Positions 1 through 64,000 of a DNA stretch of 64,000 nt are shown in pieces. A model generated the notes under the pieces. It saw only the letters and a program-made list of their open reading frames with translations. It was not told the DNA's origin and did no database searches. The position numbers were made by a program, and so were the translations under genes. Position 1 is the stretch's first letter, and every line of letters begins with the position of its first letter. Origin of the DNA: Apoda limacodes (taxonomy: Eukaryota > Arthropoda > Insecta > Lepidoptera > Limacodidae); the NCBI GenBank assembly GCA_946406115.1, contig OX291547.1, forward strand, positions 19,907,001 through 19,971,000, read 5' to 3'.

Positions 1-958
1 ATCAATAATTTCTGCAGCGCATACGATGAAAGACATTTTTTGGGTTATTTTTTAACACCTTGGGTTTCATTATTGAAGTTTAAGTAAGGCTCATTTATTT
101 TTTTAGTAATTAATATAGCCTATGTTACTCAAGGATAATGTAGTATTCTAATGGTTAAAGAATGTTTGAAATCGGTCCAGTAGGTTTTGAGTTTATTTGT
201 TATAAACATACATAAATACAAATCTTTCCTCTATATGATAATGTAGATAAGATGGAAATGGCCGGAATAGAAATAGTATACATACATTTAAAGAATTCAT
301 GAATCAAAAAGTTTTAGCTGAAGTTAAAACATACAATAAACAAACAAACATATTTAGAACCACAGTACAACTTTTATAGATACTTAATAAAATCGTCGCG
401 TGACTGCCGCACGTGGATTCTATAAACGCGCGCTTTGCTTCGAGAAAAGTAAAATTTACAAAGAAAAAGCACGCAGGAGTCAACACCCGCTTTACCTGCA
501 GGCATAAGTGTGATGAATAAGTTCTTACAATATCTTATTGGTAGAATAATATAAAAATACAAAAAGAATTAATTCCTTTTCTCTGGCGCGCTCTACGTCT
601 TCATTTTGTCGACGATAATTTCCACTTTCGCTGAGATTGTAGGACACGTATCCCATATTTTTACTTAATCTGTACCCTACTGTAGTCTTTATGTGTTCTC
701 ATTCGGTGGTATGCACGTATTTTATATTCATGTTCGGGCCCAATGAAATTTGGCTTCCATTTTTACTATTCATACGCAGATTTTAGAGTTAGAGTAGGTA
801 CTATAGGAGTATGTTTTAGTAAGTCTAACTAGAGTTTATGTCACAAACTGTCAGCTGAATGAATTAAAATTCTCTAAAATCAACTAGAGACTACATTTAT
901 CAAAGTTATTAAGAAAATTTGCAGGGATCTATGATAGTTAGGGAACCGATGGCTGTAA
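1..958. other. AT-rich non-coding stretch
   Basis: I see no gene, RNA gene or clear repeat here. The few open frames of about 60 residues are low-complexity and have no recognisable motif or splice context. Confidence 0.5.
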
Positions 959-1055
959 AGGTCAGCTCATACCGAGACGCGTAGTGACACGAGACGCCGC
1001 GCTGCGCATCTTCAAGCCGCTGCACGTCGCGTCGCGTCTCGGTATGATCTGACCC
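959..1055. repeat. GC-rich hairpin (small foldback)
   Basis: Two arms of about 22 bp, gtcagctcataccgagacgc at 961 and its near inverse (cgtctcggtatgatctgac) at about 1034-1053, enclose a GC-rich loop. The composition contrasts sharply with the surrounding AT-rich DNA. It is probably a tiny MITE. No target duplication is evident. Confidence 0.6.
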
Positions 1056-1139
1056 TAACTTTACGTACATACTTAGCATCACGCCCAAGCTTTTTCTCAG
1101 AGGGGTAGGCAGAGATCCAATTTTTTTCACGATATTTTA

Positions 1140-1278
1140 CTTAACTGATAAATAAATAAATCAGCGTACTTGATAAATTAAGAAAAGACTCATTGGTACA
1201 CGCCTACTCGGGGTTTGAACCTCCGCGACTTGGCACGTGAAGTGATATTTAAACCCCTCAGCCACCACCGACTATGTA
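1140..1278 (-). mobile_element. tRNA-headed SINE fragment
   Basis: Read on the minus strand, this has a B-box-like ggttcaaacccc and an upstream ggtggtggctgag head. The same block (actcattggtacacgcc ... ccaccaccga) recurs at 42650-42730 and, more diverged, at 43910-43980, so it is a dispersed family. It is a truncated copy of the longer element at 42450. Confidence 0.6.
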
Positions 1279-2104
1279 CCGATTTATATTTATTAAAATA
1301 TCAATATCACTAACTACACAGTAAGTAGTAATTCAGAGTAAAGTCAGTGGGTTACAGTAATTTGTCATAAAAATGACAGCGTTGCGCAATATGTCGCTAA
1401 TGTTACGCGTTGTGATATGACATACTCCTATAACTCCTAGACCCTCATCAACCTGACGTAGGCAAATACATTATGTGCTCAGAGAATTCGATTTGTTTGA
1501 CATATTACCTACATCAAAGTCAAGTTTTAGCAATCAATAGGTTCCTGCTGTTAAAATAATATGTCACACGTACAGACAGTCAATGCCTTATAATAACTTC
1601 GCGAAGAACTTACCTAGAGTCCAACTTTGCATCTAGTAATCGCTAATAAAAACTTTAAAATCACACAAAATAAATTTGTATAGAAAGTGTTGAAAAAGTT
1701 TGAACAAAAAGTATGTTTCAACTCATCTGAAAGTCTATATAATAGTTACATTGTGTATTAAGGGTGGTAAGGAGAAAATGACTGAGATGCTATTCAGAAG
1801 CCTAAGGCCGAAGGCTTTAATGACGAGTTTCTAATTTCCGTACCGACCGTGTTACACACAATGTTTTTCATCACATTTTAGAGTAAATAAATAAAAATAT
1901 AAGGTGAATCAATTAATAAACTCACCAAAATACAATTGAAATGGCGGGAATAGAGTAGAGAAATCAAGCTGAAGTTAAAAGTTTTTAGATAATTGCTCGC
2001 TTGTAGTGTGCAAGTAGTTCGTGTTTTAAACAACGATAAATCTCTTTTACATACTCGATAAAATAGGCGCGTCATTACCGCCCGTGGGTTGAAGCTAATT
2101 TTTT
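1279..2104. other. AT-rich non-coding stretch
   Basis: No gene or recognisable repeat is seen here. Confidence 0.4.
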
Positions 2105-2345
2105 TTTAGTTGGTATGTTTGTTTCTCCTTTCTTTCCCTCGTAACAGATCATTCAATTAAGCTGATATTTGGCACAGAGATAGTAGAAGATATAGGTCCG
2201 GAAAAGGGAATAACTATAATCAACTTTTAAAAGGAAGAACTATATCTTGTTACACTATCTTATTATTACCAAGGAATGGCCGCAGGAATCCTGCGCCGAT
2301 AACAGAATTTTGCGCGACCGGAGCCGCTAGCAAAAGTTAGTACTG
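2105..2345. repeat. Dispersed lepidopteran repeat copy
   Basis: It contains 'gatatttggcacagagatag', a middle 'ggaaaaggg' and a tail 'gccgctagcaaaagttag'. The same layout (left part 'gaaatttggcatggagat', right part ending in 'gcaaaagctagt') recurs at 31720, 53570, 53860, 55300 and 62570. The family is non-coding. It resembles Lep1-type Helitron-like or SINE-like lepidopteran repeats, but the class assignment is from memory. Confidence 0.5.
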
Positions 2346-2959
2346 CATAAAGTGCTATTACGTATATAATATACGAACCTACTATAAATACATGCAGCAG
2401 CAGACATCAGTATTAACGCGCCTTTGATTCTGATGAACGAATGAGATGAAAGAAGGATAATACAATAGGCATTGTGTGGGCTGCGTGTAGCCTTAACATG
2501 TGGTTGTTTTGGCGCCAAGGTACGTAAATTTATAGGTCTTCAAATTTTGATTCTTGAGAGTTGCTTTTTTTAATTTTACTTATTTATTGGACAAGTTTCT
2601 ACCGTGTATAAAGCTGCAGGCTAATATTCCTTCATAATGCAACGGTGTAACGGAATGGTTTGAGTTTTGGCACAAGGGTACGAGTAGCTGGCTAGATAGA
2701 GCTTTAAGTCCAGTTAATGAAGAAATTCCTGCAGGTATCTGACGGCTGTAACCAAATTTTGTGTAGGATAGCCACGGTTCTGTCTCCCAACATAAAAAAA
2801 TAAGCATGCCAGAAAGAAGGTGGTACGCGTGTTAAAGACCTTTTTATGGGTTCATGTATACATACGATCTAAATTTCTTATACTTATCAGTTGATTCTAT
2901 TGCTCTCTATGTCCTAAAAGTGAGAGAAATTTAAAGCACATTTGTAAACAAATACCTTA
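2346..2959. other. Non-coding flank left of the giant transposon
   Basis: No gene is seen. This is the left flank of the element whose target duplication starts at 2960. Confidence 0.4.
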
Positions 2960-2968
2960 ATATTTTGG
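2960..2968 (+). repeat. Left copy of 9-bp target-site duplication
   Basis: atattttgg lies immediately outside the left inverted-repeat tip (accggtgtgaag) and is repeated exactly at 21361-21369 outside the right tip (cttcacaccggt). The direct match is exactly nine bases; the bases on either side differ. A length of nine is characteristic of Mutator-like (MULE) DNA transposons. Confidence 0.9.
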
Positions 2969-5900
2969 ACCGGTGTGAAGTTAGCAGCCAAATTTAGCAG
3001 CCATTATAATCCGACCAAATTAAAGAGTCTGAAAAACCAACATCAAAATCAGGTAAAACAACTTATAGTTATAAGAAATATATAGTATATACAGTATATT
3101 TCACTTAAAAATAAAAAAAAAACACTTGTGCCCAGACGAAATGGCTGATAGACACAGAAATCAAATTTTAATAACATTAATTGGTAGTGCTCATTCAGCG
3201 ATAAAAACTAAGGTCTAGTCGATCGACTGACGTGATGTGACTGTATTTATCAGAATAAATGCATTAAAATTACTTAGGCAGGGGACTAGGATACTACAGA
3301 AGCTAAAAACCAAAAAAAAATTTTTTTGGCTGCTGTCCAATTTGACATCGATCTCGATTGACTGACACGTTGCCATTATATATACGCAAAAGTATATTGA
3401 GACTCCAAAAATAGATATTTTCCAGGTCTTGAGAAGAGGCGTATAGTACAAATACTGAGAAAACACACAGTAACAAAATATCAAACAAGTTTTATACCGC
3501 AATAGTTTGGCTGCTGGTACATAAGTCAAAGTTTTTGAACAACTGACATGTTCATCTATTTTTTTTTCATAGATCAATATACAATCAATCTAAAACAATT
3601 GATTGGAGTTACTAATATTATGTAATATTAATTTGTGAGCATTTTTTCCTACAAGTAGGTAACAAAAGTCAACCCATTAAAGTTTATCGTTGAAAAAAAA
3701 GTCCTAGACGATCGACTGACGTCATGTGATCACTTTTATTTTGTGTGTTAGTTACAGACGTACTAAAAAAAATACATTAAAATCACTTAGCCAGGGGACT
3801 ACAGTATCAGGGACTGGGAAAACTGAAAACAGCAATTAATTTTGGCTGATATCGAATATTTTATTTTGTTTTAATATTTCACCCAATTATTCTAAGTTTT
3901 CATCAAATAAATATTTATATGGTGAACCCTTACGTCACAAAAAAAACTTGTGCGAAGATCAAATGGCTGATAGGCACAAAAAAAAATTTTTAATAACATT
4001 AATTGGTAGTGCTCATTCAGCGATAAAAACTAAGGTCTAGTCGATCGACTGACGTGATGTGACTGTATTTATTTTATGTATATTTTAATAATCTATTAGA
4101 ATAAATGCATTAAAATTACTTAGGCAGGGGACTAGGATACTACAGAAGCTAAAAACCAAAAAAAAATTTTTTTGGCTGCTGTCCAATTTGACATCGATCT
4201 CGATTGACTGACACGTTGCCATTATATATACGCAAAAGTTTATTGAGACTCCAAAAATAGATATTTTCCAGGTCTTGAGAAGAGGCGTATAGTACAAAAA
4301 CTGAGAAAACACATAGTAACAAAATATCAAACAAGTTTTGTACCGCAATAGTTTGGCTGCTGGTAAAAAAGTCAAAGTTTTTGAACAACTGACATGTTCA
4401 TCTATATTTTTTTCATAGATCAATATACAATCAATCTAAAACAATTGATTGGAGTTACTAATATTATGTAATATTAATTTGTGAGCATTTTTTCCTACAA
4501 GTAGGTAACAAAAGTCAACCCATTAAAGTTTATCGTTGAAAAAAAAGTCCTAGACGATCGACTGACGTCATGTGATCACTTTTATTATGTGTGATTGGTT
4601 ACAGACGTACTAAAAAAAATACATTAAAATCACTTAGGCAGGGGACTACAGTATCAGGGACTGGGAAAACTGAAAACAGCAATTAATTTTGGCTGATATC
4701 GAATATTTTATTTTGTTTTAATATTTCACCCAATTATTCTAAGTTTTCATCAAATAAATATTTATATGGTGAACCCTTACGTCACAAAAAAAACTTGTGC
4801 GAAGATCAAATGGCTGATAGGCACAAAAAAAATTTTTAATAACATTAATTGGTAGTGCTCATTCAGCAATAAAAACTAAGGTCTAGTCGATCGACTGACG
4901 TGATGTGACTGTATTTATTTTATGTATATTTTAATAATCTATTAGAATAAATGCATTAAAATTACTTAGGCAGGGGACTAGGATACTACAGAAGCTAAAA
5001 ACCAAAAAGATATTTTTTGGCTGCTTTCCAATTTGACATCGATCTCGATTGACTGACACGTTGCCATTATATATACGCAAAAGTTTATTGAGACTCCAAA
5101 AATAGATATTTTCCAGGTCTTGAGAAGAGGCGTATAGTACAAAAACTGAGAAAACACATAGTAACAAAATATCAAACAAGTTTTGTACCGCAATAGTTTG
5201 GCTGCTGGTAAAAAAGTCAAAGTTTTTGAACAACTGACATGTTCATCTATTTTTTTTTCATAGATCAATATACAATCAATCTATAACTATTGATTGGAGT
5301 TACTAATATTATGTAATATTAATTTGTGAGCATTTTTTCCTACAAGTAGGTAATAAAAGTCAACCCATCAAAGTTTATCGTTGAAAAAAAAGTCCTAGAC
5401 GATCGACTGACGTCATGTGATCACTTTTATTATGTGTGATTGGTTACAGACGTACTAAAAAAAATACATTAAAATCACTTAGGCAGGGGACTACAGTATC
5501 AGGGACTGGGAAAACTGAAAACAGCAATTAATTTTGGCTGATATCGAATATTTTATTTTGTTTTAATATTTCACCCAATTATTCTAAGTTTTCATCAAAT
5601 AAATATTTATATGGTGAACCCTTACGTCACAAAAAAAACTTGTGCGAAGATCAAATGGCTGATAGGCACAAAAAAAAATTTTTAATAACATTAATTGGTA
5701 GTGCTCATTCAGCGATAAAAACTAAGGTCTAGTCGATCGACTTACGTGATGTAACTGTATTTATTTTATGTATATTTTAATAATCTATTAGAATAAATGC
5801 ATTAAAATTACTTAGGCAGGGGACTAGGATACTACAGAAGCTAAAAACCAAAAAGATATTTTTTTGGCTGTTGTCCAATTTGACATCGATCTCGATTGAC

Positions 5901-8900
5901 TGACACGTTGCCATTATATATACGCAAAAGTTTATTGAGACTCCAAAAATAGATATTTTCCAGGTCTTGAGAAGAGGCGTATAGTACAAAAACTGAGAAA
6001 ACACATAGTAACAAAATATCGAAACAAGTTTTGTACCGCAATAGTTTGGCTGCTGGTAAAAAATACAAAGTTTTTGAACAACTGACATGTTCATCTATTT
6101 TTTTTTCATAGATCAATATACAATCAATCTAAAACAATTGATTGGAGTTACTAATATTATGTAATATTAATTTGTGAGCATTTTTTCCTACAAGTAGGTA
6201 ACAAAAGTCAACCCATTAAAGTTTATCGTTGAAAAAAAAGTCCTAGACGATCGACTGACGTCATGTGATCACTTTTATTTTGTGTGTTAGTTACAGACGT
6301 ACTAAAAAAAATACATTAAAATCACTTAGGCAGGGGACTACAGTATCAGGGACTGGGAAAACTGAAAACAGCAATTAATTTTGGCTGATATCGAATATTT
6401 TATTTTGTTTTAATATTTTACCCAATTATTCTAAGTTTTCATCAAATAAATATTTATATGGTGAACCCTTACGTCACAAAAAAAACTTGTGCGAAGATCA
6501 AATGGCTGATAGGCACAAAAAAAAATTTTTAATAACATTAATTGGTAGTGCTCATTCAGCGATAAAAACTAAGGTCTAGTCGATCGACTGACGTGATGTG
6601 ACTGTATTTATTTTATGTATATTTTAATAATCTATTAGAATAAATGCATTAAAATTACTTAGGCAGGGGACTAGGATACTACAGAAGCTAAAAACCGAAA
6701 AGATATTTTTTGGCTGCTTTCCAATTTGACATCGATCTCGATTGACTGACACGTTGCCATTATATATACGCAAAAGTTTATTGAGACTCCAAACATAGAT
6801 ATTTTCCAGGTCTTGAGAAGAGGCGTATAGTACAAATACTGAGAAAACACATAGTAACAAAATATCAAACAAGTTTTGTACCGCAATAGTTTGGCTGCTG
6901 GTAAAAAAGTCAAAGTTTTTGAACAACTGACATGTTCATCTATTTTTTTTTCATAGATCAATATACAATCAATCTATAACTATTGATTGGAGTTACTAAT
7001 ATTATGTAATATTAATTTGTGAGCATTTTTTCCTACAAGTAGGTAATAAAAGTCAACCCATCAAAGTTTATCGTTGAAAAAAAAGTCCTAGACGATCGAC
7101 TGACGTCATGTGATCACTTTTATTATGTGTGATTGGTTACAGACGTACTAAAAAAAATACATTAAAATCACTTAGGCAGGGGACTACAGTATCAGGGACT
7201 GGGAAAACTGAAAACAGCAATTAATTTTGGCTGATATCGAATATTTTATTTTGTTTTAATATTTCACCCAATTATTCTAAGTTTTCATCAAATAAATATT
7301 TATATGGTGAACCCTTACGTCACAAAAAAAACTTGTGCGAAGATCAAATGGCTGATAGGCACAAAAAAAAATTTTTAATAACATTAATTGGTAGTGCTCA
7401 TTCAGCGATAAAAACTAAGGTCTAGTCGATCGACTTACGTGATGTGACTGTATTTATTTTATGTATATTTTAATAATCTATTAGAATAAATGCATTAAAA
7501 TTACTTAGGCAGGGGACTAGGATACTACAGAAGCTAAAAACCAAAAAGATATTTTTTTGGCTGTTGTCCAATTTGACATCGATCTCGATTGACTGACACG
7601 TTGCCATTATATATACGCAAAAGTTTATTGAGACTCCAAAAATAGATATTTTCCAGGTCTTGAGAAGAGGCGTATAGTACAAAAACTGAGAAAACACATA
7701 GTAACAAAATATCGAAACAAGTTTTGTACCGCAATAGTTTGGCTGCTGGTAAAAAATACAAAGTTTTTGAACAACTGACATGTTCATCTATTTTTTTTTC
7801 ATAGATCAATATACAATCAATCTAAAACAATTGATTGGAGTTACTAATATTATGTAATATTAATTTGTGAGCATTTTTTCCTACAAGTAGGTAACAAAAG
7901 TCAACCCATTAAAGTTTATCGTTGAAAAAAAAGTCCTAGACGATCGACTGACGTCATGTGATCACTTTTATTTTGTGTGTTAGTTACAGACGTACTAAAA
8001 AAAATACATTAAAATCACTTAGGCAGGGGACTACAGTATCAGGGACTGGGAAAACTGAAAACAGCAATTAATTTTGGCTGATATCGAATATTTTATTTTG
8101 TTTTAATATTTTACCCAATTATTCTAAGTTTTCATCAAATAAATATTTATATGGTGAACCCTTACGTCACAAAAAAAACTTGTGCGAAGATCAAATGGCT
8201 GATAGGCACAAAAAAAAATTTTTAATAACATTAATTGGTAGTGCTCATTCAGCGATAAAAACTAAGGTCTAGTCGATCGACTGACGTGATGTGACTGTAT
8301 TTATTTTATGTATATTTTAATAATCTATTAGAATAAATGCATTAAAATTACTTAGGCAGGGGACTAGGATACTACAGAAGCTAAAAACCGAAAAGATATT
8401 TTTTGGCTGCTTTCCAATTTGACATCGATCTCGATTGACTGACACGTTGCCATTATATATACGCAAAAGTTTATTGAGACTCCAAACATAGATATTTTCC
8501 AGGTCTTGAGAAGAGGCGTATAGTACAAATACTGAGAAAACACACAGTAACAAAATATCAAACAAGTTTTATACCGCAATAGTTTGGCTGCTGGTACATA
8601 AGTCAAAGTTTTTGAACAACTGACATGTTCATCTATTTTTTTTTCATAGATCAATATACAATCAATCTAAAACAATTGATTGGAGTTACTAATATTATGT
8701 AATATTAATTTGTGAGCATTTTTTCCTACAAGTAGGTAACAAAAGTCAACCAATCAAAGTTTATCGTTGAAAAAAAAGTCCTAGACGATCGACTGACGTC
8801 ATGTGATCACTTTTATTTTGTGTGTTAGTTACAGACGTACTAAAAAAAATACATTAAAATCACTTAGGCAGGGGACTACAGTATCAGGGACTGGGAAAAC

Positions 8901-10714
8901 TGAAAATAGCAATTAATTTTGGCTGATATCGAATATTTTATTTTGTTTTAATATTTCACCCAATTATTCTAAGTTTTCATCAAATAAATATTTATATGGT
9001 GAACCCTTACGTCACAAAAAAAACTTGTGCGAAGATCAAATGGCTGATAGGCACAAAAAAAAATTTTTAATAACATTAATTGGTAGTGCTCATTCAGCGA
9101 TAAAAACTAAGGTCTAGTCGATCGACTTACGTGATGTAACTGTATTTATTTTATGTATATTTTAATAATCTATTAGAATAAATGCATTAAAATTACTTAG
9201 GCAGGGGACTAGGATACTACAGAAGCTAAAAACCAAAAAGATATTTTTTTGGCTGTTGTCCAATTTGACATCGATCTCGATTGACTGACACGTTGCCATT
9301 ATATATACGCAAAAGTTTATTGAGACTCCAAAAATAGATATTTTCCAGGTCTTGAGAAGAGGCGTATAGTACAAAAATTGAGAAAACACATAGTAACAAA
9401 ATATCAAACAAGTTTTGTACCGCAATAGTTTGGCTGCTGGTAAAAAAGTCAAAGTTTTTGAACAACTGACATGTTCATCTATTTTTTTTTCATAGATCAA
9501 TATACAATCAATCTATAACTATTGATTGGAGTTACTAATATTATGTAATATTAATTTGTTAGCATTTTTTCCTACAAGTAGGTAACAAAAGTCAACCCAT
9601 CAAAGTTTATCGTTGAAAAAAAAGTCCTAGACGATCGACTGACGTCATGTGATCACTTTTATTTTGTGTGCTAGTTACAGACGTACAAAAAAAATACATT
9701 AAAATCACTTAGGCAGGGGACTACAGTATCAGGGACTGGGAAAACTGAAAACAGCAATTAATTTTGGCTGATATCGAATATTTTATTTTGTTTTAATATT
9801 TCATCCAATTATTCTAAGTTTTCATCAAATAAATATTTATATGGTGAACCCTTACGTCACAAAAAAAACTTGTGCGAAGATCAAATGGCTGAAAGGCACA
9901 AAAAAAATTTTTAATAACATTAATTGGTAGTGCTCATTCAGCGGTAAAAACTAAGGTCTAGTCGATCGACTGACGTGATGTGACTGTATTTATTTTATGT
10001 ATATTTTAATAATCTATTATAATAAATGCATTAAAATTACTTAGGCAGGGGACTAGGATACTACAGAAGCTAAAAACCAAAAAGATATTTTTTGGCTGCT
10101 TTCCAATTTGACATCGATCTCGATTGACTGACACGTTGCCATTATATGTACGCAAAAGTTTATTGAGACTCCAAAAATAGATATTTTCCAGGTCTTTAGA
10201 AGAGGCGTATAGTACAAATACTGAGAAAACACACAGTAACAAAATATCAAACAAGTTTTATACCGCAATAGTTTGGCTGCTGGTACATAAGTCAAAGTTT
10301 TTGAACAACTGACATGTTCATCTATTTTTTTTTCATAGATCAATATACAATCAATCTAAAACAATTGATTGGAGTTACTAATATTAAGTAATATTAATTT
10401 GTGAGCATTTTTTCCTACAAGTAGGTAACAAAAGTCAACCCATTAAAGTTTATCGTTGAAAAAAAAGTCCTAGACGATCGACTGACGTCATGTGATCACT
10501 TTTATTTTGTGTGTTAGTTACAGACGTACTAAAAAAAATACATTAAAATCACTTATGCAGGGGACTACAGTATCAGGGACTGGGAAAACTGAAAACAGCA
10601 ATTAATTTTGGCTGATATCGAATATTTTATTTTGTTTTAATATTTCACCCAATTATTCTAAGTTTTCATCAAATAAATATTTATATGGTGAACCCTTACG
10701 TCACAAAAAAAAAA
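2969..10714 (+). repeat. Left inverted arm: nine tandem ~846-bp units
   Basis: The marker 'aggtctagtc' recurs at 3211, 4033, 4879, 5725, 6572, 7418, 8265, 9110 and 9954, giving spacings of 822, 846, 846, 847, 846, 847, 845 and 844. The first spacing is short because the outermost unit lacks 24 bp. Units are nearly identical, differing by scattered substitutions and homopolymer changes. Each unit holds two related boxes (gatcgactgacgt ... aggcaggggacta) about 514 bp apart, one with the palindrome TGACGTCA. The terminal 156 bp before the first unit are unique to the tip. The array stops at a unit boundary, where the non-LTR element begins. Confidence 0.92.
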
Positions 10715-10739
10715 GCACCAGATTACTTATAATAGAAAT

Positions 10740-11761
10740 ATGAGATGGTTAAATAATATAACTACAAAATTCCAAAATGTTTCCTTGCAAAAAGAGATAA
10801 AATCGTGTGAACAATTATTACAAACAAACAAAAGAGAAATAAACACCATGAGTAACACGATAAATCAGCTTCTGCGGTCCCTTGAAGAAGTTGGTAGTAA
10901 ATATGAACTCGCTTGTAAAGACATACAGGAGTATGCATCTGCGTTTGATGAGCTCACCGAATCGGGCAATTCGAACATGGATCGCTTACAGTCTCTAACA
11001 GAGAAGGGTGCATTTAACCTTACTACTGACAGTAATGCTAGCTTATGTGAGCACACTTGTTGCAAAAAGAAAAAATAAAGACAACAAATTCATTCGATAT
11101 TTCTACCAGAGGACCACAATATTTCTGCGCCAGTCAATTCTCGTAATATTAATGATTCTAAAAAACCTTTACCTTTGCCGAAAACAAGAATTATATCTGA
11201 TAAACTAGGGAAAGGCTTAGGTTCTCTCCTGTGTAATTATTTGGACCATAATGTGATAAATATGTGTACTCCGGGTATTACATTCAATAGTTTGATAAGA
11301 AACATTGACGTGAATAAACTAAATAGTCACACTACTCTAGTCATCTTGTTTGGAGATAGCATGAGCCTGAGAAAAAAAGACTTGACTACAGGCATTAATT
11401 ATTTAGTTCAAGTTCAAGAGAAATCGAAGTGTAGATTTATTATCTGCGATTTTCCATATTCTATTAGCTTAACCACAAACAGAACAATTATATATCAGAC
11501 TTAAATGTGCGTTTGTATAATTTAACTTATTGTTATAGTGACATTTTTACTTATTTAGATGTTAATAAATTTATACATAATTTTAAACTTAATTGGGGCA
11601 ATATGAATATGCCCATGAAATGCAGACGTCTCCTTGCTAAGTTGATAGCACATAATATACAAAATGTAAATTCAGGTTTAAAAGAGCAGTGCAAGGGACC
11701 TGATTCTCATGCATTAAATTACTTTAGTAATGGTAATATTTCAAATCTACCTTTAAACTAA
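10740..11761 (+). pseudogene. Non-LTR ORF1 (coiled coil plus GDS-like domain), broken
   Basis: The frame from 10740 gives a heptad-rich segment (TINQLLRSLEEVGSKYELA), a usual ORF1 oligomerisation region. It hits one stop at 11076 and then continues in the same frame through a lysine/proline linker into a second domain containing VILFGDSMSL and FIICDFPYS. That domain resembles the SGNH/esterase-like domain in ORF1 of CR1-type elements. A frameshift near 11485 moves the remainder (DLNVRLYNL) to another frame, ending at 11761. Two lesions over about 340 codons show decay but recent enough for the domains to be readable. The GDS assignment is by motif only. Confidence 0.6.
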
Positions 11762-11766
11762 ATAAC

Positions 11767-12804
11767 ATGACAATAAGTAAGCTCGATCATTTTAATATTG
11801 TCCACCAGAATTTACAGGGCTTACTTGGCAAAGAATTAGAAATCGACCTGTTTCTAAATAGTTACAATATTCATATCTTATGCTTAACTGAGCATTGGCT
11901 TCAAAAGCATCAATTAGCTTTAAATTTCTTAAATTACTGTAGTGCTAGTAACTTTGTCAGAAAGTCAGCCGTACGTGGTGGCTCATTAATTCTTTTAAAA
12001 ACTTGTATGAAATTTAAAGAACGCAAAGACATATTAGCATTATCAATTGAACGTATTATTGAAATATCTTGTGTTGAACTGGAACATTTAATAGTTATTT
12101 GTTTATACCGCCCTCCCTCCTCAATCTATAGTCAATTTGAAACTGTAATGGAGGACGCATTAAGGATAGTGTCATCTAGCAAAAAACATATTATAGTATG
12201 TGGCGACTTTTATGTTAACATACTTGAAAAATCACCAACTTCTTTACGATTGATAAATCTGTTTAAATGTTTTGACCTCATTAACCTGTTTTACGAACCA
12301 ACCAGAATCACTGCTACTTCTGAAACATGTCTTGACAATGTATTTTGCAATTGTGATGTTGTGGAGAAATCTATTATTACTAATCTTTCTTCAGATCACT
12401 GTGGCCAAAAGCTGTCCCTATATAATAATAATTTAAAGAAAATATCTAATTTTAAAACTTGTATTCCTATGACACATTCTCGCTTAGATCGCTTTAAAGA
12501 GAACATAAATAATAAGATATACTCTTTTCAATTCCCATACGATAACCCAAATGATAATTATAGTTATCAATTTTATTTTATAAAACACGAGTTTGACCAA
12601 ATTTTTAAAACAAAGCTAGTTAAAGAAAACAGTAATTTAAAATTTAGTGACTGGGCCACAGTTGGTATTTATAAAAGTAGAGAAAAACTTTATGAATTAT
12701 ATGACTTAAAAAAATATAATCATGTACCATCTTTCGTTGAATACGTGAAAAATACTCTAAACTGTTTAAAAAAGTATGTAGGGCTGCTAAATCAAAGTAC
12801 TTAA
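11767..12804 (+). pseudogene. Non-LTR APE-type endonuclease, 5' part of ORF2
   Basis: A 345-residue frame carries the exonuclease-endonuclease-phosphatase signatures in order: NIVHQNLQGL near the N-terminus, LTEHW, YRPPSS, GDFYVN and SDHCGQ. This domain nicks target DNA to prime reverse transcription. The usual GDFNVN motif has tyrosine in place of the active-site asparagine, which should impair catalysis. The frame is lost near 12780 by a frameshift; the other frame continues directly with AAKSKYLSDKIRCSKNKI, the linker before the RT. This start follows ORF1 by 5 bp. Confidence in the family is high, and it is non-functional here. Confidence 0.8.
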
Positions 12805-14599
12805 GTGATAAAATTAGATGTTCTAAGAATAAAATCAAGGCAACTTGGAATATTATCAAGAATGAAACCGGTAAAATTACGAATCCACTTAAAAAAGACT
12901 TTAGAATTAAGGTTGACGGTAGAATAATAAAAACAGATACTGATGTCGCAAATGCCTTTGAAAAGTTCTTTACTAACATACCTATGACGACAACAAACTC
13001 AGTAATTTCTTCGTCTTTAAAAGCCCTAACAATTTTAAAAAGACATATAAATTTAAATAATATTTGATTCAAATTTAAACATGTAACGCCAATAGACATA
13101 GTTAAAGCTTATCAATCGCTGAACTTTAAAAATACTAAAGATTTGTGGGGTTTATCAGTTAATGTTCTAAATGGAATTATAGACGCATTAGCTCCTTTTT
13201 TGGCAGTTATCTTTAATAAATGTCTAGACGATGGTGTATTCCCTGATTTAATGAATATTAGTATGATAATACCACTTTTTAAATCTGGTAGCACAAAAGA
13301 ACTTAATAATTTTAGACCCATTTCTATTTTGCCTGCACTCAGTAAGATTTTTGAAAAAATTATATTAAATCAACTATTGCAATACTTCACTACAAATAAA
13401 TTATTTCATAGTGAACAATATGGTTTTACAAAAGGTCGCTCAACTACTGATGCAGGTGTATCATTAATGATGCACATATTCTCAGCTTGGGAAAATCATC
13501 AAAATCCAATTGGAGTCTTTTGCGACCTATCCAAGACTTTCGACTGCGTCGAACATGAAACTCTTACTCGCAAATTAGAATATTACGGTGTTAAAGAATC
13601 TGCACTTGATCTTATATCTTCTTACCTAAGTTGCAGAACACAAATAGTTGACATAAATGATACAAAATCCTCAGGATCAGTAGTGGTAATGAGGGTTCCA
13701 CAAGGATCGATATTGGGACCGTATTTGTTCTTGGTATATATTAACGGTTTGCCTTATTTTGCTGAAAAATTTTGTCAAGTCGTTTTGTTTGCTGATGACA
13801 CGTCCTTAATATTTAATGCTGATAGGAAAAAAGTAAACTATGACGATGTCAATGACGCCTTATCGGCAACACTTAATTGGTTTGAAGTAAACAATCTTTT
13901 GCTTAATTCCAAAAAAACCAAGTGCATCAAATTTGCTTTACCGAATGTTCGAGACCTTTACACTAAATTAATCTTAAATGGAGACAGTTTAGATTTGATA
14001 GATTCAACTATGTTTCTGGGCGTCACATTAGATCCCAAACTGCAATGGAATACACATATCTCTACACTTGCTGGAAAACTTAGCTCAGCTGCCTTCTCTG
14101 TTAAGAAAGTCAGACAATTAACTAATTCTGAAACTGCCCGCTTAGTTTATTTTAGTTATTTTCACAGCATCATGTCATATGGAATTCTGTTGTGGGGCAG
14201 AGCAGCTGATATAGAGTCAATTTTCATATTACAAAAAAGAGCTATTAGGTCTATCTATAACTTGAAATTTCGGGATTCCCTCAGAGAACTTTTTAAGAAC
14301 ATCGGCAAATTTATGCAAATATAATGTATGTTCGTAGAAACTTGCACTTGTACTATAAAAAAAGCGATGTACACAGTGTTAATACACGAAATAAACATAA
14401 ATTAATAGATGTTACTAGTCGTCTTCAAAAAATTAACAATTCTTTTGTCGGGCAGTGTGTACGCTTTTATAACAAGATCCCACAGACTACCCTGAACTTG
14501 CCTTTACATCAATTTAAATCTACAATTAAATGTCATTTGATACAGGGAAGGTATTACACTGTTGAAGAGTTTTTAAATGACAAGAATAATTGGACTTAA
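12771..14599 (+). pseudogene. Non-LTR reverse transcriptase, 3' part of ORF2
   Basis: After a linker with stops (12785-13095), the RT frame runs from 13143. It shows FRPISILPALSKIFEK, QYGFTKGRSTTDA, a motif A variant (FCDLSKTFDCVEHETL), PQGSILGPYLFLVYING and the catalytic FADDTSLIF. C-terminal motifs YGILLWG and LQKRAIRSIYNL follow. A frameshift at about 14300 shifts the last part to another frame (14324-14599, ending with NDKNNWT). Comparison with the homologous reading at 59775-60265 (ending NDKNPWD) confirms the junction, where a few codons are altered or lost. It is inactive because of frameshifts, although the catalytic YADD-type motif is intact. Confidence 0.85.
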
Positions 14600-14913
14600 C
14601 CAACTTTTTTTTTTGACATGTTTCGTGCAACATTTAAATAGATAATAGTTTTTTTTTGACATAATTTTATATTTGTAACTTGACTTAAGATTCTGCTATT
14701 TTATTTTGACATATATAATTTTACTATTTGTATTTAATTTAAACTTCAGTTTTTTTTGTGGTAGTTATTACCTACTTATTTATGTTTTATTGTTCTTAAT
14801 TTTATTTGTATTGTTTTGCTTTTTAAGTACATACATCTACTTTTATTTAAAAATTGACATGTAAAAGCGCTTTAAAGCCTACTTTCTGAATAAATAAATG
14901 AAATGAAATGAAA

Positions 14914-15345
14914 TTGTCATAGCCCGTCGTTGAACCGAGTGAAAAGGGTCTAGCTGGTATCCGGGTGCGCCCGCCCAGAGATGGCAGCATTTCTCCATAT
15001 GGGGCGGAACTTGCGACTTGTAAAGCAGCAACCTCTGCCCCGAAGTGCAGTACTGCTTCGCTCTGTTCAGTACACCCAGTTTTTTGGACGCCAGCTTGTT
15101 TAGCAAATTATCTCGGAACTGAACATCGCTGAAGATGGGAACACCAAGGATCCTAATGCTCTTGGAGATAGAGATCCCTCTCTATGTTGTGTTCTGGATT
15201 TGTGGGACCACAGTAAATGGGATTTACTTAGTGGTGAACGCGCACACTTATATCTTAGTAGGGTTGAATCGGACCAAGTTTTCCCGTCCCCAGTCAAAGG
15301 CCTTGGACCGAGTGGTCTCGATTTGAGATACAAGTTAATGTTAAT
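14914..15345 (-). pseudogene. Relic of a second non-LTR RT family
   Basis: The minus strand reads ENLVRFNPTK, then FRDNLLNKLASKKLGVLNRA, SGQRLLLYKSQ and CCHLWAGAPGYQL. These match the 3' RT region of the abundant lepidopteran family also present at 36828-37353 and 56515-57085. Two or more in-frame stops lie in the upstream part. It abuts the tail of the element ending at 14913 and lies downstream of the Ulp1 gene. Both are probably later insertions into the core of the giant transposon. Confidence 0.7.
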
Positions 15346-15412
15346 GCGTAAGCAGGTTTTTTAATGTCAGGGTGTTTATTATACTCTGTAGCTTATTGCC
15401 TAGCATAACATT

Positions 15413-16228
15413 CTAGTGTTGTGCTAAACATAGGTCACAGTATGCTTGTTGACTTTTGTTTAATGCTGTCATACCTTGTTTTAGTTCATCGTGGGTAAGC
15501 AAACACGAATTATGTATCTTTCTCTCACATGATGAACATTTATAAAAGTTTATTACTGCTTGTCGCCCACAAAATAAACATAACTCTTTCATATCATCAC
15601 TATTTTGCAACAGTTTTATTTTCAGTTCAGATCGATATTTATCAAAGTCTTTCTTATTATTCAGACTGCCTTTGTTAATTATTTGTTCAAAAAAATACAT
15701 TAAAATTGGTCCACAATTGTAATTGTCTTGTTGAAATATGTGATCTAAGGTTTTTATTTTAATTTCTTTTGTCAACATATGTTTGATTTTTAAAAAGTCT
15801 TCTATTTTCTTTTTATAATATTTTTCTAGTTTCTTCTCTCTTCCCATTGGATCAATAATAGTAATTATCATTTGATTAACAGACAACCATACCATCGTGT
15901 AGTGGTCGTATTTGCATATCGGAAATACTGTGTCTTTAGCTGTCGTCACTTTTATCCCATTAATGAATTCTTCAGATAATTGAGTTTCACTAAAAATTAG
16001 ATAAGATTTTTCTACACTTACAAAATCATACTTGTTTTTATTAATTATTTGTAAAAGGTGGTCAATTACAAAACTTGACACATATTCTTTCTTATTCAAA
16101 GTAAAAAAATCATCTGATAACAGATGTGTCACAGAATGCTTCACACTCTTTTGACACGTGACTATGTATCCGCGTTCACTTTTCAAAGGCTTATAATAGT
16201 TATAATCGTCCATTAATCCATTCATCAT
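15413..16228 (-). CDS. Ulp1/C48 SUMO-protease-like protein with PHD-like finger
   Basis: The open frame runs from 16396, but its first 56 codons start without ATG and read through the inner edge of the right tandem array. The first ATG pair is at 16228, giving 271 residues. In full-frame numbering the Ulp1-type catalytic set is His165 (YDHYTMVWLS), Asp182 (IIDPMG), Gln222 and Cys228 (FQQDNYNCGP), with the usual spacing. A C-terminal finger has Cys273, Cys276, Cys287, Cys290, His295, Cys298, Cys320 and Cys323, a C4HC3 PHD-type arrangement. Known relatives cleave SUMO-like modifiers, and Ulp1 domains ride on several transposon superfamilies, including Mutator-like ones. It is intact and is the only undamaged gene in the transposon core. 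Alternatively, an upstream exon could splice in from the repeat unit, which would place the promoter in the array. Actual protease activity is inference. Confidence 0.8.
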   Translation of the reverse strand: MMNGLMDDYNYYKPLKSERGYIVTCQKSVKHSVTHLLSDDFFTLNKKEYVSSFVIDHLLQIINKNKYDFVSVEKSYLIFSETQLSEEFINGIKVTTAKDTVFPICKYDHYTMVWLSVNQMIITIIDPMGREKKLEKYYKKKIEDFLKIKHMLTKEIKIKTLDHIFQQDNYNCGPILMYFFEQIINKGSLNNKKDFDKYRSELKIKLLQNSDDMKELCLFCGRQAVINFYKCSSCERKIHNSCLLTHDELKQGMTALNKSQQAYCDLCLAQH

Positions 16229-16290
16229 TACGTTTTTATTTTGTTGAAAACAATAATTTGATTGGATTATTTCTTGATTTTGACAATTTC

Positions 16291-19200
16291 TGTTTTCAGT
16301 TTTCCCAGTCCCTGATACTGTAGTCCCCTGCCTAAGTGATTTTAATGTATTTTTTTTAGTACGTCTGTAACTAACACACAAAAAAAAAGTGATCACATGA
16401 CGTCAGTCGCCCGTCTAGGACTTTTTTTCATCGATAAACTTTAATGGGTTGATGTTTGTTACCTACTTGTAGGAAAAATGCTCACAAATAAATATTACAT
16501 ATTATAAGTTTAGATTTATTGTATATTGATCTATGAAAAAAAAATAGATGTCAGTTGTTCAAAAACTTTGACTTTTTTACCAGCAGCCAAACTATTGCAG
16601 TACAAAACTTGTTTGATATTTTGTTCCTATGTGTTTTCTCAGTTTTTGTACTATACGCCTCTTCTCAAGACCTGGAAAATATCTATTTTTGGAGTCTCAA
16701 TAAACGTTCCCGTATATATAATAGCAACGTGTCACTCAATCGAGATCGATGTCAAATTAGACAGCAGCCAAAAAAATATCTTTTTAGTTTTTAGCTTCTG
16801 TAGTATCCTAGTCCCCTGCCTAAGTAATTTTAATGCATTTATTCTGATAGATTATTAAAATATACATAAAATAAATACAGTCACATCACGTCAGTTGATC
16901 GATTAGACCTTAGTTTTTACCGCCGAATGAGCACTACCAATTAATGTTATTAAAAAATTTTTTTTGTGCCTATCAGCCATTTGATCTTCGCACAAGTGTT
17001 TTTTTGTGACGTAAGGGTTCACCATATAAATATTTATTTGATGAAAACTTAGAAAAATTGGGTGAAATATTAAAACAAAATAAAAAATTCGATATCAGCC
17101 AAAATTAATTGCTGTTTTCAGTTTTCCCAGTCCCTGATACTGTAGTCCCCTGCCTAAGTGATTTTAATGTATTTTTTTTAGTACGTCTGTAACTAACACA
17201 CAAAATAAAAGTGATCACATGACGTCAGTCGATCGTCTAGGACTTTTTTTTCAAAGATAAACTTTAATGGGTTGACGTTTGTTACCTACTTGTAGGAAAA
17301 AATGCTCACAAATGAATATTACATATTATAAGTAACCCCAAACCATAAGTTTAGATTGATTGTATATTGATCTATGAAAAAAAAATAGATGAACATGTCA
17401 GTTGTTCAAAAAATTTGACTTATGTACCAGCAGCCAAACTATTGCGGTATAAAACTTGTTTGATATTTTGTTACTGTGTGTTTTCTCAGTATTTGTACTA
17501 TACGCCTCTTCTCAAGACCTGGAAAATATCTATTTTTGGAGTCTCAATAAACTTTTGCGTATATATAATGGCAACGTGTCAGTCAATCGAGATCGATGTC
17601 AAATTGGAAAGCAGCCAAAAAATATCTTTTTGGTTTTTAGCTTCTGTAGTATCCTAGTCCCCTGCCTAAGTAATTTTAATGCATTTATTCTAATAGATTA
17701 TTAAAATATACATAAAATAAATACAGTCACATCACGTCAGTCGATCGACTAGACCTTAGTTTTTACCGCTGAATGAGCACTACCAATTAATGTTATTAAA
17801 AATTTTTTTTTGTGCCTTTCAGCCATTTGATCTTCGCACAAGTGTTTTTTTGTGACGTAAGGGTTCACCATATAAATATTTATTTGATGAAAACTTAGAA
17901 TAATTGGGTGAAATATTAAAACAAAATAAAATATTCGATATCAGCCAAAATTAATTGCTGTTTTCAGTTTTCCCAGTCCCTGATACTGTAGTCCCCTGCC
18001 TAAGTGATTTTAATGTATTTTTTTTAGTACGTCTGTAACTAACACACAAAATAAAAGTGATCACATGACGTCAGTCGATCGTCTAGGACTTTTTTTTCAA
18101 CGATAAACTTTGATTGGTTGACTTTTGTTACCTACTTGTAGGAAAAAATGCTCACAAATTAATATTACATAATATTAGTAACTCCAATCAATTGTTTTAG
18201 ATTGATTGTATATTGATCTATGAAAAAAAAATAGATGAACATGTCAGTTGTTCAAAAACTTTGACTTATGTACCAGCAGCCAAACTATTGCGGTATAAAA
18301 CTTGTTTGATATTTTGTTACTATGTGTTTTCTCAGTTTTTGTACTATACGCCTCTTCTCAAGACCTGGAAAATATCTATTTTTGGAGTCTCAATAAACTT
18401 TTGCGTATATATAATGGCAACGTTTCAGTCAATCGAGATCGATGTTAAATTGGAAAGCAGCCAAAAAATATCTTTTTGGTTTTTAGCTTCTGTAGTATCC
18501 TAGTCCCCTGTCTAAGTAATTTTAATGCATTTATTCTAATAGATTATTAAAATATACATAAAATAAATACAGTCACATCACGTCAGTCGATCGACTAGAC
18601 CTTAGTTTTTACCGCTGAATGAGCACTACCAATTAATGTTATTAAAAATTTTTTTTTGTGCCTTTCAGCCATTTGATCTTTGCACAAGTTTTTTTTGTGA
18701 CGTAAGGGTTCACCATATAAATATTTATTTGATGAAAACTTAGAATAATTGGGTGAAATATTAAAACAAAATAAAATATTCGATATCAGCTAAAATTAAT
18801 TGCTGTTTTCAGTTTTCCCAGTCCCTGATACTGTAGTCCCCTGCCTTAGTGATTTTAATGTATTTTTTTTAGTACGTCTGTAACTAACACACAAAATAAA
18901 AGTGATCACATGACGTCAGTCGATCGTCTAGGACTTTTTTTTCAACGATAAACTTTGATGGGTTGACTTTTGTTACCTACTTGTAGGAAAAAATGCTAAC
19001 AAATTAATATTACATAATATTAGTAACTCCAATCAATAGTTATAGATTGATTGTATATTGATCTATGAAAAAAAAATAGATGAACATGTCAGTTTTTAAA
19101 AAACTTTTATTTTTTTACCAACAGCCAAACTATTGCGGTACAAAACTTGTTTGATATTTTGTTCCTATGTGTTTTCTCAGTTTTTGTACTATACGCCTCT

Positions 19201-21360
19201 TCTCAAGACCTGGAAAATATCTATTTTTGGAGTCTCAATAAACTTTTGCGTATATATAATGGCAACGTGTCAGTCAATCGAGATCGATGTTCAAATTGGA
19301 CAACAGCCAAAAAAATATCTTTTTGGTTTTTAGCTTCTGTAGTATCCTAGTCCCCTGCCTAAGTAATTTTAATGCATTTATTCTAATAGATTATTAAAAT
19401 ATACATAAAATAAATACAGTCACATCACGTCAGTCGATCGACTAGACCTTAGTTCTTATCGCTGAATGAGCACTACCAATTAATGTTATTAAAAATTTTT
19501 TTTTGTGCCTATCAGCCATTTGATCTTCGCACAAGTTTTTTTTTGTGACGTAAGGGTTCACCATATAAATATTTATTTGATGAAAACTTAGAATAATTGG
19601 GTGAAATATTAAAACAAAATAAAATATTCGATATCAGCCCAAATTAATTGCTGTTTTCAGTTTTCCCAGTCCCTGATACTGTAGTCCCCTGGCTAAGTGA
19701 TTTTAATGTATTTTTTTTAGTACGTCTGTAACTAACACACAAAATAAAAGTGATCACATGACGTCAGTCGATCGTCTAGGACTTTTTTTTCAACGATAAA
19801 CTTTGATTGGTTGACTTTTGTTACCTACTTGTAGGAAAAAATGCTCACAAATTAATATTACATAATATTAGTAACTCCAATCAATTGTTTTAGATTGATT
19901 GTATATTGATCTATGAAAAAAAAATAGATGAACATGTCAGTTGTTCAAAAACTTTGACTTATGTACCAGCAGCCAAACTATTGCGGTATAAAACTTGTTT
20001 GATATTTTGTTACTGTGTGTTTTCTCAGTATTTGTACTATACGCCTCTTCTCAAGACCTGGAAAATATCTATGTTTGGAGTCTCAATAAACTTTTGCGTA
20101 TATATAATGGCAACGTGTCAGTCAATCGAGATCGATGTCAAATTGGAAAGCAGCCAAAAAATATCTTTTCGGTTTTTAGCTTCTGTAGTATCCTAGTCCC
20201 CTGCCTAAGTAATTTTAATGCATTTATTCTAATAGATTATTAAAATTTACATAAAATAAATACAGTCACATCACGTCAGTCGATCGACTAGACCTTAGTT
20301 TTTATCGCTGAATGAGCACTACCAATTAATGTTATTAAAAATTTTTTTTTGTGCCTATCAGCCATTTGATCTTCGCACAAGTTTTTTTTGTGACGTAAGG
20401 GTTCACCATATAAATATTTATTTGATGAAAACTTAGAATAATTGGGTAAAATATTAAAACAAAATAAAATATTCGATATCAGCCAAAATTAATTGCTGTT
20501 TTCAGTTTTCCCAGTCCCTGATACTGTAGTCCCCTGCCTAAGTGATTTTAATGTATTTTTTTTAGTACGTCTGTAACTAACACACAAAATAAAAGTGATC
20601 ACATGACGTCAGTCGATCGTCTAGGACTTTTTTTTCAACGATAAACTTTAATGGGTTGACTTTTGTTACCTACTTGTAGGAAAAAATGCTCACAAATTAA
20701 TATTACATAATATTAGTAACTCCAATCAATTGTTTTAGATTGATTGTATATTGATCTATGAAAAAAAAATAGATGAACATGTCAGTTGTTCAAAAACTTT
20801 GACTTATGTACCAGCAGCCAAACTATTGCGGTATAAAACTTGTTTGATATTTTGTTACTGTGTGTTTTCTCAGTATTTGTACTATACGCCTCTTCTCAAG
20901 ACCTGGAAAATATCTATTTTTGGAGTCTCAATATACTTTTGCGTATATATAATGGCAACGTGTCAGTCAATCGAGATCGATGTCAAATTGGACAGCAGCC
21001 AAAAAAATTTTTTTTTGGTTTTTAGCTTCTGTAGTATCCTAGTCCCCTGCCTAAGTAATTTTAATGCATTTATTCTGATAAATACAGTCACATCACGTCA
21101 GTCGATCGACTAGACCTTAGTTTTTATCGCTGAATAAGCACTACCAATTAATGTTATTAAAATTTGATTTCTGTGTCTATCAGCCATTTCGTCTGGGCAC
21201 AAGTGTTTTTTTTTTTATTTTTAAGTGAAATATACTGTATATACTATATATTTCTTATAACTATAAGTTGTTTTACCTGATTTTGATGTTGGTTTTTCAG
21301 ACTCTTTAATTTGGTTGGATTATAATGGCTGCTAAATTTGGCTGCTAACTTCACACCGGT
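16291..21360 (-). repeat. Right inverted arm: five full and one partial ~846-bp unit
   Basis: The inverse marker 'gaccttag' recurs at 16906, 17752, 18598, 19445, 20291 and 21112 (spacings 846, 846, 847, 846, 821). The innermost unit is cut mid-unit at ctgttttcag (16291) and joins the Ulp1 frame. The outermost unit lacks the same 24 bp as the outermost left unit, and the last ~160 bp mirror the left tip. Inner units are more diverged: the innermost lacks several bases seen elsewhere and has cgcccg for cgatcg. At about 5.1 kb, this arm is much shorter than the 7.7-kb left arm. Confidence 0.92.
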
Positions 21361-21369
21361 ATATTTTGG
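21361..21369 (+). repeat. Right copy of 9-bp target-site duplication
   Basis: atattttgg directly follows the right tip cttcacaccggt and matches 2960-2968 exactly. Confidence 0.9.
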
Positions 21370-21883
21370 CAACTTAAAGTCTTTGTCCATTCTACCTTTA
21401 TTTGATTTAAAAAGCCGGATCTGCTTAGGCACTCATAATTTTTATCAGCTTACTCGTGTAGAGAGATTAAAAAACGCTAAAACCTGTTTCAATTTTATTT
21501 TAATTACTTATCCTTGTTGAAGCAGTCATGTATGAATTTATTTAATTCATAATGCTTAGGTACATATGCCACGCAGTTAATAAAATGTGGATATTCAATG
21601 AAATTGGATAGGTGCTACAATATTTCATACAGACAGACAAAACAATATCCATATACCTAGACAGACAGAATCCTTCAAATAAAAATAAAATACAGAATAA
21701 AATACAGAGGTACCGTTGGTATTTCAAACAATAATTAATAAAAATATGTTTAGTTTTTTAAACGAAGTTCATTATGCACGTTACAATTTTAAGCGAATAA
21801 ATTGTGACCAAAAATAACAGATAAGATATTGATAATACATAAATATTAATAATATTTTATTTTGTCATTTATTTGAACTGATA
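21370..21883. other. AT-rich non-coding stretch
   Basis: No gene or recognisable repeat is seen here. Confidence 0.4.
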
Positions 21884-21970
21884 AAAAAGTGCGAGTCGGA
21901 CTCGCGCACGAAGGGTTCCGTGCCATTATCGATAAAAATTATCATAATAAGTTATATTTTTCCGCTTCGG
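21884..21970 (+). mobile_element. SINE fragment (ggttccgtgcc family)
   Basis: gtgcgagtcggactcgcgca followed by cgaagggttccgtgccatta matches the start of the fuller copy at 27070-27385. Only the 5' part is present. Confidence 0.6.
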
Positions 21971-22019
21971 ATTGTTGAGATTTCCAATGGCGAAATAATT
22001 AAAATGTCAGAATTCTCAT

Positions 22020-22362
22020 AGCATTTGCTATGGTGGATTTACACCACGAACCACGTCGCACCAGCTCACGCCAAGGCGCTGTTGAAGTTGGGTCGGCGCC
22101 TATGCCAGCAAAGGCTACCCTGTGAACGCTTGTCAAATTTACCACGTGTCGCTAACCACAAAGGCGCGGTGCCGCGCCGATGGACCTATGGCACCAGCAC
22201 GCCCGTGTACTCATATATTGGCAGGGTAGTGGTAGCCCGCTACATTACAGGCCGTGAGGAGCATGTTGATACCCTTGATGTTACAAGCGTCCACAGAGTA
22301 AGGTGACCACTTACCACCAGGCGGACTTTAAGCTTGTTTTCTACCTTAGTGGCATAAAAAAA
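22020..22362 (+). repeat. GC-rich repeat ending in a non-LTR 3' tail
   Basis: A 93-codon open frame (22025-22306) lies in unusually GC-rich DNA. Its end runs into gttacaagcgtccacag ... gtggcataaaaaaa, the 3' tail shared with the non-LTR copies at 37353 and 57085. The frame has no recognised domain. It is probably the body of a retro-repeat mobilised through that tail, not a host gene. Confidence 0.5.
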
Positions 22363-23154
22363 TTGAGTATCCTGCAGATTCCAGGTGATACTGCGGCATC
22401 AGGTTAAGTTGACCATGTTATTGAAATATCATTTGATATTTTATGAAATACTAAATTTCGAGTCGATGAAACCTGTTTAATTGCCCATATCCCTTCAGAT
22501 ATACTTATATTATATACTTTTATATACAAAGAGATAAAAACAATCAAATAGGTGCAGTGGTACTGGAATTTACCGTCCCCATAATAAATAAAATTACAAA
22601 ATCCGCTCTCTCTTTCTTCATATATCTATTAAAGTATAACCTAATAGTTATTTTTAATTTGTTAAAAATTAACGATTAAAATTAACGCGAAATGAGAAGT
22701 AATTAAGTAGTACAACAACATAATAGGTAGCTATTTAACATTTAGAGTTACAGTTACACTAACACTACACAGTTACAATAACAAAATTTGAACAGTTGCA
22801 GTCACCAATTTAGCATCTAACTGAATTATTTTAAGTTCGCTCAAACTAAGAAAACAAACACTTAAGAAGTTATTACGTGCAAAAACAAAGTATAAAATTC
22901 CTAATTAACAATTATGCGACATAGGCCGCACCTTAAATTACACCGTGTCGCCGCTCTCTCGCCTGCTTCCATAAAATTATTTTGTCACGCGGGATTTTTT
23001 ATTTTGCGATAACTCCTAAGAAATTATATAGTGTAGTGTACAGGGCAAAATATGTTGTACATGAAATACTCAAGATATATGTATTTAGATATAGATCAAC
23101 ACCAATCGATTAAAACAGCTTGGCAAAATAATTAACGATTTTAATAAAAATTTT
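22363..23154. other. AT-rich non-coding stretch
   Basis: No gene or recognisable repeat is seen here. Confidence 0.4.
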
Positions 23155-23905
23155 GCGCAACATTTAAAACTGAATAGAAACTGCTGGCAACATATCCTAA
23201 GGTGTTTTTTTTATCAATAGCTGCCAACTAGAGAACTATGTTATGATTTTGGTCATGACCTTATGGCCCATATTTATAAACAATTCTACATGGAAAGACA
23301 TTACAGGAAAAAAGTACTTGCGCAATATTTTAAACTGAACAGAAACTGTTGGCAACATATTCTAATGGCTGCCAACTAGTGAACAATGCAAGGATGACAT
23401 AATTTCGGTCACGACCCTATGGCCCATATTGAAAATCCATGGTATGGGGAAAGACATTACGGGTTAAACGTAGCTGTGCAATATTTAAAACTGAAGAGAA
23501 ACTGGTGGCAACATATCCTATCAGAATGGTTTTATTCATTAGCTGCCAACTAGTAAAGATGGCACAATTTGGGTCATGACCCCAAGGCCCCTCAATATGG
23601 ATTGACAAAAAATAGTATAATGAAAGACATGTCATATTTGCGCAACATTTGAAACTGAAGAGAACCTGGTGGCAACATATCCTATTATATTTTTTTATTC
23701 ATTGGCTGCCAACTAAAAAACAATGCAAGGATGACATAATTTTGGTCACGACCCCATGGCCCATATTGAAAAGCTATAGGGAAAGACATTACGGGTTAAA
23801 CTTATTTGTGCAATATTTAAAACTGAAGAGAAATTGGTGACAACATATCCTATCATCATTTTTTTATTCAATAGCTGCCAACTAGTGAACGTCTGCATAA
23901 TTTGC
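23155..23905 (+). repeat. Satellite array of ~165-bp units
   Basis: Units start at gcgcaacattt or gtgcaatattt at 23155, 23320, 23476, 23640 and 23808 (spacings 165, 156, 164, 168). Shared blocks are 'aaactgaagagaaact', 'ggcaacatatcct', 'agctgccaacta', 'ggtcatgacccca' and 'ggaaagacatta'. Copies are clearly diverged, so the array is old. Units 1/4 and 3/5 resemble each other in the first bases. Open frames through it are not conserved. Confidence 0.85.
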
Positions 23906-24196
23906 GTGAGGTTGACGCTATTCACCACCGCGCTGAGTTCCGCTACGCGTGATTAATGGCCTCGTGTTTCCTCGACATTGTGTTTTTGTGATGCAAATAA
24001 CTCGAGCCGTCGGAACAAGGAAAATTGAGTGGAGGGAACTAGCAATGGCGCAATTTCAGTTTCTTCGCTCCTGAATACTGATGTTACGCTTTAACAAAAG
24101 CTTATGGCTGCACAGGATTCTGATGAAGCAATAAAAAATGGCGAAGCACGTATCAGGCACTATATAAATAAATGTATTCAAAAAGATTGAAAACAT
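23906..24196. other. Non-coding, includes dispersed repeat fragment
   Basis: The stretch near 23940-24000 (…cgacattgtgtttttgtgatgcaaata…) is similar in inverse orientation to 52785-52845 (tttgcatcacaaaacgtaaa…). It is therefore a diverged dispersed repeat. No gene is seen. Confidence 0.4.
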
Positions 24197-24962
24197 CTGG
24201 TTTATTAAGAATCAAACGAACTCACCTTGTGAAGTTTGATATCTAATTATACAAGTCTTAAGATGATTAGAGTTTACATGCAGCAGTACACAAGTTGATA
24301 CTGTTCTCATCACACCTTTAAAGCTATAAAAATGCTTATTAAAATTAAAATTTACATAGTAGGTAGTTACTACTACCTACAGATATGCACCCCTCCATAT
24401 TTCTCGTTTCTGACTGCTATTATTAAAAGACTTTTTTTCACAGATCTTGGGAACTGCAAGGGATGGTGGGAACGTAATCATCTTCGGTCAAGACACTCGT
24501 ATAATTAGATATCGAACTTCACAAGGTAAGTTCGTTTCGATTTTTAATTATACTTTGTATCTTCGTATCATTATTATAAAGTATTATCTGGATGCGCAGT
24601 AAAACAACGTATGCGAAGATGACAAAACTCTACTTCTTAAACTTATAACAGTTTCACCATTCTTAATGCATAACGCCTCTTACTGAATATTAAGGACTTA
24701 TTTCAAAATTGTGTTAAAAAACGAACGAATTGACTTGTGCGTTGGACAGCATAGAAACACGTAATGGCAGTCAGAAGAGGAGGAAATGTGGAGGGCGCAT
24801 ATCTCTAGGTTGTGGAAACTACCCACATACTATGTAAATTTAAATTTTACTAAGCATTTTATAGCTTTAAACGTGTGATTAAGACAACATTAAAACATTC
24901 GCGTACTGCTGCACGTAAACTCTAATCATCTTTGGAAAAGATACGAAGTATAAATACAATAT
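24197..24962. repeat. Composite foldback with two nested inverted pairs
   Basis: 24205-24255 (aaacgaactcaccttgtgaa, then gatatctaattatac) pairs with 24498-24545 in inverse. Separately, 24255-24425 (agatgattagagtttacatg … agtacacaagttgatactg … ctacctacagatatgcac) pairs with about 24755-24950 in inverse. The two pairings interlock, so this is a rearranged or nested foldback element. No transposase frame is present. Confidence 0.65.
24444..24525 (+). other. Possible orphan exon within the foldback
   Basis: cttttttttcacag precedes an 82-bp segment that is open in one frame (ILGTARDGGNVIIFGQDTRI and a few more residues) and ends in acaag|gtaagt, giving a good acceptor and donor. The end of this segment, including a gtgagt donor, is duplicated in inverse orientation at 24221-24260. 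I recognise no protein family. It may be a captured or duplicated host exon, or a chance open stretch in a transposon. Confidence 0.25.
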
Positions 24963-25288
24963 CACTAGTGATACTTATATTATCACCGATTTGACAAACG
25001 CGAATATCATAATGAAGTGTGCGGTGACAAAAATGGACAAAGGTAATAAAAAGGCCTAAAGGCCGAATTTTTTTAGATTCCCAATTAGATAATAAAACTT
25101 GAAATATTGACTACGCAATTACACTTTTATTTTTCTTATTTTAAGACTAAGGAAAAGGATAGGGGAGGGATACCTTAACTATGTATTTAATTAACTATTG
25201 ATTTATATACTATAATAGTGGTGCAGTAGAAGTTCAGAATTGAACATAGACTACTGCGCACTTCTGGAGATTCAATGAGGCATGAGAC
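24963..25288. other. AT-rich non-coding stretch
   Basis: No gene or recognisable repeat is seen here. Confidence 0.4.
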
Positions 25289-25666
25289 TTAAGAGGATAC
25301 GATTCGTGGCGCCTCGCAGCGGGCTTCATACGAACGAATTTCTCATTCGTTTTTGACATTTACTGATCTATCATTGTAAAATTTCTTAGTCATAATCCCA
25401 AGCCGAACACCTATGTCTGTGGTTCTCCAAAAAGCTTGTAAAATATTTTTATTGACCAGAAATCTTTTTTTAAACCATTTGTATGAAAAATTAAAATCCT
25501 GCATAACTTTTAATCTACAAAATTGTATAGAATACTGCAAACCTAGATATTTATAACTAGAACATATCTTAAAAATCGTGGTGTTTGAACAGCAAGTGTC
25601 AAATTTAAGTGCGAAATTCGTTTGTATGAAGCACGCCGAGAGGCGCTCCGAATCGTATTCTATTAA
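25289..25666. mobile_element. TTAA-flanked foldback element (MITE-like)
   Basis: The left arm begins TTAA-gaggatacgattcgtggc; the right arm, read in inverse, begins TTAA-tagaatacgattcggagc. Both then continue to gcttcata.gaacgaattt. Arms are about 55 bp and the loop about 270 bp. TTAA at both edges is the target preference of piggyBac-type elements, but the tips do not show the usual CCC start, so the superfamily is open. Confidence 0.65.
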
Positions 25667-26559
25667 GATAATTTTCTTTCGTATAAAACATACGACTTTT
25701 CACCTGTACCACCGAGAAAAATAAGTTTAAATGTGTACTATACTGAAGGCCATATGAAACAATTACCTAGTTTATTCTTATTTACAAATACTACATTTTA
25801 TTAAAAACATTACATTCACTTTCGCAACTTTTAAAAGACGCTATTTAGCACTAACTACCCTTTACGATATTTTTGAACCGACTTCTCTGGTAAAAAGCTC
25901 AGCATTAAACACTTGTCTTAACACTTCCAGAGATTTAACAAAGATATCTTAGTCATTAGATTTATTAATTTGTCCCCAAAATAATAATAACTACGTAAAA
26001 AAACAATATACTGCTGAAAAAATTGTTTTCCGCCATTTTCTTTTTTTTTTTTTTTTTTTTATATTATAATGGGCTCGCACGGTCTTAGCAGACCATTTAT
26101 GCATTTGCCAGAGTCAAAGTCAATTATATTATATCGTATCGTTACCGCGCGTCCTCGTTTTCAAGTCCCAAGATTGGGCGGGAGATTTGGTGTGGATCCT
26201 CAGACATTGCGCGTCATGTCCTGCTTATTTCTTCATAATTCACTATTCATGAGCCTTCGCTGCACAATTCTTAACACGGTTTCGTAAAACATTGCTAAAA
26301 TATATACATCGAAAGTCTCTAAATGAATTTAGAAAAATTAAACAGAAAAAAACACCACTCCTTCTTAAGATTTGCCTTTGTGCTTATTTTATTTTTTATA
26401 GAAGTTGCGTTCGGTACTGCATGACATTTTTTTAAGTAAGAATATCATAGGAAGTATTATTATTATTATGAATTATAAATATTAAGTACGTCAAAAATTA
26501 AAAACTGCAGTGTAGGTATTATTATTTTATTTTATTATAATAAGGTATTAATTAATATA
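25667..26559. other. Non-coding; poly-T tract at 26039-26060
   Basis: The poly-T run at 26039-26060 could be the tail of a minus-strand retro-repeat. The open frame 26069-26287 has no recognised motif. Nothing else is supported. Confidence 0.4.
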
Positions 26560-26660
26560 TCTTGGCAACACGCGACTGACACCCCTGGTGTTGCAAGCGT
26601 CCATAGGCTACAGTGGCCGCTTACCATCATGTAGACCATAAGCCTTTTTGCCTCTTGATT
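26560..26660 (+). mobile_element. Non-LTR 3'-end fragment
   Basis: ttggcaacacgcgactgaca and gtgttgcaagcgtccatagg match the 3' end of the family at 36828 and 56515. The terminal A-tail is lost. Confidence 0.6.
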
Positions 26661-26679
26661 TTGAAATCCGGGAGAGGAA

Positions 26680-26930
26680 ATTCACGGAAAACCAAGTTCA
26701 CTGACATAGCTCAAACAGGTAGCAAGCTGAAATGGCAATGGGCAGGCCACATCACTCGTTAAACCGCTAAGCGGTAGGGAAGACAGGTTCTCGAGTGGCG
26801 AACAGGGATCGGAAGACGTAGCGTGGGGCGGGCGCAGTCGGCTTAGGAGCGGCCGTTGTGGAGACATGTGGGGGAGGCCTATGTTCAGCAGTGGACGGCT
26901 GTCTTCTGGCTATAATCAAAACCACATTTT
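26680..26930 (+). pseudogene. RTE-type non-LTR C-terminal remnant
   Basis: The plus strand reads SKLKWQWAGHITR, then VLEWRTGIGRRSVGRAQ and finally EAYVQQWTAVFWL followed by stop. This is the typical C-terminus of RTE-type reverse transcriptases of insects. At least two internal stops break it, and everything upstream is gone. Confidence 0.75.
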
Positions 26931-27067
26931 TTTTGACTAACACCCTTTTTCACTAGGACCTCCACTTGCGTAAACACCGGCAATTTTTGTCTGTTTTTTA
27001 ACATACGAGTACTATTAATAGTTATTTGTTATGCAAGGCAGGCTGTTGCTTTTCGGCATGAGTTAAA

Positions 27068-27385
27068 AAAAAATCGGCCTAGTGCGAGTTGGACTCGCGC
27101 ACGAAGGGTTCCGTGCCATTATCTATTTTGCTTGTTGCAAAAACAAGCAAAAAAACCACATATGTTGTATGGGAGCCCACTTAAATTTTTTTTTCTGTTT
27201 TTTATTATTTGTTGTTGTAGCGGCAACAGAAATACATCTTCTGTGAAAATTTCAACTGTCTAACTATAACGGTTCATGAAACACAGCCTGGTGACTGACG
27301 GACGGACAGACAGACGGATAGCGACGCCTTAGTAATAGGGTTCCTAATTACCTTTCAGGTACGGAACACGGAACCCTAAAAAAAA
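27068..27385 (+). mobile_element. Full-length SINE of the ggttccgtgcc family
   Basis: The element starts at cggcctagtgcgagttggac and ends at ggtacggaacacggaaccct followed by an A-rich tail. The ends carry the inverted pair ggttccgt / acggaaccc. Fragments of the family occur at 21884, 45925, 48405 and 50950. It is non-coding. Confidence 0.7.
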
Positions 27386-27479
27386 GAACAGTGGCACTCG
27401 GGTCCTGCCGCGGTAAAGCTATTGCATTTATGCAATTATAAAAACAGCTGCTTACGTATTCGTCCGATTTCGCTCTCAG

Positions 27480-27715
27480 TTGTTGAACCAATAACTACAA
27501 AGGGATATCTGCTCATGAATTTGCTCTGACCTATGGATTCTCTCAGCTAATACTTTTTCCAACGAGAATACCAGATACAAAAGTCCTTATTGGACCTTCT
27601 TCCAACTGCACGTCCGGACAGATATTCCGTCTCAGTGGATCCTCTTGGCTCCTCGGACCACTGTCTCGTTCGGACTCATGTGTCATGCACACAACCCGAT
27701 CCACCTGGGCCAAAA
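27480..27715 (+). pseudogene. Non-LTR endonuclease C-terminal remnant
   Basis: A frame reads LLPTARPDRYSVSVDPL then GSSDHCLVRTHV. This matches the end of the APE endonuclease with its SDH catalytic motif, probably from the same family as the RT fragments at 36828 and 56515. No RT follows. Confidence 0.65.
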
Positions 27716-28025
27716 AATACAAGTTGCACCCCGGGAGTGCCGGCAGAAGTGAAAACCTTTACACACGATTCGCGCTTAACATTCAAATATGTTACAAGAC
27801 AACTCATAGGTCATGTTTAGTTGTATAGAACCAATGTCCTTAACACACAAATCGCGCTTAACACTCAAATATGTCACAAGACATGTCTTTGACATTGTCA
27901 AGAAATAATAATGTTTGTTTATTTACTTTTTTGACGTAGTATATTTGACATCTAAATCTGTCATAGAATTAAAATCCCATATCCAACCTCCCTGTACCAC
28001 TCAAAATCGCCATATACTAGAAATA
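27716..28025 (+). repeat. Dispersed repeat, shared with 58013-58216
   Basis: gttgcaccccgggagtgccg gcagaagtgaaaac at the left and 'ctcaaaatcgccatatacta' at the right both recur at 58013-58216, with 'tttttgacgtagtatatttg' and 'cccatatccaacctccctgt' between. The present copy is longer. Inside it a short block (taacacacaaatcgcgctta / tacacacgattcgcgcttaa) is duplicated in tandem. It is non-coding. Confidence 0.7.
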
Positions 28026-28724
28026 ATTATGAGCAGTTAGCAGCTAGTCTACACGCATACGTCTAGTCGCACGCACACAAACACCGTCTACCGAACTCAA
28101 ACGACGTTAGACTATTGTTAGCTTTTTTCGTTACGCAATTTCTTGATTCGGTCGCTGCACTCAGAGCCCGCGATAAAAGCTATGCAATAGCTCAAAAACC
28201 TTTTGCGCGCGAAGGCTTTTTCACGCAGATTTAATCAGATTTGAAACGACAAAGTGCGCCTTTCCGAGCCAGGTTTTCTTTTACAATACAATCACGCATT
28301 TACTCTGGAAATTGAGCAAAACGCAACTGTCGTTTGCAAACTTTGTGCGTAAATAAACACGGAACATTACTTCTCAATTAAAATATCAAAAGTACAAGAA
28401 CCAAGAGAAAACGTGTTGCATTACAAATTACTTTCGTAACTACTAAAGGTTAATTTTATTTATTAAAATTGTTTATATAGAAATTAACTTATTTTAAATT
28501 AATTATTTTAATGCGGTTAAAAATTAAATGAACAGCTTTTTTGTGTGAAAAGTACAAAAAAAATAAGCAAGGTTTTCACTAAATTCAAACAGGAGTAAGT
28601 CAAGTCTGCATTGAGAGCGTCAAGCCCCCGTACTTATGAATAAAATTGAATATCTTTGTTTATAATTTGCATCACAAATAGGTGACAACTTGAGTTTATT
28701 TACGTTTTATGACGAAAACGTAAA
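28026..28724. other. Non-coding stretch
   Basis: No gene is seen. The part at 28040-28280 is less AT-rich than its surroundings but has no recognisable motif. Confidence 0.4.
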
Positions 28725-29054
28725 TGTTTACAGTCACCCAAAAGGCTTAAATAAAAAATAGATAATGATGAAAGTATGATGGTCTGCAGTACCTATGTGT
28801 GTTCTAATAAAACATGTCTGTTTTGACGTGCTGACAAATGCTGAATATAATTTATCATAATATTTTATTCATTCATTTTATTTATACTCTTTATACTCTC
28901 TTATGATTTCGGATCCTTCTCAGAGATAGGTATTATCAGCATTTGTCAGCACGTCAAAACAAACATGTTTTATTAGAACACACATAGGTACTGCAGACCA
29001 TCATACTTTCATTATTATCTATTTTTTATTTAAGCCTTTTGGGTGACTGAAAAC
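28725..29054. mobile_element. Foldback element with ~120-bp near-perfect arms
   Basis: The arm at 28725-28844 (cagtcacccaaaaggcttaa … cagtacctatgtgtgttcta … gtgctgacaaatgctga) is repeated in inverse at 28936-29054 with very few mismatches. The AT-rich loop is 91 bp. High arm identity implies recent formation or gene conversion. No coding capacity. Confidence 0.8.
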
Positions 29055-29058
29055 ATAC

Positions 29059-29225
29059 CATTGTCATGTTAGTGGTATTGAAAAAACTAATACTACGTTT
29101 TTGTCGTTCAAAATAAGATTCAGTTAATAATATTATTATGAGATAAAATAAATAATTTTCAACTTAATCTTATTTTGAAAGACAGAAACGTAGTTAGTTT
29201 TTTTAATACCACTAAGATGACAATG
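29059..29225. mobile_element. Second foldback, directly abutting the first
   Basis: cattgtcatgttagtggtat at 29059 pairs with ataccactaagatgacaatg at 29206-29225. The arms, about 65 bp, enclose an AT-rich loop of about 35 bp. It starts only 4 bp after the preceding foldback ends. Confidence 0.8.
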
Positions 29226-29227
29226 AT

Positions 29228-29275
29228 AAGTGGTCACCGCAGTCTCTGGACGCTTGCAACACTCGACTCTACTAT
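29228..29275 (-). mobile_element. Short non-LTR 3'-end fragment
   Basis: agtggtcaccgcagtctctg gacgcttgcaacac is the inverse of the 3' end seen at 37250-37330. Confidence 0.45.
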
Positions 29276-29539
29276 AAATATAAAATCAAACACACTAGGA
29301 TTTTGATCTATCTGCAATTTTTTTTAAGATAAAAAGGATGCCGCAGGTAAACTCTTGCCCATTGTACACCTTCCAGTGACGTAGGTATAGTCTAGTTTGC
29401 TTTGCCAAAGGCGTAGATTCGTTTTTTTCTACAAAGCCAATTAACGTTGTAGACGCCATATTAAAAACTATGTAGGTAGGTAAGTGAAGTATTTAATCTT
29501 TTGCGTACATAAGTAGGTGGTTCTGGGGGATTCGACTTT

Positions 29540-29775
29540 ATCTTGCGTCCTGCCTGAGTGGCGGAAGTTGGAGCCCGGCGTGTGTCAATGTGTCTATTCC
29601 ATTGATTATTCGTAGCTGGCTTTTCGGTAAAGGACAACATCGTGAGGAAACCTGCATACATCAAAATGAAAAGATGTATGTGAAATCCGCAATCCGCATT
29701 GCCTGCGTGTTGACTATGGCCCAAATTGCCCTCGGTGAAGGCCCTGCCCTGACGTATGAGTCTGGTAAATAAGGT
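29540..29775 (+). mobile_element. Lepidopteran SINE-like repeat
   Basis: Key blocks are ggtaaaggacaacatcgtga ggaaacctgcatac, gtgaaatccgcaa and gcctgcgtgttgactatggc cc. Homologous wording (tccgcattgggccagcgtgg, from memory) is common in moth genomes. An open frame on the minus strand through it is a shadow. Confidence 0.55.
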
Positions 29776-30265
29776 TTGTAAATAAGCTATACTCATTTTT
29801 TAATTAGATTCAGTACCAATTTGATACCTAGCGATTTTAGAAAATTATTAACTCTGTAAAATTGTAGAATGAAACAGAAACACCAATTCACACCATAATT
29901 GAGTGTCATACAAATAATGTCCATCGCAAACAATAAGACACACCAAATTCAAACAAAGTTTTGAAATTACTTATTTTTATTCACAGCCAACAATTCACAT
30001 TTTCGATTCAACCCTTGTATGTTCGAATAAACTGGATTAGCTTGGGACATGTACGTTCCCGGAGGAAATCAATAAATTGATATATTTACTGTCGAGTTTT
30101 TCTTTTAGTCCCACAAAAAAGTGTTGGTGTTACTGTTAAAGCTGTAATACATGAAAATACATCATGTTCAAAAAAAAAATTCTTTAAATAATTTATTTGT
30201 TTTTAGGGTTCCCTAGCTATGTGGTAAAAACTGAACCCTTGTAGTTTCTTTCTGTCTGTTCATTT
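29776..30265. other. Non-coding stretch
   Basis: No gene or recognisable repeat is seen here. Confidence 0.4.
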
Positions 30266-30269
30266 GATT

Positions 30270-30385
30270 TATTTAGGATTCCGAAGGAAAATGGGGAGGC
30301 GTTGACGTGCAGCTTGGTCATAGCAAAGGCGTTCGATCAAGTCCTCCATCAGGAAATCGAAGTTACGGACTGCCTGAGGTTTTGT
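30270..30385 (+). pseudogene. Small reverse-transcriptase remnant (motif A)
   Basis: One frame reads SLVIAKAFDQVLHQEI, matching the RT palm motif A (D-x-x-K-A-F-D-x-V-W-H) with the first aspartate replaced. Only about 40 codons survive, so the family cannot be named. Confidence 0.55.
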
Positions 30386-30409
30386 GCAAATGTGTGGCTA
30401 GGACCCCTT

Positions 30410-30665
30410 AAATTATAATAATTTAGATTGCTATAGCAAGCTATAGCTGTAGCTATAGTTTGTGTAAGCTCGGTTAAAGCTATTCTCGCGGGAACTTCTG
30501 ATTTTTTTTGGGATAAAAAGCCTAACTATAGTTCTATCTACATCCCATTCCAAAACCTTACCTATATGTTTGCCAAGTTTCATCTCGATCCGTCCAGTGG
30601 TTGAAGCGTGATTGAGTAATAAACATCCAAACTTTTACATTTATAAAATTATAGTAGGATAGGAT
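30410..30665 (+). repeat. Dispersed lepidopteran repeat copy (right half)
   Basis: It contains gggataaaaagcctaacta, caagtttcatctcgatccgt, ccagtggttgaagcgtgat and ends ttataaaattatagtaggat. This is the inverse of the left half of copies such as 53555-53660. It is non-coding. Confidence 0.5.
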
Positions 30666-31089
30666 GATAGGTAGTGCAATGTCAAGGATGGAAATGAGCA
30701 CACTACGGCCAATATTGTGACTTGCATTGATATTGATTAATGAGATAAAGAGAACTTTCTTCTTAACGTCACATGGACAGTTGAGTTATATCATAGCGAT
30801 ATATAAGTAAATCTTAGAGTAGATTTTCAATGTATGTGTAATTTTACAATCCATAGTAATATTATAAATGCAAAAGTAGCTCTGTCTATATGTGTGTCTG
30901 TTACCCCTTCACGCTAAAACCACTTTACGGATTTAGATTAAATTTGGCATGGAGATCGGGAATGGACTTAGGCTACTTAAATACGTTAAGTGTGAGTTGT
31001 TTTTTTTCTACATATATTTCTTCTTTACGTGTGTTTGTCACCTAACTCCTTCTAAATGGCTGGAACGATTTAAGTGAAATTTTCTCTGA
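30666..31089. repeat. Dispersed repeat copy and minisatellite flank
   Basis: 30850-31000 (attataaatgcaaaagtagc … aatttggcatggagatcggg) is a left-half copy of the family seen at 31720 and 62570. 31010-31089 is a diverged unit leading into the minisatellite. Confidence 0.45.
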
Positions 31090-31615
31090 ATATTTCAATG
31101 GGTTCCTGGGGGTAACCGGTAGGTGGCGCTGCAGTCGGTGTGTCACTGATCGTCTTTTAAACAGCAGATTTTAATGATATTTTTTGTGTACGGTCGAGTA
31201 GGTCCCTGCAAGGTTTAAAATTAACTAATGGACCCAATAGATGGCGATGCAGTTAGTTTGTCACTGATTTCCTCCTAAACGGCAGGGATGATTTTATTAA
31301 TTTTTTTTTTGTGTACGTACGAATGGGTCTCAGCAAGGTTTGAATACACGAATGGACCTGGTAGGTGCCGCTGTAGTTGGTGTGTTCCTGATCTAAACGG
31401 CAGGGATGATTATATTGCTATATTTTGTGTACGTTCGAGTGGGTCCCTGCAATGTTCGAAAACACAATTGGAACTGGTAGTTAGCGCTGCAGTAGGTGTG
31501 TCACTGATTTAAACGGCAGAAAGGATTTTAATGATGTTTTTTGAGTACGTTCGAGTTGGTCCCTGCAGGGTTTGATAACACAATTAGACCCGGTAGGTGG
31601 CGCTAGAGCTAGGAG
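31090..31615 (+). repeat. Minisatellite, four ~115-125-bp units plus a partial
   Basis: Each unit carries taggtggcgctgcagtcggt, gtgtcactgat, aaacggcagggatgatttta, tttttgtgtacgttcgagt and gggtccctgcaaggtt. Unit starts are near 31121, 31245, 31362 and 31477, ending near 31605. It is tandem and diverged, with no coding evidence. Confidence 0.75.
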
Positions 31616-31719
31616 ATATACAAAAATTTTGACTCAACCTAGATTCGTTCGACGTCACTATGGAATCGCAATATGTATAAAATATAAATGTTTAATTTAA
31701 AACAACATATTTAATGTGG

Positions 31720-32025
31720 CGCTGTACCGATTAAGATAAAATGTGGCATGGAGATACTTTGAGTCCCGAGGAAGGACATAGGTTGCTCGAAAACGTCAAG
31801 TGTGAGCCGTTTTTTTTATAATGGAGGAGTTGCCGTTGAAATTCTATAACTATAACCAAATTTAGGCTGGGGGGAATTGCAGGCAAATTTGACATGGATA
31901 GTTTGATATTTGAAAACGTCAAGTGTGAGATGGTTTGTTTTCTGTAATTGAGGATTTTCCGTTGAAATCCAACACCGATATCCGAATCTAGTGCGGGTGA
32001 AACGGTGGGCAAAAGCTAGATTACC
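31720..32025 (+). repeat. Dispersed repeat copy with internal duplication
   Basis: gattaagataaaatgtggca tggagata, 'gaaaacgtcaagtgtgag' (twice) and 'attgaggattttccgttgaa' repeat in two sub-blocks. The right end reads cgggtgaaacggtgggcaaa agctag, as at 62935-62957. Confidence 0.6.
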
Positions 32026-32409
32026 TATATCAAAAATACAACGTTTGGTAAAAATCGAAAAAAAAAAATTCTAAGTCTGGCTACCTTTTTTTACGCAATT
32101 TATCTCTTCATTAACATAATTTCTAAATATAGTGGTACACAATACCACCAATAAGAACGAACGGTTTGTGCAAACCACTTCTGAAAAACAGAATCTTATC
32201 GGTCTAACTTCGACAATATTTAGTATAGCAAACGAATCACACAACTTAATTATAAGTTAACAGGTTAACTGTCCATGCACTGGAGTGGGAATTTCCTACA
32301 AGTACAGTTATGTACTTATGAAAAGTCGGTTTATTTGGGGTTAAAATGAATACTTATGTGTTGTAAAATATTTAGATTCTACTGAAAGTGTTTTTTTTAA
32401 ACAGACCAC
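32026..32409. other. Non-coding stretch
   Basis: No gene or recognisable repeat is seen here. Confidence 0.4.
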
Positions 32410-32582
32410 ACATATGGGACCTTATTGGGAGCCGTCTCGAGCTATTCGGTCTCTGGAATTCTAGACAAAAATGTATGGTAGTCTGTCTTACCTCTCGAAA
32501 CACGTAAATGTATTGCCTACATTTTTCTCTCAAATTCCAGAGTCAGAATAGCTTGAGACTGTTTTCAATAACCTCCATGGTC
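32410..32582. mobile_element. Foldback MITE
   Basis: The left arm (ttattgggagccgtctcgag ctattcgg … ctctggaatt … caaaaatgta) pairs with the inverse of 32516-32580 (tacatttttctctcaaattc cagagtcagaatagcttgag). Arms are about 65 bp with about 20% mismatch, so the copy is old. The loop is about 40 bp. Confidence 0.65.
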
Positions 32583-33584
32583 TCTGGACTCGTAGCGCTT
32601 CCAAGATGATAAATTCACCTCGTGAGTCTGCAGACCAGTGTGGCTGATCCCAACTTTTTGCCAAGTGACATTGATATGTGTTCTTTATAAATCACCAGAT
32701 TGGAGGATAACCAGCTAAAAGTGGACGGAAGACAGCACAGGCTGCCACTGCAATATTTGCACAAAGCCTTATATTGATTGCAATATTTTCTGAAACTTCA
32801 TTTATAAGTAAAAAAATAAAATACATATTATTTCCCATGTTTTTGTAACTTACCTTCCCATTATTTAGCTAACTAATTCTAGGTAATACAAAAATAAAAT
32901 CTCGAAAACTATTTAAATAGCCCATTTTTAACACTTTTTTTCATACCCAACGTACAAAAAAAGGGTACAGACCGTGTATGGTCTGTGGACAGTTCACCTG
33001 TTTAGATGAAGTAATAAATTGTTTACATTTAAATATATATTTTACTATCACAATCTAGGCAGACACTTCAATTTAAAGTTGCTACCCTGAAAACGTGAGC
33101 AAACAAAAAGACTAAAAGGATGAGTGAGTCTGTGAGATTTTTGCTTCGTTTTTCCTGACAAGTGATAAATGGACATGAATGCAGCAGTAGTTTTCGAACA
33201 TTCGACTAGAGCCAGTGACATCGGAAATGGTTGCCATTTTTCAGATGTTCAAGTGGAAAGTCACTTACCCAGATTAAAACAGTAAATATCATTGCAAGTT
33301 TTTACATATAAACTGTTTATTTGAATAAAAAAAACTAGCCAAGTCTAATTCCAATTTTTTGAATTCTAATAATTACTGAATTTTTGTAATAATTTCTTGA
33401 AATTGCTCTTTCTATCTTGTTGCAATTAGATACCATTAAGATACGTAATTAAATTAAAACTATGAAATAATTTATTTTAATAAATCAACAATAATTTTTA
33501 CGGATAACGAAACAAAATCATTTTGAGGTTATCTCATAGTTAATTTTAAAGATTTTTAGATGAGATTTGCTCATTGCAAGATAT
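32583..33584. other. AT-rich non-coding stretch
   Basis: No gene or recognisable repeat is seen here. Confidence 0.4.
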
Positions 33585-33800
33585 AGCTGAAAGAAAGCTT
33601 ATTGTGAAAAAATTTTGAGAACTCAGGTCTTCCGCTCTCTTGGGAAAATGTATGAAAGTACATCTCTACTCCTGAAACTTAGTAAACAAGGTCCCGAAGG
33701 GTGAGATGTACTTCGGTACATTTTTCCATCTGAAAACGCGTGATAAGACTACTCCAGAATCATTTAAGAAATTTTTCACAGTAAGCTCCTATATATTCTT
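33585..33800. mobile_element. Foldback MITE
   Basis: agcttattgtgaaaaaattt at the left pairs with aaatttttcacagtaagctc at the right. Inner blocks aaaatgtatgaaagtacatc and gatgtacttcggtacattttt also pair. Arms are about 90 bp and diverged. Confidence 0.6.
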
Positions 33801-34598
33801 TGGGTGGAACAGTGAATTTGAGAACCTGTTCCATTTTGCAAAATTTAAAGAAAATGTTTCTTTATAAAACTCTTTTGCAGCAAACATTTGTAACTGGATA
33901 CGAAAGGATTGTAAATGTTAAAAAGCATATTTTTATTTGTCCTTTAATACTAGCCTAATAACCTTTATTTGTTTAACTCTATATAGAAATTATTACCTAC
34001 TAATAAAAGTCGGTTGACTACTTTATATATTTTTGTGCTGTTGTCAGAGTGATCTTTACAACGATTCAAATTATTTTTTTAACTTTTCGAAATATGAAGC
34101 ATTACAAAGTAAAGGTTTATACGTCGAATTTTTTCTGGAATGCCCGCCAGTATGAGAAGGAAGACGTTCATTGAATTCAGGACAAACCCACCCTTTTCGT
34201 GCTGAAGAGGTAAAAAAAACCTTGTCAAATGAACGTGAGTTCTTGATATACGAGTTTGTAAAGTAGGTTCCGCCTTACTCCGTCATCTCATACATAACTT
34301 TCTCAAATAAGTAATACGTAAGCGTACCCATGCCATCATACTTACGCATTTGTGAATAAGTCATAACTCGGGTCCGGAACGCGCAGAGACGAAATCCAAT
34401 TTACAACCTGTGTGAGCTTTGACGTTGCCAGAACCGTGAGCAAAATACTAAACATATTATTGATATCAACGTCAAGCAAATATGTATTAAATGTCATACG
34501 CATTACCATTTTCCTGTGAGATTTTATTTTTGTGCGTACGTACAAGTTTAATATTATGTAAGTGGAATACCTTTCTGGATATTTCAAAAGTGTGTATG
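33801..34598. other. AT-rich non-coding stretch
   Basis: No gene or recognisable repeat is seen here. Confidence 0.4.
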
Positions 34599-34600
34599 TA

Positions 34601-34722
34601 CAGTGCAACAAACTTTTCTGACACGGTGTCTGCTCGCTAGTGTCGTCTGAGTTTACACCATTTTGTTATGGCAACTGTAATTTGAATTTATGGCCACCGG
34701 GTTAGAAAAGTTTGTTGCACTG
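34601..34722. mobile_element. Tc1/mariner-type MITE, 122 bp
   Basis: It is flanked by TA on both sides (34599-34600, 34723-34724), the hallmark duplication of Tc1/mariner. The terminal inverted repeats are cagtgcaacaaacttttctg and its inverse. A second copy of the family lies at 63060-63180 inside the NDUFV2-like gene. It is non-coding and must depend on a transposase elsewhere. Confidence 0.85.
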
Positions 34723-34724
34723 TA

Positions 34725-36827
34725 CGTACCTAGCAACATTCATCATATCTGACACGTGATATGACAAAATTAAAGTTTTAGCTATAAATCGTTTCTTTGT
34801 GGTATTATTAAAGAAATTAGAAATTTGGCCAACTTGAAACAAAAAATTAAGAAGCCTTAAAAAGTTTAAAAGTCTAGTTTCCCTATATATTTTAAGGTTT
34901 CCGTATGTCCGAATGAATAAAAGGAATTCTTTAAGGATAACTCGTGTGTCTGACAATCTGTCCATCTATCACAGCCAATCAATTCGGAATAAATCTACTG
35001 GACCGATTAAGTTGAAATTTGATACATATGTGCATTTTGTGATCAAAACACGAATATATTATTATGTAAATAAATATTTTTTAATGTCGACGTCACCTTT
35101 TGTGATTTTAAAACAATTAGTTTAAAAGTTACCACTGAGCCTTCTATTTAAAAAAAATTAACAGAAAATAGTTCTTTTCCTAGGTTCTTAAAATATGGTA
35201 ATATGGTAGGTTAATCTCTCAATATTGTATGTACAATCTTAATTTTTTTTATTTACCACAAACAAATTTGGCTCAGATTCAAAAAACATAGAAGATAACA
35301 TATTCATCACAAGAAACCTCTCCACGCGAGTTTACCTCGTTCTTGTCCTTTTTTTTCATTAAAAGACAATGATCTCTCAGCCCATTTCAGTATACAATGA
35401 TAAACACAACACAATATTTTTTGCGCAGTCCTCATACTCTCAAATCTGACACGTTTTCCCTGAAAGTGACATCTCGTTTCATTTCATGTGATTAGATAAG
35501 AACAATGTCTCTCCAGTAGACGAAGGTAAGTGAATGAGATAAATGAAATCAATTGGTAAATAAAGGAGTAGGAGTTTTGGTACAAAAACATCAAGTCCCT
35601 TCACATGAGTCGGACTAAGGACTTTTTTTACCTAAAATCTCGGTTTTTGCTTTTTTGCTGCACTGCACCGGCTTAATTTCGAGGAATAAAAATCTTTTAA
35701 TACTAAGGAATTTGAATTAAGTACAACAGGCGTCGTCAGTAATGAAAAAGCAGTGCCTGAATTTAGTCAAGAATGGGAAGGTTTAACTGTTAAGAAGTAG
35801 AGGGTTCAACTGTCAAGCAGTGAAGGTTGAAATATTTGCATTTACCAGTGTTAAGACTCAATTCCCCAGGGGAAGATAAATGAAAAGATAGGTTCGTTAA
35901 TACAATTTATTCTTAGTTTTATATACAATCACTAATTCACAAATAAACAATTTGAAAGTCTATAATTCCATAATAAATTGCACTAAATTCAGTTTCCGAA
36001 TTTATCTGTTTTGCCGTCTTTTTCCTATCTAGACGATGGTATCGTAATTTTTCCTTCGGGTCGACTGTATTGTCGAAAATATCAATTAATCGTAATATGA
36101 TGTAATATTCACCAATTTCCAGCAATCTATGCCATTACCATTCTTTTCAGATTGAGAAATTAAAAATCAATATGGCGAAAAAAACCAATCCGCAGAATCA
36201 ATATAGCAATAATCACCTATCCAAATAAATGCACTTAGGTACCTGTTGGGAGGGTTTATAGTAGAACCCACAACCTTGAGATATTTTATCGAGAAATTCA
36301 AACCTTCTCTTATTAAATCTCGTGCGGTAAGTTCTTCTTGTAATTTACATCTCCTTAGTTCCTGTTTCTCGAAGAACTTGATGCACTCCAAAAAGATTAA
36401 TTCCTATTTATTTTAGGTAAAAATTGCAAATTTTGCTTTTAACATCTATCTTCGAGAAAATCTCCAAAAGACTGACTTTGAATAATTTTCCATCTGTCAT
36501 CTTTTTAAAAATCAGATTTAAAAGACTGTTGACGTAAATGAGTATGGCATTCCATGCATGTATGGATATAGAATTTTACAATGATTTTGACATAACACGC
36601 TAAAGGGTAATTTAAAGCTAATTACACACTACATATACAAAATAAAATACTTCACTCGCTACACCAGTAACCCGTATTCTGATAGTTGTAGATAGAATTA
36701 TTGGGTTTTTTTTGAATAGTTGCCTGCATGAAGGGAATAGATGCTTATAACTAAAAGATTTGGAATTCACAAAAATCAGATTTACTTTTGCGATAAGATG
36801 AATTGAATATTTCAATACCTAACACAT
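34725..36827. other. AT-rich non-coding stretch
   Basis: No gene is seen. The short open frames (34702-34965, 36167-36391) have no motif and no splice support. Confidence 0.45.
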
Positions 36828-37353
36828 TATCTGCCATCTCTGGGCAGGTGCACCCGGATTCCAGCTTGGCCCTTTTAACTCGGTTCAACGACGGGCTGTG
36901 AGAATTGTCGACGATTCCAAACTCACTTGCGGTATCGAGCCCTTAAGTCTGAGGAGAGACTTTTCCTCACTGTGTGTGTTCTACCGCTTGAACAATGGGT
37001 TGTGTTCTGAGAATTGTTCGAAATGATGCCCACGGCTACTTTCTACCATCGCACCGCTCGCCATCGGCAGGGAATTCATTCTCACACTTTAGAACCTAAA
37101 TGGTTGCGTACAGTGCGGTTTCAGAGAAACTTCCTCCCGCGAACGCATAAGTAGTGGAATGAGCTCCCTACCAAGGTTTTCTGCATGGACTACAGTATGG
37201 AGTTCTTCAAGAAAGAAGTTATTAGATTTCTGAAGGGTCGGCAACGCGCAAGTGATACCCCTGGTGTTGCAAGCGTCCATAGGCGACGGTGACCGCTTCC
37301 CATCAGGCGGACCGTAAGCTTGTTTGCCACCTTAGTGGTATTAAAAAAAAAAA
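36828..37353 (+). pseudogene. 5'-truncated non-LTR element, RT C-terminus and tail
   Basis: The plus strand reads HLWAGAPGFQLGPF, RRAVRIVDDSKLTCGIEPLS, RRDF and HRQGIHSHT across frameshifts. It continues to RLW-like NELPTK and a 3' UTR gtgttgcaagcgtccatagg … gccaccttagtggtat with an A tail at 37340-37353. It matches the copy at 56515 closely, so both derive from one family that was active fairly recently. Confidence 0.75.
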
Positions 37354-39469
37354 CATCAAGCATAGGTCAAAAGTGGTCCTATCATGGCAACACGAGGAAC
37401 TTAATGATATTTCAAAGATTAACGGAATAAATCAAATCAGCAGCACGAAAATATCCTTAAATCTTTTTTTTTTTATAAATTTACAAGATATTTATTTTGT
37501 GTAATAATAAACTTATTGAAATCTAACATGTTTCATGGAATTCATGGTATCTTCTTGATGAAAAGTAATCTTCTTAGTTATGTAGGGTCTAAATTCTGAT
37601 TGTATATTCCATTCTAATACAACAAACTAATACAAAAATTAAAATTAAAATGAAATGCATATTCGACATTTTTGTTTGGGAGTAATCTCTTTACTTTGAT
37701 GGATTTTTGTGGCCGTTAGATTAATAATTATATATAATTTATTTTTGTTTTATAACCTATATTAATTTAAATTGCATTTGGTATGAATATTACATACTTT
37801 CAACATTCACATAAACCAAAGACTGCAGGGATTATCGGAAAAAAATAGTATAAAACGTTTGCTATAGTATGAACTTTTATCTATGAATGTAATAGTATAT
37901 GTTCGATGCTAGCAAGTTGCAAACTTAGGTAGGAGATACGTTTCCAATGCAGTGAGCCGTTGAAAATCCGTACCATATTTCATGTCTTACGCTATGTGCT
38001 TTGTTAAAATACGTTTTCCTATTTCTGCTTTTACTACGTTTTTTAAGGTTTTTTTTTTGTTATACCAAACATGAAATTCATAATATAAACGTAAAAACGG
38101 GACCCTAGTACTAAGACTCCACCTTGATAGGGATCTCTTTCTAGTGTGTCAATTTGTTTATTATTCCGTACTGTCAAAAAATAAATATAGGAATTTCCTC
38201 ATAGTTGACAAACGCTTTGATGCATAATGCCTACTGCCTAGTGGAAGTAATAAGATTTTCATGCATCATATATCACCTTGTCTCATTTGCTACCATTTCC
38301 TACACATCCACATCCTCTGTGGATAATATTTCAAGATGTTTTGTTTTTGTTCCTTTTTCTCTGTTCTTTATTTAATCTATATATATATATATATATGCCG
38401 TAGGATAATAGGAAAAAAAGCATTATTGCAAACGGATTGAAAATGAATTTTGTAATATTTTTATGTTACTACAGGCGGTCACCCAACCCCTGACTTTGCT
38501 TTTTCCCGACAATGCTTAGCTTCAGATGAGGTTTCTAAAAGATGAATTTTACTGGGCAACCTTTCAATTATATGATAATATTTTGAAATCAAATAACTTC
38601 TTCTCAGTAAATGTCGTCTTGCCATTTCCTTAATTTTCTAATCCTGTAGTTCTTTACAAAGAGCCATCTAGATACTGATCAATCAGGAAGAAGATACTGT
38701 AAATCGTAACATATCCCACCCAATCAGCAATGAAATTTCGATTCATCCTAAAGCAAACTCGTTTTTTGCAGTAATTCTCATTATAGCTCGGAAGATTACG
38801 AAATTCATTCTTTTTTTTTAATTTAACAATCTTTCGGTCGTTTGCCACTAGGATTTTTGCAATGATCCGTTTTTTTGTTTCTATTAGCCTACGACATAAT
38901 ATATAGTACTTGGATGACCGAGCTACGCTCTTTTTTTTTTAACAACGCCTTCTATTGTCAAGTAGCTTAACAACGCCATCTATTATCAAGTAGCTTTATC
39001 GTTGCTGTGTCAGTAAAAGTATAAGTATTACTACTCGCCAATAGATGTCAGGAAGAGTCATATTTTTAAATTAACATTGCCTAAAAACACGGATAAAACG
39101 ACGTTTTCTGAAAATGAAACCTATCAAGATCAATTTATCGCCCCCTGCATACAATATTTCATGAAAATCGTTGGAGCAGTTTCCGAGATTCAGATTATTA
39201 ATATATATAAATATACATATATATATTCAAGAATTGCTCGTTTAAAGGGATTAGAATTATAACAAAGTTCGGTTATTGGAAAAAATATTTGTACGAACTA
39301 AAATTATTATTTAATAAACAAGATTTATTAGATATATTTTCAGAGAACACATATAAAACTAACTAAACTAAACTAACTATAAAAGAATTAGACTGACTGA
39401 ATAATATATCTAGCCACAGCCTAAACTACAGGGTCTAGAAGTTTTAAATTTTTGCATAAAGCTTGCTGT
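37354..39469. other. AT-rich non-coding stretch with (TA)n at 38379-38396
   Basis: No gene is seen. 38465-38530 (ggcggtcacccaacccctga …) faintly resembles the 5S-derived segments at 52450 and 61478. 38935-39000 holds a short tandem repeat (aacaacgccttctattgtca agtagctt, twice). Confidence 0.4.
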
Positions 39470-40465
39470 TATTAGGTAGGCGGGCACTAACAAGGGATTT
39501 TGCAAAAATTAATTCCTTAAGGGGGTAAAATAGGGGTTGGAAGTTTGTATCAAACTCCTTTATTTTTGAAGTTATATGTATATAACTTGGTATTTGGCTT
39601 AAAGTTAAAATTTAAAATTTATGTGTTTGACCATATTTGGAAAATTATCCCAGGGCAAAATAGGATAGAAATTTTGTACAAAAGTTTCTGTTATAACGTA
39701 CGCGAGCACTAAAAACTAATTTTGCGAAAGTCATCCTCTAAGAGGGTTAAATGAGATTGAAATTTAAGTTATGGATATCCGTCACTTTTGAAGTTAAATG
39801 CGTTTAAAACATGTTGTTTTGCCTTAAGATTAAAAATTAAGTATGGCATATTTCACAGTTCATGGATTATCATCCTCTAGAGGGTAAATAAGGGGATGGA
39901 AATTTATAAGTATTTCGATAGTTTTGTGTCTAGGGACAAAATTTTGGAACGAGGATCATGTCATAACGTAGGCGAGCACACGAAAGGATTTTACAAAATC
40001 ATCGCCTAATGGGGGTTCAAAATTTGTACGGAAATCCGTAATATTTGAAGCTAAATGCATAAAATTGGATATTGAGTTTTAAATTCGAAATTAAGTTTGA
40101 CGTGTTTTTGTCTTTTAGACAATTATCCCCTAGAGGGCGAAATAGGGTGGATAAAAAAAATTGTATGAGAACTCCGATACCTTTGTGTATAGAGATAACG
40201 TGAGCGAGTGTAGATAAAGGATTTTGCAAAATCCATCCCTTAGGATGGATAAATAGGAGTGGGCGTTTTTAAAGCTGATTGCATAAAAAATGGTATTTGG
40301 CTTTTAATTTAAATTAAGATTGATGACCATTGATGTCTTTCACCGTTTTTCAAAAATTATCCGCGAGATGGCAAAATAGGGGATGAAATAGATCGTTTAC
40401 AGTCCAAAACTGTCTTTTTTTTAATTCTACGCAGAAGAAGTCGCGGGCAAAAGCTACTAATTTAA
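39470..40465 (+). repeat. Diverged array of ~245-bp units
   Basis: Four related units share gcgagcactaa, aaggattttgcaaaa, gggggtaaaataggg, 'gaagttaaatgcataaaa' and aattatcccctagagggcga aatagg. The right end reads acgcagaagaagtcgcgggc aaaagctac. The array is old and non-coding. A single-copy relative with the same blocks lies at 46785-47345. Confidence 0.65.
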
Positions 40466-40639
40466 TAATAATAGGTGATATGTATATACATATTTGTAAT
40501 GGTCATAGATATTAATCACGCCTACAAAGTAGTAAAATGGTAAAAAATTAAATCAGCATTTTTGGAAAATCGTTATTCAAACAATTGCGCCACCGATCAA
40601 TACGACGGGAAAAGTGAACTAATTTTTTAATTTTAATTT

Positions 40640-40830
40640 TTTTTTTTTTTTTTTTTTTATACCACTAAGGTGGCAAACAAGCACACGGTCCGCCTGATGG
40701 TAGGCGGTCACCGCGGCCTATGGACGCTTGTAACACCAGAGGTATCACTCGCACGTTGCCAACCCTTCAAAAATCCAATAACTTATTTCTTGAAGAACCC
40801 CATACTGTTATACCCACACCATAATTTTAG
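40640..40830 (-). mobile_element. Non-LTR 3' end, minus strand
   Basis: A poly-T run (40637-40658) is followed by ataccactaaggtggcaaac, the inverse of the tail at 37320-37345. 'caataacttatttcttgaag' is the inverse of the ORF2 end. It is severely 5'-truncated. Confidence 0.75.
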
Positions 40831-42449
40831 GTTGAAAATTATTGACGCGGAAAGAAGCTAGAGTATCATATATTTTTTATGTATAAAGAACTTTTTCAAT
40901 AATAGTTTAAAAACCATACCCACTATCCTACTATCGGTTATACCTTGTATAAAAAAATTAACATAGATGCGACTAAAATACCCTTATTATAATACACCTT
41001 ACTTGGCTAACTTTGTTTAATTTAGCAACAGTTGGACTTAAAAAGTTTATATAACCTTCTCAAAAACAAGATCATAGACTATGATAAATTTAATTAGAGC
41101 TCGTCTTTGCGGGTGTTCTCTGGCTTAAATATTTGCAGCTCCAGATAAGAAGCCTGGCGTTTTCTCTTCTTAATTAAAGGGAGGGTTTCTTGAGCCTGCA
41201 TTAACCGTTGGTTTCTTAAGATTACACTAAATTCTAAAGTCAATATTCGGCGTATAATTTATTTTTAAGGATAAAATTATAAGCATTTTGAAAATACTTA
41301 GTTTTTGCGATTAACAAATTGTAATGCAAGTAAAAACGTAGGTTAAGATTTCTTGTAATCGACTACGAATAGTACTCTTATAGAAAACATTATTAAACCA
41401 TTACTTATTACCTACTATGATTACCTAATATGATACTTTTCAACACACTTGCTCATACAACAGCCTTTACTGCACCGTTTTCAGCATCTTGATTGTGTCC
41501 ATTACACACTCGTGCGCTAAAGACAATTACCGCACAAGTGCCTTTTACTTTACAGATTTTTATTTTTATTTTTCAACATACTTGCTTATAAAGCAGCCTT
41601 AACTGCATTGTTTTCAGTTATTAGTAGCGTCAATTATTACACAAGTGCTTTTCACTTTACTGATTTTTTTCAAATTTTTAGCAAGAAAAAAATTATGCCT
41701 ACGAACTAAGTTCTTATTTTTGTAAAAATATATCCAACGTGTTTGTTTGTTGTTTTTTAAAAACATATTAAAACTATTACATCCATTAAATATCAACTTT
41801 TTGCATCATTATAACACTAATATAAGTATTTACTTTAAATTTTTGAAATCAGTCTTATGAGACTCGTGAGCGCTACTCAATACATACAATCGGCTGATTA
41901 CGCCTTCGCATTGGACTGCATCCCATAATCTCGTGTGTGTTGAGAAATTTTAATAAACACAATCCTCCAACTAGAACCTTTATTAAATAAATTATTAAAT
42001 ATCGGAGTAGGTACTCTTAAATATCATAAATTCCTTTAAATGATTGATGATATTTGACGCTTCACATGGTGCGACCCATATGTTATACAAAACAAAAAAA
42101 TTGACGTTTGTATACACAACTTTGTATTCAGTAGCTTTACTTACTTTTTTATATCACTAAGTATTTCAATACAGATTGTATACTTGTTATTAAAAAGTAT
42201 TGTATTAATTCTTTAGATTTGAGTTTCTTGCCGGCTCTTTTTGAGAGAAATAAATATTGTGAAATAGATTGTATTAACGATTTAAGAGTTTTCTCAGAAA
42301 CCTTGAAAAATGCTTTTTTATATTTTTTTTACTGAAATCGCAATTACGACAAGATATACTGTGACCGAAAGTAAAGATACATAATGACTGTGTCGTAGTA
42401 CCTACAGAATATAGTGTTACCACAATACCTCATAGTTACTATTACTTTC
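40831..42449. other. AT-rich non-coding stretch
   Basis: No gene is seen. 41400-41660 contains a loose duplication (caacacacttgctcatacaa cagcc… / caacatacttgcttataaag cagcc…). Confidence 0.4.
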
Positions 42450-42735
42450 TTATCTGCCTCATACGTCCCTACTGTTGGAGCACGGTCTATCCTCACCACG
42501 AGTGATTTAGGCCATAGTCCACACGCGGGCTCAGTGCGGATTGTGGACTTCACAAACGTCTTTTATTTTATGTAGGTTTCCACACGATGTTTTTCTTCAC
42601 CAAAAAGCTAGTGGTGTGAATAATTAATGTACTTCAGAAATTAAGAAAAAACTCATTGGTACACGCCGGGCTCGAACCTTCGCCACTGAGGTCACAGGTG
42701 AAATCGATACCCCTCGGCCACCACCGAATTATTTG
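42450..42735 (-). mobile_element. tRNA-headed SINE, near full length
   Basis: On the minus strand a tRNA-like head (ggtggtggccgaggggtatc … ggttcgagcccgg) is followed by a body ending in gctccaacagtagggacgta. Relatives are at 1140, 43690, 51825 and possibly 56300. It carries an internal pol III B box. Confidence 0.7.
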
Positions 42736-43689
42736 TAATTAATTTTCTTTAGAATTCATTCAAGAGACTGTGAATATCTTACCTACGGCAAAAATAAAAT
42801 TAAAAATGACAATAAAGTACATTGCTGAATACGTTATTAATAAAGTATAATGTAGACATAGAGCTGTATGTTCTTTTGTGTGTTTTATTTTTCTTTGTTT
42901 TAGCCTATTACCACCACATTTGTTCACTGACTTCAAAGAAGAAGAAGGTTTTCAATTCGTCAAATCTTTTTTTTCATAGACGCCTAAATTGATTCGAGAA
43001 ATTCTTTTTTAAAAAAAAATAAGTAATTAATTTTAACGTTTATAGTGCATCTTTTTGAAGCCAATTGTTTTTTGTTCATACTGTAGTTGCCTTTGTTTAG
43101 CCCGACAACGTCGACACAGATTATATGACTGTCTAGACAGCACCCGGTTAGCCATATGTGACGACATAGAATAGTCAGATGTGGTCGTCCCACGTCCCGC
43201 CGTGCACCTTACCTCACGATTACTGTAATTAGAAAATTAAGTGGGCGTATATACAGTTAAATCAATCAGGGACACGACGACGATACGACGAAATATTAAA
43301 CATTTACACTTATTTAAACTAAATATGTACCTATTTAGCTTAGCTGCAAATTACGAAGACTTCAAATATTTTAAGTGATTTCTATTTTGTAAGCTGAAAG
43401 CAATTTGACGGTTCGCATAAGCTTAAATTAAATTATTTGAAGATTCATAGTCAGCTAGCTGTGCTCTGCGGTTTCACTCGCTTAAACCTGTTCCCGTGAG
43501 AACTTCCGATTGGTACAAAAAGTATCCTTTGTTAATTCTAGATAAGTTTACTTATAAGTCAAATTGTCCCCTTAGCATTAATTGAATTACTAATTCATCT
43601 AATTCAAATAGTTTTCCTAAATACTCGTCTCATATACTTTGGGATCCTAAGTTAATGCGTGTATGACACGTACTTGTTGTTCTCAGCCT
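42736..43689. other. AT-rich non-coding stretch
   Basis: No gene or recognisable repeat is seen here. Confidence 0.4.
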
Positions 43690-43980
43690 TTACACGTCAC
43701 CTGTGTTGGGGCACCGTTCTACCACCATCTTAGGCCAGAGCTATTTGGGCCAAAGTCCGTCACGCGGGTCCAGTAAGCTTTATGGGCTTCATACACATAT
43801 TTATGCTTTTGCAGGTTTCCTCACGAAAAGCTTTCCTTCACAAGCCAGTATTGTGTACGAACAAAGTAGGTACTTGACAATTACTGACAAAAAAACATTC
43901 ATTGATAGGAAGGTACACGCTTGGTTTCGAACTCCCGCGCTCACAGAACGCTAAAATGACGCCAAGCCACCACAGACTGC
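43690..43980 (-). mobile_element. tRNA-headed SINE, second copy
   Basis: It has the same layout as 42450-42735: head gtggtggcttggcgtcattt … gttcgaaacca on the minus strand, body with ggtttcctcacgaaaa, and end near cggtgccccaacacagg. Confidence 0.65.
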
Positions 43981-44631
43981 GTGTCTGGGATTTTGTATAT
44001 GGTTTTTAAGATTTTAAGTGAAGAAATATAGAATGAATAATGCAAACGCTTTCTTAACTTCAACTTACTAACAGAGTTACAAACTAACAACCGTTTTGTT
44101 TCAAACACGGTTAAGCAAATTTAAATAGGAACATATTTCTAGTAAGTGTTTCAAACAGTAGTTTAAAAACTTGTGCTTAAGTTAAAATATTGGAAGTCTT
44201 TCACTTTAAGTTTTGGTAACCAGTTGGTTTCTTTTAACATGAATTAGGGGCTGACGTTCAAGCTTGTTAAGTTATGAAAATAGACGTGTTCGAACCTTTA
44301 AGTTTTTTTCAAATATGTATCGATTTTACTACCGACTAGGAGACTATTTATATAAAAATGACTTTTCTTCTTTATTATTATAGAAAACAAATTTATGTCT
44401 CAAATTTTAATCAGACTTCAAATAAATAATAAACACAGCTTTCATGACTAGTGACGCTTATCAAAACTACTTTATTGATAGTAAAAAGGTTTTTAATCAC
44501 ATTTAAAGCTTGATTTCTGAATTGTTCAAGTTCCAGCTTTTAATGACTTAATCATATTTGTCTTAACACCTAGAAAGGGCTTAGCATAAGAACACCAAGA
44601 AAAAATCATATAAAAAACGTATTATTTGTAA
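43981..44631. other. AT-rich non-coding stretch
   Basis: No gene or recognisable repeat is seen here. Confidence 0.4.
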
Positions 44632-44826
44632 AGCACGGACGCTAAGCAGGAAGAATTTCGTTCAATGACCCGTCACTATTTGTCTCCGTTTCACGCGCAT
44701 AATTATTGCCTTTGCGCTCCTTTATGACAGAGGTCATCGCATCTGTGCAACTTAATTCTGCGCGTGCAAAAGAGACAAATAGTGAGCGGTCACTGAACGA
44801 AATTCTTCATGCTTAGCGTCCGTGCT
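44632..44826. mobile_element. Foldback MITE, 195 bp
   Basis: agcacggacgctaagcagga agaatttcgttca at the left is mirrored by tgaacgaaattcttcatgct tagcgtccgtgct at the right. Arms are about 56 bp with few mismatches and the loop is GC-richer than the flanks. No clean target duplication was found. Confidence 0.75.
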
Positions 44827-45924
44827 ATAGCTACAAACACTAAAAAAATTAATGACGTGTGTATACCAGTATGGTGTATACGCGATAAACAAATGTTTGC
44901 TTGTTTTATTTGAGCACCTAGTTGTAGACAGGATCGTAACAGAGTTTCAATCTTCAGAGCGATGAATAGTGACGATACTGCATAAAGTGCTGTACCTACT
45001 GCGGCATGAGTTTACTATTCGTTACGTGAAGTGACGTTAAGAGTGTACTAATGCATGGCTAAGGAAGTGAATTAAATAAATACAGGTTCGAGCGCACAAG
45101 AAACGGACATGTATACCTTCTATTTCGAAGAAAAGGTATGATTATTGAAAAATAGTTGTTTAAACTATAATGCCATATATTTTTTTAAATATCTCTCTGT
45201 CAAGACTTTGACTGTCGTTTAAACTATGTTTTTTAATAATTTGAAACTTTCTTACTTTAATAGGTTTTGTGCAAAATCTGTTAAATAAACTTTGTAGGGC
45301 ACTTTTAATTAAATCTATTGATTAAAGTTAACGAATTTTTAATTTGGGCTCTGTCAAGACCTTCTTATTTTATCTTTTGCTATGCTTCAATCAGGTACTA
45401 TCACGATACGCAAACATTAGTAAACTCGTGCTAGGCCTCCTAAGAGCTGTTAGAAACGCGTCGAACTAACTCCGTGATACATGAGTGGATGAAAGAAAAT
45501 CGGAGTTTGCTCTGCACATGGCGCAGATTAAATTGTAAAAGTTATTTGCACAAATCCATTGGGGATAATTTTCTGAAAGCTGAAAATATATAGACTGTAG
45601 CTGAATAAACCAAATCTTGATTTAATTATTTAATAAACGATTTGCTGTGCTTGTGGAATTATTTACGATGTTTGACTCACAGCTTTGCTTATGTTTATAG
45701 TTTTAACATGGAAACATAATAAAGTATTATTCATGTCTATATTGATAACTAAAACAAGGATTGTAGGAATAAAGTATAAAAAACAAATAATACAAAAGTT
45801 TTAAGTATTTGGTAAAATGAGAATATTTTCTGAATTGGATATATCAAATAAGTCACTTATTAATACTATTTCATTTCTGTTTTAACTTTAACCTACTTCG
45901 AACTAAACATATCTAAGAAGAGCT
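44827..45924. other. AT-rich non-coding stretch
   Basis: No gene or recognisable repeat is seen here. Confidence 0.4.
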
Positions 45925-46015
45925 CTTTAAAGACCGGACAGACAGACACAGAGACAATCTAGACTTAAATATAGGGCTGCGTTGGCACCCTCTGGGTACG
46001 GAACCCTAGCCCAAC
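45925..46015 (+). mobile_element. SINE 3' fragment (acggaaccctaa family)
   Basis: gaccggacagacagacacag … gggtacggaaccctagc matches the 3' half of the copy at 27068-27385. Confidence 0.6.
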
Positions 46016-46784
46016 CTTTTTTTTTAAAAAAACTTAGGTATAAGCTAACCCATGCAAGTGCAATATCATACAGAGTAAAAATTCCTAACAGAAAGCGCTT
46101 TAATCCTCGTGTAAATATAAAAAAGCATTATTTTATACATGAAAAAGCTTTGACTCAAAAGGCAGTTCTTAAATTTTTCCAACAAAATAATTAATTGTTC
46201 TGTAAAACATTCCATATGACGAGGGTCAGAAAAGCACATAAAACCTTTAACTTTTTGTCACTCTTTTGAAAGGGAAGTCATGTTAAGCTTAAGTATTACA
46301 TTTGTTTGGAGATTCAATTTACTGTAAAAAAATAATGTTCTAATAAACAGGTAAAAATATATAGGGAGTTCAATAGCAAGTGAGAATTTTATAGCGCATT
46401 TTCAAGTTTTGGATGTTAAGGGTATACATGATATCTAATTTATCTTGTAATGCTCACCCCTTTACTGTATTTTCGAAACTCCACAAAATAAGAATTTACC
46501 GACAACATATATGATATTTTAGCTGAATAGTATATATATATAAACCTACTAGCTTACTCCGCAAACGTTGTTTCACTTTTTAACTGGCGCGCCACCTATT
46601 CTTAAAGCATTGTTCTAATTCAAAAACCTTCCCCAACTTGTGCACAACAATTTACTAAAATTTCCGCAAGTCTGACTAGCTCTTGACCCTTTTTTCTTCA
46701 TAAAAACCTTGCCCTAACAATACAGAACACTACAAGAATTATCCAATTTGGTGCAGTCTATCCGAAGTAATTTTCATATATCTA
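46016..46784. other. AT-rich non-coding stretch
   Basis: No gene or recognisable repeat is seen here. Confidence 0.4.
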
Positions 46785-47345
46785 TATTTTTATACAAAAA
46801 AGAGTTAACTGACTGACTGGTTGTGATTACTGATACTTTTAGGTCTAGTTACCTGAAATTTTCACAAAGGTTTATGTTATAAAAAACTAAGAAAGGATTT
46901 TGTAAAAATCACCCCAATGCCTACCTCAGGGGATAAAAAAGGGGTTGCTAGTTGGTTTGGAAACCCGTCATTTTATAATCTGAATGCATAAAAATTAGTA
47001 TATGGCCTTTACGTTGAAAATCGAGATTAACATGTTTCATTGTTTTAAGACATCATACCTTAGAGAAGGTAAATAGTGGTTGAAAATTTGTATGGAAATC
47101 CGTTATTTTTGGCCTTAGGATCAAATTTAAAATTAAAGCTTTTATTCGTTTTTATGAAGATTATCCCCTAGAGAGCAAATAGGGGATAAATAGATATTTA
47201 TATATCCCCTAGAGAGCAAATAGGGGATAAATAGATATTTATATATAAAAGTTCCGATATTTTTGTAGGTAAATACCATTATCAGTTAAAAGCTTTCTTT
47301 TCTTTTCAAAAGTTAACGCGGACGAAGTCGCAGTAATAAGCTAGT
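46785..47345 (+). repeat. Copy of the 39470-type repeat with a 41-bp tandem duplication
   Basis: It shares ctaagaaaggattttgtaaa, 'ctgaatgcataaaaattag', ttatcccctagagagcaaat agggg and the end cgcggacgaagtcgcag with the array at 39470. Within it, 47162-47202 is repeated exactly at 47203-47243. Confidence 0.65.
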
Positions 47346-47995
47346 ATAGTTTTTAAAGTCATTTATAAAGAAAATAAGTGATTAATTACAAAATTTATTA
47401 TACACATCGTGTTACAGTAAAATATGTAAAACTCGTAGTAGTTCGTTTTTGACGTAATTTTCATTTTGATGTTGCACCTTAGATCTCAGAAACTAAACCA
47501 GCTAGGTAAGGCATATCACCTTCAACTTATTTATTATGCATACTAAAACAAGATAACCGAGAGTCACCTTAGGAGAACTCAAAGTGGAGAGGCCATGCAA
47601 GGAGTGCAAAAAATCTATTTATCAAGATTTCTTATTTCGCTAAAACAGCTTATAACTCTAAAATCACGGGTCAGATCGACTCCAAACAAGTTCCAAGCTA
47701 CAGAAAACACTTTCAAATAACCATGTTTAAAAATGCACATCCCACTCATTTATCATTAATTACAGGATTGTGAAGAAAACGCAGCGAAATCCACACGGGT
47801 AATTTGCGACTGAACCCTCACAACTGCAGAGAGAAGTCGCAACTGTCGAAGATGACGGTAATTAGACCAGGATCATAATACAAACCTCTGGCAGATGTAG
47901 TCCAAAATAAGCCTAGCCAGAGTTTAAGAGTTCCGAATACAAATGATGCCAATAACATTACTCACATGTACTATTCTGGCTGTCTGTCCGAACAA
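47346..47995. other. Non-coding stretch
   Basis: No gene or recognisable repeat is seen here. Confidence 0.4.
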
Positions 47996-48200
47996 CAAAT
48001 TCAAATTCAAATTTAATATAATTTATTCAGTTTAGGCTACAATAATTGAGCACTTATGAATGTCACTACGCCATCGGTTCGTAAGTCTACAGGGCGGGAG
48101 ACCTTGTACTGAGAAGAACCGGCAAGAAACTCAGCAAGGGCATTTCTTTTCTCCCTTTCTCTTACAGCGTCCAATTACAATATTGGAAAATGCCCTCCCT
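47996..48200 (-). mobile_element. Non-LTR 3' UTR fragment, minus strand
   Basis: aaattcaaattcaaatttaa … tttattcagtttaggctaca and gagaagaaccggcaagaaac tc parallel the 3' UTR at 59465-59640 (gagaagaatccggcaagaaa ctc). It is therefore a related CR1/jockey-type 3' end with a simple-repeat tail. Confidence 0.65.
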
Positions 48201-48404
48201 ATCATAAAAGGACACTTTCCATTACAAACATAAAAAAACATGAAATATAAAGCACAAGCACAACATAAAAAAGTATCTAATAGAAACAAAAGACAGTTTA
48301 TGTATTCATCACTAAGAAATAATCAATGTCTTCTGTCAAAAGATTTAATCTATATTATAAAGATATTTTTTACAGACTTCGTGTTATATAGGGGTTTTCT
48401 AAAT

Positions 48405-48490
48405 AATAATCGGTCAAGTGCGAGTCGAGCTCGTGCCTTATCTGATGGTAGGGAATACTCGGTGCGCGAGTCCAACTTCCACTTAGCCTA
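48405..48490 (+). mobile_element. SINE 5' fragment (ggttccgtgcc family)
   Basis: aatcggtcaagtgcgagtcg agctcgtgcc resembles the head of 27068-27385, diverging after about 40 bp. Confidence 0.45.
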
Positions 48491-50384
48491 AATAAAATTC
48501 ACAAATCTCCAAAGTTAAACGGCCATGGCTGCGACACGGCCAACCTCCTATTTTTTTTAAATCGAGAACCAATATAACATTTTTGGAAGAAACTGAAAAT
48601 AAACATTATTCTAGAACGGGTATCATCAATGACGTAAGTCCTTCTTAACTGATTTCATTTATGTATCGCTTTTTCTGTAGGTTGGTTATGTACACTACGT
48701 GACTAGAATTAAATTACGTCATCAGACTGCTGTTGGTCTACAAATACAGTTGGTTCATTTTGTACCGCTTTGTGAAGGAATCAGGCACTCCTAACAAAAT
48801 CAAATTTACTTAAATTTAAAATTCTGCGAGGATTTTGTTCAGGAATGAGACTCGTTACTCCACATAATTGGATTTGCTTTGAATGTTAACTGATTTTCGA
48901 CGTTAACTTCCTTCCTCAAAATGTGCCTATTCATTTTCAAAGTATTATATTCGTAATAATTTTACATTGTGCTTTGCTAACTTTTGAAAATGGAATACTA
49001 TATTTGTTGTGTGGTAGGCTATTAAAGTTCAAACATGTTATTACCTTTATTTATCAGTGTGCTTTGTATAAAACAATTTTGAAAGTTGTCATTTTTTACT
49101 TTTGAGTGACGAATTAAAAGACGTACACTAAAAACATCCATACCCGTAACAAAATTTTATACAACCATCGAAATAAGACTTATATGGTTTTCTCATAGAT
49201 ACCATTGTCATAACTGGACAACACAGGAAGTACCAGCTTTCAAATAAAAAAATAATTATAAAAATCGGTTCACCCATTCGAAAGTTCTGAGGTAACTAAC
49301 ATAAAATTGAGAACCTTTAAGTCAGGTCAGTATCTATTTTCTAGATATTGATATAAACATATATGTATAACATGGATCGGAACTTCGTTACTGTTTGACC
49401 AAAGAAGAAGAGGGACATTGAAACTTGACGCAACGAAGTGTTTTAGCGGTTTTGATGGATAAAGGTTTTTTTGTTGTAGATTTTGCTTTAACTCTCCACT
49501 AGAAGGCGCCTGAGATTAAGGGCAGAACAACGTCTACTTGGACTGCTAGTTAAGTATAGAACTATTGGGATGGTAGGGCGTGTTAATAGCTGCACTTAGA
49601 CCTGGATGAATAAACTGGTGTAAATTTTAAATATTTAGATTTCAAAAATCTTACATTTTACAAGAAATAAATTAACCAAACAATTAGTAAAACAGCAGTG
49701 CCTTTGCCCATCTACAATAGAAGCATTCTGCGTCGCTACCAACTATATAGGTTTCATTTGCGTGGACTTTCTTCGAGTAATCATTAAAACAACTAATTAC
49801 ATTACTTAATTAAATTTTAAGTGGCACTAACTAAGTTACGGTTAAAATTCACGAAATATATTTTTGCGGGCTGTGAATATCATAAAGATGTAACTAATGA
49901 TATAGCTGTTTGTTTTTTTAAATGTAATTATTTTTATTATATTTATAATATTTTCATTACGTTGTACTTTTATTTATTTTTGGAACCCTAAGCTAGTTCC
50001 TTAAAGCTGTACCAGTATAAGTCCACATTTTTCTTGGTCAGCAAGGTATTGTAACAATTCAATCCTTCTTGCGACCGAAGAAATTGGATCAAACTCGGTA
50101 AGTTGGTTCCCCTAGGAAATAACACGCAATTTTATTGTTTCCTATATTCAGCAAAAGTTGAATAGGTACGTATGTATGACATACTTTTAACCTATAAAAA
50201 GTATTTGTATGGCCAAGTTGTTGTTTTATTTATTTAATAAATTATTTCGTAATATTAAGTTGTCTTAAGACTTTTTTTTATTACAAATATAGGTGCAAAC
50301 AATTTTACATTTAGGTACACACTACACCAGCCCTCATCTTATTTAACCCAAGATTACTAGACTATCACAAAAATTACGACGGCA
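48491..50384. other. AT-rich non-coding stretch
   Basis: No gene or recognisable repeat is seen here. Confidence 0.4.
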
Positions 50385-50475
50385 ATATTTCTTTTCCCAG
50401 AAAAATCAAAGTTCGCATTCTACCTCAGCAGGGATGCCCCATAGTACCTTCCTTATTTGCTGTGTCAGATGCAAA
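50385..50475 (+). pseudogene. Possible RT motif-B remnant
   Basis: One frame reads KIKVRILPQQGCPIVPSLFA, resembling the RT motif V-P-Q-G-C-P-x-S-P-L-L-F with an extra glutamine. Nothing else of the enzyme remains nearby. Confidence 0.35.
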
Positions 50476-50949
50476 ATAGTTAGAGACTTAGTTGAATTCC
50501 GAGAGCTGCAACGGCTGCTAAAGTAGAATCCTGAGCGGAGCGAGGATCAAGATGATTTCTTTTTACATGTTAAGCCCTAACAATGTAAATGTTCGTTAAT
50601 TTGTAGTAATAACATATTAAAACAAAAAGTTTGTCTGTATCTCTGTCAAGATCCTTTTACTTAAGAACGCGTAAAGGTATCAAGTTAAAATTAATATCAA
50701 ATATTAAAACCTACGGTAACTTAAAGCTGTAAAAAAATTAAGCTTCTAAGTCAATGCATTAAAAAAATATTGCAGTTTTTGACGCATATTGTGATACAAA
50801 TAAATCAAAACCTATGGGGTAGTCCTGTTGACCTAGAATTATAAAATTTGGCAAGAAGCAAGATGTTCCATCACAAATATAGAAAAAATTCAAAAACTGA
50901 TAAATAAGGCATAAACATGTGAGACTTGATCTCATGATGGAATAACTAT

Positions 50950-51010
50950 CTACATATAAGTTTGTACGGAACCTTCGGCACGCGAACCAGACTCGCACTT
51001 GCCCGGCTTT
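50950..51010 (-). mobile_element. SINE fragment, minus strand
   Basis: gtacggaaccttcggcacgc gaaccagactcgcacttgcc is the inverse of the ggttccgtgcc family head. Confidence 0.5.
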
Positions 51011-51824
51011 ATTTTAATGTCGTATTTTTTACGAATGTTGAGTAATAACGTCACCCGTAGGATAGCTTAGTAATCTATGATTAATATCTTAAAAATATTC
51101 AAATTGTGCCTAAACACTTCGACTGACAATCGTATCGCAATATAGATATTGCAATTTTGGTTTTTGTATCCAAAAATAAGAATAGATAGATGTATCTTTA
51201 TTTCATACTATAGATTTAGTTAAAAGTAATTGATACATTCTATAAAAAAATACATACTAAGGCAGCCTTATCGCTTAAAGGCGATCTCTGCCAGGCGACC
51301 TGTAGGCAAAAAAACGCAATACAAAAATTTGAATATAAACAAATATTTATTTATATATATAAATAAATATACATATATATATATAAATAGCAAAAAAGAA
51401 CCTAGTATACTATAAATAATGGTGTAGGATTGAATTGACTTTTTATCTGTTTTAGGGAAATATATAAAGATTGAGCCTTTTTAATGGACATTAATAATAA
51501 AATAGCGTAAATCTGTTATTTTCAGAGGAACAAGGAAAAAATAATTTTGAGCATCCATTTTACATGTTAACGTTCACTTATCGCCATTGTTAGGCCCGTG
51601 CTAGTGGTCGGAAGCCAATTGTCACGGCCGGAAGTCGTTATTGACATCAAAAGCCCATTAAATCATTTTTGCACAGAACAATATTAGCTTAGGACTAAAT
51701 ATTAAAGAGGATTTTTATCTATAGGTAATGTGTTTTTAAATAATAAAAAGTATCTATGAGATTTTAAATAACTAGGTATGAGTCGTAATATAACTTTTAA
51801 AGACCTCTTTTATATGTTGACTCA
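51011..51824. other. AT-rich non-coding stretch
   Basis: A simple (TA)-rich low-complexity tract occupies 51340-51390. No gene is seen. Confidence 0.4.
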
Positions 51825-52380
51825 GCAGTTATTTGTCACCGCACGAGGACACATCCTCCATCCACAACCTTAGGGAATAAAGGCTTAGACCATAGTCCAC
51901 CACACCGGCCAAGTGCCTAACAGAATTTTCAAGCCGCCCATAAGGCTGCTGACTTAGGTTAATAACAGCTGCTGTCATATGGTCATGTGACAATCAGGAC
52001 AACAGCCAGGTTCGATGGTTTAACGTGCCCTACAAAGTGCGAAGGTGCTCAGAAAAATGCGTTTGATCCCCACCGACAGACTGAACGGCGGGGAATTTCA
52101 AGCGTTTTTTTCCACGGTGTGCCTTGCGGAACTGAGAGCGTTCTTTTTCGCAGGGCACAACTAGTAACGCTTAGGTTGTGGAATGAGCTCCTTGCCAAGG
52201 TTTTCTCTAAGTGCTACAGAACGGGGTTTATCAAGAAATAAGTTATTAGATTTTTGCAGGGTTGGCAACGTGCGAGTGATGCCCTAGGTGTTGCAAGCGT
52301 CTATAAGCTGCAGTAACAGCTAACCATCAGGCGGGCCGTAAACTTGTTTGCCACCTCATGTTTATGGCATAAAAAACTAA
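51825..52380 (+). repeat. SINE fragment followed by a non-LTR 3' end
   Basis: 51830-51930 resembles the distal part of the 42450 SINE (cttagaccatagtccaccac). 52085-52241 then reads LVTLRLWNELLAKVFSK, the ORF2 end of the 56515 family, followed by gtgttgcaagcgtctataag and cttgtttgccacctcatg. Both are decayed copies. Confidence 0.6.
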
Positions 52381-52444
52381 AAATCCAAAAAAAATGTAAC
52401 CGACTTCAAAAAAAGAGTTATTTCCAAAATAATAAAATGTGCCA

Positions 52445-52535
52445 CTCTATAGCTTTCACCTATTTAGATACTGACCACCCCGGACGTTACTTAATTTTCT
52501 ATATCGTTTCTGACAGACTATACGGTACTTTTATA
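52445..52535 (-). pseudogene. 5S rRNA-like fragment
   Basis: On the minus strand, gaaaattaagtaacgtccgg ggtggtcagtatctaaat resembles the internal control region of 5S rRNA (A box to C box). It is related to 61478-61560 and is probably a SINE remnant. Confidence 0.45.
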
Positions 52536-53554
52536 TATTGAAAATATATTTTCTCTTCACTACAAACCATTTCTGGCATAAGATAAACTCGCGGGACTAA
52601 TTCTAAGGTTAGGTACTATATAACGAAATCTCAAGAAAGTTAAATTTTCGCTGAATGTTTTGCTACAATTTGTCAACTTTCTCGCCTCTGAATTAGCAAC
52701 ATCTCGTACAAAATTCATAGCAAACAAATGGAAGCAACGTTTTCCGACTTAATTTCGCAGGCTACAAGCGTTTGAGTTGTTAAAGATTTATTTGCATCAC
52801 AAAACGTAAAGTCGAGGGAACGAGAGTCGTTAATCGGAGTGAAGCAAAACTTTTACACGACTGCAAATAGTATTGCCACTGTTAAATTGTCTTTATGTGG
52901 TTTTTTGTTTTTACGATGTTTGGGTTTAATAAACGTTTAAATGACTTGTTTACAAATTACATCGAATTATATAAATTTATATAAAAAAATATCGGAAGGT
53001 CAACGTCGTGTTTTGATAGACCTAATTATCGATTTGATATATAAGACAGTACGGATTTAAAAAAAAAATCACAGTTTATATACCACTAAGGTGGCAAACA
53101 AGCTAACGGTCCGCCTGTTGGTTAGCAGTCAATTGTTAAATTTCCTTTCGCCTATACGTAATGTATTTTTGGAATACTACGCGTTTAGTGAATAGGTAAG
53201 CTTTTTTCACAACTGTTTTCGTTTTAAAAATATTCACCCTCCGCCACTGCTAAATAACAATTTTGCAGGATTGAAATTAAAATTAGAATTTGTTTTTAGT
53301 ATTCCGTGGTTATAAAAGGTTATATAGTTATGACATATCCGTCCATCAATCCACGTTTTACTCAAAAACTACTGGCATATGATGTCTACGATACAAATTT
53401 GTACAACAGAAACTTGAAATCTAGAATAATGTAGTGTAAAACAAACCTCTTAATATGTACTGCTGAGAGTTCCCAAATGCTAGAAATCGAAACGATGTTG
53501 TTAATTTCATAATAATTTTGTAAATTACTACACAGGATTAGGAAAATGATTCTA
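52536..53554. other. AT-rich stretch with a non-LTR 3' tail at 53075-53150
   Basis: 'ataccactaaggtggcaaac' at 53080 is the inverse of the common 3' tail. 52785-52845 is a dispersed repeat similar in inverse to 23940-24000. No gene is seen. Confidence 0.45.
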
Positions 53555-54105
53555 TCCTGCTAGTCCTACTAATATTATAAATGTGAAAGTATGTCTGGAT
53601 AGATGGATAGATGTTAGTTACTCTATAACGACTGAACGGATCGTTATGAAAATTGGCACACATATTCGTTACTACCACTAACATATACTTTGTTTACTGA
53701 AAAATTCAAAATTTCCCGTGGAATTAACAAACTATATCTACAGCTATAGCTTACTTTAGCAGACTTTATTAGTATAATCAATAAGTTAACTGAGAAGTTC
53801 CACGCCGATAATAAATTTAGGACTAGCGGAGCCGCTGGCAAAATATAGTTGTTCATATAATCTATACTAATATTATAAATGGGAAAGTAACCCTGTGTGT
53901 GTCTATCTATCTTTGCGTTTAAGCCGCTGTACCCATTAAGATGAAATTTGTTATGGAGATAGTTTAAGTGCCGAGAAAGGACATAATTTACTTATAAATG
54001 TCAAATGTGAGTCGGTTTTTTTTTGTAATTGCCGTTGTAAGCCCACATCGATAACCAAATTGCACACATTACATAGAGCAGGCAAATGCTAGTTAACTAC
54101 CTACC
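53555..54105 (+). repeat. Two adjacent copies of the dispersed lepidopteran repeat
   Basis: Copy one begins ctagtcctactaatattata at 53560 and ends ggagccgctggcaaaatata at about 53848. Copy two begins tatactaatattataaatgg at 53862, contains gaaatttgttatggagatag, and ends gcaggcaaatgctagtta at about 54095. Both are non-coding. Confidence 0.6.
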
Positions 54106-55299
54106 TATAATTTTGCCGTTGTTTTACAACGTATGTTAAATAATTATCCCTTACCACCATGACACCATTGTTAATAGAAAAATATGCAGATGTTCTCTTT
54201 TTAAAATCATTGCAATGAAGTGGTCGATATCACTAAAAAAGGTCTCGCAAATTTTATGTATTTTACACAGCCGATACCAAGCTAACAAGCTTTGAAAAAT
54301 TAATTAAATTGACTGCTGCTTCACAAGAGCTCTCAGAGGCTGTAGCTTGCTTTGCTCTTTTAAACTTTAATAATTTAATTTATACCATTCTAAGGTTACT
54401 AGCGCTGCTTTCCTTAATTGAATAGGTATACCTAGATAGTATCCCGTGCTCGTATTCCCTAGAGGGAGGTTACTTTTAACGGACGCACTAACATTCACTA
54501 TTTACTGGTAATGACTATTCCGGCCTTCGTTTGGAATAGGAGGTAAGGGTCGTTCGTATTTAAACTATCCCTAAAAGTGTTCATAACATGCTGGTTGACT
54601 TTGTAAAAGCTGTTTTACATTCTATTCGTCTTGGGTAAAGGTTGTTGTTAGTAATTATTACTATTATACGTAGTACTACTAGACACGTTGTCCTATACCG
54701 AAATCGGGGTTTTTTTTTACCCGTGGTACTAACCAACCAATAAATTTAATTTTCTCTTTTAAAAAATAAAAAGAAATCTTTTTATCTTTCAAGAAGGTCT
54801 TGTTAAAATAACAATATAATCACATTTAAAAAATATTTGATATTCTCTTTTTGAATTTTTTTTTTTTAATTATACTCTTCTCGTTAAAACTACAAACTTC
54901 AGGTGACAAAATATAAAGGGCTATATCTCAGTAACTATTGACTAGTGGATTCTTTACAAAAGTTTTAGATCTCATCAAGATCTTCATTACGGATGGCAGC
55001 TGTTAAACTAGAAATGGCTTAATCTCCGGAACTGTTGATCGCAGACTAGAAGTTTCTTTATACTAGCGTTAGATCTTATCACGATATTCATTACACATGA
55101 CAGCTGTCTGACTAAAGACTACACATTAATTTTATTTTTTATATTACAACTTACAACAGTTATTTCGCTCTCTGAGTGACCGCTCTTTGCTACTCTTTAG
55201 AACTACGAGTACTAGAGCCTTAAGTTATGTATTTAGTTATCAAAACTGTATTCTTGTGATTTTTGTTTCCCAAAGAAAGTAAAATAAAATAACATAAAT
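54106..55299. other. AT-rich non-coding stretch
   Basis: 54905-55130 holds a loose duplication (ctcatcaagatcttcattac ggatggcagctg / cttatcacgatattcattac acatgacagctg). No gene is seen. Confidence 0.4.
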
Positions 55300-55640
55300 T
55301 CTAAACTAATACATATTATAAACGCGGAAGTTTGAATGGATGAATGTTTGCTACTCAATCACGCTTAAAGTCTGAACGAATCTGGATGAAATTTGGCAAC
55401 AGAGATAAATTATAGTCTGTAATAGCACATACTCGAAGACTTATAGCTTTTTATTTCAGAAAATGCAAAAGTTTTCGCGGGAATAACTATAACTGAATCC
55501 CACATGAACGAACCGTAGCTACAGGTGTATCTTTCTATAACAAACTTTTTTAGTTTAATCAAGGACTTAGTGTAGGAATCCCACGCTGATACCACATTCA
55601 GTCTTGGGTGTGAATATCACCCCTTAAGAGGGCCCCTAAC
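55300..55640 (+). repeat. Dispersed lepidopteran repeat copy
   Basis: tacatattataaacgcggaa gtttg, gaatctggatgaaatttggc and tttttagtttaatcaagg are the usual blocks. The right end drifts into a 39470-type segment (ccccttaagagggcccctaa). Confidence 0.5.
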
Positions 55641-56288
55641 TCGCATATACATTTTTTTATGGGCCTTAAGCTGAAATCGACAATGTTAATTTCAAATAGA
55701 GTGCATTTTTCAGTGGCAAAAATATATTATAGATTTGCCAACAGCTTAGCTTAAAAAGTGTAAAATAATTAAGTACAATTATATCACATAAGATATTAAA
55801 ATTCTATTACAGTAATTTTCTAGCTTTATAGTTACTTAACATTTTATAAAATAAATTATGTTCCCGCTACTAGTTGATAAGGAGTTATGAGAATTTAAAA
55901 CAGAAAAACGAAAGGTTCGGCCGTTATATTTTTAAAGCGATGTTTTAACAGATATCTTAAAACAAATACAGTAATTTGGTAGTTAAAGAATATAGAAAGT
56001 TATGCTATTTTTTTAGTCTGAAACTTGCAATAGGAAAGTGGAAACGATTTTAAAAAGGAGCAGAAAACTGCACATTCAAGTAGGGTGCAGCCTTAAACGG
56101 TTTACGTGACTTTTGAACTAAACGGCTTTGACAACAGCTGGGGTTTGAAAATCAGCGCTATGTTGCAAAACAGTCAATGTAAATTGAGGTTATAAAAAGA
56201 TTGCATTTATCAAGTATTGTGTTATTGTCTCCTCTTATCATCCTTCCTCATTAGTCACGCAACAAAAAGTACTCTTTATCACCTATAA
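55641..56288. other. AT-rich non-coding stretch
   Basis: No gene or recognisable repeat is seen here. Confidence 0.4.
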
Positions 56289-56400
56289 GGCTGGCATTGC
56301 TTGCCAGCCTTCATACGTCCCCACTGCTAGGGCACGGCCTTGTTATTGGCCTTGCCAATAGTCGCATTAGTAATATTGAATCTAAAAATTTGTCAAAGTG
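56289..56400. repeat. Perfect short hairpin and SINE scrap
   Basis: ggctggca-ttgct-tgccagcc (56289-56309) is a perfect 8-bp stem. It is followed by ttcatacgtccccactgcta gggcacgg, the end block of the 42450 SINE. Confidence 0.5.
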
Positions 56401-56514
56401 TGTGTTTCGCCCTCCTATTTCACAGTGATATTAGTGCGAGCGCGCGACGATATTTACGATAAGGTGCGTTCTCAGAGTTATTGAACGGCAAGTTTATCGT
56501 CGGGTGATCACACG

Positions 56515-57085
56515 GCGTTGAAACTGAACGTATCCCAGGGCGGGAGGGGTCATTGGCAGAAGCTTGTGAATAATATGGAGCCCCATATGGAGTACTGCTG
56601 CCATCTTTGGGCGAGTGCACCGGGATACCAGCTTGGCCCATTTGACTCGGTTCAACGAGGAGCTGTGAGAATTGTCGACGATCCCAAACTCACTTGCCGT
56701 ATCGATCCCTTAAGTCTGAGGAGAGACTTTGCCTCCCTGTATGTGTTATACCGCTTGAACAATGGGATGTGTTCTGAGGAATTGTTCCAAGTAATGCTTA
56801 CGGGTACTTTCTACTATCTCACCGCTCGCCATCGGCAGGGAATTCATTCTCACACTTTAGAACTGAAATGGTCGCGTACAGTGCGATTTCAGAGAAACTT
56901 CATCCCGCGAAAGCTTAGGCTGTGGAATGAGCTCCCTGCCAAGGTTATCTCTAAGGAATACAGAATAGGGTTCTTCAAGAAATAAGTTATTAGATTTTTG
57001 AATGGTGTTGTAAGCGTCCATAGGCTACGGTGACAACTTGCCATCAGGCGCACCGTAAGTTGTTCGCCACTTTAGTGGTATAAAA
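56515..57085 (+). pseudogene. 5'-truncated non-LTR, longest copy of this RT family
   Basis: An uninterrupted frame of 155 codons (56518-56985) begins with unrelated-looking residues and then reads MEPHMEYCCHLWASAPGYQL, RGAVRIVDDPKLTCRIDPLS, FASLYVLYRLNNGMCSEELF, RHRQGIHSHTLELKWSRTVR and LRLWNELPAKVISKEYR. This is the RT C-terminal region without the catalytic palm. The 3' UTR and tail (gttcgccactttagtggtat aaaaaaa) end at 57085. The frame is intact only because the copy is truncated, so it cannot encode an active enzyme. Related copies are at 14914, 36828, 52085 and 63906. Confidence 0.8.
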
Positions 57086-57145
57086 AAAACAATGTATGTT
57101 ATTAAAATAAATAAATGTAATGAAAAAAATAATAACAGAGCAAAG

Positions 57146-57260
57146 ATGTAGTTGGGATTTTCATCAGCCAGACTTGTGCTTCGATAGCACAATTGGTAGA
57201 GCACCTACACAGAATGTAAGGAGTTGCAGGTTCAAGTACTGTCTCGAGATTAATCTTTTG
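57146..57260 (+). mobile_element. tRNA-like SINE head
   Basis: tagcacaattggtagagcac is a good A box and gcaggttcaagtac a weak B box, spaced as in a tRNA. The cloverleaf is not restorable and no intact tRNA 3' end follows, so it is a tRNA-derived SINE or pseudo-tRNA. Confidence 0.55.
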
Positions 57261-57304
57261 ACAGCATCTTTTCTATGAAAATATTTATTTATATTATAAA
57301 TAAA

Positions 57305-57555
57305 TAAATATTTTTGGACATTACACACAGCGCCGTAAAGTAAGCAAAGCTTGTGTTATGGGTACCAGACAACGGATATAAATACATATATATTACTTTT
57401 TTTTTTGTAAATACATACACATCATACATTAGTACACCCAGACTCAAGACAAACACAAATGTTTAACACATAAATGTTTGTCCAGTGCGGGAATCGAACC
57501 CACACCCTCTGCACGGCAGTCCATCACACTACCAACTAGGCTGCGAGGGAGTCTT
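57305..57555 (-). mobile_element. tRNA-headed SINE, copy 1
   Basis: Minus strand: cgcagcctagttggtagtgt (A box) and gggtgtgggttcgattcccg (B box), then a body with acaaacatttatgtg and a tail near 57310. A second copy with the same order lies at 58378-58605. Confidence 0.7.
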
Positions 57556-57651
57556 GATAATAACAATCAAAAATTTATTGTAAAATAAAAAAAACAACTT
57601 TTTTTAAAAAAATACAATATGCTGTAATAACTCCTATTCTAATAATAGTAC

Positions 57652-57657
57652 TTTATT
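57652..57657 (-). terminator. Poly(A) signal of the NDUFV2-like gene
   Basis: AATAAA on the minus strand lies about 58 bp past the stop codon at 57715, a normal distance for a 3' UTR signal. Confidence 0.5.
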
Positions 57658-57714
57658 TAGAATAGGAGAGATACGTATTTGTTGCACAATAGACTCATCT
57701 TTTAGGCATGGTTT

Positions 57715-57820
57715 TTATTTGTCTTCCTTCAGAGCTCGTTGAATACCGTAACCTGGGTTTGGTGGAGGGTCCAATAAACTGGTTAAGCCTGTAATAGGCT
57801 CAGCAGCAAATCTTCCACTT
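57715..57820 (-). CDS. NDUFV2-like, last exon
   Basis: The acceptor is tgatacag|aagtgg. The first base completes a glutamine codon begun in the previous exon. The exon then reads [17 protein letters not shown] and [17 protein letters not shown] before TAA. SGRF..EP and the proline-rich PGxG end are hallmarks of the family's C-terminus. Confidence 0.88.
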
Positions 57821-60800
57821 CTGTATCAGGAATAATTATTATTTTAATCTATTCTAATATAATAAATGCGAACGTGAGTTACTTTTTGTTTATTTGTCCT
57901 TTCTTCACGTCGCAAGAGAGTATACTATAAAGATGGAGAACGACAAAGGCTTTGGCTTGGCTTTTGGAAAATCTAAAAGTTCTCTCAGAAATAATTATAA
58001 TAATAAAAAAACAGGTTGCACTCCGGGAGTGCCGGCAGAAGTGAAAACATACTCGCTATTTACTTCCCATCACTTCTTATTCATATTTATTTATTAAAAA
58101 TAATAACTTTTGTTTATTTACTTTTTTGACGTTGTATATTTGACAGCTCAATCTGTCATAGGATTAAAATCCCATATCCAACCTCCCTGTACTACTCATA
58201 ATCGCCATATACTAAAAATAAAAACTAACCTAATGTAAATAAAGGTCACGTGTCCTAACGCGAGTGACATCTTACGAATTTTCGATTAGGACACGTGACC
58301 TGACGTGAGTTTAACAGTTTTTACCCATCACAAAAAAAGTGCACAGCGCCGCTAAAGAAGTTTTCACTTCAATAATATTTTTTTGGACATATCACACAGC
58401 GCCATCTTGTCCCAAACTAAGTAAAGTTTGTATTATGAGAACCAGGCAACGGAAACAAATACTTACATACTTTTTTTCTTGGAAACATACATAAGACTCA
58501 ACACAAACACAAATCTTTACCACATAAATGTTTGTCCGGTCCGGGAATCAAACCCACACCCACTGCCGGCCACACTGCCAATTAGGCTGCGAGGTAGTCA
58601 AAAGAGGGAGGAAAAAAAAATTATTAAATATTATAACCGAATTCTATAACGTTACTGTATACTGTAACTTGTATAGCAACTTCTTTATAGTAATCAAGGA
58701 GTTTCCTTAGATATGCCACGCTGATAATCGATTTTAGAAGCTACGGGCTAAAGTTAGCAGTTGATATAAGAAACTTCAAACGTGCTACTTAATTATTTTT
58801 GCAAATCCCCTTAGAAAGTTGTTATTGTATGTAGCAGTTTTATAAGATATGGTTTTAAAATATAGCAGCATTAACGACAGCAAATTGCAATTCAAATTGT
58901 AAAAACAAATAATTTTAAATTATTTAAAAGAGTAACTGTGACTTAAATACAAATTACGTAAGTGATCAGTTAGTAGTCCTAGAAAATTGTTATTGTATGT
59001 ATATCTGCACGGTTTTTATTTCTAGAAGGGGGTTACTAATGGCTAGATAAACAATTGCATCATAATCTGGGGAACAGTCTCTTTCACCAAACAATTTAGT
59101 CCTGTATGGCAGGGGGTGAGCTCATCGACGCAAAACCACTTCTTATGCAGTTTGTCTGGACTAAGGTGGTTTTATATATGTCCCATAAGTCATAAATATC
59201 AGCCTTAATGTAATAAGTACTAAATAAAAGTCCTGGGACAAAATAATCTACCCCAATTACCATTGGCCACACATGATTGGGCAGGGTAGTAATTATGTGT
59301 GGCCAATGGTAATTGGGGTAAATTATTCTGTCTGACAAACTGCATAAGAAGCGGTGTTGCGTCGATGAGCTCACCCCGTCATACAGATCTAAATTAGTTG
59401 GTGAAAGAAACTGTTCCCCAGATTATGATTTGGGTGTGTATCTAGCCATTGGTTACCCCTTCTAAGTCAAAGTCAAAAAAGTCAAAGTCAAAATGGTTTA
59501 TTCAAATAAGGATTTTACAATCACTTTTGAATCGTCAAAGTTATAAAATATTATTTTTTGAACCCTCCCACCTTCCCGCCGGTTCACAATGTTGTTGATT
59601 TCTACCGAGAAGAATCCGGCAAGAAACTCGATAGTTACTCTTTTAAAAACACTATCAATAATACAAATAAACTAAAATACAATTAATGTTTTATATAAAA
59701 AAATTTTAGACGTACAATTTTATGTTTTTTCCATTTTAATTTGGTTTACCTATGCATCCTGTAATTGAGCATCATCAGTCCCAAGGATTTTTATCATTAA
59801 CATAGTCTGAAATATTGTAGTATGCCTTTTTACAAAGTACCTGCTTGATAAAAGATTTAAATTTACTTATTGATAGATTTTGAATTTTATTGGGAACTTT
59901 GTTATAAAAGTGTATACATTGCCCCATAAAAGAGTTACTTATTTTGTGTAGACGTGTATCATGCACCAACAGCTTATTTTTACTTCTAGTATTTACTTTG
60001 TGAACGTCACTTTTCTTGCTGAAACTATTGATATTTTTATGTACATATAAAAGATTTTCATATATGTACTGCGACACTAAAGTTAAAATTTTTACTTCCC
60101 TAAACCTATCCCTCAGAGATATCCTAGATCCTAATTTATAAATAGCACGAATTGCCCTTTTTTGTAACAAAAATATTGTATTTACATCAGCAGCGCTACC
60201 CCACAATAGGATACCATATGTCATTAATCTATAGAAATAGCTAAAATATACTATTTTTGCAGTGTTATTTCTAGAAATAAAAAGCATGCAGATATACATA
60301 CAATAACAATTTTCTAGGACTACTAACTGATCACTTACGTAATTTCTATTTAAGTCACAGTTACTCTTTTAAATAATTTAAATTTTTTTTTTACAATTTG
60401 AATTGCAATTTGCTGTCGTTAATGCTGCTATATTTTAAAATCATATCTTATGAAACTGCTACTAATTGATTTACCAAGACAATATTAAAAAAATACACGA
60501 ACTTAAAAAAATTACTTAAAAGTAAGTACGAAAATCAAAATATTATTTAAGTGAACGCTTACTGGGGTCCAGCACGTGGTATTCCGCCATATTTTAAAAT
60601 ATGCACTATTTTCGCAACGTCACACAACGTTAAATCTTCCTGAAAATACACAAAGCATTGTTAAAGGCTAATTGTTAACAACTGCTGTCTTGTTTGAAGA
60701 TATTGATCATGCAGATTCTTTTATTCTTCAGAATTTGTAAAATATAGGATTTTAATAGTTATGTGTGTTTAATCTAATTTACATGATTCCAACAGCACTG

Positions 60801-63399
60801 TACACGGTAAAAAAGAATTAGTTGAGCCAAGAGAATATCGTTTCATATATGCACCAACGAATATTTACTTCATCTAAGATATTATTTCTCTTAAATATTT
60901 AAAATAATATGAAGTTATCACAAGATCAAATTTCATTGAACCAGTAAATAAAACTCTATCAATTTGAAACAATATTTAATTCATTGAAGAAAAATATGCT
61001 TCTTTATTTGAAACACTTAGTTTTCTTGGGCGTAGAACTTCGTGCTTTATTGCACGGAAGAAATTTCGAGTTCACACAAGAGAATAGTGCTCTTAACTAG
61101 ACTACATCAGCTCTTAAATTAATAACATATTTTAGTTTAAAACAAAAAATGTTTCGGTCCAAAATGGCATAATTAAATAAAGTTTTTTTAAAAAGCCCTA
61201 CGCCTCTTTTCTGGAGGCTTGGGCCATATAGAGTCAGTCTACCGCACTGACTTAGTGTGTCTTAGCGGACGTTTGTCGTGCTAGTAGTGCCCTACTGCAG
61301 AGGCACAGGCCTCTTTTTCTGGAGGCTTGGGACATATAGGCAGTCTACCCGCACTGCCTTTATATGGACTTTGTCGAGCTAAGTAGCTATTCTCGCCTTT
61401 AGCTGATTATACAGCGTTATGTTTAATTATAATTGTTATGACTATTTAACGATCCTTCTTTAACATGGAAGAAAAGCGGTCACCCATCCAAATACTGACC
61501 ACGGTCGACGTTGCTTAACTTCGCTTATCGTTTCTGATAGACGAATGCGACTGTTTGCTGGATGCTTGTGGTGCGGCGGCAAAGAGGAGATCTCCTGCCA
61601 GGCGAGGTGTTATGCCTGGGGACCGCCGTGGTCCACTTATCATTCTGTTCGGTTTTCTATATATACTCATCGACAGAAGAAACTTTGATAGCGCGATGTA
61701 GGACGCGTGACGTCAGCCTTGCTTGTAGCGGTATGATATGATCCGCTACAAGCTTTACAATTCTCAGATAATAATTAACTGTAGGTTTCTCGCATAAACT
61801 GATACTAATTGGACGCACAAAACCCTACAATAAACAATTATTTAAAATTAAAAGCCAACACGAAATCCTATGAAGGACAGTGATGAGATTCATTCAATTT
61901 TGAAAATGCAGGTATTTACTTAAACGAAAAGAAAATTCGGTCAAAGGGATACTAGTTGATTAATTTCAACGAAAATGTTTAATATTTTAAAGCAGGTATT
62001 TTATTTGTTTCGACTAAAACAATAGTTTTAGCATAAAATATCAGATTTTGAGTCAAGAATCTAACAAATTCTGTTAAAATTATTATTTTCTCTAATTCAA
62101 AACAATATTATCTTAACTGAACATTTCACTGGCTTTGATTTAAGATACAATTATTTTCATAGAAAAATATAGTTTTTAATAAGTGACGTCGCTGATTTAA
62201 GAAAACCATGATTTTGGCGCAAAATAAATTATATTAAAGCAAAATATTTTTTTTTTTCAAACGAAGAAAAATAAAATGTTGCATATAAAAATGTATTTAT
62301 TTTAAACAAGAACATTAACTGTCTTAGGGTAATTAATTTAAGTTTGGTTGATCTAAAACGAACATTTATTTGGTTAAAAAAAAATTTGTTCATACGAAAA
62401 GAAGTTTATCAATTTCGATTGATAAAATGATTTTTTTTCTGGGAAATAATATTGCCTTCTGTGAACAAAATATGTCCAAAATAGTTGGATTTCTTGACTG
62501 AATGCAAATTACTTTGGTGGAATAGAACTTGGAAACTCTTTTTTTTCCGTGTAGTAATGTAAATCCATACTTATATTATAAATGTAAAAGTTACTCTGTA
62601 AGTCTGTCTGTCTGCTACCTCTTCATGCTTAAACCACTGTTCCGATTAAAATGAAATTTGGCATGGAGATAGTCTGAGTCCCGAGAAAGGACATATGCTA
62701 ATTGAAAACGTTAAGTGTGAGCCGGTTTTTTTTTCTATAATTGAGGAGTTGCCGTTAGAAAACCTACACCGATAATCGAATTTAGGGCGGTGAAACCGCA
62801 GGCAAATTATGCATGATCTGAGTTGCGGGGAAGGACAAAGGCTACTTGAAAACATCAAATGTGAGTCGGTTTTTTTTTCTAAAATTGAGTAGTTGTCGTT
62901 GAAATCCTACACCGATAACCGAATTTAGGGCGGGTGAAAACGTGGGCAAAAGCTAGTTAAAAATAATGACCAGTAATTCTGATTGCGGGTAATCTATAGT
63001 TTCCATTAATAAAGACGGAAGTAACAGACATCTAAACAAGTGTCATAAATTGATATTTATAGTGCAACAAGCTTTTCTGACCCAGTGTTCAAAGATCAGA
63101 ACTACAGTTGCCATATTAAAATGCTGTAAACTTACGCGACACTAGCGACAAGCGCCGGGTCAGAAAATTTTATTACACTGTAATTACTAACGTAGTAATC
63201 GTCATTGACGACAAACATTGGGGCGTTCGCACATGCACCCTGGCATTGCACGGTGTCGACACCAAACATGCCATCTGATGACAACTCCCCAACCTTGCAA
63301 CAAGTCTCTTTCTCCATTTGACATAGTAATGCGTCTGAACCACGAAGCATACAAGGTAATGAAACGCAAACTTTCATGTGAAATTTCCCTCTGAAGCGT
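57715..63399 (-). CDS. NDUFV2: NDUFV2-like complex I 24-kDa subunit, 3' half
   Basis: Three exons join in phase: 63399-63192, 60639-60563 and 57820-57715 (stop). All have AG acceptors and GT donors, with phases 2, 0 and 2. They encode about 122 residues of the C-terminal thioredoxin-fold [2Fe-2S] domain. The four cluster ligands are present as C-x4-C ([13 protein letters not shown]) and C-x3-C ([20 protein letters not shown]). These are followed by [28 protein letters not shown] and [15 protein letters not shown]. In the canonical protein this subunit sits in the NADH-oxidising arm of mitochondrial complex I. The helix around the first cysteines and the stretch after [12 protein letters not shown] are more diverged than expected for a housekeeping copy, so a duplicate, perhaps tissue-restricted, is likely (inference). 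The 5' exons lie beyond 64000. Both introns are full of transposons. Confidence 0.88.
57821..58012. other. Intron start, no further feature
   Basis: This is intronic sequence of the NDUFV2-like gene. It contains a small piece of the dispersed repeat (ctaatataataaatgcgaac gtgag). Confidence 0.4.
58013..58216 (+). repeat. Dispersed repeat, shorter copy of 27716-28025
   Basis: gttgcactccgggagtgccg gcagaagtgaaaac at the left and catccaacc-type block to cgccatatacta at the right match 27716-28025, with an internal deletion. It lies in the NDUFV2-like intron. Confidence 0.7.
58243..58301. repeat. 16-bp perfect inverted repeat (hairpin)
   Basis: aggtcacgtgtcctaa at 58243-58258 and ttaggacacgtgacct at 58286-58301 form a 16-bp stem around a 27-bp loop. 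Each arm contains the E-box-like palindrome cacgtg. Confidence 0.75.
58378..58605 (-). mobile_element. tRNA-headed SINE, copy 2
   Basis: It has the same order as 57305-57555: ttttggacatatcacacagc gcc at the left, tgtttgtccggtccgggaat caaaccca and ctgccaattaggctgcgagg at the right. The internal B box has one change. Confidence 0.7.
58606..58830. other. Intronic sequence, no clear feature
   Basis: Nothing beyond a partial dispersed-repeat end (atgccacgctgataatcgat tttag … gctaaagttag) is seen. Confidence 0.4.
59465..60268 (-). mobile_element. 5'-truncated non-LTR copy with 5-bp target duplication
   Basis: ttcta occurs at 59460-59464 and again at 60269-60273. Joining the outer sequence across the insert restores the palindromic arm cccttctagaaataaaa, the inverse of ttttatttctagaaggg at 59006-59024. 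The 3' tail on the minus strand is a run of tttgac units. The insert holds the ORF2 C-terminus and a 3' UTR. Confidence 0.85.
59775..60268 (-). pseudogene. Non-LTR ORF2 C-terminus, truncated
   Basis: The frame is open and reads [40 protein letters not shown] and ends NDKNPWD. It aligns along its length with the end of the broken element at 13143-14599, so both are one clade. The frame's apparent start lies in the host palindrome, not in the retroelement. The RT catalytic domain is absent, and no product is expected. Confidence 0.8.
60563..60639 (-). CDS. NDUFV2-like, penultimate exon
   Basis: The acceptor is tattttcag|gaagat and the donor ccca|gtaagc. The exon translates [19 protein letters not shown] then IPRAGP plus two bases. 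EDLT after the previous exon's NDDYY exactly continues the family consensus. The exon is only 77 bp, so ORF callers miss it. Confidence 0.88.
60640..61189. other. Intronic AT-rich sequence
   Basis: No feature is seen apart from the splice acceptor at its left edge. Confidence 0.4.
61190..61425 (+). repeat. Tandem duplication of ~125 bp
   Basis: cctctttt(c)tggaggcttg ggccatatag … cagtctaccgcactg occurs near 61203 and again near 61308, with gtcgtgctagtagtgcccta between. The copies are diverged and no coding is apparent. Confidence 0.6.
61478..61660 (-). mobile_element. 5S rRNA-derived SINE
   Basis: The minus strand reads gataagcgaagttaagcaac gtcgaccgtggtcagtattt ggatgggtgaccgc. This is the internal promoter and C-box region of 5S rRNA, followed by unrelated sequence. 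It is too diverged and incomplete for a working 5S gene and fits a 5S-headed (SINE3-type) element. It lies in the NDUFV2-like intron. Confidence 0.65.
61721..61753. repeat. Short hairpin
   Basis: gcttgtagcgg and ccgctacaagc flank tatgatatgat, giving an 11-bp perfect stem. It is similar in style to the foldback at 959-1055 (both contain ggtatgat). Confidence 0.6.
61754..62569. other. Intronic AT-rich sequence
   Basis: No feature is seen here. Confidence 0.4.
62570..62965 (+). repeat. Dispersed lepidopteran repeat with internal duplication
   Basis: tattataaatgtaaaagtta ctctg, gatt-aaaatgaaatttggcat ggagatag and two sub-blocks with tgtgagccggttttttttt and ccgttgaaa-like text end at gggcaaaagctagtta. 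It is the same two-block structure as 31720-32025. Confidence 0.6.
63060..63180. mobile_element. Tc1/mariner-type MITE next to a splice donor
   Basis: tagtgcaacaagcttttctg at the left and the inverse of cagtgtaataaaattttctg at the right, with TA on each side (63058-63059, 63181-63182), match the family at 34601-34722. At 121 bp it lies in the first intron (minus-strand order) seen in this window. Its right end is 11 bp from the exon end at 63192. Confidence 0.8.
63192..63399 (-). CDS. NDUFV2-like, [2Fe-2S] cluster exon
   Basis: The acceptor is cattggcag|acgcttc and the donor tactac|gttagt. One base finishes a codon, then [20 protein letters not shown] and the rest to NDDYY. It holds both cysteine pairs. 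The upstream [10 protein letters not shown] matches the family's GKYHIQVC strand, which is why the exon must begin before the first in-frame ATG at 63377. Confidence 0.88.
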
Positions 63400-63499
63400 C
63401 TGCCAATGAAAAGAGATTTGAAATAAAACCTATAAAACCTAAAAAGATAAAATTTTAGTAAATGTTACAAAATTCTTCCCCATTTGCCAGCTATTGACG
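63400..63499. other. Intronic sequence
   Basis: No further exon of the gene is recognisable between 63400 and 64000, so the next one upstream lies beyond the window. Confidence 0.4.
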
Positions 63500-63645
63500 A
63501 AATATAAAGTAAGTCAGAATCAAAAATCAAAATCAAAATCTTTTTATTCTAATGGGTTACTAAGAACACTTTCGAAACGTCAAGTAAATCAACTACAACT
63601 AGCTTTAAAACTAATTATAATACTGTTTAATTGCGTGCGTCCAAT
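63500..63645 (-). mobile_element. Non-LTR 3' UTR fragment, minus strand
   Basis: A run of atcaaa units (63510-63540), 'ctttttattctaatgggtta' and cactttcgaaacgtcaagta parallels the 3' end at 59465-59545 with its gtcaaa tail. It is therefore a short copy of a related element. Confidence 0.6.
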
Positions 63646-63905
63646 TCGTAAAATCACAGACGAAACATAATATTATAGTGTATCAACAACTAAGATTTAC
63701 AATGTAAATAGTTTGATTTAAAAAAAAAGCAATCAAAATTTACGTAATATTTCAATTGCCTATTGTTTTTCAAATTGCATAGGGGGGGCACCATGTGATA
63801 CGTTAAAAGTCTTTAATTATTCTGTGAAAGGATTTAAAGTAACTCCCGAGAAAAATATATTCATATAACATATAATATTACACAGCAGACGTACATATAT
63901 AAATA
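63646..63905. other. AT-rich sequence
   Basis: No feature is seen here. Confidence 0.4.
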
Positions 63906-64000
63906 TATACGTGTGTTCTACCGCTTGTACAATGGGATGTGTTCTGAGGAATTGTTCGAAATGATGCCCAGAGAAACTTCCTCCCACGAACGCTTGGGTT
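63906..64000 (+). pseudogene. Non-LTR RT fragment at window edge
   Basis: It reads VFYRLYNGMCSEELFEMM, then jumps by internal deletion to the RxT-S-ERLG segment. It belongs to the 56515 family and is cut by the window end. Confidence 0.65.

Follow-up and report, generated by a model that had tools for sequence, protein, structure and literature searches.

Why do foldback transposons carry long arms of tandem repeats? FB elements have inverted arms built from tandem repeats, with units of tens of base pairs, and are flanked by a 9-bp target-site duplication. A 64,000-nucleotide stretch of the Apoda limacodes genome (assembly GCA_946406115.1, 800 Mb in 31 contigs; contig OX291547.1), here called the window, bears on this question because it holds an element of about 18.4 kb whose arms are made of units of about 846 bp. 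We consider it likely that this is a non-autonomous foldback-type transposon, related to NOF via a gene remnant in its core, that its arrays serve as extra sites for a NOF-like transposase, and that such a transposase, by prediction, moved it by cut and paste in trans. The tandem-repeat-armed design is already known from FB-NOF, Tetris, and Galileo, and the element is a variant of it.

Architecture of the element

The element spans positions 2969 to 21360 of the window, with ATATTTTGG read directly from the sequence at both ends. Its features are given by position, strand, and content.

2960 to 2968, no strand: left target-site duplication, ATATTTTGG (direct sequence)
2969 to 3115, + strand: left tip, 147 bp, starting ACCGGTGTGAAG; the ~56 outermost bp are kept in the sister family
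3116 to 10712, + strand: left arm, nine tandem units of ~846 bp (sequence comparison)
10713 to 14915, + strand: LINE A, a nested non-LTR retrotransposon, 5'-truncated by the arm (Pfam; insertion point visible in other copies)
10713 to 11501, + strand: ORF1 pieces, part of LINE A
11737 to 12801, + strand: LINE A endonuclease (Pfam Exo_endo_phos_2, 1.1e-06)
13068 to 14321, + strand: LINE A reverse transcriptase (Pfam RVT_1, 3.5e-33)
14916 to 15330, - strand: second-LINE fragment, target of the LINE A insertion (ORF 14882 to 15181; far limit approximate)
15416 to 16285, - strand: NOF-like transposase gene remnant (P0001), C-terminal C48-like protease region and zinc finger
16285 to 21212, - strand: right arm, 5.9 inverted units of ~846 bp (sequence comparison)
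21214 to 21360, - strand: right tip, 147 bp; identity with the left tip 99.3%
21361 to 21369, no strand: right target-site duplication, ATATTTTGG (direct sequence)

The sequence ACCGGTGTGAAG opens the element at 2969, and its reverse complement closes it at 21360. Each arm consists of a 147-bp tip and an array of 4.9 to 7.6 kb, for totals of 5.1 and 7.7 kb, and the two arms are 97.1% identical across 5,109 aligned columns. The units are mutually distinct (nearest pairs are 97.6 to 99.9% identical), and unit 1 of the left arm measures 824 bp. A preliminary description of this locus had reported matching tips, nine units on the left, five full units and a partial one on the right, and a perfect 9-bp duplication on both sides, all of which hold to the base. 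The arm arrays are missing from the Tandem Repeats Finder listing because its maximum period was 500.

Copies in the genome and their target sites

Further copies with the same tips and duplications, which the preliminary description proposed to look for, are present in the genome. A tip search yielded 757 first-look candidates; all 40 that were scored match at least 182 of 200 query bases at 93 to 100% identity, and the 41st is a partial match of 55 bases. Thirty-four of these 40 matches pair as inverted ends, giving 17 elements of 2.5 to 24.2 kb. The duplication is a perfect 9 bp in 13 of the 17, as in MULE-type elements with their ~9-bp target-site duplications, while the other four pairs comprise one perfect 8-bp duplication, two with a single mismatch in 9, and one (C1_780) with none. 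The element is a real, multicopy transposon.

Empty sites, which were also proposed as a check, come from a copy elsewhere. Copy C1_1732 is inserted into a dispersed repeat, and uninterrupted copies of that repeat lie within the window at 40643 to 40807, 37193 to 37353, and 52217 to 52356. Each has the 9 bp once, as TCACTCGCA in two cases and TCACTTGCG in one, compared with TCACTCGCT. For the window copy itself, the joined flanks had no spanning match in the window and the loci compared.

Arm length ranges from 0.3 to 9 units per arm across 14 copies (C12_1944 contributes one arm only). The shortest arms include those of C24_504, with 0.3 and 0.8 units, and one side of C7_3038, with 0.3; both copies keep 9-bp duplications, perfect in the former and with one mismatch in the latter. 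Copy C2_1035 carries a 295-bp inverted duplication of its flank that is 100% identical.

A sister family and its transposase

A second family, represented at C5 by a copy with a perfect 9-bp duplication (AAAAACGGA), has the same design. The outermost 57 bp of its tip are 89% identical to the window-family tip, and its arms hold 15.2 and 14.2 repeats of a 331-bp unit that is unrelated in sequence to the 846-bp unit. Arrays of this 331-bp unit occur in four of four further family-2 copies sampled, that is, in all five examined overall.

Family 2 also has an open transposase frame, P0002, of 1241 amino acids. It is homologous to the 120.7-kDa NOF-FB protein of Drosophila (E 9.7e-11), and a triad of D490, D565, and E783 is invariant in six of six aligned sequences, NOF included, so that the sister family has a candidate for the DDE transposase sought in the preliminary description. 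The Pfam MULE model gave a weak match to the C24 transposase fragment (E 0.043) and none to P0002, whose Pfam matches are PHD and C1. The PHD finger lies at residues 882 to 936 (E 4.1e-05; 23.9 bits against a cutoff of 24) and is also found in the homologue P0006 (E 4.7e-08), whereas NOF has no PHD or C48 domain in Pfam at an E of ≤0.1. Pfam found no THAP domain in P0002, which leaves it outside Galileo and the P superfamily; these domain calls rest on sequence.

The core of the window copy is made up of one nested LINE, a fragment of another, and the C terminus of a NOF-like transposase. This remnant, P0001, lacks the DDE part, starts downstream of the PHD finger position, and is 42 to 43% identical to the family-2 transposases of the same genome. 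Its relation to NOF runs via those proteins (P0001 to family 2, and family 2 to NOF); a direct protein search with P0001 returned no homologue at an E of ≤0.001 among 1,382 candidates. The window copy is thus non-autonomous, with a remnant transposase plus nested LINEs, and the "18-kb DNA transposon" of the preliminary description stands as an element but has no whole transposase of its own. An intact family-1 transposase was not found among the 122 of 492 candidates scored, in which the copies of 60 to 96% identity all contain stops; the family-1 mover may therefore be extinct, or it may be the diverged sister-family protein.

Relationship to known systems

Variable tandem-repeat inverted arms in a multicopy element, together with a NOF-homologous transposase, place these families among the foldback elements. 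FB-NOF of Drosophila melanogaster has a homologous transposase, as evidenced by the P0002 match and the aligned D-D-E, and shares the tandem-repeat inverted arms, the variable unit number, and the 9-bp duplication; its units, however, are tens of base pairs long, compared with 846 and 331 bp here.

Rehavkus elements have a 9-bp duplication, a single ORF with a PHD finger, and repeats beside the terminal inverted repeat (TIR); their TIRs measure 26 to 400 bp, and a minisatellite precedes the 3' TIR only (PMC6446971). The families described here share the 9-bp duplication, the PHD finger (in P0002), and repeats adjoining the tips, yet their arrays fill both multikilobase arms, which sets them apart from that description. 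Since the long arms of the window copy exceed the tabulated TIR size, we file the element as NOF-related only, any Rehavkus placement being tentative. The FB-NOF/Rehavkus kinship claimed earlier is supported at the level of protein as well as of shape.

As a correction to the preliminary description, which pointed to flies with much shorter units, short units are not the rule everywhere: Tetris, a Drosophila virilis foldback element, has a variable number of ~220-bp tandem units within its TIRs (PMC4079207). Unit and outer TIR share a stretch in Tetris, the duplications are 8 to 10 bp, and amplification of binding sites has been proposed (PMC4079207). Tetris TIRs reach at most 1.7 kb and the account names no known transposase, whereas the elements here have 846- or 331-bp units and a candidate transposase in the sister family. 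Galileo has long repetitive TIRs in which footprinting and EMSA show transposase sites in vitro, some of them in the repeats, and between species only ~40 bp at each extremity are conserved (PMC3688188). It differs in belonging to the P superfamily, in its DNA-binding domain, and in its TIRs of 0.5 to 1.2 kb; the same source calls repeat-located binding sites untested for Foldback and Phantom elements. Composite TIRs with variable tandem-repeat number also mark Tm1 of root-knot nematodes (Mutator/Foldback), which has mostly 9-bp duplications and, in some members, a putative transposase (PMC3169594), although its units are 13 to 15 bp rather than 846 and 331 bp. An arthropod MULE survey that includes Rehavkus as an outgroup only gives maxima of 10.0 kb for an element and 1,193 bp for a TIR (PMC13359780); the elements here, at up to 24.2 kb, lie above both. 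In the open-licence literature surveyed, we came across no element of NOF or Rehavkus type whose units exceed ~220 bp.

Tip words inside the arm units

The units of each family contain a word from their own tip. AGCAGCC is present in 80 of 81 family-1 units and in 0 of 29 family-2 units, while GTTAGCGGC is present in 29 of 29 family-2 units and AGCGGCC in 0 of 81 family-1 units. In the 846-bp unit the word lies inside TTTGGCTGCT, of which the 7.6-kb left arm has 15 occurrences and positions 22001 to 64000 have none; in the 331-bp unit the word is GTTAGCGGC. One tip shares 11 8-mers with its own unit (2.5 expected; 2 of 1,000 shuffles reach 11), and the other shares 7 (1.0 expected; 2 of 1,000 shuffles), whereas pairing each tip with the other family's unit gives values at chance (593 and 441 of 1,000 shuffles). 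These figures come from majority-letter units, with a family-2 arm consensus that varies at one base, and a version with one unit per family had the same outcome. With 7-mers the 846-bp unit gives a weak result, reached by 31 of 1,000 shuffles when the window units are used and by 52 of 1,000 with all 81. A 13-mer of the family-2 tip is found in just 16 of 29 family-2 units, and the orientation of the word relative to the tip is opposite between the two families.

Because units hold the word of their own family's tip and not that of the other, we infer that binding sites for the transposase have been amplified to form the arms. The conserved ~56-bp tip would be the recognition target of the transposase, and each unit would reiterate a portion of that signal (AGCAGCC inside TTTGGCTGCT, or GTTAGCGGC), so that arrays would raise the number of transposase molecules bound per end. 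The common words may also reflect descent, with the unit born from tip sequence, without function.

It is also conceivable, if rather unlikely, that the arrays have no part in transposition: a segment next to the tip, with chance tip-like words, would have been tandemly duplicated and would drift in number by unequal exchange, with the ~56-bp tip alone mattering. Such a history fits the conserved tip and unrelated units of the two families, as well as the 9-bp duplications of C24_504 and C7_3038 despite their very short arms. Nevertheless, two unrelated units each match the word of the tip in their own family alone, arrays recur in every family-2 copy examined, and the short-armed copies could have lost units after insertion.

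The arrays do change. Four copies with one common LINE-B insertion inside a unit have 3.3 to 7.2 units on one side, and unit number thus differs between related copies; growth and shrinkage could proceed by unequal exchange or repair slippage. Over the outer 700 bp, the arms of one copy are closer to each other than to those of other copies (0.039 versus 0.057; 12 copies, 0 of 10,000 permutations). Counting against this, when just the 147-bp tips are compared, 2 of 13 copies have the partner arm as the nearest. The two arms of a copy may homogenise each other by gene conversion, a process that their inverted arrangement would favor.

Returning to amplified binding sites, we tentatively propose a broader possibility, namely, that these ends are self-built from satellite DNA. 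Each family's unit would have been independently recruited, selected for the word of its own transposase, multiplied until an element has tens of sites, and kept alike in both arms by homogenisation, with unit and specificity changing together (TAGCAGCC tips with AGCAGCC units and TAGCGGCC tips with TAGCGGC units). Two sister families coexist in this one genome, their tips near-identical, their units unrelated, and their shared word differing by one letter, alongside an open transposase frame. Since the sister family has the same design with an unrelated 331-bp unit, the binding-site idea is directly testable, and the two families amount to a natural swap experiment.

Nested LINEs and the integrity of the locus

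The 3' end of LINE A is placed to within a few bases, and its ORF1 piece at 11079 to 11501 has zero Pfam matches. The second-LINE fragment was classed as a LINE by eye, Pfam giving no match for ORF 14882 to 15181, and copy C24_504 provides the LINE-A-free counterpart of the insertion site. LINEs that insert into a unit or the core would be passengers carried along, and an element predicted to move by cut and paste can disperse satellite-like arrays and nested LINEs.

That the composite is instead mobilised whole by the reverse transcriptase of a core LINE is very improbable. Of the 14 copies analysed, 10 contain LINE A or LINE B sequence; however, LINE B is abundant and dispersed, with 39 of 40 scored matches (from 1,548 first-look candidates) lying outside the 17 paired elements, and both LINE A and LINE B have a single nested insertion point for which a counterpart lacking the LINE exists. 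Furthermore, C24, C7_3038, C11, and C1_3297 are without LINE A or B, yet their tips are the same and they too have 9-bp duplications (one mismatched). The dispersed LINE B matches, together with junctions that are ordinary nested insertions, led us to reject a LINE as part of the machinery.

Least probable of all is an inverted array made or enlarged by the assembler, given that, although long inverted tandem repeats are difficult to assemble and the identical flank inversion of C2_1035 could be an example, the units of the window copy differ from one another, its two duplications agree, and the same design is seen at many independent loci and in a second family.

Architecture, copies, and empty sites

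The window element is a multicopy transposon with the architecture of a foldback element. Direct reading of the window bears out the whole of the preliminary description of its sequence, namely, matching tips, inverted arrays of units, and a 9-bp target duplication, as follows.

2969-21360: window element, with ATATTTTGG on either flank
Left arm: 147-bp tip, then nine ~846-bp units
Right arm: inverted version of the left-arm design, with 5.9 units
10713-16284: core, containing from left to right LINE A (+), a putative fragment of another LINE, and the 3' end of the transposase gene (-)

The two arms share 97.1% identity over 5,109 aligned columns. Other tandem repeats lie at 31118-31604 (116 bp x 4.1), 47162-47246 (41 bp x 2.1, perfect), and 62673-62950 (144 bp x 1.9).

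The first 200 bases of the element were used to search the 800-Mb, 31-contig assembly containing the window, and 40 of 757 candidates were scored. All 40 were strong tip matches, so this count is a lower bound; 34 form 17 paired elements, while 6 have no partner among the scored matches. Thirteen pairs (the window copy and 12 others) were read end to end and four more from their ends only; for a 14th copy, C12_1944, a single end was used. Copies range from 2,543 bp to 24.2 kb, the latter value being taken from tip-match coordinates. The further copies proposed as a check are present, and 13 of the 17 pairs carry a perfect 9-bp duplication (including C2_3803, entered here despite 6 to 9 bases missing from its left tip). 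One pair, at C2:29.88 Mb, has a perfect 8-bp duplication, and two (C7_3038 and C12_1047) have one mismatch. C1_780 (loci L020 and L021), the sole pair without a target duplication, is possibly a recombinant of two copies; its core holds an additional reverse-transcriptase-like frame.

Empty sites, likewise proposed as a check, were seen for C1_1732, a copy inserted within a dispersed repeat. When its flanks were joined, with the 9 bp retained once, they aligned gap-free to window repeats at 40643-40807 (90%), 37193-37353 (88%), and 52217-52356 (78%). Outside the window, they aligned gap-free at two loci and, at a third, with a 4-base gap off the site. The site's 9 bp in the window repeats are one or two letters apart from those of C1_1732, like the rest of the repeats. 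As judged from these alignments, the empty sites are the signature expected for insertion with a 9-bp staggered cut.

The left flank of another copy, C2_1035 (flanking region at L016:493-2004, G000:C2), is a perfect 295-bp inverted duplication, beyond which lies a second tip of opposite orientation with the reverse complement of that copy's 9-bp site. Either a foldback element was the site of a palindromic rearrangement here, or the assembly is faulty.

Transposase remnants and a sister family

The transposase remnant of the window core, P0001, is stop-free yet comprises the C-terminal part only. Its start is arm sequence, and it continues into a C48-like and zinc-finger region that is 39% identical to the protein P0006 (E 7e-61), in which Pfam identifies Peptidase_C48 (2.2e-10), PHD (4.7e-08), and YqaJ (1.4e-16) domains; Pfam matches on P0001 itself are sub-threshold and limited to zinc-finger and protease-like domains. 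A YqaJ-like nuclease domain occurs in some NOF-like transposases, lying between the PHD finger and the C48 region in P0006 and being present in the existing annotation of P0008; both proteins are homologues of P0002, described below. A genome search with P0001 (122 of 492 candidates scored) found no intact transposase of the same family, as the copies at 60 to 96% identity all contained stops. The search also reached, at 42 to 43% identity, a sister family (family 2) with long open frames of up to 1241 aa.

C5:25972566-25992612: family-2 element, 20,047 bp
L041:903-4297 (-): family-2 transposase gene copy
L041:4888-8610 (+): family-2 transposase gene copy

This element is flanked on each side by AAAAACGGA. 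Its tip begins ACCGGTGTGAAGTTAGCGGCC and is 89% identical to the window tip across 57 columns, and its arms are arrays of a 331-bp unit (15.2 and 14.2 repeats), which is unrelated to the 846-bp unit apart from short words. Between the arrays, the transposase gene is present twice as an inverted duplicate (99.6% identity over 4.3 kb); one copy is open (P0002, 1241 aa), and the other lacks a start and lies in two frames. Four of four additional family-2 copies sampled at the predicted place have 331-bp arrays.

A protein search with P0002 residues 400 to 1000 returned 16 proteins at E <= 0.01, two of them from the weevil Ceutorhynchus assimilis. The nearest named protein is NOF, with a match to the Drosophila NOF-FB protein at E 9.7e-11. 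All six aligned sequences keep the same D, D, and E residues, which, judging by the position of these motifs, probably form the catalytic triad. For the MULE DDE transposase that the preliminary description proposed to look for, the aligned residues and NOF homology of family 2 are favorable, but the MULE match itself is weak: it comes from one of the broken transposase pieces of C24_504, a family-1 copy that retains more of them (Pfam, E 0.043).

The same description had likened the element to FB-NOF/Rehavkus. The foldback design and the family-2 homology agree with the NOF part of that comparison. Rehavkus TIRs, however, are tabulated at 26 to 400 bp (PMC6446971), a range that does not accommodate the window element, and so we file it as NOF-related rather than Rehavkus. 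Nearest in design are Tetris, with ~220-bp units (PMC4079207), and Galileo (PMC3688188). Repeated arms that hold binding sites are already known in principle; what looks new within the literature searched is the size of the units, the existence of two parallel families, and a word matched to the tip.

Words common to tips and units

The conserved end portion of the tips, ~56 bp, contains two direct repeats of (G/T)TTAGC(A/G)GCC, and each family's units carry a version of this word. Of 81 family-1 units, 80 contain AGCAGCC, at 143 sites in all, and none contains AGCGGCC; AGCAGCC is absent from all 29 family-2 units. GTTAGCGGC occurs once per unit in 29/29 family-2 units, 16 of which contain the full 13-mer of the family-2 tip, GTTAGCGGCCTAA.

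Words common to a tip and a majority-letter unit were compared with 1,000 shuffles, and a single-unit version agrees. The family-1 tip shares 11 8-mers with its own unit versus 2.5 expected (2/1,000 shuffles reach this value), or 10 versus 2.7 with the majority from all 81 units (8/1,000); family 2 gives 7 versus 1.0 (2/1,000). Crossed tip/unit pairs are at expectation (1 versus 1.1, 593/1,000; 3 versus 2.5, 441/1,000). Family-1 7-mers give a weaker signal (18 versus 10.1, 31/1,000; 52/1,000 with all 81 units).

According to PMC3688188, the tandem repeats of Galileo bind the Galileo transposase in vitro. By analogy, arm units would act as additional transposase-binding sites, and we infer that the arms supply extra putative sites of this kind. 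The motif's orientation relative to the tip is opposite in the two families, which counts against a simple reading. Alternatively, common descent of tip and unit could be the source of their common words.

Nested LINEs and changes in the arms

LINE A encodes an endonuclease (Pfam, 1.1e-06) and a reverse transcriptase (3.5e-33). The fragment beside it has no Pfam match, and we take it for a piece of another LINE, into which LINE A inserted: C24_504 has the fragment uninterrupted. The related LINE B sits within an 846-bp unit in four copies at identical unit positions (3' junction read in 4/4, 5' in 3/4); its final part is missing from C1_1443, and a ~6-bp TTTAAT repeat flanks it at the junctions read in C1_1732. 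Because both LINEs lie at nested insertion points and LINE B is frequent beyond the element (of 40 scored matches, 39 fall outside the 17 paired elements), the LINEs are taken as passengers.

A listing of 120 of 2,344 matches to the nested LINE includes many named relatives from butterflies and moths, so the host is probably lepidopteran. Reverse transcriptases labelled Listeria welshimeri or Pseudomonas aeruginosa (P0020, P0044, P0053, P0059, and P0078) are 62 to 67% identical to this probable lepidopteran LINE, which suggests that insect DNA is present in those bacterial records.

In the four copies that share the LINE B insertion, unit counts are roughly 3.3, 4.3, 3.3, and 7.2 to one side of it and, in three of them, roughly 7.2, 3.2, and 3.2 to the other, so unit number has changed since their common ancestor. 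Among 81 units from the copies read (hits over 780 bp), identity is 97.0% within a copy (280 pairs) versus 95.5% between copies (2,960 pairs), and the nearest unit comes from the same copy for 58. For the outer 700 bp of the arms, the mean distance is 0.039 within copies versus 0.057 over all left-right pairings (12 copies; C24_504 omitted because of its short arms); 0 of 10,000 permutations were as low, and the partner arm is nearest in 6/12. We read this as probable exchange between the two arms of one copy. The effect in the 147-bp tips is small (0.0141 versus 0.0190; permutation, 0.0044), with the partner nearest in 2/13.
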